Shown here: positions 1-33,914 of the stretch, piece by piece
Layout: every line of letters starts with the position of its first letter
Numbering within the stretch: the stretch's first letter is position 1
Source of the DNA: an uncultured Rubrobacteraceae bacterium
Lineage (GTDB): Bacteria; Actinomycetota; Rubrobacteria; Rubrobacterales; Rubrobacteraceae
NCBI GenBank assembly: GCA_902805975.1
Contig: CADCUT010000116.1
Span: forward strand, 1-33,914
Reading direction: 5' to 3'
Length of the DNA stretch: 33,914 bases
Made by a program: the position numbers and the translations under genes
The notes under the pieces: generated by a model
Database searches by the model: none
The model's input: only the letters and a program-made list of their open reading frames with translations
What the model was told of the DNA's origin: nothing

Positions 1-114
1 GGACCCGGATGTCGAGGGCCGGTCGGCCACGTACCCGCTACCCCTCGCCAACGCAAGCATCATCACCGGCCTTCGCCCCACGCTCCTGAAGCCCGAAGCC
101 TGATGCCTGTAACC

Positions 115-2667
115 TCAAAGCCTCGGGTCTACGGGCTCGCTCTCGAGGGCGAGGACGCCGAAGACGCACTCGTGTACCCGGTACAGGGGGTCCCGCCGGA
201 CGAAGCGTTCGAGCGCCTCGACGCCGAGGGCGAACTCCCGCAGGGCGAGGGAGCGTTTGGCGGAGAGGTTGCGCTGGCGCAGCCGGTCGAGGTTTGCGGG
301 CGCCGTATACTCCGGGCCGTAGACGAGCCTGAGGTACTCCCGGCCGCGGCACTTTACACCGGGCTGCGCGATGCCGCGCCGGCCCTTCGCGACAAAATCA
401 AGCGGCTTGACGACCATGCCCTCGCCGCCCCGCCCGGGTCCCGTCAGATCCTCCCACCAGGCGACGACCTTCGCCTCGTCCCGCGGGTCCGTGGTGTCCG
501 CCTCCGTGTACGAGGTCTCCAGCAGCACCTCGTCCCCGCGGCAGAGCTTCGCGAGCGTCTCCAGGTGCCAGCGGTGGTCGCGGTCCGTGTGGACGGCGCC
601 CTCCGAGGCGAGCAGGTGGAACGGGGCGAGCCTGACATCCTCGACGGACCGGACCGGCCACGAGTAGCGTCCGTAGGCGCCGGCGTAAGCGCCCACGGCG
701 GCCCGCCGCTCGCGCTGGTCCCGCAAGATCCCCGCGACGTCGAGGCCCCGTTCGGCGGTCTGTTCGAGGGCGGATACCGTCTCGGAGAGCGAGGCGCGGG
801 CCGCGGCGCCGACGGCAGCGTACTGGTCCCGGATCAGGCTCCCCGCCTTGACGGACCAGGGAAGCACCTCGCAGTCGAGGCAGAACCAATCGGTCCCGAA
901 CTCCTCCCACGCTTCCGCCGCCGAGAGGGCGCGGCGCAGCCGATCTAGTACGGCGTCCTCCATCGCGCGGTCGTCGAAGAATCGCCTGCCGGTGCGGGTA
1001 AAGATGATGCCTGCGCCGTCGGTCGTGCCGAAGCGGCGGGCGGCGGCTTCCCCGTCGCGGCAGACAACGGCTATCGCGCGGGAGCCCATGTGCTTCTCCT
1101 CGCAGACCACGCGCGAGACGCCCTCGCGGCGGTAGTAGGCGAGCGCCTCGGACGGGTGCTCCAGCAAGTCCTCCCTCTTGCTCGTGTCCGAGGGGCTCAT
1201 GGTCGGCGGTAGGTAGACTAGCCAGCGCGGGTCGACCGCGAACCGGCTCATGACCTCCAGCGCCGCGGCGGCGTTCTCCTCCCTGATGGTCACGTTGCGC
1301 TGCAGGCGGGTGCCCACGATACGCTTGCCGAGCACGTCTTCGATGTCCAGGAGGTCGTCCTCGCGGGGGGGCTCCGGGGCGGCGTCTTCCGGGAGGAACG
1401 GCCTCGCCGGCTCGTAGTAGGTCTCGCGGGCAGGGACGGCGACGAGATCCATCTCGGGGTAGCGCAGGGCCGTGAGGCTGCCGCCGAACGCGCACCCGGT
1501 GTCTATGTTGATGGTGCGGTTGACCCAACCCGGCTCGGGCACCGGCGTGTGCCCGTAGACGACGCTCGCCTCACCGCGGTACTCAGAAGCCCAGTCGTAG
1601 CGGACCGGCAGCCCGAACTCGTCGGTCTCGCCGGTGGTCTCGCCGAACAGGGCGAAGTCCCTGACCCTCCCCGACGCCCGCCCCTGGAATCGCTCCTTCA
1701 GGCCCGCGTGGGCGACCACGAGCCTACCTTCGTCCAGGACGTAGTGGCTGACGAGTCGGTCCAAAAACGACGCGACTTCCTCGCGGAACTCGGTCGGCTC
1801 GTTTTCGAGTTGCTCCAGCGTCCCGGCCAGGCCGTACTTGAGTTGGACGTTCTTGCCGCGCAGCGCGCGCACGAGCTTCGCGTCGTGGTTGCCGGGCACG
1901 CAGAGGGCAGCTCCCGAGGCGACCATGCCCATGACCAGGCGCAGCACCTCCGGCGACTTCGGGCCGCGGTCCACGAGGTCGCCGAGAAAGATCGCACGCC
2001 GACCCTCCGGCGGTTCGACCTCGAACTCCCCGTTAGATCTCTCGACCCCGTACCCGAGCTTCTCGAGCAGCCCGAGCAGCTCGTCGGCGCAGCCGTGGAC
2101 GTCGCCGATGATGTCGAAGGGGCCCGTCTCGTCCCTGCGGTCGGTCCACAGAGGCCGCCGCCCCACGACCGCCGCGTCGACTTCCTCTTCCGAGGAGAGC
2201 ACCGCGACGTGCCGGAAGCCCTCGCGCTTGAGGCCCTTCAGGGACCGGCGGAGCTGGCGGACCTGGTCTCTGACCACGTGTGGTCCGAAGTCCCTGTCGG
2301 GGCGGGAGAGGTTTCGCTTCCGGCAGAGCTTCTCCGGGAGGTCAAGGACGATGGCGACGGCCAGCACGTCGTGCTCTCGGGCGAGGGCGACGAGCGTCTT
2401 GCGTGCCTCCTTCTGCACGTTGGTTGCGTCAACCACCACGAGCTTTCCGGCCGCCAGGCGCTTGGCGGCCACGAAGTTCAGCACCTCGAAGGCGTCCTTT
2501 GTGGCGGCTTGGTCGTTCTCGTCGTCGGAGACCAGGCCACGGAAAAAGTCCGAGGAGAGTACCTCCGTCGGCCTGAAGTGCCTCTTCGCGAAGCTAGACT
2601 TGCCCGACCCTGACGCCCCGACGAGGGCGACCAGGCAGAGGTCGGGGAGGGAGATATCCTCAGGCAA
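115..2667 (-). CDS. pnkp: Bacterial Pnkp: polynucleotide kinase-phosphatase with ligase-like domain
   Basis: This 850-residue protein is the end-healing and ligation partner of Hen1 in bacterial RNA repair. It phosphorylates 5'-OH ends, removes 2',3'-cyclic or 3' phosphates, and has an adenylyltransferase (ligase) module. Three modules are visible. The N-terminal kinase has a P-loop GASGSGKSS at about residues 17-25. The central metallophosphoesterase has GDVHG at 188-192, GDLVDRG at 229-235 and GNHD at 259-262. The C-terminal ligase-like domain has EEKHMGSR with the candidate AMP-accepting lysine at about 525. Length and order match the known family (about 850-870 residues). The start is TTG, and it overlaps the end of hen1 by 8 nt, so translation is probably coupled. 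Domain assignment is very secure; the RNA substrates in this organism are unknown. Confidence 0.96.
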   Translation of the reverse strand: MPEDISLPDLCLVALVGASGSGKSSFAKRHFRPTEVLSSDFFRGLVSDDENDQAATKDAFEVLNFVAAKRLAAGKLVVVDATNVQKEARKTLVALAREHDVLAVAIVLDLPEKLCRKRNLSRPDRDFGPHVVRDQVRQLRRSLKGLKREGFRHVAVLSSEEEVDAAVVGRRPLWTDRRDETGPFDIIGDVHGCADELLGLLEKLGYGVERSNGEFEVEPPEGRRAIFLGDLVDRGPKSPEVLRLVMGMVASGAALCVPGNHDAKLVRALRGKNVQLKYGLAGTLEQLENEPTEFREEVASFLDRLVSHYVLDEGRLVVAHAGLKERFQGRASGRVRDFALFGETTGETDEFGLPVRYDWASEYRGEASVVYGHTPVPEPGWVNRTINIDTGCAFGGSLTALRYPEMDLVAVPARETYYEPARPFLPEDAAPEPPREDDLLDIEDVLGKRIVGTRLQRNVTIREENAAAALEVMSRFAVDPRWLVYLPPTMSPSDTSKREDLLEHPSEALAYYRREGVSRVVCEEKHMGSRAIAVVCRDGEAAARRFGTTDGAGIIFTRTGRRFFDDRAMEDAVLDRLRRALSAAEAWEEFGTDWFCLDCEVLPWSVKAGSLIRDQYAAVGAAARASLSETVSALEQTAERGLDVAGILRDQRERRAAVGAYAGAYGRYSWPVRSVEDVRLAPFHLLASEGAVHTDRDHRWHLETLAKLCRGDEVLLETSYTEADTTDPRDEAKVVAWWEDLTGPGRGGEGMVVKPLDFVAKGRRGIAQPGVKCRGREYLRLVYGPEYTAPANLDRLRQRNLSAKRSLALREFALGVEALERFVRRDPLYRVHECVFGVLALESEPVDPRL

Positions 2668-4033
2668 GCTCGAACACCCCCATCTGCGTCGGGGACCCAG
2701 ACTGCGGGTTCTCGGGGCCCACGGGCAGGAACCTGACCCCGTAGCCGAAGCGCCCGCATACGCCCTCGGCCCACGCCCGAAACTCCTCGCGCGTCCACTC
2801 GAAGCGGTGGTCCCTGTGGCGGAACCGGCCTGCGGGCAGGCTCCCGAACAGGGCGTTGTACTCCGCGTTGGGCGTCGTGAGGGCGACGGTGCGGGGGCGG
2901 GCGAACTCGAAGAGCACGCGCTCGAAGGCGGCGAGGCGGGGCGGGTCGAGGTGCTCGATGACCTCCACGACGGCCGCGGCGTCGAAACCCGAGAGACGAC
3001 GGTCCCTGTAGGTCAGGGAGCCTTGAAAGAGACGGATCCTCTCCCGCTGGTTGTCCGGCAGCCCGTCGAGGCGCAACCTGCGGCTGGCGACCTCGATCAT
3101 CCGGTGTGAAACGTCCATGCCAACGATCTCTTCGAAGTTCCTGTCCTCGAAGAGCGCCCGGAGCAACCTCCCCTCACCACACCCGAGGTCCACCGCCCTC
3201 CGCGCCCCCGCGCCCCTGAACGCCGCCAGTACAGCCCCGATTCTCTCCTGAGAGAGCCGCACCTTCTGCTCGACGACTTCTTCCTCATGGTCCCCTTCCT
3301 CCCGCTCGTCGCCCCCGTCTTCCACGAGCCGCTCGAGCGCGTCGCGGGCGAGACCGCGCTGATGCTTGAGGTAACGCGCCGTAATGGCCTCCCTCTCGGG
3401 GTGGGACGGGAGCCATCCCTCCCCGCGCCGCAGAAGCTTCTCGACCTCCTCGTCCCCCACCCAGTAGTGCTTGTCGTCGTCGAGCACCGGAACGAGCACG
3501 TAGAGATGGGTCAACAGGTCCCGCAGCCGCACCTGCGCCGAGAGCTCGACGGTGAAGTACGGGCTCTCTCCCCAGTCGGGAAACGCCCCGTCGAAGGCGT
3601 GGGGCTCCGCGGAGACCGCGTACCCGAGCGGCTCGAACAGCCGCCGCAGGAACCCCTCGCCGTCCCTGCAGGGCAGGACGGCGATCCTGGCGCGCAGGGG
3701 CAACCGGGCCTCCGCCATCTCCGGCCGCTCCCGGCTCTTCCCTGACATCGCCGAACCGAAGACCCGCGAGATCGCCACGCTCAAGAATGAGGAGGCCGCG
3801 TAGGGCCGGTCGTTCACGTACTGGCTCAAGGTGCTGCCCCGCCCCCGTACCAGCCCGACTGGGTCGACCTCTAGAAGCAGGGCGGCCGTGCACCGTTCCG
3901 GAGAACTCTCCGGGTAGAACACGTGCGCCCTGCCAAAGGGCAGGTCGAAAGACTGCGACCTGACGGGGTTCTTGTGCAGCAGGTATCCGAGGTCCGTCGC
4001 GGGCGCGAGCTCGTTGGTGATCGTCAGCAGCAT
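2660..4033 (-). CDS. hen1: Hen1: 3'-terminal RNA ribose 2'-O-methyltransferase
   Basis: This 457-residue protein methylates the 2'-OH at the 3' end of a cleaved RNA before Pnkp reseals it, which protects the repaired site from a second cut by ribotoxins. The N-terminal half is the bacterial Hen1-specific region. The C-terminal half is a SAM methyltransferase with VDLGCGEG at about 281-288 and the metal-binding EVIEH signature at 357-361, followed by a downstream histidine near 409 in RDHRFEW. These residues define the Hen1 metal-dependent active site. A charged Glu/Asp-rich linker at about 236-255 separates the halves. The gene heads a two-gene operon with pnkp. Its ribosome site is weak (AGGA just before ATG), and a perfect 13-bp dyad lies upstream. 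Confidence 0.95.
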   Translation of the reverse strand: MLLTITNELAPATDLGYLLHKNPVRSQSFDLPFGRAHVFYPESSPERCTAALLLEVDPVGLVRGRGSTLSQYVNDRPYAASSFLSVAISRVFGSAMSGKSRERPEMAEARLPLRARIAVLPCRDGEGFLRRLFEPLGYAVSAEPHAFDGAFPDWGESPYFTVELSAQVRLRDLLTHLYVLVPVLDDDKHYWVGDEEVEKLLRRGEGWLPSHPEREAITARYLKHQRGLARDALERLVEDGGDEREEGDHEEEVVEQKVRLSQERIGAVLAAFRGAGARRAVDLGCGEGRLLRALFEDRNFEEIVGMDVSHRMIEVASRRLRLDGLPDNQRERIRLFQGSLTYRDRRLSGFDAAAVVEVIEHLDPPRLAAFERVLFEFARPRTVALTTPNAEYNALFGSLPAGRFRHRDHRFEWTREEFRAWAEGVCGRFGYGVRFLPVGPENPQSGSPTQMGVFELA

Positions 4034-4077
4034 GTGGTCCTGGCTGTTAGTTGTGAGGTTTGGCGGTCTGCTTTTTA

Positions 4078-4090
4078 CCCTGTTACAGGG
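4078..4090. promoter_or_regulatory. Perfect 13-bp dyad upstream of hen1
   Basis: CCCTGT-T-ACAGGG is a perfect inverted repeat with a single central base. It lies in the 66-bp gap between the phzF-like stop and the hen1 start, about 45 bp upstream of hen1. The one-base centre makes an RNA hairpin unlikely, so a protein-binding operator is the better reading. The regulator is unknown. Confidence 0.35.
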
Positions 4091-4099
4091 CCGAAGCTT

Positions 4100-4768
4100 T
4101 CAGTAATCGCGGGTCTCGACGATCTCGGTACGGCCTCCGATCTCCACGAACCCATCATCCTTTGGTTCGGCGAGGATCACGGACCCCACGCCCTGCCGGA
4201 TCTCGATCCCGCGCCCGAGCATCGCCGCGAGCCTCACCGCGTGCGCCCCCGTCGCCTCGTCCTCTTCTATACCCAGCCGGACGGCGAACACCCGTACCCG
4301 CACGCGACCTTCCGCCTCATCCTCCCAGGCCCAAACTCCGGCGAGGTCGTGGCCTTCGGGAGGGCCTATCAGCGCTTCCACCTCGGCGGGGGAGCCGAGC
4401 CGGACGTGTTCGAAAGGCGGCGCCCACGCGGGCCATCCCGAGACGAAGGTGAGATCCCCATCGGACCTCACGGGGACCTCCCCCGCCGGCGGGCGCAGGA
4501 CCGGAACTCCGTATCCCTCCCGCGCCAACAACCACGCCGTGCCGACGAGCGGGTGCCCGGCGAAGGGTAGCTCGGTCCCCGGCGTGAAGATCCGGAGTCG
4601 GCCCTCCGCCGCGTCGTCCACGAACACCGTCTCCGAGAACCCGAGGCTCGCGGCGACCCCCTGCCGGTCCGCCTGGGGCACCTCGGAACCTTGGGGAAAG
4701 ACGCCGAGCGGGTTGCCGCCCGACCCGTCCTCTCCGACAAAGACCCTGAGTACGTGCAGCTTCGGCAC
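4100..4768 (-). CDS. PhzF-family isomerase-like protein
   Basis: This 222-residue protein belongs to the PhzF/diaminopimelate-epimerase-like fold, whose members isomerise small carboxylic acids by proton transfer. Visible family marks are the N-terminal GGNPLGVF at 17-24, the catalytic glutamate in GFSET (Glu46), PFAGHP at 68-73 and an EDEATGAH segment in the second lobe that corresponds to the usual E-D-x-x-T-G motif. It is shorter than typical PhzF proteins (about 260-300 residues), and the reduction seems to fall in the second lobe. It starts at GTG, 6 bp after the acyl-CoA synthetase stop, so the two are probably co-transcribed. The substrate is unknown, and phenazine synthesis is not implied. 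Confidence 0.85.
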   Translation of the reverse strand: MPKLHVLRVFVGEDGSGGNPLGVFPQGSEVPQADRQGVAASLGFSETVFVDDAAEGRLRIFTPGTELPFAGHPLVGTAWLLAREGYGVPVLRPPAGEVPVRSDGDLTFVSGWPAWAPPFEHVRLGSPAEVEALIGPPEGHDLAGVWAWEDEAEGRVRVRVFAVRLGIEEDEATGAHAVRLAAMLGRGIEIRQGVGSVILAEPKDDGFVEIGGRTEIVETRDY

Positions 4769-4774
4769 GGGTCC

Positions 4775-6343
4775 CTAGTTCACCTTCTTCTCGCTGCCCG
4801 ACCACTCCTTGTCGCGCAGGACGAACTTCTGGACCTTGCCGGTTGAGGTCTTCGGCAGGTCGGTGAACTCGACGGCGGCGGGGGCCTTGAAGCGGGCTAT
4901 GTGCTCCTTGCAGTAGTCTATGATCTCCTGCTCGGTCGCCTCCTGGCCCTTCTTGAGGACGACGAAGGCCTTGGGGCGCTCGCCCCACTGCTCATCGGGG
5001 ATGGCGACGACGGCGGCCTCCATGACGGCCGGGTGGCCCATCACGGCCTGCTCGACCTCGATGGTGGAGATGTTCTCGCCGCCGGAGATGATGATGTCCT
5101 TGTTACGGTCCCGGATCTCGATGTACCCGTCTGGGTGCCAGACGGCCATGTCGCCGGAGTGGTACCAGCCGCCCTCGAAGGCCTCTTCGGTCTCCTCCTC
5201 GTTCTCGAAGTAGCCCTTGGCGACCATGTTGCCGTGCATGACGATCTCGCCCATCGTCTCGGCGTCCTTTGGGATGTCGTTCATGCTCTCGTCGACGACC
5301 CGCACGAGATCTGAGGTGACGTAGCCCTGGCCCTGGCGAGACATGATCCTGGCCCGGTCCTCCATGTCCAGGTCCTCCCACTCGGGATGGACGCCGCTCG
5401 TGGTGAGAGGGCCGTAGGTCTCGGTGAGGCCGTAGATGTGCATGGGGTTTATGTTCAGCTCCAGCAGGCCGCCGAGCAGGGTCGGGGAGGGAGGGGCGCC
5501 CGCGATGGCGGCGGTTACGGGGGCGTCGAGAGCGTGCGCCGCTTCCTCGTTGACGATGCCGATCTGGACCGTCGGCGCCGCGCAGTAGTGCGTGATGCCC
5601 TCAGCTTCGAAGAGCTCCCAGATGCGCGCGGCCTCCACCTTCCTCAAGCAGACGTGCGTCGCCGCCGCGGCGGTTACGGCCCACGGGAAGGTCCAGCCGT
5701 TGCAGTGGAACATAGGGAGCGTCCACAGGTACTTGGTCCCGTAGCCCATCCCCGTCTCTATGACGTTGCCAAGGGCGCTTAAGTAGGCGCCCCTGTGGGA
5801 GTACATGACGCCCTTGGGCTTGCCCGTGGTGCCGGAGGTGTAGTTTATGGAGATGGTCTCTTCCTCGTCCTCGAGGACGGTCTCGACCGGCTCTGGCGAG
5901 CCTTCGGCCAGAAAGTCCTCGTAGGGGTCGCCGGCCTCGCCGGTGTCGTCTATGCGGACGGTCTCGACGTCTACGTCGGCGAGAAGGTGCTCGAGCTCGG
6001 CGTCGGCGAAGACCATCTTCGCCCCCGAGTGCTCGACGATGTACTTGACCTCGTCCTTGCCGAGCCGGGTGTTGATAGCGACGAGGACGAGGCCGGCGAG
6101 CGGAACCCCGAAGTGGGCTTCGAGCATCGGCGGCGTGTTCGGGCAGAGAAAGGCGATCCGGTCGCCCTTCTCGAGCCCCGCGTCTTTGAGGCGGGTGGCC
6201 AGGCGGTTCACCCGCCCTTCGAGTTCCCCGTACGTGTAACGCCTCTCGCCGTAGACGACGGCGGTCTTGTCCGGGAACATGTACGCGCTGCGCCTGAGAA
6301 AGTGGATCGGCGTGAGCTCGCTGCGGTAGACCTTCTCTGACAT
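4775..6343 (-). CDS. AMP-dependent acyl-CoA synthetase (fatty-acid CoA ligase family)
   Basis: This 522-residue adenylate-forming enzyme would activate a carboxylic acid with ATP and join it to CoA. It shows the P-loop-like signature YTSGTTGKPKG at about 168-178, the GLTETYGP adenylate motif in the middle, the YHSGDMAVWHPDGY hinge-region motif, and the C-terminal catalytic lysine motif KTSTGKVQK. It resembles the medium/long-chain or aryl acyl-CoA ligase subgroup, but the exact acid cannot be told from sequence. The ATG start has a strong ribosome site: TCCTCCT on the plus strand at 6346-6352 is AGGAGGA in the gene's direction. The PhzF-like gene follows at 6 bp. Confidence 0.94.
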   Translation of the reverse strand: MSEKVYRSELTPIHFLRRSAYMFPDKTAVVYGERRYTYGELEGRVNRLATRLKDAGLEKGDRIAFLCPNTPPMLEAHFGVPLAGLVLVAINTRLGKDEVKYIVEHSGAKMVFADAELEHLLADVDVETVRIDDTGEAGDPYEDFLAEGSPEPVETVLEDEEETISINYTSGTTGKPKGVMYSHRGAYLSALGNVIETGMGYGTKYLWTLPMFHCNGWTFPWAVTAAAATHVCLRKVEAARIWELFEAEGITHYCAAPTVQIGIVNEEAAHALDAPVTAAIAGAPPSPTLLGGLLELNINPMHIYGLTETYGPLTTSGVHPEWEDLDMEDRARIMSRQGQGYVTSDLVRVVDESMNDIPKDAETMGEIVMHGNMVAKGYFENEEETEEAFEGGWYHSGDMAVWHPDGYIEIRDRNKDIIISGGENISTIEVEQAVMGHPAVMEAAVVAIPDEQWGERPKAFVVLKKGQEATEQEIIDYCKEHIARFKAPAAVEFTDLPKTSTGKVQKFVLRDKEWSGSEKKVN

Positions 6344-6480
6344 GGTCCTCCTCTCGTTTTTCCCCTGAAGATAGAAGTATATAGAGGCCGCGGAAGAGCC
6401 GCCGCCGCGCCCGTTGGCGTAGAATGTGGCGCTCGGTCCCGCACGCCGTCCGGCCGCCGGAAGGGGAGACTTTGAACGAG
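6344..6480. promoter_or_regulatory. Divergent intergenic region between acyl-CoA synthetase and GH38 genes
   Basis: This 137-bp gap separates divergent genes, so both promoters should lie here. On the minus strand a TATACT box (plus-strand AGTATA, 6376-6381) is a good -10 candidate for the synthetase. On the plus strand TAGAAT at 6420-6425 is a -10-like box for the mannosidase. It overlaps the first possible ATG (6424), which argues that translation starts further downstream. No convincing -35 hexamer was found for either. Confidence 0.35.
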
Positions 6481-9400
6481 ATGGACGCCCGGCGCCTGGA
6501 GCGCCTAGAGCGCCGCGTCGAGGAGCTCGGCCTGTGGCGCAACGCCCTTGAGAGCCCCGTGGAGGGCTGGCGGTTCGCCGCCGGGGGAGGCGAGATCTTC
6601 AAACTCGACGTCGGCGACTTCTGGCCCGAGCCCGCCGTGCCGGCGCACCTCTGGGCCGAGACGCGGGTGCCGGAAGGCTGGGCCGGCCTCCCGGTCGAGC
6701 TGGAGCTCTGGCTCGGGGGCGAGGGCTTCGTCCGGCTCTCGACCGAGGCGAGCGGCGGCCTCAACCCCTTCCACAAGAGCTTCCCGGTCACGGGTGCTGC
6801 GGAGGGCGGTGAGACGGTCGAGGTAGAGGCCGAGGTCGTCCCAAGGGGGCCCTTCGGCACGAGCGTCGCCGAGCCGCGCATCGGGCGGGCCGCGCTCGTC
6901 GTGCCGGAGACCGGGGCACGGGGTCTGGAGAGGGACCTGGCGCTCGTTCTGGAAGTCTGCGCCCAACTCGGAGACCGCGAGGTAGTGCCGCACCTGCTGG
7001 ACATTGTCGAGGCGGTCTTCGCGCACCTCTCTTCCACCTGGCCCACCGGCACCGACGTGTCGCTTACCCGCTACCTCGGGAAGTTCCCTGAGTACACCGA
7101 CGGTGGGCCGTGGAGCCTGCCACCGGCGCCCCGACCGGTGGAGCCGCTGCCGGAAGGGGCGCGGCGGGCGGTGGCCGAGGCTCGCGCGATGGCCGCCGCA
7201 AGGTTGGAGGAGTTGAAGGAAGAGTATCCTCCGGTCGGGCGCATCGCGATGACGGGGCACGCGCACCTCGATCTCGCGTGGCTCTGGCCCGTTTCGGAGA
7301 CCTTGCGGAAGGGGCGCAGGACGTTCGCGAGCGTGCTCTCCCTGATGGACCGTTACGAGGACTTCGTGTTCAACCAGTCATCGGCGCAGCTCTACGCCTG
7401 GATCGAGGACGAGGCGCCCGACCTCTTCGAGCGCGTGCGCCGGCGCGTCGCGGAGGGCCGCTGGGAGCCGGTCGGCGGGATGTGGGTCGAGCCGGACTGC
7501 CAGATCCCCTCTGGCGAGTCCATCGTCCGCCAACTCCTCTACGGGCAGGAGTACTTCCAGGACCGCTTCGGGCGGCGCTCGAAGGTCGCCTGGCTGCCCG
7601 ACACCTTCGGCTTCTCGCCCGCCGTGCCCCAGCTCCTGCGGGGGGCCGGAATAGATGGGTTCTTTACCTACAAGCTCAACTGGAGCGAGGCGAACCGCTT
7701 CCCCCGCGACCTCTACGAGTGGGAGGGCCTCGACGGCAGCACGGTCACGGCCCACCACTTCGACAACCCCGGCCAGGACTACAACGGCAACGTCCGTCCG
7801 CTCGACCTCTTCGGCACCTGGAAGAACTTTGTGGGCAAGCGTCGCCACCCCGAGACCCTCTTCTCCTTCGGCTGGGGCGACGGCGGCGGCGGTCCAACCG
7901 AGGAGATGCTCGAGAACTTCGCCCGCCTCAAAGGTTTTCCCGCCATGCCCCGCCTGCGCATGGCGATGGTCGAGGACTTCTTCGACGGGCTCCCGAAGAC
8001 GGGCCTCCCGAGGTGGACCGGCGAGCTCTACCTAGAGCTCCACCGCGGTACCCTGACCACCCAGGCGAAGGTCAAGAAGCTCAACCGCGAGGCCGAGCAC
8101 CGCCTGCTGGAGGCAGAGGCGCTCCTCACCCTGGCCTCCCTGCGCGGCGCAGCCTACCCCGCCGACGAGTTGGAGGCAGCCTGGAAGACGCTCCTCCTCA
8201 ACCAGTTTCACGACATCCTGCCCGGCACCTCCATCCGCGAGGTCTACGAGGTGACGCACGGAGAACTAGAAGGCGTGGTCCACACCGCCGAAAAGCTGCG
8301 CGACGGCGCCCTCCCGGCGGGTGACGACCCGGACGAGACGCCGGTCCTCCTCGTCGCCAACGCCTCCCTGAACCCGCGACCCCTCACCGTCCTGCTCGGC
8401 GGAGAAGCCGCGCGGGGCGTCACGGACGCTGGGGGAGAGCCCCTCCCGGCGCAGAGGACCGAAAACGGGGGCCTGCTCGTCCACGACCCGGGGCGCGCGG
8501 TGCCGGGCCTCGGCTGGACGGCGCTGCGGAAGGCGGGCTGTACCCCCTTAGAACCCGCGCCGGGCGTCCGGGCGGAGAGGGACGGCTTCGGCGTCGTGAT
8601 CGAGAACGGCCTGCTGCGCGTGGAGGTCGGGGCAGACGGTACGCTCCACCGCGTCTTCGATCGAGAGTCCGGCAGGGAGGTTCTCGCCGGGAGGGCGAAC
8701 GCGCTCTGGGCTTACACGGACAAGCCGCGCAACTGGGAGGCCTGGGACGTGGAGGAGGGCTACGAGAGGGAGGGAGAGGAGATCCCGGCGGACAACATCG
8801 AGGTGGTCGAGGAGGGGCCGCTGCGCGCCTCCGTGCGCGTCACCCGCCGGTGGCGAGGTTCGAGCATCGTCCAGACGTACCGTCTCCTCTCGGGGTCGCG
8901 GCGGCTGGACGTGGAGACGTGGGTCGACTGGCACGAGCGGCGGGTCTTGCTCCGCGCCCTCTTCCCCCTGAACGTCCGCTCGCACGAGGCGACCTCGGAG
9001 ACCATGTTCGGGGCCCAGCGCCGCCCGACGCACGGGAACACGGGCTGGGACGCGGCCCGCTTCGAGACCTCGGCGCACCGCTTCTGCGACCTCTCCGAGC
9101 CGGGCTACGGCGTCGCGCTCTTGAACGACGGCAAGTACGGCCACAGCGCGAAGGGGAACGTGCTCGGCATCAGCCTGCTCAGGAGCCCGCTCTACCCGGA
9201 CCCTCTGGCGGACGAGGGGGAGCACCGCTTCACCTACGCCCTCTACCCGCACCCCGGCGACTGGACGCAGGCTGGTGTCGTCCGCGAGGCGTTCGCCCTC
9301 AACAGCCCGCTCGTACCGGCCAGGGGCGGCGGAGCGTTGGCCGGGTCGTCTTTCGTGGAGACCGAAGGCCTCGAACTCGCGCTCGCGGGGCTCAAGAGGT

Positions 9401-9618
9401 CCGAGGACGGGCTGGCCGTGATCCTGCGCCTCTACGAGCCCCACGGCGCCCGCGGCCGGACCAGGCTGCGCTTCCCAGGGGGACTCCAAGCGGCCGAAAA
9501 GACCAACCTCCTTGAGGATCGGGAAGGATCAACCGTCCAGGTGGACGGGGACGCCATCGAACTCGAAGTCCGGCCTTTCGAGGTGGTGACGCTGCGCCTG
9601 GAGCCGGGAACGGGTTAG
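6481..9618 (+). CDS. Alpha-mannosidase, glycoside hydrolase family 38
   Basis: This protein of about 1045 residues is a retaining, zinc-dependent alpha-mannosidase that removes terminal alpha-mannose. With numbering from ATG 6481, GHAHLDLAW supplies zinc ligands His262 and Asp264. WLPDTFGF supplies the nucleophile Asp374, and NQFHDILPGTS supplies the last zinc ligand, His577. The long C-terminal half is the beta-sandwich region typical of bacterial GH38. No signal peptide is visible, so it should act in the cytosol on imported oligosaccharides. The start is uncertain. ATG 6424 lacks a ribosome site and overlaps a -10-like box. TTG 6472 and ATG 6481 both lie behind GGAAGGGGAG (6459-6468), at tight and loose spacing respectively; I chose the ATG. 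Confidence 0.93.
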   Translation: MDARRLERLERRVEELGLWRNALESPVEGWRFAAGGGEIFKLDVGDFWPEPAVPAHLWAETRVPEGWAGLPVELELWLGGEGFVRLSTEASGGLNPFHKSFPVTGAAEGGETVEVEAEVVPRGPFGTSVAEPRIGRAALVVPETGARGLERDLALVLEVCAQLGDREVVPHLLDIVEAVFAHLSSTWPTGTDVSLTRYLGKFPEYTDGGPWSLPPAPRPVEPLPEGARRAVAEARAMAAARLEELKEEYPPVGRIAMTGHAHLDLAWLWPVSETLRKGRRTFASVLSLMDRYEDFVFNQSSAQLYAWIEDEAPDLFERVRRRVAEGRWEPVGGMWVEPDCQIPSGESIVRQLLYGQEYFQDRFGRRSKVAWLPDTFGFSPAVPQLLRGAGIDGFFTYKLNWSEANRFPRDLYEWEGLDGSTVTAHHFDNPGQDYNGNVRPLDLFGTWKNFVGKRRHPETLFSFGWGDGGGGPTEEMLENFARLKGFPAMPRLRMAMVEDFFDGLPKTGLPRWTGELYLELHRGTLTTQAKVKKLNREAEHRLLEAEALLTLASLRGAAYPADELEAAWKTLLLNQFHDILPGTSIREVYEVTHGELEGVVHTAEKLRDGALPAGDDPDETPVLLVANASLNPRPLTVLLGGEAARGVTDAGGEPLPAQRTENGGLLVHDPGRAVPGLGWTALRKAGCTPLEPAPGVRAERDGFGVVIENGLLRVEVGADGTLHRVFDRESGREVLAGRANALWAYTDKPRNWEAWDVEEGYEREGEEIPADNIEVVEEGPLRASVRVTRRWRGSSIVQTYRLLSGSRRLDVETWVDWHERRVLLRALFPLNVRSHEATSETMFGAQRRPTHGNTGWDAARFETSAHRFCDLSEPGYGVALLNDGKYGHSAKGNVLGISLLRSPLYPDPLADEGEHRFTYALYPHPGDWTQAGVVREAFALNSPLVPARGGGALAGSSFVETEGLELALAGLKRSEDGLAVILRLYEPHGARGRTRLRFPGGLQAAEKTNLLEDREGSTVQVDGDAIELEVRPFEVVTLRLEPGTG

Positions 9619-9653
9619 GATACGCTCCTGGAGGCGAGTGAAGGGGCTGGGGT

Positions 9654-10529
9654 ATGGAACACAGGCGTTTGGGACGGTTGGGGCGGGAGAATGGCGTACT
9701 CATCTTCGGGGGCGCCGCCCTCGGGGAAGCAACCGAAGAGGCGGCCGACACCGCCATCCAGCAGGCGCTCGACGCCGGGGTCGACCACTTCGACACGGCC
9801 GCCGACTACGGCGATTCGGAGCTGCACTACGGGCGCTGGATGCCGGAGATCAGGGACAGGATCTTTATCTCCACCAAGACCGGCGACCGGGACGGGGACG
9901 CCGCGCGGCGGTCCATAGAGCGCTCCCTGGATCGGTTGCAGGTCGACTTTGTGGACCTGATACAGCTTCACGCCATAGGCGACCTCGAAGACCTCGACCG
10001 GGCGACGGGACCGGGTGGCGCTCTGGAGGCCGCCATTCAGGCCAGAGAAGAAGGCCTCGTGGGCGCCATCGGCATTACCGGCCACGGCCACGAGGCCCCC
10101 GCGACCCACCTCGAAGCCCTCTCCCGCTACCCGTTCGACACCGTCCTGACCCCCTGGAACTTTATCCTCTCCACCGACGAGGACTACCGCCGGGATTACG
10201 AGGCCCTTGTACGGGAGATAAAGCGCCAGGACACAGGTCTCATGACCATAAAGACCATCTCCAGGCGCAACTGGCCCGAGGGCGACCCGACGGGCGACCA
10301 GAGGTACACCACCTGGTACGAGCCCTTCGACCAGCAAGAATACGTGGACGCCGCCGTCTCCTTCGTCCTCTCCTACGAGGAGATCACCGGCATAGCCATG
10401 GTCGGCGACGTGACCCTCGTGCCGATGATGCTGGAAGCGGAGGGCCGCAGAATGCCCCGCGAAGAGGCCGAGAAGGTCCTCGCCGCCGCCCCGAACCACT
10501 CCTCGCCGTTCATCTCGGTGCCCTTCTGA
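9654..10529 (+). CDS. Aldo/keto reductase family oxidoreductase
   Basis: This 291-residue TIM-barrel oxidoreductase would interconvert carbonyls and alcohols with NAD(P)H. The complete catalytic tetrad can be read as Asp47, Tyr52, Lys75 and His106, in [13 protein letters not shown] and QLHA. The C-terminal third departs from the classic NADP-binding end. It lacks the usual S-x-x-N/IPG pattern and ends in a segment around [10 protein letters not shown], which resembles the shorter aldo/keto reductase-like group. It lies 35 bp after the mannosidase gene on the same strand, so co-transcription is likely. Substrate unknown. Confidence 0.87.
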
Positions 10530-10673
10530 GGCTCTGAGGCTCCAGGGTCCCGGGTGAATGACGGTGGCCGGCACCCTGGATCTCGCCCGGTCGCGCGGGG
10601 CTCCGTCGAGTTTGCGGCGCGGGTTGGGGGGTAAGAGCGTGGTGTTCGAGCAACCGAGACGAAGGAGACACTC

Positions 10674-10925
10674 GTGAGCGAGCAGAACACCGAGTCGACC
10701 ATCAAGGTCCGGCAGGTAACCGACGTACACTCCAACTGGAGCACACAGGGGGACCTTCAGCAAGGCAAGTTCTCCTACCAGTTTATCCTGGACAACGGCG
10801 CCGAAGAGGCGATGATCATGCCGACCGCGGAAGACGGCAAGCTGCTGAGGGACCTTATCCACGACGCGGAGACGATCTACTGGGACACGGAGAAGGGTGT
10901 CCTTATCTTCGGCAAGGTAAAGTAG
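10674..10925 (+). CDS. Small conserved-looking protein of unknown function (83 residues)
   Basis: The GTG start is preceded by a good ribosome site, GAAGGAGA at 10661-10668. The predicted protein is acidic, 83 residues long and soluble, with no membrane segment, signal peptide or cysteine. Alternating hydrophobic and polar residues (KFSYQFILDN, AMIMPT, GVLIFGKVK) suggest a small beta-rich fold, and LLRDLIHDAETIYWD suggests one helix. I do not recognise a family. It stands alone between a reductase gene and the dehydrogenase module, and an 11-bp hairpin follows it. Confidence 0.72.
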   Translation: MSEQNTESTIKVRQVTDVHSNWSTQGDLQQGKFSYQFILDNGAEEAMIMPTAEDGKLLRDLIHDAETIYWDTEKGVLIFGKVK

Positions 10926-10950
10926 CCTCTAGCCTTTGAGCCGCCGTACC

Positions 10951-10981
10951 CGCCCCCTGGTCTTCTGTCTACCGGGGGGCG
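10951..10981 (+). terminator. Strong hairpin downstream of the 83-residue gene
   Basis: Arms CGCCCCCTGGT (10951-10961) and ACCGGGGGGCG (10971-10981) form an 11-bp stem with one G-T pair and a 9-nt loop, starting 25 bp after the stop codon. There is no T-tract, so it may be a weak or factor-assisted terminator, or a 3' mRNA stabiliser. Confidence 0.5.
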
Positions 10982-11155
10982 ACCTCGTGCCGCGGGACGC
11001 TGCAGCTCCGGTGTCGAGACGCCCGTGACCGCCCACGCGAGGCGTGACTCCCGGCGTCTTCAGGGTGTACTCTGGCCGCCATGTCTTGCGGGGCCTATGA
11101 TGGGCCTCGTGAAACCGTCCCGGATCACAGACGCGCGCTACTCGGTGGGTTGCCC

Positions 11156-12157
11156 GTGAGCCGGGTGCGCTGGGGGGTGCTGGGAGCCGGTAGCATCGCC
11201 GGCCGGTTCGCCGAAGCCCTCGCCGCCCTGCCGCAGGCCGAGACGCTCGCGGTCGGATCCCGCTCCGGGGACACCGCCGACCGCTTCGCCGAAGCCCACG
11301 GCTTTCCCCGCGCCTACCCGAGCTACGAGAAACTCGCCGCCGACCCCGACGTGGACGTCGTCTACGTCGCAACACCCCACCCCTTCCACGCCGAGAACGC
11401 GGAGCTTTGCCTGCGGGCCGGTAAGGCGGTGCTCTGCGAGAAGCCCTTCACCGTCAACGCCGCGGAGGCCCGCAGGCTCGTCGGGCTCGCCAGGGAGAGG
11501 GGCCTGTTCCTGATGGAGGGCATGTGGACGCGTTTCTTTCCCCTGATGGGGAGGCTGCGGCGGATGCTCTCGGAGGGTGCCTTGGGAGAGCCCCGGATGC
11601 TAACGGTGGACTTCGGCTTCAGGGCTGAGATGGACCCGGCCTCGCGCCTGTTCGACCCGAAGCTCGGCGGGGGCGCCATGCTCGACGTGGGAGTCTACTG
11701 CGTCTCGTTCGCCTCGATGGTGCTCGGCAGGCCGATTCGGGGGACGGGGTTGTCGCACCTTGGGGAGACCGGGGTCGACGAGCAGTTCGCCGCCACCTTG
11801 GAGCACGGGGAGGGCCGGCTCTCCGCCATCACCGCCGGCACCCGCACCGCCTCGCCGCACGAGGCGACGGTCCTCGGGACGGAGGGATACGCGAGGATAC
11901 ACAGCCCCTGGTGGCAGCCCGACGCGATGACGATCTCGCGGCCCGGCCGCGAGGACGAGGTCGTGAGGGAGCCCACCGAGGAGAACGGCTTCAGGTACGA
12001 GGCCGCGGAGGTGATGCGGTGCCTGCGGGCGGGGGAGGTGGAGAGCCAGATCATGCCGCTGGACGAGACCGTCTCCGTGATGGAGACGATGGATGAGATC
12101 CGGGCCGCCTGGGGCCTGCGTTACCCCGGCGAGGAGGAGAGCCCGGCGGGGCGTTAA
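11156..12157 (+). CDS. Gfo/Idh/MocA family sugar oxidoreductase (module A, first dehydrogenase)
   Basis: This 333-residue NAD(P)-dependent dehydrogenase has a Rossmann glycine motif GVLGAGSIA at about 7-15 and the family's CEKPF motif with Lys96. The C-terminal alpha/beta domain contains GGGAMLDVGVYCVSFA, where the usual catalytic D-x-G-x-H is D-V-G-V-Y. That form is seen in the dihydrodiol-dehydrogenase-like branch of the family. The start is placed at GTG 11156, directly ahead of the first beta strand. The upstream ATG 11081 would add 25 residues with no fold role and has no better ribosome site. It opens a group with an isomerase, a second dehydrogenase and a ThuA-like protein. Substrate unknown; a sugar or cyclitol is likely. 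Confidence 0.9.
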   Translation: MSRVRWGVLGAGSIAGRFAEALAALPQAETLAVGSRSGDTADRFAEAHGFPRAYPSYEKLAADPDVDVVYVATPHPFHAENAELCLRAGKAVLCEKPFTVNAAEARRLVGLARERGLFLMEGMWTRFFPLMGRLRRMLSEGALGEPRMLTVDFGFRAEMDPASRLFDPKLGGGAMLDVGVYCVSFASMVLGRPIRGTGLSHLGETGVDEQFAATLEHGEGRLSAITAGTRTASPHEATVLGTEGYARIHSPWWQPDAMTISRPGREDEVVREPTEENGFRYEAAEVMRCLRAGEVESQIMPLDETVSVMETMDEIRAAWGLRYPGEEESPAGR

Positions 12158-12171
12158 GCTGTAAGAACGGC

Positions 12172-12190
12172 CGCGGTCTCGCGGACCGCG
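12172..12190 (+). other. Intergenic hairpin between module A dehydrogenase and isomerase
   Basis: Arms CGCGGTC (12172-12178) and GACCGCG (12184-12190) form a perfect 7-bp stem with a 5-nt loop. It lies in the short gap upstream of the isomerase ribosome site. No T-tract follows. It may set relative expression inside the operon or protect the mRNA. Confidence 0.4.
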
Positions 12191-12217
12191 TGGGAGATGC
12201 GAAGAGGAGGGCGTACT

Positions 12218-13219
12218 TTGGCAAGGCCGGTAACGCTGTTCACGGGGCAATGGGCTGACCTGCCGCTCGAAGAGCTCGCCAGCAAGTGCGGCGGCTGGGG
12301 CTTCGACGGGCTGGAGCTCGCGTGCTGGGGGGACCACTTCGACGTCGACCGGGCGCTCTCGGAGGACGGCTACGTCGAGAGCAGGTGGGAGATCCTGCGA
12401 CCTAACAACCTGGGTTGCTGGGCCATAAGCAACCACCTCGTCGGCCAGGCCGTCTGTGATCCTATAGACGACCGTCACAGGGCCACCCTTCCCCCGGAGG
12501 TCTGGGGCGACGGGGACCCCGAGGGCGTCCGGACCAGGGCCGCCGAGAAGATGAAGGACACCGCGAGGGCCGCCGCGAAGGCCGGGATTACGCAGGTCAA
12601 CGGCTTCTCCGGCTCCGCCATCTGGCATCTGCTCTACTCGTTCCCGCCCAACGACCCGGCCGAGATAGAGCGCGGCTACGAGGACTTCGCTAGACGCTGG
12701 AACCCCATCATCGACGTCTTCGACGCCGAGGGGGTCAGGTTCGGCCTTGAGGTCCACCCGACCGAGATCGCCTACGACTTCGTCACCACGAAGAAGGCGC
12801 TGGACGCCATCGGCAACCGGCCCGGCTTCGGCATCAACTTTGACCCGAGCCACCTCGCCCACCAGTTCCTCGACTCGGCGGCGTTTATCGCGGAGTTCGC
12901 CGACAGGATCTACCACTTCCACATAAAGGACTCGAAGAAGAGGCTCGACGGCCGCAGGAGCATCCTTGGCTCCCACCTCGACTTCGGGGCGGCCGAGCGC
13001 GGCTGGGACTTCGTCTCGCCGGGGCACGGCGACGTGGACCTGGAACAGTGCGTGCGGTCGCTGAACCGCATCGGCTACGAAGGGCCGCTCTCCATAGAGT
13101 GGGAGGACTCGGGGATGGACCGCGAGTACGGGGCCCAGGACGCGCTCGCCTTCGCCCGGCGCACGGACTTCGCCCCGTCGGCCCAAGCCTTCGACGCCGC
13201 GTTCGCGAGGGGGGAGTAA
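12218..13219 (+). CDS. Sugar phosphate isomerase/epimerase-like TIM barrel (module A)
   Basis: This 333-residue protein is of the xylose-isomerase-like/AP-endonuclease-2 superfamily (IolE relatives). Candidate divalent-metal ligands are Glu178 and His180 in LEVHP, Asp209 and His212 in FDPSH, His235 in HFHIKD and Glu294 in SIEWED. The N-terminus ([18 protein letters not shown]) and the insertion around the WGDGDPEG segment mark a subfamily longer than ordinary 250-280-residue members. The start is TTG 12218 with AGGAGG (12205-12210) at 7-nt spacing; the earlier ATG 12197 lies upstream of that site. The following dehydrogenase gene overlaps by one base (TAATG). Known relatives act on keto-sugars as epimerases, isomerases or, in C-glycoside cleavage, as lyases. 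Its reaction here is not known. Confidence 0.9.
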
Positions 13220-14355
13220 TGGCCGGGATCGGGGTGGGCCTCGTCGGCTACAAGTTCATGGGCCGCGCCCACTCCAACGCCTACCGCCAGCTCCCCCGCT
13301 TCTTTGACGTGGACCCGGCGCCGCGCATGGCCGCCATCTGCGGCCGGGACGAGGCGGGCGTCAGGGAGGCCGCGAATACCTTGGGCTGGGAATCCTACGA
13401 GACGGACTACCGCAGGCTTATCGAGCGCGACGACGTTGGCCTCGTGGATGTCGTTACGCCGGGGAACACGCACCGCGAGATCGTGCTTGCCGCCCTCGGG
13501 GCCGGAAAGCACGTGATCTGCGAGAAGCCGCTCGCCAACTCTTTAGCCGAAGCCGGGGAGATGCTCGACGCCGCGCGCGAGGCCGGAACCATAAACACCG
13601 TGTGCTTCAACTACCGGCGGGCTCCGGCGGTCCAGCTGGCGAAGAAGCTCATAGATGAGGGGCGTCTCGGGACCATCCGGCACTGGCGCGCGGCGTACCT
13701 GCAAGACTTCATCATGGACCCTGGGTTTCCCCTGATCTGGCGCCTCAAAAAGGAGCTGGCCGGATCTGGCGCTTTAGGTGACATAGGCGCCCACAGCGTC
13801 GACCTCGCCCACTTCCTCGTCGGCGGCATCTCCGAGGTCGTCGGCATGACGGAGACGTTCGTTAAGGAGCGTCCCCTCGAAGGATCCGACGGGGAGACGG
13901 GCGAGGTTACGGTGGACGACGCGGCGGCGTTTCTGGCGCGCTTCGACAACGGGGCGATGGGAACCTTCGAGGCGACGCGCTTCGCGGCGGGGCGGCGCAA
14001 CAAGAACGCGTTCGAGATCAACGGCTCCAGGGGCAGCGTCGCCTTCGACCTCGAACGCATGAACGAGCTCGAGGTGTTCTTCGTGGACGACGACGCGGAC
14101 GTGCAGGGCTTCAGGACGGTCAACGTAACGGAGCCGGGGCATCCCTTTGCCGGGGCCTGGTGGCCGCCGGGACACATCATCGGCTACGAGCACACCTTCG
14201 TGCACACGATGAAGGACCTCATGGACGGCATCGCGGCGGGGAAGAGCCCGGCCCCGACCTTCGAGGACGCGTACCGGTGCCAGGCGGTCCTCGACGCCGT
14301 GGAGCGGAGCGTCGAGGGCGGCGGATGGACGAAACCCGAGTTGGGGAGGATCTAG
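13219..14355 (+). CDS. Gfo/Idh/MocA family oxidoreductase (module A, second dehydrogenase)
   Basis: This 378-residue NAD(P)-dependent dehydrogenase has the Rossmann start [17 protein letters not shown] (about residues 6-22) and CEKPL with Lys103. The canonical catalytic segment [14 protein letters not shown] keeps both Asp and His. The [10 protein letters not shown] form of the nucleotide loop, with Tyr-Lys in place of the usual Gly-x, marks a distinct subgroup. The start is ATG 13219, which shares its first base with the isomerase stop codon and follows a GGGGGGAG ribosome site. A longer reading upstream would lie inside the isomerase gene and is rejected. The next gene also overlaps by one base, so the isomerase, this dehydrogenase and ThuA are tightly coupled. 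Probable role: sugar or glycoside oxidation at a ring hydroxyl. Confidence 0.93.
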
Positions 14356-15074
14356 TGGAGGAAGCCCTGCGCGTCACGGTCTGGAACGAGTTCAGGCACG
14401 AGAGGGAGAACGAGGAGGTCGCCAAGATCTACCCCGAGGGCCTCCACGCCACCCTCGCCGGCGCCCTGGGCGAGAGCGGCTTCGACGCCCGCACGGCCAC
14501 CCTCGACGAGCCCGAGCACGGGCTGACCGAGGAGGTCCTGGGCTCGACAGACGTGCTCCTGTGGTGGGGCCACATCGCCCACGAGGAGGTCTCGGATGCG
14601 GTGGTGGACCGGGTACACGAGCGGGTCCTCGGCGGGATGGGCCTCATAGTGCTCCATTCGGGCCACTTCTCAAAGATCTTCAAGAAGCTCATGGGCACGA
14701 CCTGCGACTTGAAGTGGCGCCACGACGACACCGAACGCCTCTGGGTGGTCGCCCCCGGCCACCCCATAGCCGAGGGCATCGGCGAGTACATCGAGCTTGA
14801 AGAGGAGATGTACGGGGAGCACTTTGACGTTCCCGAGCCGGACGAGCTCGTCTTCGTGAGCTGGTTCGGCGGGGGCGAGGTCTTCAGGAGCGGGCTCTGC
14901 TACCGGCGCGGCGCGGGACGCATCTTCTACTTCCGCCCCGGCCACGAGGAGAACCCCTCCTACCACAACCCGGACGTGCTCCGCGTCATAGCAAACGCCG
15001 TTCGCTGGGCCGCCCCGACGTCCGGCGCAACACCGACCTACGGCCACACGGAGCCGCTGGAGAAGAGGTTCTAG
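14355..15074 (+). CDS. ThuA-like protein (module A)
   Basis: This 239-residue protein of the ThuA family has a flavodoxin/class I amidotransferase-like fold. Family marks are the N-terminal [11 protein letters not shown], then [24 protein letters not shown], a middle [13 protein letters not shown] and a C-terminal [11 protein letters not shown]. The start is GTG 14355, overlapping the dehydrogenase stop by one base (TAGTG), with GGGGAGGA at 14343-14350. In rhizobia ThuA works with the dehydrogenase ThuB on 3-keto-disaccharides made from trehalose, maltitol or sucrose. A similar partnership with the adjacent dehydrogenase is a reasonable inference. A repeat-borne terminator follows immediately. 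Confidence 0.9.
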
Positions 15075-15187
15075 GTTCGAGGTCGCCCGCTCCGCGGGCT
15101 TTTAGGCCCTAGAATCGCGCTGTCGAGACCCCGCCCCGCCAACCACCCCTAGAACCTAGAGCCTAAAACCTAGAGCCTAAAACCTAC
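15072..15187 (+). repeat. Intergenic repeat element, copy A (about 112 bp)
   Basis: This copy starts at the TAG stop of the ThuA gene (TAGGTTCGAGG) and ends near CCTAAAACCT. It contains a hairpin with a T-run and two tandem copies of the 14-mer CCTAGAGCCTAAAA (15155-15168 and 15169-15182). An inverted homologous copy lies at 31887-32000, sharing the ends, the hairpin, an identical GACCCCGCCCC core and the ACCCCTAGAACCTA segment. The rough ends TAGGTT and AACCTA are themselves inverted. The element also forms the leader of the next gene up to its ribosome site. It looks like a dispersed REP/MITE-type element; there is no coding capacity. Confidence 0.7.
15085..15103 (+). terminator. Hairpin with T-run after the module A genes
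   Basis: GCCCGC (15085-15090), loop TCC, GCGGGC (15094-15099), then TTTT (15100-15103): a perfect 6-bp GC stem with a short T-run, 11 bp after the ThuA stop. This is the best intrinsic terminator in the window, and it would separate module A from module B. Confidence 0.65.
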
Positions 15188-15202
15188 AACGAGGAGGATC
15201 TC

Positions 15203-16312
15203 TTGCAGAGCCAGGATTCGAGAACTATGCGCGTCGGTGTGGTCGGCCTCGGTTACGCCGGCGAGCAGCACTTGAAGAACTTCGTAAAGATGCCGAACGT
15301 GGAGGCCGTCGCCCTGGCCGGGCTGGAGGAGGAGCGTCTCGCGCGGCTCGGCGGGCAGTACGGGGTGGCGAACCTCTACAGGAGTTGGGAGAACCTTGTA
15401 GCCCGCGACGATCTCGACGTGGTGAGCATCGGGGCGCCGAACCACCTGCACGCGCCCATCGCCATCGCGGCGCTTAGAGGGGGCAAGCACGTGCTCTGCG
15501 AGAAGCCGCTGGCGCGGACGGGGGTCGAGGCGGAAGGGATCGTGCGGGCCGCTAAAGAGGCAGACAGGGCGGTTCACATAGCCTTCACGCAGCGCGAGCG
15601 GGGGGACGTGCAGGCGCTCAAGCGGCACGTGGAGGAGGGGAACCTGGGCAGGATCTACCACGCCAAGGCAACCTGGATGCGCCGCAACGGAATCCCCGGC
15701 ATGGGCGGCTGGTTTACCAGCAAGGAGATGGCCGGCGGCGGTCCCCTCATAGACCTCGGCGTCCACATGGTCGACATGGCCCTCTTCTTGATGGGGAACC
15801 CGGTGGTAGAGAGCGTGAGCTGCGCCACCTACGCCGAGCTCGGTCCCCGGGGCCGGGGTGGTTGGGAGGGCATCGGGGTGATGGCCGGCGAAGACGCCTA
15901 CGAGGTAGAAGACCTCGCCACCGCCTTTATCCGCCTCTCCGGCGGGGCGACCCTTAACCTGGAGACCGGCTGGGCGGTCTACCGCGAGTCGAGCGACGAC
16001 TTCGGCGTGACCCTCTACGGCACCGACGGCGGCGCCGAGATGAAGGTCAAGAACTACGGCACCCGCGACACCGTCCGGATCTACACCGACGTAGCAGGAG
16101 TCCCGGCCGTGGTCATACCCGAGATAGAGCCGCGCGAGGGGCACTTCGCCGTCGTCCGCCGCTTCGTGGAGACCATCCGCGGCGGCGAATGGGCCGGACA
16201 GCACGGCGAAGACGGCCTTGATAGGGCCCGCATCATAGACGCCTGCTACGCCTCCGCCCTCCAGAACCGCGAGGTCTCCCTGCGGGAGGTCGCCGAGGAG
16301 GAGGCCGTATGA
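15203..16312 (+). CDS. Gfo/Idh/MocA family oxidoreductase (module B, first dehydrogenase)
   Basis: This 369-residue dehydrogenase has the Rossmann motif [14 protein letters not shown] (about 11-24), CEKPL with Lys101 and the catalytic segment [15 protein letters not shown] with Asp and His retained. The start is TTG 15203 with AGGAGG at 15192-15197. Nine residues precede the first beta strand; ATG at residue 9 is an alternative. It overlaps the following ThuA-like gene by 4 bp (ATGA), which indicates translational coupling. It differs clearly in sequence from the module A enzymes, so the modules are not recent duplicates. The substrate is probably a sugar or sugar derivative. Confidence 0.93.
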
Positions 16313-16953
16313 AGTCCGCGCTCTTCGTCTGCGGCGGCTGGGAGGGCCACGAGCCCGAGAAGTGCGCCCGCATCTTCGCGCCTTTCCTGGAGGACAACGG
16401 CTACGAGACCGAGATCTCGACCACCCTCAACTCCTACCTCGACGGGGAGAAGCTGCGCTCGCTAGACCTGATCGTCCCGATCTGGACGATGGGAACCATC
16501 ACCGAAGGGCAGGAGCGGGGTCTCATCGGCGCCGTCGAGGACGGGGTCGGCCTCGCCGGCTGGCATGGCGGCATGGCCGACTCCTTCCGCGAGAGCATCC
16601 GCTACCAGTTCATGGTCGGCGGCCAGTGGGTCGCCCACCCGGGCGACATCATCGATTACGAGGTCAACATCACGGACCACGAAGACCCCATAACCGCCGA
16701 TCTTCGGGACTTTGGGATGCACTCCGAGCAGTACTACATGCACGTGGACCCCGCCAACAAAGTACTCGCCACCACGACCTTCTCCGGCGAGCACACGCCC
16801 TGGATCTCGGGCAACACCATCCCGGTAGTCTGGAAGCGGAAGTGGGGTGAGGGCCGCGTCTTCTACAGCTCTCTGGGCCACGTGGCAAAAGACTTCGACG
16901 TGCCAGAGGCGAGAACGCTCGTCGAGCGCGGCATGCTGTGGGCGAGCAGATGA
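16309..16953 (+). CDS. ThuA-like protein (module B)
   Basis: This 214-residue ThuA-family protein is predicted to fold like a class I glutamine amidotransferase, without the glutaminase Cys-His pair in the usual place. Visible segments are [17 protein letters not shown] at the N-terminus, [37 protein letters not shown], and [12 protein letters not shown] near the end, which is the most conserved ThuA tail. It is shorter than the module A homologue and belongs to a different branch. The ATG overlaps the dehydrogenase stop. A nested hairpin starts at its own stop codon. Confidence 0.9.
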
Positions 16954-16999
16954 GGGGGCGTCGGGCCTCGGCCAACGGCCGTCGGGCCTTCGCCCCCTC
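16952..16999 (+). terminator. Nested stem-loop overlapping the ThuA stop codon
   Basis: The outer arms GAGGGGGCG (16952-16960) and CGCCCCCTC (16991-16999) pair perfectly over 9 bp. Within the 30-nt interior, CGGCC and GGCCG (16969-16973 and 16977-16981) form a second stem, and GTCGGGCCT occurs twice (16960-16968 and 16981-16989). No T-tract follows. This may be a weak terminator or a processing/stability element splitting module B. Confidence 0.45.
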
Positions 17000-17030
17000 T
17001 GAAGGCCGCAACCTCTAGAGCGAAACCCGC

Positions 17031-17040
17031 GAGGGGAGGA
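17031..17040 (+). promoter_or_regulatory. Ribosome site without a standard start codon
   Basis: GAGGGGAGGA is a strong ribosome-binding sequence. No ATG, GTG or TTG lies at normal distance in the reading frame of the next gene. Two ATC codons do, at 17044 and 17047, and the second is at the 7-nt spacing used by other genes here (12218, 19714). Confidence 0.6.
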
Positions 17041-17046
17041 AGCATC

Positions 17047-18156
17047 ATCGAGAACCAGCCGGTAAAGATCGGAGTGATGGGGGCGGGCAAGATCAGCGGC
17101 ATCTACCTGCAAAACGGCGCGATCTACGACGGCCTGGAGGTCGTCGCCGTCGCAGACCTGCTCGTCGAGCGGGCCGAGGAGCAGGCGCGGGCCCATGGGG
17201 TGCCTCGGGCCTGCAGCCCGGAGGAACTCTTCGCCGACCCCGAGGTCGAGGTCGTCCTGAACCTGACGGTGCCGGCGGTCCACGCCGAGGTTTCCCTGGC
17301 GGCGCTGGAGGCCGGCAAGCACGTCTACACGGAGAAGCCGCTGGCCGTGGACCGCGGGGACGGAGAGAAGATGCTCGCGGCCGCGACCGACGGGGGGCTC
17401 CTGGTCGGCTGCGCCCCGGACACCTTTCTCGGCGGCGGCCTCCAAACGTGCCGCAAGGTCCTGGACGAGGGGATCATCGGGGAGCCGGTCGCGGTTACGG
17501 CCGTCATGATGACCCACGGCCCGGAGGACTGGCACCCCAACCCGGACTTTTTCTACCAGCCCGGCGCCGGGCCCATGTTCGACATGGGTCCTTACTACCT
17601 GACGGCGCTCACTACGCTGCTAGGTCCCGTGCGGCGGGTAAGCGGGTCGGCGCGGGCGACGTTCCCGGAGCGCGAGATCACGAGCCAGCCCCTCGCGGGC
17701 ACCATGATCACGGTCAACACCCCGACCCACGTCGCGGGCGTGATGGACTTCGAGGGCGGCGCCGTCGGCACGCTCGTAACGAGCTTCGACGTCTGGTCGG
17801 AGGAGCACTCCCGCATCGACATCTACGGCACGGAGGGCACCCTGAGCGTCCCCGACCCCAACACCTTCGGCGGCCCGGTGCGCGTCTGGAGGTCCGGCGA
17901 TGACTCCTGGACGGACGTGCCGCTTACCCATCCGTACACCGAGAACAGCCGCGGCCTGGGCCTCGCGGACATGGCCCAGGCCCTGCGGTCCGGCAGGAAG
18001 CACCGCGCCAGCGGCGAGCTCGGCGGACACGTCCTCGACGTGATCCACGCCTTTCTCGATTCCTCCGCGGGCGGCCGGCACGTCGAGGTGGAAAGCACCT
18101 TCGATCGTCCGGAGCCGCTGACGGCGGGAGAGAAGGTCTTCGGAGGCGCCTCGTGA
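17047..18156 (+). CDS. Gfo/Idh/MocA family oxidoreductase (module B, second dehydrogenase), probable ATC start
   Basis: This protein of about 369 residues has the Rossmann strand [21 protein letters not shown] in place of the usual C-E-K-P, and a C-terminal domain. In the catalytic position it reads [11 protein letters not shown], so the common catalytic His is replaced by Tyr, as in a recognised branch of the family. The first standard starts are GTG 17074 and ATG 17077, but those would cut off the first beta strand of the nucleotide-binding fold. The reading frame is open upstream to the ribosome site at 17031-17040, with ATC codons at 17044 and 17047. I place the start at ATC 17047 by spacing and fold. 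Either a rare ATC start is used or an ATG was lost by one substitution. The next gene overlaps by 4 bp (GTGA). Confidence 0.85.
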
Positions 18157-18905
18157 GAAGGGACCAGATCTCACTCCAGCTCTACACCGTCCGCGAGCAT
18201 ACGGCCCGGGACCTGCCGGACACCCTGCGCCGCCTCGCCGGCATGGGCTACGCGGCCGTAGAGTTCGCCGGTTTCGGCGGCCTCTCCACGCGAGATTTGC
18301 GCCCCGTCCTGGACGACCTCGGCCTCCGGGCCTCCGGCGCCCACGTACCCCTCGAAGACTGGGAGACGGACCCGGGGGGCGTGATCTCGGACCTGCACAC
18401 CTTAAACTGCGCCCACGCCGTCGTACCCATCCTCCCACCAGACCGCCGGGACGGAGCCGAAGTCTCTCGCCTCGCGGAGAGCTTCAACCGCTGGGGCGGG
18501 GCCTGCCGCGCGGAGGGCATCACCCTCTCTTACCACAACCACGACTTCGAGTTCGCCCGATCGGGCGATGCCACCCTTTGGGAGGCGCTCGTCAGCGAGA
18601 CCGACCCCGACCTTGTTCATCTGGAGCTCGACCTGTACTGGATCAAGTACGGTGGCACCGACCCGGAGGCCGTGCTGCGCGACGTGGGCCACCGCGTCTC
18701 CCTCGTCCACCTCAAGGATATGGCCCCGGATGCGACGAGGTCCGACCTGCCCGTCGGCGAGGGCACCATGCCGTGGCCGGAGCTTCTGCGGACAGCGGAC
18801 GAGCTCGGCGTCGAATGGTACGTAGCGGAACAGGACAACCCGAGGGACGCGATGGCGGACGTCGAGGTCAGCCTCCGCAGCCTTGAAGGACTGGCGGAGG
18901 GTTAG
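18153..18905 (+). CDS. Sugar phosphate isomerase/epimerase-like TIM barrel (module B)
   Basis: This 250-residue protein of the xylose-isomerase-like superfamily has the compact form. Candidate metal and active-site residues are His128 and His130 in YHNHDFEF, Glu158 in LELDLYW, His186 in VHLKDM and Glu226 in VAEQD. The [11 protein letters not shown] loop is typical of the keto-sugar isomerase/epimerase branch, to which E. coli YcjR (a 3-keto-hexoside epimerase) also belongs. The start is GTG 18153, overlapping the dehydrogenase stop. Together with the adjacent dehydrogenase it is a plausible oxidise-then-epimerise pair; the actual substrate is unknown. Confidence 0.92.
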
Positions 18906-18908
18906 CGT

Positions 18909-19512
18909 GTGGCGTACTTTCTCAAGGACGACGCCCTGATCGAGGCCTACGGCATACCCGTCGACGAGTACGTCCGGCGCAGCGGGGAGAACCTGAAGGC
19001 CTACGCCCAGACGCGCCGCAGGCTGCTCGCGGGCGGGGAGTTTTCGCTGGACCGCAGCGTCGAGTACGGCTCGCTCATCGTCCACTCGATGACCACGGGC
19101 CGGGCTCGCGCCGTCTACGGCAACGTCAAGAACACCGGCCCCATAACGAACCTCCCGGACGGCTGCTGTGTCGAGGTGCCGGTCCTGGTGGACGGTACGG
19201 GCCTGCGCCCCCTGCCAGGCCGGCGATTTGCCGCCCCGGTGCGCCGCGACCTGCGCCCCGCACACCGCCGTCCGGAACCTGACCTTCCAGGCGGCGCTCG
19301 AAGGACGGCGGGACCACGTCCACCACGCGGCCATGCTCGCCAGGCACGCCCCGAGCGTGCTCTCCCTGGACGAGATAGCCGCCATAGACGACGAGCTTAT
19401 CGTGGCCCACGGCGTCGCCATGCCAGAGGCGATAAGGGCGTCGGAGAGCCGGGCGGAGCGCCGCGGCGCTCGCCGCCCCTCGTCCTCAACGACCCGGGCC
19501 TCTGCCCCTTGA
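18909..19512 (+). pseudogene. GH4 glycosidase remnant (alpha-galactosidase/alpha-glucosidase type), 5'-truncated and frameshifted
   Basis: This is the C-terminal part of a family 4 glycosidase of the NAD- and metal-dependent MelA-like class. The segment VEYGSLIVHSMTTG, then GNVKNTGPITNLPDGCCVEV, continues as AGDLPP and VRNLTFQAALEG, LSLDEIAAIDDELI in the +1 frame. The frame changes at the five-C run 19208-19212, consistent with one extra base. The whole NAD-binding N-terminal part (roughly the first 270 residues of MelA) is absent, because the fragment begins 3 bp after the isomerase stop. It therefore cannot be active even if the frameshift were a sequencing error. From about 19445 to 19709 the sequence no longer resembles GH4. 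One frame stays open to 19709, with a tail around GHWQGGPIFGRLKDQ that I do not recognise. Confidence 0.85.
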
Positions 19513-19713
19513 GTGCCGGGCGGGCCCCGTGGAACGACCCGGCGGGCGGGGGGACGCAGTACCTGTGCCTTCTGTTATTGCAGGGGCACTGGCAGGGCGG
19601 CCCCATCTTCGGCAGACTCAAGGACCAGCGGCGGGAAGCGATCCTGGCCCGGTTGGTCGGCCGGAGCCCCGACGGTGTCGCCACGACCCGCATCACCCCG
19701 AGGAGGTAGGCGC

Positions 19714-21747
19714 TTGATCACACCGAAGGTCCCCCACGTTATCTACGGCGGCGACTACAACCCCGAGCAGTGGCCCGAGCCGGTCTGGGCGGAGGACGTC
19801 CGCCTGATGCGCGAGGCGAACGTGAATCTGGTCTCGGTGGGCATCTTCTCCTGGGCGAAGCTCGAGCCCCAGCCGGACGAGTACGACTTCGGCTGGCTGG
19901 ACCGTCTCCTCGACCTCCTGCACGAGAACGGCGTAATGGCGAACCTCGCCACCGCGACGGCCTCCCCGCCGCCCTGGCTCGCGCGGCTTCACCCCGAGAG
20001 CCTGCCGGTGACGAAAGACGGCGTAGTGTTGCATCCCGGCGCCCGCCAGCACTACTGCCCGAGCAGCGCCGCCTACAGGGAGAGGGCTGCCGGGCTGGTC
20101 GGCCGCATCGCCGACCGGTACAGGGGCCACCCGGCGCTCGCCATGTGGCATGTCAACAACGAGTACGGCTGCCACGTCTCCGAGTGCTACTGCGACGCGT
20201 CGGCGGCGCACTTCAGGCGGTGGCTGGAGGACCGCTACGGGGACCTCGAACGGCTAAACGAGGCGTGGGGGACGGCCTTCTGGAGCCAGCGCTACGGGCG
20301 GTGGGACGAGATCCTGCCTCCCCGCTCCGCCCCGACCTTCGCCAACCCGACCCAGCAGCTCGACTTCCGCCGCTTCTCCTCGGACGCCTTGCTGGAGCTC
20401 TACGAGACGGAGAAGGGAATCCTGCGGGGGGCGACGCCCGAGATGCCCATCACCACCAACTTCATGGGCTTCTTCAAGCCGCTGGATTACTGGAAGTGGG
20501 CGGCGCGCGAGGACGTGGTCTCGGACGACTCCTACCCCGATCCGTCGGACCCGGATGCCCCCGTCCGCGCGGCCATGCAACGCGACCTGATGCGCTCGCT
20601 CGGCGGCGGGGATCCATGGGTTCTCATGGAGCAGACGACCGTCCGGGTGAACTGGCGCCAACGCAACGCCCCGAAGAGGCCAGGGATGATGCGCCTGTGG
20701 AGCCTGCAGGCCGTCGCCCGCGGCGCCGAGGGCGTCATGTTCTTCCAGTGGCGTCAGTCGAAGGCCGGGGCCGAGAAGTTCCACAGCGCGATGGTCCCGC
20801 ACAGCGAGCCGGAGGAGTCCCGATCCTGGCAGGAGGTAAAGCGGCTCGGGGAGGACCTCCGGAAGCTCGACGGGCTGCTCGGCGCGCGCGGGGAGGCCGA
20901 GGTCGCCATCCTGCTCGACTGGAACAACTGGTGGGCGCTGGAGCTCGACGCGAAGCCGTCGACGGCCGTGCGTATGGTCGCCCCGTCCCACTCGCGGGCC
21001 GGGTTCGCCCGCAGCGTCCTCCACTCCTGCTATAAACCGCTCTTCGAGGCGAACGTCCCCGTAGACTTCGCCCACCCAGAGGCCGACCTCTCGCCCTACA
21101 AACTCGTCGTCGTCCCGAACCTCTACCTGGTGACGGACGGGGCCGCGGACAACCTGAACCGTTTCGTGCGGGATGGCGGCTCGCTCTTGATGTCTTTCTT
21201 CTCCGGCGTCGTTGACGAGAACGATCACGTTCGCCTCGGCGGTTACCCGGCCCCGTTCCGGGAGATGCTGGGCTTGAGGATCGAGGACTTCGTCCCGATG
21301 GCAGAGGGGGAGGAGAACGGCATCGTCGGCGGCGAGGGCTCCCACACCTGCGATCTCTGGGCGGACCTCATCCACCCCGAAGGCGCCGAGACACTGGCCT
21401 CCTTCGCTGAGGGCTTCTACGCCGGTATGCCCGCCGTCACCCGCAACACCTTCGGCAACGGCGTGGCCTACTACCTCGGGACCCACCCGGACGCGCGTTA
21501 CACGAAAGCCTTTCTGCAGGGCGTCTGCGCCGAGGCCGGCGCGCAGGCACCGCTTCGGGTTTCGTCAGGCGTGGAGGTGGTTCGACGGCGCGCCGGCGAC
21601 GTTTCGATTCTCTTTGTCCTCAACCACGGTGAAGAGGCCGTCGACGTGGAGTTGGAGGGACCAGCCCTGGACCTGCTGACCGGTGCCGAGAGGGTCGGGA
21701 CGCTCCGCCTCGAACCACTCGGAGCGGCGGTGCTGCGAGAACAGTGA
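19714..21747 (+). CDS. Beta-galactosidase, glycoside hydrolase family 42
   Basis: This 677-residue retaining beta-galactosidase begins with the GH42 opening IYGGDYNPEQWP. Its acid/base is Glu150 in HVNNEYG and its nucleophile is Glu306 in WVLMEQT. The cysteine cluster of the family is present (HYCPSS, then GCHVSECYC), probably binding zinc. Central trimerisation (Rossmann-like) and C-terminal beta domains follow at normal length. The start is TTG 19714 with AGGAGG at 19701-19706, 7 nt away; an upstream in-frame extension to 19513 has no ribosome site. There is no signal peptide, so it is cytosolic. It probably removes beta-galactose from imported plant or bacterial oligosaccharides. Confidence 0.95.
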   Translation: MITPKVPHVIYGGDYNPEQWPEPVWAEDVRLMREANVNLVSVGIFSWAKLEPQPDEYDFGWLDRLLDLLHENGVMANLATATASPPPWLARLHPESLPVTKDGVVLHPGARQHYCPSSAAYRERAAGLVGRIADRYRGHPALAMWHVNNEYGCHVSECYCDASAAHFRRWLEDRYGDLERLNEAWGTAFWSQRYGRWDEILPPRSAPTFANPTQQLDFRRFSSDALLELYETEKGILRGATPEMPITTNFMGFFKPLDYWKWAAREDVVSDDSYPDPSDPDAPVRAAMQRDLMRSLGGGDPWVLMEQTTVRVNWRQRNAPKRPGMMRLWSLQAVARGAEGVMFFQWRQSKAGAEKFHSAMVPHSEPEESRSWQEVKRLGEDLRKLDGLLGARGEAEVAILLDWNNWWALELDAKPSTAVRMVAPSHSRAGFARSVLHSCYKPLFEANVPVDFAHPEADLSPYKLVVVPNLYLVTDGAADNLNRFVRDGGSLLMSFFSGVVDENDHVRLGGYPAPFREMLGLRIEDFVPMAEGEENGIVGGEGSHTCDLWADLIHPEGAETLASFAEGFYAGMPAVTRNTFGNGVAYYLGTHPDARYTKAFLQGVCAEAGAQAPLRVSSGVEVVRRRAGDVSILFVLNHGEEAVDVELEGPALDLLTGAERVGTLRLEPLGAAVLREQ

Positions 21748-21787
21748 GGGCAGGCCCCCCGGTCCCGCTGACAGGGGCGTGACTGGA

Positions 21788-22420
21788 TGGAGGCTTCGCG
21801 CACGACAAGGGAGGTCGTGGGCCCGACGCGGGCGCCCTACAGGGTCTCGCCGGAGATGATCCCGAGTAGCAACGTGGTTGCGAGCGTCCTATCTGGCGGA
21901 CGGTGGTCGGGGCGGGGATGAGCAGGCCGGCGAGCGGCCGGCCGTCGAAGCCGACCACGCTTATGCCGTCGGGGGCGCGTGGGTCCGCCTTGTAGGGGGC
22001 CCGGTAGACGCCAGGGGCCCGCAGGTCGTTGCCGGCGAAGATGGCGGTCGGCGGCTTCTCGGGGTTCGGCTCCGGCGCGACGCCGGCCTCCTGCGGGGCC
22101 GCGCGGTAGCCGGCTTTTTCGCCCACGTGGACTTGTAGGGCGGACCGCCCACCGACGCGATGCGCCGATGACCGGGGGAGAGCAGGTGCCCCGCGGCCGC
22201 CTAGCCGCCGCCGTCGCAGCTACTCCAGGTGGGCGAAGTTCAGGAACGGGGAGCGCCAGGATCGCGCCGTCCGTCCCGGGCTCGACCCCCCGGGCCATCC
22301 GGCGCCGCCGGCGGCTCTTCGTGCGTCGCCGTGAGAACCATCGAGAGCCCTTCCTGCTCTAGCGTCTCCTCCACGCCGCGGGTGATCTCCGTGAAGTACG
22401 CGTCGTCGGCCACGCGCTCC
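21788..22420 (-). pseudogene. Decayed LacI-family transcriptional regulator
   Basis: Pieces of a LacI/GalR-type sugar-binding domain are readable in order on the minus strand, but in different frames. They are DDAYFTEITRGVEETLEQEG (about 22420-22340), TDGAILALP (about 22270), GHRRIASVGG (about 22180), and GYRAAPQEAGV, PTAIFAGNDL, ISVVGFDGRPLAGLL, PTTVRQ (22110-21900). The last pieces are LLLGIISGETL, an in-frame TAG (21837-21839), then VGPTTSLVVREAS. At least two frameshifts and one nonsense codon are needed. No helix-turn-helix N-terminus can be found upstream, so the DNA-binding part is lost. It lies opposite to GH42 and the transporter genes, the usual place for a local sugar repressor. 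Confidence 0.83.
21801..21833. terminator. Two adjacent hairpins after the GH42 gene
   Basis: CACGAC (21801-21806) pairs with GTCGTG (21814-21819), and GCCCG (21821-21825) with CGGGC (21829-21833). They lie 54 bp after the GH42 stop, inside the tail of the LacI remnant. There is no T-run; a weak terminator at best. Confidence 0.25.
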
Positions 22421-22554
22421 GCCCGCTCCTTTCGAGCAGCCGACCCCCGCTTCGAGGAGTGGCGGGCCCCGGTGTCGTGGGACGACCGGACCATCCCGGC
22501 AGCGGGCGGGTCCTCTCTCTCCCGCGGCTACGCCTTTGTCCGCAAAAGGCCGCC

Positions 22555-22584
22555 TTGACGCGGCGAATCGATCCCTGCTACGCT
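22555..22584 (+). promoter_or_regulatory. Sigma-70-type promoter for the sugar ABC operon
   Basis: TTGACG (22555-22560), an 18-bp spacer, then TACGCT (22579-22584). Predicted transcription start is near 22591, giving a leader of about 240 nt before the binding-protein gene. The spacer contains ATCGAT, a palindrome with the central CG typical of LacI-family operators, and could be the target of the now-broken repressor. Confidence 0.5.
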
Positions 22585-22611
22585 GGTTACGGAATAGTAG
22601 GAATCCGTTGT

Positions 22612-22631
22612 GTAGGCTTGGGGAAGCCTAC
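22612..22631 (+). promoter_or_regulatory. Perfect 8-bp hairpin in the ABC operon leader
   Basis: GTAGGCTT, loop GGGG, AAGCCTAC: a perfect 8-bp inverted repeat about 20 nt after the predicted transcription start and 10 nt before a strong ribosome-like AGGAGG (22642-22647). It may act in the RNA leader or as a DNA operator. Confidence 0.45.
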
Positions 22632-22651
22632 CGGTGGGATTAGGAGGAGAG

Positions 22652-22747
22652 TTGCCTGCTCGATGTTTGCCGCGACGCGGTTCAAGCGCGTCGGCGCGGG
22701 TATGCACGTTTGGGTCTGCAAGTCTTGGCCGGTGCGTTTCGGGGTAG
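22652..22747 (+). other. Possible 31-codon leader ORF
   Basis: TTG 22652 lies 4 nt after AGGAGG and opens a 31-codon frame ending at TAG 22745-22747. It is rich in Arg, Ser and Cys. Nothing proves translation. ATG 22663 in another frame is a rival start. No family resemblance is seen, and the stretch to 22832 shows no other feature. Confidence 0.18.
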
Positions 22748-22832
22748 ACGTCGCGGCCGCCGCGCTCGTGTTTCGCGCCCCGTGCAGGGAGCGGGGGACG
22801 TCGGCGACGGGTGGGTCTGGGAAGGAGGATAG

Positions 22833-24140
22833 GTGCAACGCAAGTGGAGTCGTGGGACGTTTCTAAAGGTGGGTGGGGGCGTTTCCGTGGCGGCGCTGCT
22901 GGGGGGTTGCGGCGGCTTCGGCGTGGGGCAGAGCACCGGCGGCTTGGGCGGTGGGGTCACGATCTGGGAGATCAGCACCGGCATAGAGAAGGCGTCGCTG
23001 CTGGAGGAGCTGGCGCGGTTCAACGAGGAGCATCCCGGTGTTGACGCGAAGATGCAGTTCTTCGAGAACGACCCCTACAAGCAGAAGCTCCGGGTGGCCA
23101 TGGGCGCGGGCAACCCGCCGGACGTGTTCTACAGCTGGGGTGGGGGCAACCTAGAATCCTACGTGGACGCGGGCAAGGTCTACGATCTGTCGGAGGCGCT
23201 GGAGAATGACCCGGACTGGGGCGAAGAGTTCTTGCCCAACGTCATGGAGGGTGTCACCTTCGACGGCAAAGCCTACGGCGTGCCCGTAACCGACGTGCAG
23301 CCGAACTGCGTCTTCTACAATAGGGCGATCTTCGAGGAGTACGGGCTGTCCCCGCCCGAGACGTTCGATGGGCTCAAGGACGTCATAAGCGCGCTCAAGG
23401 GTGAGGGCGTGATCCCCATAGCCCTCGGCGGGCAGAGCAAGTGGACGTATATGATCTGGATGCAGCAGCTCGTCCTGCGCGTCGGCGGCGCCGCGCCTTT
23501 TGACAGGGTGATCCGGGGCGAGACGAACGCGTGGTCGGACCCCGCGTTCGTCGAGGCGGGCACCATGCTCCAGGATCTGGTGCGAATGGGCGCCTTCGAG
23601 GAGGGCTTCGCGGGCGTCAGCTTCGACACGGGGCAGGCGAGCGCCCTCCTGAACACGGGCACGGCCGCCATGCACCACATAGGCGTCTACGACTACGAGA
23701 ACCACCTCACCGCCAACCCCGACTTTGTGGAGAACAAGCTCGGTTGGTTCAGGTTCCCCGCCGTCGGGGGCGAGGACCCCGTGGACGCCTCGGGCAACCT
23801 TGCCAACTTCTACTCCGTCTCCCGGGCCTCGAAAAACAAAGAGGAGGCCATAACCTTCCTCAAGGAGGGAACCTTGAGCGTCGAAACCCGCATAAAGAAC
23901 GGCGCGGTCCCTCCAGTTAAGGGCATAGAGCCCCGGTTGGAGGAGGCGGAGAACAGCAGTTGGCTGTCGTTCGTCTACGACCTGGTGAAGGGGGCGCCCA
24001 ACTACCAGCTCTCCTGGGACCAAGCCCTCAGCCCCGTGCTGGCGGAGAGGCTGTTGGTCAACCTGGAGCAGATGGTGCTGCTGGCGTCGGCCCCCAAAGA
24101 TTTCTCCGCGGCTATGAACGAAGCGATGAGGGAGGCGTAA
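22833..24140 (+). CDS. Sugar ABC transporter substrate-binding lipoprotein
   Basis: This 435-residue extracellular solute-binding protein (family 1, MalE-like) should capture an oligosaccharide and deliver it to the two permeases that follow. The N-terminus carries a lipoprotein signal with a lipobox LGGC and lipidated Cys26. The preceding SRGTFLK looks like a twin-arginine motif whose second Arg has become Gly. Core marks are the N-terminal VTIWEIS, GNPPDVFYSWGGG, YGVPVTDVQPNCVFYN and WIQQ-like YMIWMQQL. The GTG start has GGAAGGAGGA just upstream. Predicted ligands are plant or bacterial glycans cut by the neighbouring GH1, GH5 and GH42; this is inference from context. Confidence 0.94.
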   Translation: MQRKWSRGTFLKVGGGVSVAALLGGCGGFGVGQSTGGLGGGVTIWEISTGIEKASLLEELARFNEEHPGVDAKMQFFENDPYKQKLRVAMGAGNPPDVFYSWGGGNLESYVDAGKVYDLSEALENDPDWGEEFLPNVMEGVTFDGKAYGVPVTDVQPNCVFYNRAIFEEYGLSPPETFDGLKDVISALKGEGVIPIALGGQSKWTYMIWMQQLVLRVGGAAPFDRVIRGETNAWSDPAFVEAGTMLQDLVRMGAFEEGFAGVSFDTGQASALLNTGTAAMHHIGVYDYENHLTANPDFVENKLGWFRFPAVGGEDPVDASGNLANFYSVSRASKNKEEAITFLKEGTLSVETRIKNGAVPPVKGIEPRLEEAENSSWLSFVYDLVKGAPNYQLSWDQALSPVLAERLLVNLEQMVLLASAPKDFSAAMNEAMREA

Positions 24141-24143
24141 GAC

Positions 24144-25034
24144 GTGGCGCAACGCCTGACTCCGGCGACGGTATTGATGTTGGTCCCGGCGGCACTGTTC
24201 TTTTTCCTTTTCGCCCTGGGACCCATGGTTGTCGCCGCCGGAATAAGCTTTCTGGATTGGAACGGCGTCTCGGAGCCGACGTGGGTCGGCCTCTCCAACT
24301 GGGCGGACACGTTATCGGATTCGCTCACCTTGCGCTCCGTCTTCCTTACGGTGGCGCTCATGATCCTCAACTGGCTCATACAGACACCCTTGAGCCTCTT
24401 GATCGGGGTGTACCTGGCCGGGCACCAGGGGTACCGCGCGGTGCTCGGGGTGTTCTACTTTCTCCCGCTGCTCTTCTCGGCGGTGGCGGTCGGGATCACC
24501 TGGCAGTACATCCTCGACCCGAACCTCGGGGCGCTCAACACGGCGCTGGAGGCCGCCGGCCTCGACGCGTTCGCCCGGACCTGGCTCGGCGACCCCAACC
24601 TGGCGCTGATCGTGGTGGTGCTCGTCATCTCCTGGCAATTCATCCCTTTCCATACGCTGCTCTACCAGGCCGGGGCGCGCCAGATACCGCCGGTGCTCTA
24701 CGAGGCGGCCCGGATAGACGGCGCCGGAACCTTCGCGCGCTTCTTCTACATCACCCTGCCGCAGCTCAAGTACACGATCGTCACTTCCTCCATCCTGATC
24801 TTCACCGGCTCGCTCACGTACTTCGACCTGATCTACATAATGACCGAGGGCGGCCCCGGCTACTCGACGAGGATACTGCCGCTCCACCAGTACCTCACCG
24901 CCTTCCAGGAGTTGCGCTTTGGCCCCGGGAGCGTCATAGCCATCGTCTTGGCGATCTTCGGCATATCGCTCTCCATCGTGCTGCTCAAGCTGACGGGGTA
25001 CGGAAAGATGGAGAGCCAGGCAGAGGGACTGTAA
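24144..25034 (+). CDS. Sugar ABC transporter permease, MalF type
   Basis: This 296-residue inner-membrane permease of the carbohydrate uptake class 1 family is predicted to have six membrane spans. The first is LMLVPAALFFFLFALGP. The EAA loop that contacts the ATPase reads YEAARIDGAGTFARFFYITLP. The GTG start follows the binding-protein stop by 3 bp. It forms a heterodimer with the next gene product. No ATPase gene is present in the operon, so a shared MsiK/MsmK-type ATPase encoded elsewhere is expected. Confidence 0.95.
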   Translation: MAQRLTPATVLMLVPAALFFFLFALGPMVVAAGISFLDWNGVSEPTWVGLSNWADTLSDSLTLRSVFLTVALMILNWLIQTPLSLLIGVYLAGHQGYRAVLGVFYFLPLLFSAVAVGITWQYILDPNLGALNTALEAAGLDAFARTWLGDPNLALIVVVLVISWQFIPFHTLLYQAGARQIPPVLYEAARIDGAGTFARFFYITLPQLKYTIVTSSILIFTGSLTYFDLIYIMTEGGPGYSTRILPLHQYLTAFQELRFGPGSVIAIVLAIFGISLSIVLLKLTGYGKMESQAEGL

Positions 25035-25046
25035 AGGGGGAGAAGA

Positions 25047-25925
25047 ATGGCCGCAAACGTAGAGTCGGTGGGGACAACGAGCGGTACCGGCAAGGCGACC
25101 CGAAGGCGCCGGCGGAGGCGGGAGGTCGTGCCGGTCCTCCTCGGCCTCGTATGGCTGTTCGTCGCCTTCTACCCGGTGCTCTTCATGCTGGGCGCGAGCC
25201 TCAGGACGCAGGAGTCCTTTCTGGGGGGGAGCGCGTGGCTGCCGCCCCTGAGGCCCACCTTCGAGAACTACGCGCTGGTCTTGAGCAGCGGCTTCTGGCT
25301 GTATTTGCTCAACAGCGTGGTCGTCGTGGCGGCGAGCGTGCTCCTCATCGTCGCCAGCTCGCTGCTTACGGCCTACGTCATAGCCCGCGTCAAGGGGCGG
25401 CTGGTGCAGGCGGTCTTCAACGTCTTCTTGCTGGGCCTCGCGATACCGCTGCAGGCCTCGATCATCCCGATCTACATCCTCATGATCCAGCTTGGCATCT
25501 ACGACACGCTGCTCGCCCTGGTCTTCCCCTTCGTCGCCTTCGGGATACCGCTGACGGTGCTGATCCTGGTCAACTTTATCCGCGACATCCCGAGGGAGCT
25601 CTACGAGGCGATGGTCATCGAGGGCGCTTCACACTGGCAGGTGCTCAGGGCCCTGGTGATACCGCTCTCGCGCCCGGCGCTGGTGACGGTGACGATCTAC
25701 AACGCCCTGCAGGTCTGGAACGGGTTCCTCTTCCCCCTTATCCTGACCCAGAGCCCGAACGTCCGCGTCCTGCCGCTGGCGTTGTGGACCTTCCGGGGGG
25801 AGTTCACCATCAACATACCGGCGATCATGGCGGCGGTCTTCCTGTCCTCGTTGCCCATCGTCTTCTTGTACATCGTGGCGCGCCGCCAGCTCCTGAGCGG
25901 CCTCACCGCCGGCTTCGGTAAGTAG
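25047..25925 (+). CDS. Sugar ABC transporter permease, MalG type
   Basis: This 292-residue partner permease has a basic N-terminal tail (ATRRRRRRREV), six predicted membrane spans and the EAA loop YEAMVIEGASHWQVLRALVIP. The C-terminus RRQLLSGLTAGFGK is the normal end of MalG-type permeases, which shows that the gene is complete. It starts at ATG 12 bp after the first permease, with GGGGGAGAAG upstream. The GH5 gene follows 47 bp downstream on the same strand. Confidence 0.95.
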   Translation: MAANVESVGTTSGTGKATRRRRRRREVVPVLLGLVWLFVAFYPVLFMLGASLRTQESFLGGSAWLPPLRPTFENYALVLSSGFWLYLLNSVVVVAASVLLIVASSLLTAYVIARVKGRLVQAVFNVFLLGLAIPLQASIIPIYILMIQLGIYDTLLALVFPFVAFGIPLTVLILVNFIRDIPRELYEAMVIEGASHWQVLRALVIPLSRPALVTVTIYNALQVWNGFLFPLILTQSPNVRVLPLALWTFRGEFTINIPAIMAAVFLSSLPIVFLYIVARRQLLSGLTAGFGK

Positions 25926-25972
25926 GACGGGACGCGCCCAGAGGAAGGCACCCCAACAGGAAAGGACCGGAG

Positions 25973-27388
25973 ATGGCGACCACCGGCGCGAGGCTGAGTG
26001 TTGAGGGATCGGGGCTCGTGGACGGGCGGGGGAACCGCATCGTACTGCGAGGCTTCGGCCTGGGCGGCTGGATGAACATGGAGAACTTCATCACCGGCTA
26101 CCCGGCCAACGAGGAGGCCCAGCGCGGGGCGGTCAGGGAGGTGCTCGGTGACGACCTCTACGAGCACTTCTTCGACAGCTTCCTGGAGCACTTCTTCGGC
26201 GAGGAGGACGCGCGCTTTATCGCTTCGCTCGGGATGAACCTGCTCAGGCTGCCCGTGAATTACCGGCACTTCGAGGACGATGCGCGGCCGTTTGAGATCA
26301 AAGAGGGCGGCTTCAGGCACCTCGACCGGGCCGTGGAGCTGTGCGCGGCGCACGGGGTCTACACGATCATCGATTTGCATGCCCTGCCCGGCTACCAGAA
26401 CCAGCACTGGCACTCGGACAACCCCACCCACAAGGCCCTCCTCTGGCGCCACAAGCACTTCCAGGACAGGACCGTGAACATCTGGGAGAGGATAGCCGAC
26501 CGCTACAAGGACAACCCATGGGTGGCCGGCTACAACCCCATAAACGAGCCGTCCGACCCGACCGAAGAGATGGTGATGCCCTTTTACCGGCGGCTCTACG
26601 ACGCGATAAGGGCCGTGGACCCGGGGCACCTGATCTTCCTGGAGGGTAATCGCTACTCGGTGGACTTCCACATGTTCGGCGAGCCATGGGAGAACGTGGT
26701 CTACACGAACCACGACTACGCCCTGCCGGGCTTCGTGGACGGCGGTCCGTACCCCGGGGTCTCGCGCGGCGAGTACGTAGACAGGGACGCCCTCGAAGAG
26801 ACGTTCCTCAAACGCAGCGCGTACATGGTGGAGCACGGGGTGCCCGTCTGGGTCGGCGAGTTCGGGCCGGTCTACCCGCCGGACGACCTCGGCTCCCACG
26901 CCATGCGCCGCGAGCTCTTGCGGGACCAGCTACAGATCTACGCCCGCCACGGCGCCAGCTGGGCGATCTGGACCTACAAGGACATAGGTCTCCAGGGCGT
27001 CGTCCACGCCGCCCCCGGCTCGTCCTGGGTCGAGCGCCTGGGGCCCATCATCGAGAAGAAGGCGCGCCTCGGGGTGGACGCCTGGGGGGGGACGGACGCG
27101 AGGATCAGGCACGTTATGGAGCCGCTCGAGAAACTCTTCGCCGAGGAATACCCCGACCACAGGCCGTTCCCGTTCGGGACCCAGCGGGAGATAGATCTGC
27201 TGGTGCGCAACATCCTGCTCGCCGAGCCGATGCTGCGGGAATACGCCGAGCTGTTCCGGGGCATGGACGAGGCCGGGATAGACGACCTGATGCGCTCGTT
27301 CCGCTTCGAGAACTGCGTCAGGCGCGAGGAGCTGGCCTCCATCCTCGCCGAGCACGCCGTCCCCGGCGGTGTGCGAAGCTCTAGGTGA
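25973..27388 (+). CDS. Glycoside hydrolase family 5 (endo-glucanase/exo-glucosidase type)
   Basis: This 471-residue retaining TIM-barrel glycosidase has the acid/base Glu192 in NPINEPSDP and the nucleophile Glu296 in VWVGEFGPVY. The N-terminal strand VLRGFGLGGWMNMENF and the IIDLHALPGYQNQHWHS loop are typical of GH5 members acting on beta-glucans or beta-glucosides. The C-terminal 120 residues extend beyond the catalytic core and form no recognised binding module. It lacks a signal peptide, which is unusual for an endo-glucanase and points to intracellular cleavage of short imported oligosaccharides. It probably shares a transcript with the ABC genes. Confidence 0.9.
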   Translation: MATTGARLSVEGSGLVDGRGNRIVLRGFGLGGWMNMENFITGYPANEEAQRGAVREVLGDDLYEHFFDSFLEHFFGEEDARFIASLGMNLLRLPVNYRHFEDDARPFEIKEGGFRHLDRAVELCAAHGVYTIIDLHALPGYQNQHWHSDNPTHKALLWRHKHFQDRTVNIWERIADRYKDNPWVAGYNPINEPSDPTEEMVMPFYRRLYDAIRAVDPGHLIFLEGNRYSVDFHMFGEPWENVVYTNHDYALPGFVDGGPYPGVSRGEYVDRDALEETFLKRSAYMVEHGVPVWVGEFGPVYPPDDLGSHAMRRELLRDQLQIYARHGASWAIWTYKDIGLQGVVHAAPGSSWVERLGPIIEKKARLGVDAWGGTDARIRHVMEPLEKLFAEEYPDHRPFPFGTQREIDLLVRNILLAEPMLREYAELFRGMDEAGIDDLMRSFRFENCVRREELASILAEHAVPGGVRSSR

Positions 27389-27412
27389 ACCGACGGGCGC
27401 CCGCGGCTGACC

Positions 27413-27437
27413 GGGGCGACGCTCGGGAGGCCGCCCC
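27413..27437 (+). terminator. Possible terminator after GH5
   Basis: GGGGCG (27413-27418) and CGCCCC (27432-27437) enclose a 13-nt loop, followed by CGTTGTT. A 6-bp GC stem with a T-enriched tail starts 24 bp after the stop. Modest evidence. Confidence 0.3.
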
Positions 27438-27452
27438 CGTTGTTCCCTGGCC

Positions 27453-27481
27453 CTGAACGCTCGGTCGTTAGCCGGTAGTAT
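27453..27481 (+). promoter_or_regulatory. Possible promoter upstream of the ASCH-domain gene
   Basis: CTGAAC (27453-27458), a 17-bp spacer, TAGTAT (27476-27481). The -10 box overlaps ATG 27480, so that ATG would not be in the message; this supports the start at 27513. Confidence 0.38.
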
Positions 27482-27512
27482 GGGTGCGAACGGGCGACGC
27501 GCGGAGGAGAGT

Positions 27513-27980
27513 GTGGACGACGGGGCGGTAGAAAGTTACTGGCGGGCGTACCTGGGAACCTTGCCGGCGGACTCGCCCGTGCGGCGGCATACCTACGAAG
27601 CCTGGTCGTTCGGGGACAGGCCCGGCATGGCAGACGAGCTAGGAGCCCTGGTCGTCTCCGGCCGCAAGACCGCGACTTGCATGGCGCTCTGGGAGGTAGA
27701 GGCGGACGAGGAGCTGAAGCCCCGTGTCGGGGAGCGGTCCGTGATCCTCGACGGCGGGGGCGATCCGCTGTGTATTGTGGAGACGACGGAGGTCGAGGTC
27801 CGCCGCTTCGACGAGGTGGATGAGCAATTCGCCCACGAGGAGGGCGAGGGCGACCGCTCGCTGGAGCACTGGCGCGGGGCGCACCGGCGCTACTTCTCGA
27901 GGACGCTGGCGAACATCGGGCGCGAGTTTGCCGAGGACATGCCGCTCGTGTGCGAGCGGTTTCGTGTGGTCTACAGCTAG
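27513..27980 (+). CDS. ASCH-domain protein
   Basis: This protein of about 155 residues has an ASCH domain, a small beta-barrel related to PUA that is proposed to bind RNA or modified nucleosides. Family marks are the N-terminal WSFGDRPGMADELGALV, the SGRKTATC turn and GDPLCIVETTEVEVRRFDEVD, followed by an acidic EEGEGDRSLEHWR segment and a C-terminal PLVCERFRVVY. The start is GTG 27513 with GGAGG (27503-27507) at 5-nt spacing. ATG 27480 would add 11 residues but has no ribosome site. It lies between two glycosidase genes; its link to sugar use is unclear. Confidence 0.85.
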   Translation: MDDGAVESYWRAYLGTLPADSPVRRHTYEAWSFGDRPGMADELGALVVSGRKTATCMALWEVEADEELKPRVGERSVILDGGGDPLCIVETTEVEVRRFDEVDEQFAHEEGEGDRSLEHWRGAHRRYFSRTLANIGREFAEDMPLVCERFRVVYS

Positions 27981-28011
27981 CAGCCCCACAACCGACGGGA
28001 GGAACGTAAGC

Positions 28012-29388
28012 ATGACCTTTCCGGAAAACTTTCTCTGGGGCGCTGCGACGGCCTCGTACCAGATCGAGGGCGCTGTAAACGAGGGCGGCAGGGGACCGTC
28101 GATCTGGGACACCTTCTCCCACACGCCGGGCAAGGTGCTGCACGGCGACACTGGCGACACGGCCTGCGACCACTACCACCGCCTCGAAGAGGACCTCGAT
28201 CTTATGGCGGAGATCGGCCTGAAGGCGTACCGCTTCTCCGTAGCCTGGCCCCGCATCCAGCCCGACGGGAGCGGGCCGGCCAACGAGAAGGGCCTGGACT
28301 TCTACCGGCGCCTGGTCGACGGCCTCAGGCAACGGTCCATCGAGCCGATGCTCACCCTCTACCACTGGGACTTGCCGCAGGCGCTTCAGGACCGGGGCGG
28401 CTGGACGAGCCGGGAGACGGCCGAGCGGTTCGCGGAGTACGCAGGCGTTGTCTACGGGGCGCTCTCTGGCTCCGTACCGTTCTGGATCACCCTGAACGAA
28501 CCCTGGGTCTCTGCCTGGTTGGGCCACGCCTACGGCATCCACGCCCCTGGCCTGAAAGATCCCGGCGCCGCCCTCTCCGCCACGCACCACCTGCTGCTCG
28601 GGCACGGCCTGGCGCTGGAGCGGATGCGTTCGATGGGGAACCCCGGCGACGATAACCAGCTCGGCGCCACCCTCAACCTGCACCCGGCCCTCCCGGGGCG
28701 CGACCGCGACGCCGACAGGGAGGCCGCCCGCAGGGTGGATGGGCAGGCCAACCGGCTCTACCTCGACCCTCTCTTCCGCGGCGAGTACCCGGAGGACGTG
28801 TTCTCCCACTACCGCGGGCTCGGCGCCGACCTCTCGTTTGTGGAGGATGGGGACCTGGACAAAATCTCCGCCCCCATAGACTTTCTGGGCGTCAACTACT
28901 ACTTCCGCCACGTGGTCAGGGACGCGCCGGAGGAGTCCCACTCCGAGGTGCCCTTCTCCGACCTGCGGGCCCGTCCCATCGTCCCGCACACCGGGGAGAA
29001 GACGGCGATGGGCTGGCCCGTAGACCCCGAGGGGCTCACGGAGATCCTCGTCCGGGTCAAGGAGGAGTACGCCGACGTTCCGCTCTACGTCACGGAGAAC
29101 GGCCGCGCCGTCCACGACTACGTGGACCCCGAGGGGAGTGTGGACGACGAAGAGCGCATCTCGTACCTGGACGCCCACTTCCGGGCCGCGCGCGCGGCGA
29201 TGGAGCGGGGCGCTGACCTGCGGGGCTACATGGTCTGGTCGCTCCTGGATAACTTCGAGTGGGCCGAGGGGTACTCCAAGAGGTTCGGGCTCGTCTTCGT
29301 GGACTACGGCACCGGGCGGCGCGTCCCGAAGGCGAGTTCCCGCTGGTACTCGGAGGTCATCGGGCGCAACGGGCTGGGGTCTTCTTGA
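28012..29388 (+). CDS. Beta-glucosidase, glycoside hydrolase family 1
   Basis: This 458-residue retaining beta-glycosidase starts with the family signature FPENFLWGAATASYQIEGA. It has the acid/base Glu163 in TLNEPW and the nucleophile Glu362 in YVTENG. The aglycone/substrate segment WSLLDNFEWAEGYSKRFGL is intact, as is the C-terminal SSRWYSEVI. Length is normal for bacterial GH1. ATG 28012 follows GGGAGGAA by 7 nt. There is no signal peptide. It probably splits imported cello-oligosaccharides or plant beta-glucosides to glucose and aglycone. It overlaps the phosphatase gene by 4 bp. Confidence 0.96.
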   Translation: MTFPENFLWGAATASYQIEGAVNEGGRGPSIWDTFSHTPGKVLHGDTGDTACDHYHRLEEDLDLMAEIGLKAYRFSVAWPRIQPDGSGPANEKGLDFYRRLVDGLRQRSIEPMLTLYHWDLPQALQDRGGWTSRETAERFAEYAGVVYGALSGSVPFWITLNEPWVSAWLGHAYGIHAPGLKDPGAALSATHHLLLGHGLALERMRSMGNPGDDNQLGATLNLHPALPGRDRDADREAARRVDGQANRLYLDPLFRGEYPEDVFSHYRGLGADLSFVEDGDLDKISAPIDFLGVNYYFRHVVRDAPEESHSEVPFSDLRARPIVPHTGEKTAMGWPVDPEGLTEILVRVKEEYADVPLYVTENGRAVHDYVDPEGSVDDEERISYLDAHFRAARAAMERGADLRGYMVWSLLDNFEWAEGYSKRFGLVFVDYGTGRRVPKASSRWYSEVIGRNGLGSS

Positions 29389-30053
29389 GGCTGCTGCTCG
29401 TTCGCCACGGCGAGACCGCCGGGAACGTAGGGCGCAGGCTCCAGGGGGCCGACGACCCGCTCACGGAGCGCGGACGGCGGCAGGCGGGGGAGATCGCGGC
29501 TCATATCGCCGGGCGCGACGACGTCGTGGCGCTCTACGCCAGCCCGTACCGGAGGGCCTTCGACACGGCCCGCGCCATCGGTGATGCCCTGGGCTTGGAG
29601 CCCGAGCCCAGGGCGTCGCTCGCCGAGATCGACGTTGGGGACGCCGCTGGCTACCGCTTCGAGGCTTGGGTGGAGGAGTTCCCGGAGGAGGCCGAGCGGT
29701 TCCGGTTAGAGGGCGTGGATTACCGGTGGCCCGGCGGGGAGAGCGGGCTCGACCTCTCGGCGCGTACCGAGAGGGAGATGGACCGTATTCTGGAGGCCCA
29801 CAGGCGCGAGGCCGGCGCCGTGGTCGTCGTCTCCCACGGGGGGTCGCTCGCCTGGATCATCGCGCACCTCCTCGGCGAGCCCGACGGGGAGTGGCCCCAC
29901 AGCTATGCCAGGCTCGACAACTGCTCCATAACCGAGGCGGAGATCCCCCCGAACGGGACGGGACCCGCAAAGTTCCTCTACACCAACGAGGTCGGACACC
30001 TCTCGCCCGACCCCGAAGAAGAGGCCGCGACGGGCGGAGACCCCGTAGATTGA
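29385..30053 (+). CDS. Histidine phosphatase family protein
   Basis: This 222-residue protein of the phosphoglycerate-mutase-like superfamily has the nucleophile histidine in LLVRHGETAGN at the N-terminus, R-R-A-F-D-T-A in the first helix region, the acid/base region LAEIDVGDAAG, and VVVSHGGSLAWII with the second active-site His. The start is TTG 29385, overlapping the GH1 stop by 4 bp (TTGA), so it is translationally coupled to the glucosidase. A longer frame upstream lies inside GH1 and is rejected. The substrate could be a sugar phosphate or another small phosphate ester; sequence alone does not say. Confidence 0.9.
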   Translation: MRLLLVRHGETAGNVGRRLQGADDPLTERGRRQAGEIAAHIAGRDDVVALYASPYRRAFDTARAIGDALGLEPEPRASLAEIDVGDAAGYRFEAWVEEFPEEAERFRLEGVDYRWPGGESGLDLSARTEREMDRILEAHRREAGAVVVVSHGGSLAWIIAHLLGEPDGEWPHSYARLDNCSITEAEIPPNGTGPAKFLYTNEVGHLSPDPEEEAATGGDPVD

Positions 30054-30077
30054 GAGAGACGCCAGAGATCGGAGAGG

Positions 30078-30839
30078 ATGGACGTGGGGTCCGACGTCAA
30101 CTTTGATGGCAGGGCGACCGGCTTCGAGGTGGAGATCTACGGTTCCTCCAAGGGTCACATCAGGATGCGTGTGCTATGGGATGACCTGCTCACCGAGGTT
30201 CCCGGGATCTCGCGTGGCGGGCTTTCGATCCTCGATGCCGGCGGCGGCGCCGGGCATCTGTCGCTCCTGATGGCGGAGCGGGACAACAGGGTCCTGCTGT
30301 GCGACCCGTCGCGGGAGATGCTGAATATGGCCGAGGAATCCGTCCGGGATGCGGGCCTTGAGGATCTGGTCATCACCAGGCACTCGACCATTCAGGACCT
30401 GGACGAACCCGAGGCCGGTTTCGACGTGATCACCTGCCACGCGGTTCTCGAATGGCTCGGTGATCCGGAGGCGACCCTGAAGCATCTCGTCAGGTACTTG
30501 AGAACGGATGGTCTGATGTCCCTCATGTTCTACAACCAGAACGCCGCCGTCCTCAAGCGGGCCCTCCGAGGCCATTTCGCGGAAGCACTGAAGGAGCCCG
30601 ATACTAACAGCCAAGGTTGCACGCCGCTGTCGGAAGAGACCGTGCGGACCTGGCTGGCCGATTTGGGCATGTCGATCAGATCTAAATCCGGCATTCGCAT
30701 GTTTCACGATCATCTGCCGGAGGAGGCCCGCAACGGGGACCGCCTCGAAGACCTGCTGAGGCTCGAGAAGGCCCTGCGTAAACAGGAGCCGTTCGCCTCT
30801 CTCGGCCAACACGTTCACCTAATTTGCGAGCGAGCTTGA
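30078..30839 (+). CDS. cmoM: CmoM-like tRNA cmo5U methyltransferase
   Basis: This protein of about 253 residues is a SAM methyltransferase that resembles E. coli CmoM (SmtA), which methylates 5-carboxymethoxyuridine at tRNA position 34. Recognisable shared blocks are EIYGSSKGHIRMRVLWDDL, ILDAGGGAGH (SAM site, about 51-60), VLLCDPSREML, CHAVLEWLGDP, LMSLMFYNQNA, GIRMFHDHLPE and QEPFASLGQHVHLI. This covers the full length. GTG 30084 has a better-spaced ribosome site (GGAGAGG, 30071-30077) than ATG 30078. Base use differs from the neighbours, with many A/T-ending codons in the second half (GAT, ACT, TCT, AAA, ATT, TTT), suggesting transfer from a less GC-rich donor. The tRNA target here is inferred from homology only. 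Confidence 0.8.
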   Translation: MDVGSDVNFDGRATGFEVEIYGSSKGHIRMRVLWDDLLTEVPGISRGGLSILDAGGGAGHLSLLMAERDNRVLLCDPSREMLNMAEESVRDAGLEDLVITRHSTIQDLDEPEAGFDVITCHAVLEWLGDPEATLKHLVRYLRTDGLMSLMFYNQNAAVLKRALRGHFAEALKEPDTNSQGCTPLSEETVRTWLADLGMSIRSKSGIRMFHDHLPEEARNGDRLEDLLRLEKALRKQEPFASLGQHVHLICERA

Positions 30840-30902
30840 TGGCCACATGGAACTAACCTGCGAAACTGCAAGCTACGAGACACTACCGGAGAGGGCGCAA
30901 TC

Positions 30903-31889
30903 GTGAATTATCGTAACCTGGGGGAGACCGGGATGAGGGTGTCGGAGATCAGCCTCGGCACCTGGGCCTTCGGCGGCGAGTGGGGGACGGTGGGCGACGA
31001 CGATGCCTACGCCGCCCTGAACCGCGCGATAGACCTCGGCGTCAACTTTCTCGACACCGCCGACGTCTACGGCGACGGCCGCAGCGAGAAGCTTATAGGG
31101 CGCCTGCTGAAGGACCGTCCGAATGACGAGATACTCGTCGCCACCAAGGCCGGCCGCCGCCTCGACCCGCACACCGCCGAAGACTACAACGCCGAGAACC
31201 TCGCGGCCTTTGTCGAGCGGAGCCTACAGAACCTCGGCGTCGAGGCGCTCGACCTCCTTCAGCTCCACTGCCCCCCGACGGAGGCTTACCGGCAGGACGA
31301 GACCTTCGGGGCGCTCGACGCTTTGCAGGAATCCGGCAAGATCAAGAACTATGGTGTCAGCGTGGAGAAGGTCGAGGAGGCTCGGATGGCGCTTGAGTAC
31401 CCGGGCGTCAAGACCGTCCAGATCATCTTCAACGTCTTCCGCCAAAAGCCCGTCGGGGAGTTCTTTCCGCTTGCCGAGGAGCGCAACATCGGCGTCCTGG
31501 CCCGCGTCCCGCTCGCGAGCGGCCTCCTCTCGGGCAAGATGAGCCTGGATCGCCAATTCGACGCATCCGACCACAGGAGCTTCAACCGCAACGGGGAGGC
31601 TTTTGATAGGGGCGAGACGTTCTCGGGCGTCGACTTCGAGACGGGTCTGCGGGCTGCCGAAGAGCTCAAGGAGCTCGTCCCGGAGGGGCACACGTTGGCC
31701 CAACTCGCGCTGCGTTGGATCCTGATGCACCCCGCGGTCTCGTGCGCCATCCCGGGCGGCAAGAACCCTTCGCAGGTCGAGGACAACGTAGCCGCCGCCG
31801 CGTTGCCCCCCCTCTCGGACGAGGCGATGGGGCGCGCACGCGAGGTCTACGACGCCGCCATCCGGCCCCAGGTCCATCACCTCTGGTAG
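30903..31889 (+). CDS. Aldo/keto reductase
   Basis: This 328-residue NADP-dependent aldo/keto reductase is of the YajO/AKR11-12-like group. The complete tetrad is Asp51 and Tyr56 in FLDTADVYGDG, Lys82 in ATKAG and His122 in LQLHCP. The cofactor end is present: ARVPLASGLLSGKM, and the C-terminal SCAIPGGKNPSQVEDN. GTG 30903 follows GAGAGGG. It stands alone, with a repeat element beginning at its stop codon. Probable role: reduction or oxidation of a sugar-derived aldehyde or ketone; substrate unknown. Confidence 0.94.
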   Translation: MNYRNLGETGMRVSEISLGTWAFGGEWGTVGDDDAYAALNRAIDLGVNFLDTADVYGDGRSEKLIGRLLKDRPNDEILVATKAGRRLDPHTAEDYNAENLAAFVERSLQNLGVEALDLLQLHCPPTEAYRQDETFGALDALQESGKIKNYGVSVEKVEEARMALEYPGVKTVQIIFNVFRQKPVGEFFPLAEERNIGVLARVPLASGLLSGKMSLDRQFDASDHRSFNRNGEAFDRGETFSGVDFETGLRAAEELKELVPEGHTLAQLALRWILMHPAVSCAIPGGKNPSQVEDNVAAAALPPLSDEAMGRAREVYDAAIRPQVHHLW

Positions 31890-32000
31890 GTTTTAGGCTC
31901 GAGGCTTTAGGTTCTAGGGGTGCGGTCTGGGGCGGGGTCCCGATGTCGCGTCCCTAGAGCCTAAAAGCCCCCGAAGGGGGCGACCTAAAACCTCGAACCT
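31887..32000 (-). repeat. Intergenic repeat element, copy B (inverted relative to copy A)
   Basis: Read on the minus strand, this matches copy A at 15072-15187 from GGTTCGAGG, through the hairpin with T-run and GACCCCGCCCC, to ACCCCTAGAACCTAAAGCC and CCTAAAACCTA. The hairpin arms here are GCCCCC and GGGGGC (31967-31972 and 31976-31981) with loop GAA. Copy A has GCCCGC and GCGGGC, so a paired change keeps the stem. As in copy A, the element directly abuts the upstream gene and its end supplies the TAG stop. On the plus strand the T-run side faces the wrong way to terminate the reductase gene. Confidence 0.68.
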
Positions 32001-32057
32001 GAGGCTGAGTAGCCCCTAACACATAAGTTCGGCCTCCCCTGAACAAGAATGAGCCCA

Positions 32058-32075
32058 GCCACGCAAGGCCGTGGC
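32058..32075 (+). other. Small hairpin upstream of the second binding-protein gene
   Basis: GCCACG (32058-32063) and CGTGGC (32070-32075) form a perfect 6-bp stem with a 6-nt loop in the leader of the following gene. Function unknown; possibly an operator or leader structure. Confidence 0.3.
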
Positions 32076-32148
32076 GTCTAGCTCTGTCGAACGGAAGGGG
32101 CCTGGTTTGTCTGCCGGAAGAAAAGCAAGGTGGGTCAACGGCGGTGGC

Positions 32149-33438
32149 ATGAACCGCCGGGAGTTCTTGAGGCTCGGGGGCGCCGGGCTCGCCGGGACGG
32201 CCCTGCTCGGAACGCTCGCCGGGTGCGGTGGTGGAGGTTCGGCCGGCGGCGGCCTGACCGTCGCTTCGTGGGATATAGCGAGCGATGCCTTGCGGAATAC
32301 GATCCCGCTCTTCAAGAAGAAGCGGCCCGGCACGAACGTGTCCATGCAGGCGATCACCATCGACTACCAGCAACTCGTCCCGCGCCTGCAGGCCGGCAGC
32401 GGGGCGCCCGACGTCTTCTCCCTGGCGCAGCAGGACTTTCAGAACTTCCTGACGCGCTTCCCCGGCGAGTTCGTGGACGTGACCGACAGGATGGAGAAGT
32501 ACGCGGACCAGTTCGCCGAGGCCCCGCTCTCCCACGCCCGCAAGGACGGCAAGCTCTTCGCCGTGCCGTGGGACATGGGCCCCGTCGGCCTCTGGTACCG
32601 CAAGGACCTCTTCGAAGAGGCCGGCATAACTCCCGAAGACGTCGCCACCTACGATGGCTTTATCGAGGCGGGCAAGGAGCTGGAGCAGAGGATCGGCGGC
32701 GGGGCGAAGATGACCGCCTTCGACGCTTCGGGCGGCGGCACGAACCCCTCCCATTACCACATCCTGCTCAACCAGCAGGACGGCTCGTTCTACAGCTCGG
32801 GCGGCGGGATCGACTTCACCAACGAGAAGTCCTACGCGGCGATGAACCTCCTCGACCGTTTCGTGAACGAGGAGATCGTCATAGACACCCCGACCTACGA
32901 CGAGAGCAGCCGCGCCATCTCCAACGGCGACACGGCCACCTCGATGGGGGCAGCCTGGGACGTCGGGACGATAAAGAGCGCCGGCGGCAGCGCCCAGAAG
33001 GGAAAGTGGGACGTGATGCCGCTCCCGGCCTTCGCGCGGGGCGGCAGGCGCGAGGCGACCCTGAGCGGCTCCGTGCTCGTGATCTCCTCCCAGACCGAGA
33101 ACGAGGACGCGGCCTGGGACTTTATCGAGCAGGCGCTCCTGACCCGTGAGGGGCAGGCAAAATCCTGGGAGCAGGGCCTCTTCCCCTCGTGGGAGCCGTA
33201 CTGGGAGACCGACGCCTTCAACGAGCCGGACCCGTACTTCGGGTTCGCGGTGGCGCCGAAGTTCGCCGACATCGCCCGCAACGTCCCTGCGCTCGACTAC
33301 GGCCCGAACTTCCTGGACTTCCAGAAGCCCCTTATGGACGCTTACTCCGCCGTGCTCACCGGCGACACCCCGCCGCAAGAGGCCATGGCCCAGGCCGAGG
33401 AGCGGGCCGCCTCGGCGTCGGGCCTCAAGGTCGCGTAG
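32149..33438 (+). CDS. Sugar ABC transporter substrate-binding lipoprotein (second system)
   Basis: This protein of about 429 residues is a family 1 solute-binding protein. The N-terminus MNRREFLRLGG is a twin-arginine motif, followed by a hydrophobic stretch and the lipobox LAGC with Cys26, so export by Tat and lipid anchoring are likely. Core marks are LTVASWDI, GAPDVFSLAQQDFQNF, FAVPWDMGPVGLWYRKDLF and the late WDFIEQALLTREGQ. I chose ATG 32149 because it gives a standard Tat signal. TTG 32107, behind GGAAGGGG (32094-32101), would add 14 residues and has the better ribosome site. The permease gene follows 10 bp downstream. The substrate is unknown, probably an oligosaccharide different from that of the first system. 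Confidence 0.93.
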   Translation: MNRREFLRLGGAGLAGTALLGTLAGCGGGGSAGGGLTVASWDIASDALRNTIPLFKKKRPGTNVSMQAITIDYQQLVPRLQAGSGAPDVFSLAQQDFQNFLTRFPGEFVDVTDRMEKYADQFAEAPLSHARKDGKLFAVPWDMGPVGLWYRKDLFEEAGITPEDVATYDGFIEAGKELEQRIGGGAKMTAFDASGGGTNPSHYHILLNQQDGSFYSSGGGIDFTNEKSYAAMNLLDRFVNEEIVIDTPTYDESSRAISNGDTATSMGAAWDVGTIKSAGGSAQKGKWDVMPLPAFARGGRREATLSGSVLVISSQTENEDAAWDFIEQALLTREGQAKSWEQGLFPSWEPYWETDAFNEPDPYFGFAVAPKFADIARNVPALDYGPNFLDFQKPLMDAYSAVLTGDTPPQEAMAQAEERAASASGLKVA

Positions 33439-33448
33439 GGGAGCTGTC

Positions 33449-33914
33449 TTGGCGGGCGGGCGCAAGAAGGGGCCGCGGTCGGGTTGGTCGACCGCGGCCC
33501 CCTACCTCTTCGTGGCGCCGTTCTTCGTGCTCTTCGCGGGGTTCATCCTGTACCCGATCCTCTACTCCGCCGCCCTGAGCTTCGGGCAGTTCAGCGGGGG
33601 GAGCATCACCTTCGTGGGACTCGAGAACTACCGCAGGCTCCTCTCCGACGGGCTCTTTCTGAAGTCGCTTTTGAACACGGGGCTCATCCTCGTGGTGCAG
33701 GTGCCGCTCATGATCGGGCTGGCCACCGTCATCGCCTCGGTGATCGACTCGGATCTGCTCGGGAGGAGGCGCAAGGCGGCCTTCCGGCTCGCGTTCTTCT
33801 TGCCGGTTGCTATAGACCTCGTGACTTACTCCGTGGTCTTCTCCCTGATCTTCTCGGAGCGCTACGGTGTGGTGAACCAGGCGCTCGGCCTGGTGGGTCT
33901 CGAAGGCATCGCGT
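33449..33914 (+). CDS. Sugar ABC transporter permease, MalF type (partial, runs off the window)
   Basis: The first 155 residues of a MalF-type permease are present. After a basic N-terminus (AGGRKKGPRSG) come membrane spans at YLFVAPFFVLFAGFILYP, LLNTGLILVVQVPLMIGLA and AFFLPVAIDLVTYSVVF. The periplasmic GQFSGGSITFVGLENYRRL segment is characteristic of the family. The start is TTG 33449 with GGGGAG at 33437-33442. A 13-bp perfect inverted repeat lies within codons 7-18. The second half, including the EAA loop, is beyond the window edge. Confidence 0.92.
   Translation, partial: MAGGRKKGPRSGWSTAAPYLFVAPFFVLFAGFILYPILYSAALSFGQFSGGSITFVGLENYRRLLSDGLFLKSLLNTGLILVVQVPLMIGLATVIASVIDSDLLGRRRKAAFRLAFFLPVAIDLVTYSVVFSLIFSERYGVVNQALGLVGLEGIA
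33469..33501 (+). promoter_or_regulatory. 13-bp perfect inverted repeat inside the start of the permease gene
   Basis: Left arm GGGGCCGCGGTCG (33469-33481), 7-nt loop GGTTGGT, right arm CGACCGCGGCCCC (33489-33501). It begins 20 nt after the TTG start. A stem this GC-rich should hinder ribosomes or nucleases and could lower permease synthesis relative to the binding protein. Confidence 0.6.

Follow-up and report, generated by a model that had tools for sequence, protein, structure and literature searches.

A route of oxidation, elimination, hydration and reduction has been published for sugar breakdown in Bacillus smithii (PMC7676230) and in Agrobacterium (PMC10628242). The B. smithii levoglucosan pathway (LgdA-LgdB1-LgdB2-LgdC) combines the levoglucosan dehydrogenase LgdA and the Gfo enzyme LgdC with two dissimilar 'sugar phosphate isomerase' barrels, and has a sugar ABC transporter close by (PMC7676230). 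The Agrobacterium tumefaciens operon pairs the lyase AtOGE with the hydratase AtHYD and leaves the first oxidation to GlycDH, which belongs to a family other than Gfo (PMC10628242). Further points of comparison are the rhizobial ThuA-ThuB pair and the clade of E. coli YcjS and the C-glycoside enzyme DgpA. For Bacteroidota, a 3-keto-beta-glucopyranoside-1,2-lyase pathway has reportedly been described in a 2024 study in Nature.

Here we examined an eight-gene block on the + strand (11156-18905) of a 33,914-nucleotide contig from an uncultured Rubrobacteraceae bacterium (hereinafter the window). The block resembles the Lgd cluster in its combination of dehydrogenases with two dissimilar barrels and in its nearby sugar transporter, and the AtOGE/AtHYD operon in carrying one barrel of the lyase branch and one of the hydratase branch. 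It differs from the former in adding two ThuA proteins and two further dehydrogenases and in having no LgdC-type reductase, as judged against a Klebsiella plasmid gene, and from the latter in having only Gfo-type dehydrogenases. The original prediction spoke of a pathway not described; both its chemistry and its operon type are in fact published (PMC7676230, PMC10628242), and what goes beyond the published operons is the two built-in ThuA proteins.

The same prediction divided the block into two equivalent modules, A1-A4 and B1-B4, and its gene places and families are borne out: all eight genes are open, and profile searches identify four Gfo/Idh/MocA proteins, two xylose-isomerase-like TIM barrels (PF01261) and two ThuA proteins (PF06283), all above curated Pfam cut-offs. 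Starts and stops overlap, as had been noted, at A2/A3 (13219), A3/A4 (14355), B1/B2 (16309-16312) and B3/B4 (18153-18156). The members are indeed not recent copies of one another, with pairwise identities of 26-31% for the dehydrogenases, 29% for the two barrels and 27% for the two ThuA proteins. The spacer between A4 and B1 is 128 bases in the window and about 46 bases in the relative L054 (by hit ends); a simple scan showed no terminator-like site in this spacer, terminator scanning gave no more than shuffles did, and a promoter scan gave no match. The spacer folds somewhat better than its shuffled versions (z -1.9, 8/200).

B4 (18153..18905, +) is a TIM barrel that we predict to be a 3-keto-glycoside 1,2-lyase of the AtOGE type. 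Its nearest solved chain by sequence is AtOGE (8bvk, 102 bits), and B4 retains every one of the nine AtOGE positions compared, including the base His134 and the metal ligands His132, Asp163, His189 and Glu233, whose roles are taken from PMC10628242. The predicted base in B4 is His130 and the predicted metal ligands are His128, Asp160, His186 and Glu226; B4 carries the HNH base/metal motif of a TIM-barrel 3-keto-glycoside lyase. The tree places it with AtOGE and apart from YcjR, IolE and the hydratases (support 100/98). A structure model of B4 (pLDDT 95) retrieves at ranks 1-9 the 3-keto-beta-glucopyranoside-1,2-lyases 8tcr, 8tcd and 8tct, AtOGE, and the uncharacterised 3obe and 3l23, with epimerases beginning at rank 10. 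The Bacteroidota lyases, although matched in structure, are only 23-26% identical, and models of the dehydrogenases BT_2158 and BT_2159 gave matches only far below cut-off.

The second barrel, A2 (12197..13219, +), falls on the AtHYD/LgdB2 side and is a predicted 2-hydroxy-3-keto-glucal hydratase. It matches the solved chains 2zds (466 bits) and AtHYD (8ro4, 129 bits) and shares with AtHYD all ten of the selected polar residues. The A2-AtHYD clade, sister to the IolE group, has moderate support (89/81), and we accordingly grade its assignment to the hydratase branch as moderate. Eight of the ten residues are also found in IolE, and at one of the His positions common to AtHYD and A2 the close A2 relatives 2zds and Arthrobacter TIM2 carry Asp; for both reasons we consider the hydratase assignment of the entire A2 family less certain than the lyase assignment of B4. 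A2 adjoins an LgdA-type (32) or LgdC-type (19) dehydrogenase in 51 of 80 loci, while neither type is adjacent in 24 and a further five stop at a contig edge.

The four dehydrogenases were placed in a tree of 40 of the 87 Gfo sequences (24 loci chosen from 80 fetched), 13 references and the four window genes, in which several long branches were flagged as unsure. A3 (13219..14355, +) matches 4h3v (453 bits) and the levoglucosan dehydrogenase (LGDH) 6a3f (323 bits) and groups in the LGDH clade (99/99). It differs from LgdA, however, in standing as sister to the pair of LGDH and Klebsiella GFO1 and not inside it, and it scores 395 bits against the levoglucosan dehydrogenase model NF052479 of NCBIfam, under the curated cut-off of 650. 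B1 (15203..16312, +) groups with YcjS and DgpA (100/98), though with 31% identity to YcjS; neither a YcjR nor, by Pfam, a second C-glycoside-lyase subunit is present among the eight genes. By clade, A3 and B1 are predicted NAD(P)-dependent C3 dehydrogenases, whereas GlycDH is a GMC flavoprotein. A1 (11156..12157, +) and B3 (17044..18156, +) each fall in a clade of their own, the latter with Arthrobacter GFO1 (100/100). The nearest solved chain to A1 is the dimeric dihydrodiol dehydrogenase 2o48 (246 bits); the gene also occurs in L199 and L105 and may encode an auxiliary keto-sugar oxidoreductase. B3 is a probable keto-sugar reductase, a role that would fall to B3 or A1 by exclusion because the block has no LgdC-type reductase. 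Comparison of 16 loci, from which L032 and L198 were dropped for giving no motif, indicates that B3 probably starts with ATC at 17044 or 17047.

An unbroken run of seven genes from A2 to B4, with A1 upstream, is present in four of eight genus relatives (G020, G021, G022 and G024). The expected co-occurrence of the gene sets is thus kept for the unit but not for its division, as the A|B border itself is not conserved. In three of these four, A1 is separated from A2 by additional genes or by unidentified sequence, and some relatives carry a fifth Gfo gene or an aldo/keto reductase between A1 and the remaining genes. Farther away, the Arthrobacter plasmid operon TIM1-GFO1-GFO2-TIM2 corresponds to B4-B3-A3-A2, the same set recurs in L150 and L163 (Actinomycetota), L125 has the order A2-A3-B3-B2-GFO-A4, and another actinobacterium (L199) holds seven of the eight genes in one locus (A1, A2, A3, B3, B4, B1 and A4). 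A gene set known from few operons is therefore a unit in an actinobacterial genus, and parts of it occur in Chloroflexota, Planctomycetota and Rhodothermota, among others.

From gene content, family and branch, conserved barrel residues and synteny, we infer the reactions, the direction of each dehydrogenase, the substrate and the ThuA role, and conclude that the block is probably one conserved catabolic set that breaks a glycosidic bond without a hydrolase. A3, B1 or both would oxidise the C3 hydroxyl of the sugar with NAD+; the metal-dependent barrel B4 would then take the C2 proton and expel the C1 substituent, leaving a 2-hydroxy-3-keto-glucal, to which A2 would add water, yielding 3-keto-glucose or an epimer of it. 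Reduction of this product to the free sugar, with return of NAD, would fall to a second dehydrogenase (B3 or possibly A1), and A4 and B2 would act on keto-sugars at some point. The general logic of oxidising a hydroxyl, rearranging or cleaving the keto-sugar and re-reducing it had been foreseen. Placement of the two barrels on opposite branches points to successive steps of one route, recasting two similar sugar modules as a single testable four-step route that automatic annotation as 'sugar phosphate isomerase' or 'Gfo/Idh/MocA oxidoreductase' masks. Against a single route, four dehydrogenases exceed what it needs, and 22 of 30 Chloroflexota B4-type loci have no Gfo gene in flanks of at most 1.5 kb. 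Nor do A2 and B4 always travel together: among 39 genomes of the family, A2 occurs in 17 and B4 in 11, with both in nine, A2 without B4 in eight and B4 without A2 in two.

The eight genomes with A2 but no B4 would suit two independent pathways side by side, each with a barrel, two dehydrogenases and a ThuA for its own substrate, as would sub-blocks that stand alone (A2-A3-A4-B1 in G013, A4-B1 in G005, and B2-B3 and B3-B4 pairs elsewhere). The G013 and G005 sub-blocks, however, span the A|B border, four-gene sets elsewhere pair A2 and A3 with B3 and B4, and a lyase-type and a hydratase-type barrel are not alternatives to each other. Branch placement and synteny thus lead us to reject duplicate parallel modules, and we regard two pathways as unlikely. 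The family trees bear out the sugar 3-dehydrogenase affinity of A3 and B1 but not the supposed parallel between the barrels.

Membership of B1 in the YcjS clade would also be expected if the block interconverted gluco- and gulo-configured glycosides as E. coli YcjQRS does, by oxidation, epimerisation and reduction with no bond cleavage. YcjR had been offered as a model for the barrels, but neither groups with it in the tree, where YcjR forms a long branch; blastp of A2 or B4 against YcjR gives no match at E 1e-3, and pairwise alignment leaves gaps in YcjR at the AtOGE HNH motif. We therefore reject YcjR-type 4-epimerisation and consider such interconversion very improbable. Catabolism of inositol or inosose by IolG/IolE-like enzymes is, if anything, more improbable still. 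It draws on the sister relationship of A2 and AtHYD to the IolE group and on weak matches to the IolE model (A2 41.5 bits, B4 49.6 bits) and a match to the IolG model (A3 112 bits), yet these scores lie far under the curated cut-offs (290 and 355), none of the four dehydrogenases groups with the one inositol-locus dehydrogenase in the tree, from Agrobacterium, and no IolB-, IolC- or IolD-type gene is found among the eight. Grouping with inositol enzymes, which the original prediction had set as refuting, is thus not seen, nor is grouping with amino-sugar enzymes as gauged by the NCBIfam UDP-GlcNAc 3-dehydrogenase model, which is missed by far.

Within the single-set reading, the ThuA proteins are the least familiar parts. 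A4 (14355..15074, +) is 62% identical to the pSymB ThuA of S. meliloti, as expected of an orthologue of the ThuA of ThuAB trehalose/disaccharide 3-oxidation, and like it adjoins a dehydrogenase. Unlike the rhizobial pair, A4 has no ThuB orthologue beside it, since B1 belongs to a different clade and shows 28% identity to ThuB across 194 residues, and lyase and hydratase genes are added. B2 (16309..16953, +) represents a second ThuA branch; its structure model is poor (pLDDT 65). Invariant His/Glu residues are common to both branches, and the ThuA His stands at the glutamine amidotransferase Cys position. The literature searched gave no reaction for the ThuA family. Among 63 fetched B3 loci, the immediate neighbour of B3 is a B2-type ThuA in 15, a B4-type lyase in 14 and both in none (chance under independence 0.013, relatedness ignored); the Chloroflexota sample comprised 40 regions for 79 listed matches, plus five regions from genomes already sampled. 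B3 subgroups seem to track the partner, so that the partner events may be few.

This alternation, together with the shared His/Glu residues, raises the idea that ThuA proteins themselves catalyse a reaction on 3-keto-glycosides, for instance that they cleave them, as a further enzyme of unrelated type, together with B3 (in the case of B2) or B1 (A4). We think this unlikely; if true, the ThuA family would gain a defined reaction. The block gives two ThuA proteins a context from which their substrate might be guessed and then assayed. Support for a replacement of the lyase by ThuA is weak. Strict replacement looked clean at first and was broken by a further locus, L327, that holds both; against both ideas, moreover, the genus of the window has both a B2-type ThuA and a B4-type lyase, B2 is missing from G019, and L125 has a distant lyase elsewhere in its genome. 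Separately, 24 Actinomycetota ThuA loci (L299-L322) contain mostly far-diverged ThuA-domain proteins, many of which occupy very long open frames; their flanks are short and in 22 of the 24 hold no Gfo, lyase or hydratase gene, and for these reasons they say little on ThuA partners.

The proposed link to hydrolytic glycosidases is loose, since block order is constant while the genes after B4 differ between relatives. Upstream, the GH38 alpha-mannosidase and aldo/keto reductase genes (6424..10529, +, by Pfam) also lie no more than about 6 kb from A1 in three relatives of the genus. Downstream, an ABC sugar importer with a solute-binding protein and two permeases (22833..25925, +, by Pfam) may supply the substrate, and homologues of its components (39, 49 and 55%) adjoin A3-A2-B2-B3 in L198.

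All eight genes of the original prediction are present, in the families it claimed: the Gfo/Idh/MocA dehydrogenases A1 (11156-12157), A3 (13219-14355), B1 (15203-16312) and B3 (about 17044-18156), the TIM barrels A2 (12197-13219) and B4 (18153-18905), and the ThuA proteins A4 (14355-15074) and B2 (16309-16953). Their division into two parallel modules (A1-A4 and B1-B4) is not borne out, as the order A2-A3-A4-B1-B2-B3-B4 runs whole and unbroken, with A1 5' of it, in four of eight relatives from the window's genus (G020, G021, G022 and G024), and the two barrels differ. The A and B genes form one unit, not two. G020 resembles the window in having A1 directly 5' of A2; in G021 (1.3 kb), G022 and G024 the distance from A1 to the A2-B4 block is 1.3-2.1 kb, with an aldo/keto reductase gene between A1 and A2 in G024 and G022 and a further Gfo gene in G022. 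Between A1 and the remainder of the block, relatives (L354:319-2339, L353:1414-2448 and L059:16142-18321) have an aldo/keto reductase gene, joined in two of these cases by a fifth Gfo gene; the window lacks both. Contig ends cut the block in G018, G019 (B2 missing) and G023, and only B3 and B4 are seen in G017.

Within the window's family (39 genomes), A2 occurs in 17, B4 in 11 and ThuA in 14; A2 and B4 occur together in nine, A2 alone in eight and B4 alone in two. In G006, A4-B1-B2-B3-B4 form one run, A4 being separated from A1 by a Gfo gene and an aldo/keto reductase gene, and A2 is on other contigs. G013 has A2-A3-A4-B1 and G005 A4-B1 alone. The GH38 and aldo/keto reductase genes that lie 5' in the window are at most about 6 kb from A1 in G021, G022 and G024. 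The sequence 3' of B4 varies among relatives, and the three downstream genes scanned in G024 include no glycosidase or transporter. Directly 3' of B4, the window holds a GH4 glycosidase remnant (18909-19461; C-terminal part only, in two frames), whose counterpart in a relative is intact (L060:5765-7156). GH4 enzymes perform the same four-step chemistry, described below, within a single protein.

A2 and B4 are different enzymes. The best matches of B4 are the Agrobacterium O-glycoside beta-eliminase AtOGE (8bvk, 102 bits), followed by 3l23, 3obe and 8tcd/8tcs/8tct. The AtOGE study (PMC10628242) gives His134 as the base and His132, Asp163, His189 and Glu233 as ligands; all nine AtOGE positions mapped are kept in B4, including the ligands and the base (B4 His130). 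In pairwise alignments with AtOGE, Arthrobacter TIM1 keeps eight of the nine, the HNH motif is gapped in E. coli YcjR, and the first His differs in IolE and the Agrobacterium hydratase AtHYD. B4 joins AtOGE and related sequences in a 29-row tree (support 100/98), and the nine best solved matches of its predicted model (pLDDT 95) are 3-keto-beta-glucopyranoside-1,2-lyases from Alistipes and Bacteroides, AtOGE and two uncharacterised entries, with tagatose epimerases and IolE from rank 10 onward. B4-type lyases of Rhodothermales (L120, L156 and L165 near 6073-8788) have, by eye, a Tat- or lipoprotein-signal-like start, which B4 of the window lacks.

The top match of A2 is 2zds (466 bits), with AtHYD (8ro4, 129 bits), deposited as a 2-hydroxy-3-keto-glucal hydratase, coming next; in the same tree A2 pairs with AtHYD (89/81), IolE being sister to that pair. 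Among ten polar residues chosen by eye from AtHYD motifs, A2 keeps 10, Arthrobacter TIM2 9, and IolE and 2zds 8 each. This comparison separates poorly, because IolE keeps 8/10 and an Asp replaces one AtHYD His in both 2zds and Arthrobacter TIM2, close relatives of A2; in part it speaks against the hydratase reading.

The published route, as set out in PMC7676230 and PMC10628242, proceeds from C3 oxidation through beta-elimination to 2-hydroxy-3-keto-glucal and hydration to 3-keto-glucose, followed by reduction. Since recognisable candidates exist for every step, the window probably encodes such an oxidation-elimination-hydration-reduction glycoside route, although two points slightly lower our confidence: Asp takes the place of a His in A2's close relatives, and additional genes separate A1 from A2 in some relatives. 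The pathway type is already known, and a 2024 Nature paper (doi 10.1038/s41586-024-07574-y) is among the references of PMC12291463; the variant here is a full set of lyase and hydratase genes, joined by four dehydrogenases and two ThuAs and conserved as a unit. Judging from clades, A3 or B1 might catalyse the oxidation and B3 or A1 the reduction. The PDB lyases 8tcd, 8tcr and 8tct presumably stem from the Nature work, and a 2024 Angewandte paper reportedly covers the Agrobacterium route. The GH38, GH42, GH5 and GH1 genes and the importer around the block at most hint that glycosides are imported and then processed intracellularly. Literature searches for Rubrobacter, whose kinship to this bacterium is a guess, with 3-keto sugars or levoglucosan showed nothing relevant among the entries listed.

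In a 57-row dehydrogenase tree, several long branches of which were flagged, A3 falls in the levoglucosan dehydrogenase (LGDH) clade (99/99), and B1 groups with YcjS and DgpA (100/98); the partners of B3 and A1, each at 100/100, are Arthrobacter GFO1 and a single Chloroflexota sequence, respectively. Kinship to inositol enzymes, named in the original prediction as evidence against it, was not found: none of the four groups with the Agrobacterium inositol-locus dehydrogenase in this tree, and curated inositol dehydrogenase and inosose dehydratase models score far under cut-off. Translation of B3 seems to start at an ATC. This codon (in the region 17030-17085 of the window) follows a Shine-Dalgarno-like GGAGG/AGGAG and sits at about the position of the ATG of L059 and L054, in six of eight family genomes compared (the window, L052, L057, L058, L060 and L061; L032, unreadable, was left out). 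The B3 open frame of L061 contains no ATG, GTG, TTG or CTG, and a protein begun at GTG 17074, the first start listed for the window, would lack the initial strand of its NAD domain. Some other family genomes have a candidate start 20-27 codons 5' of the glycine motif.

A4 shares 62% identity with S. meliloti ThuA, and B2, 27% identical to A4, represents a distant branch; Glu12, His14, Glu15, His86, Glu140 and His191 (B2 numbering) are invariant in six ThuAs of both branches. The contigs of the draft genome (82% complete, 238 contigs, the window being one entire contig of 33,914 bases) hold no other ThuA, and among the entries listed by literature searches none gave ThuA a reaction. Among the immediate neighbours of B3 in 63 loci, ThuA appears in 15, a lyase in 14 and both in none, which suggests that ThuA might replace the lyase; this is improbable, given that lyase, B3 and ThuA stand together in L327 and that in the genome of L125 (G396) a lyase homologue lies on a different contig.

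The original prediction proposed a search for both gene sets in other genomes; the genes do recur together, but four-gene sets of the Arthrobacter type mix the two modules. Arthrobacter plasmid NZ_CP012477.1 carries in a row matches to B4 (33%), B3 (45%), A3 (48%) and A2 (58%), a set shared by L150 and L163. In G046, from the window's phylum, genes reach 77-90% identity to those of an Arthrobacter plasmid operon, from which that phylum is taken to be Actinomycetota. Of 18 regions outside the genus, L199 combines A1, A2, A3, B3, B4, B1 and A4, and in L198 A3-A2-B2-B3 come after ABC transporter genes homologous to those of the window (39, 49 and 55%); L125 (Chloroflexota) reads A2-A3-B3-B2-GFO-A4. 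In the best 80 of 592 loci from a scan of named genomes with the A2 alignment, the A2 gene adjoins an LgdA-type (32) or LgdC-type (19) dehydrogenase in 51, never both, neither in 24, and a contig edge in 5; these labels, after levoglucosan-pathway dehydrogenases of Bacillus smithii, denote similarity to a Klebsiella plasmid locus taken as lgd-like, whose GFO1 pairs with LGDH in the 57-row tree and whose TIM2 is identical to AtHYD at 218/317 positions. B3 has matches in 23 of 396 genomes of the window's phylum, in 61 of 350 Chloroflexota and in eight of ten genomes picked from A2 matches (a biased choice); in many of 45 regions inspected, 40 of them from the Chloroflexota search, B3 stands without these partners. 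GH38 matches adjoin B3 in L295 and L298 and are more distant from it in L256 and L197. In the former two, both from Chloroflexota (L295:7404-9808 and beyond; L298:7532-13045), B3 and GH38 alpha-mannosidase matches stand side by side with a B4-type lyase, a possible substrate lead.

Elsewhere in the window, the minus strand carries an RNA repair operon (115-4033) with a Pnkp polynucleotide kinase-phosphatase-ligase and Hen1 pair, a possible fragment of a PhzF-like gene (4100-4768), matching only the N-terminal third of the model (positions 8-104 of 281), and LacI-type regulator-like pieces in different frames (21620-22494), by eye probably degraded.
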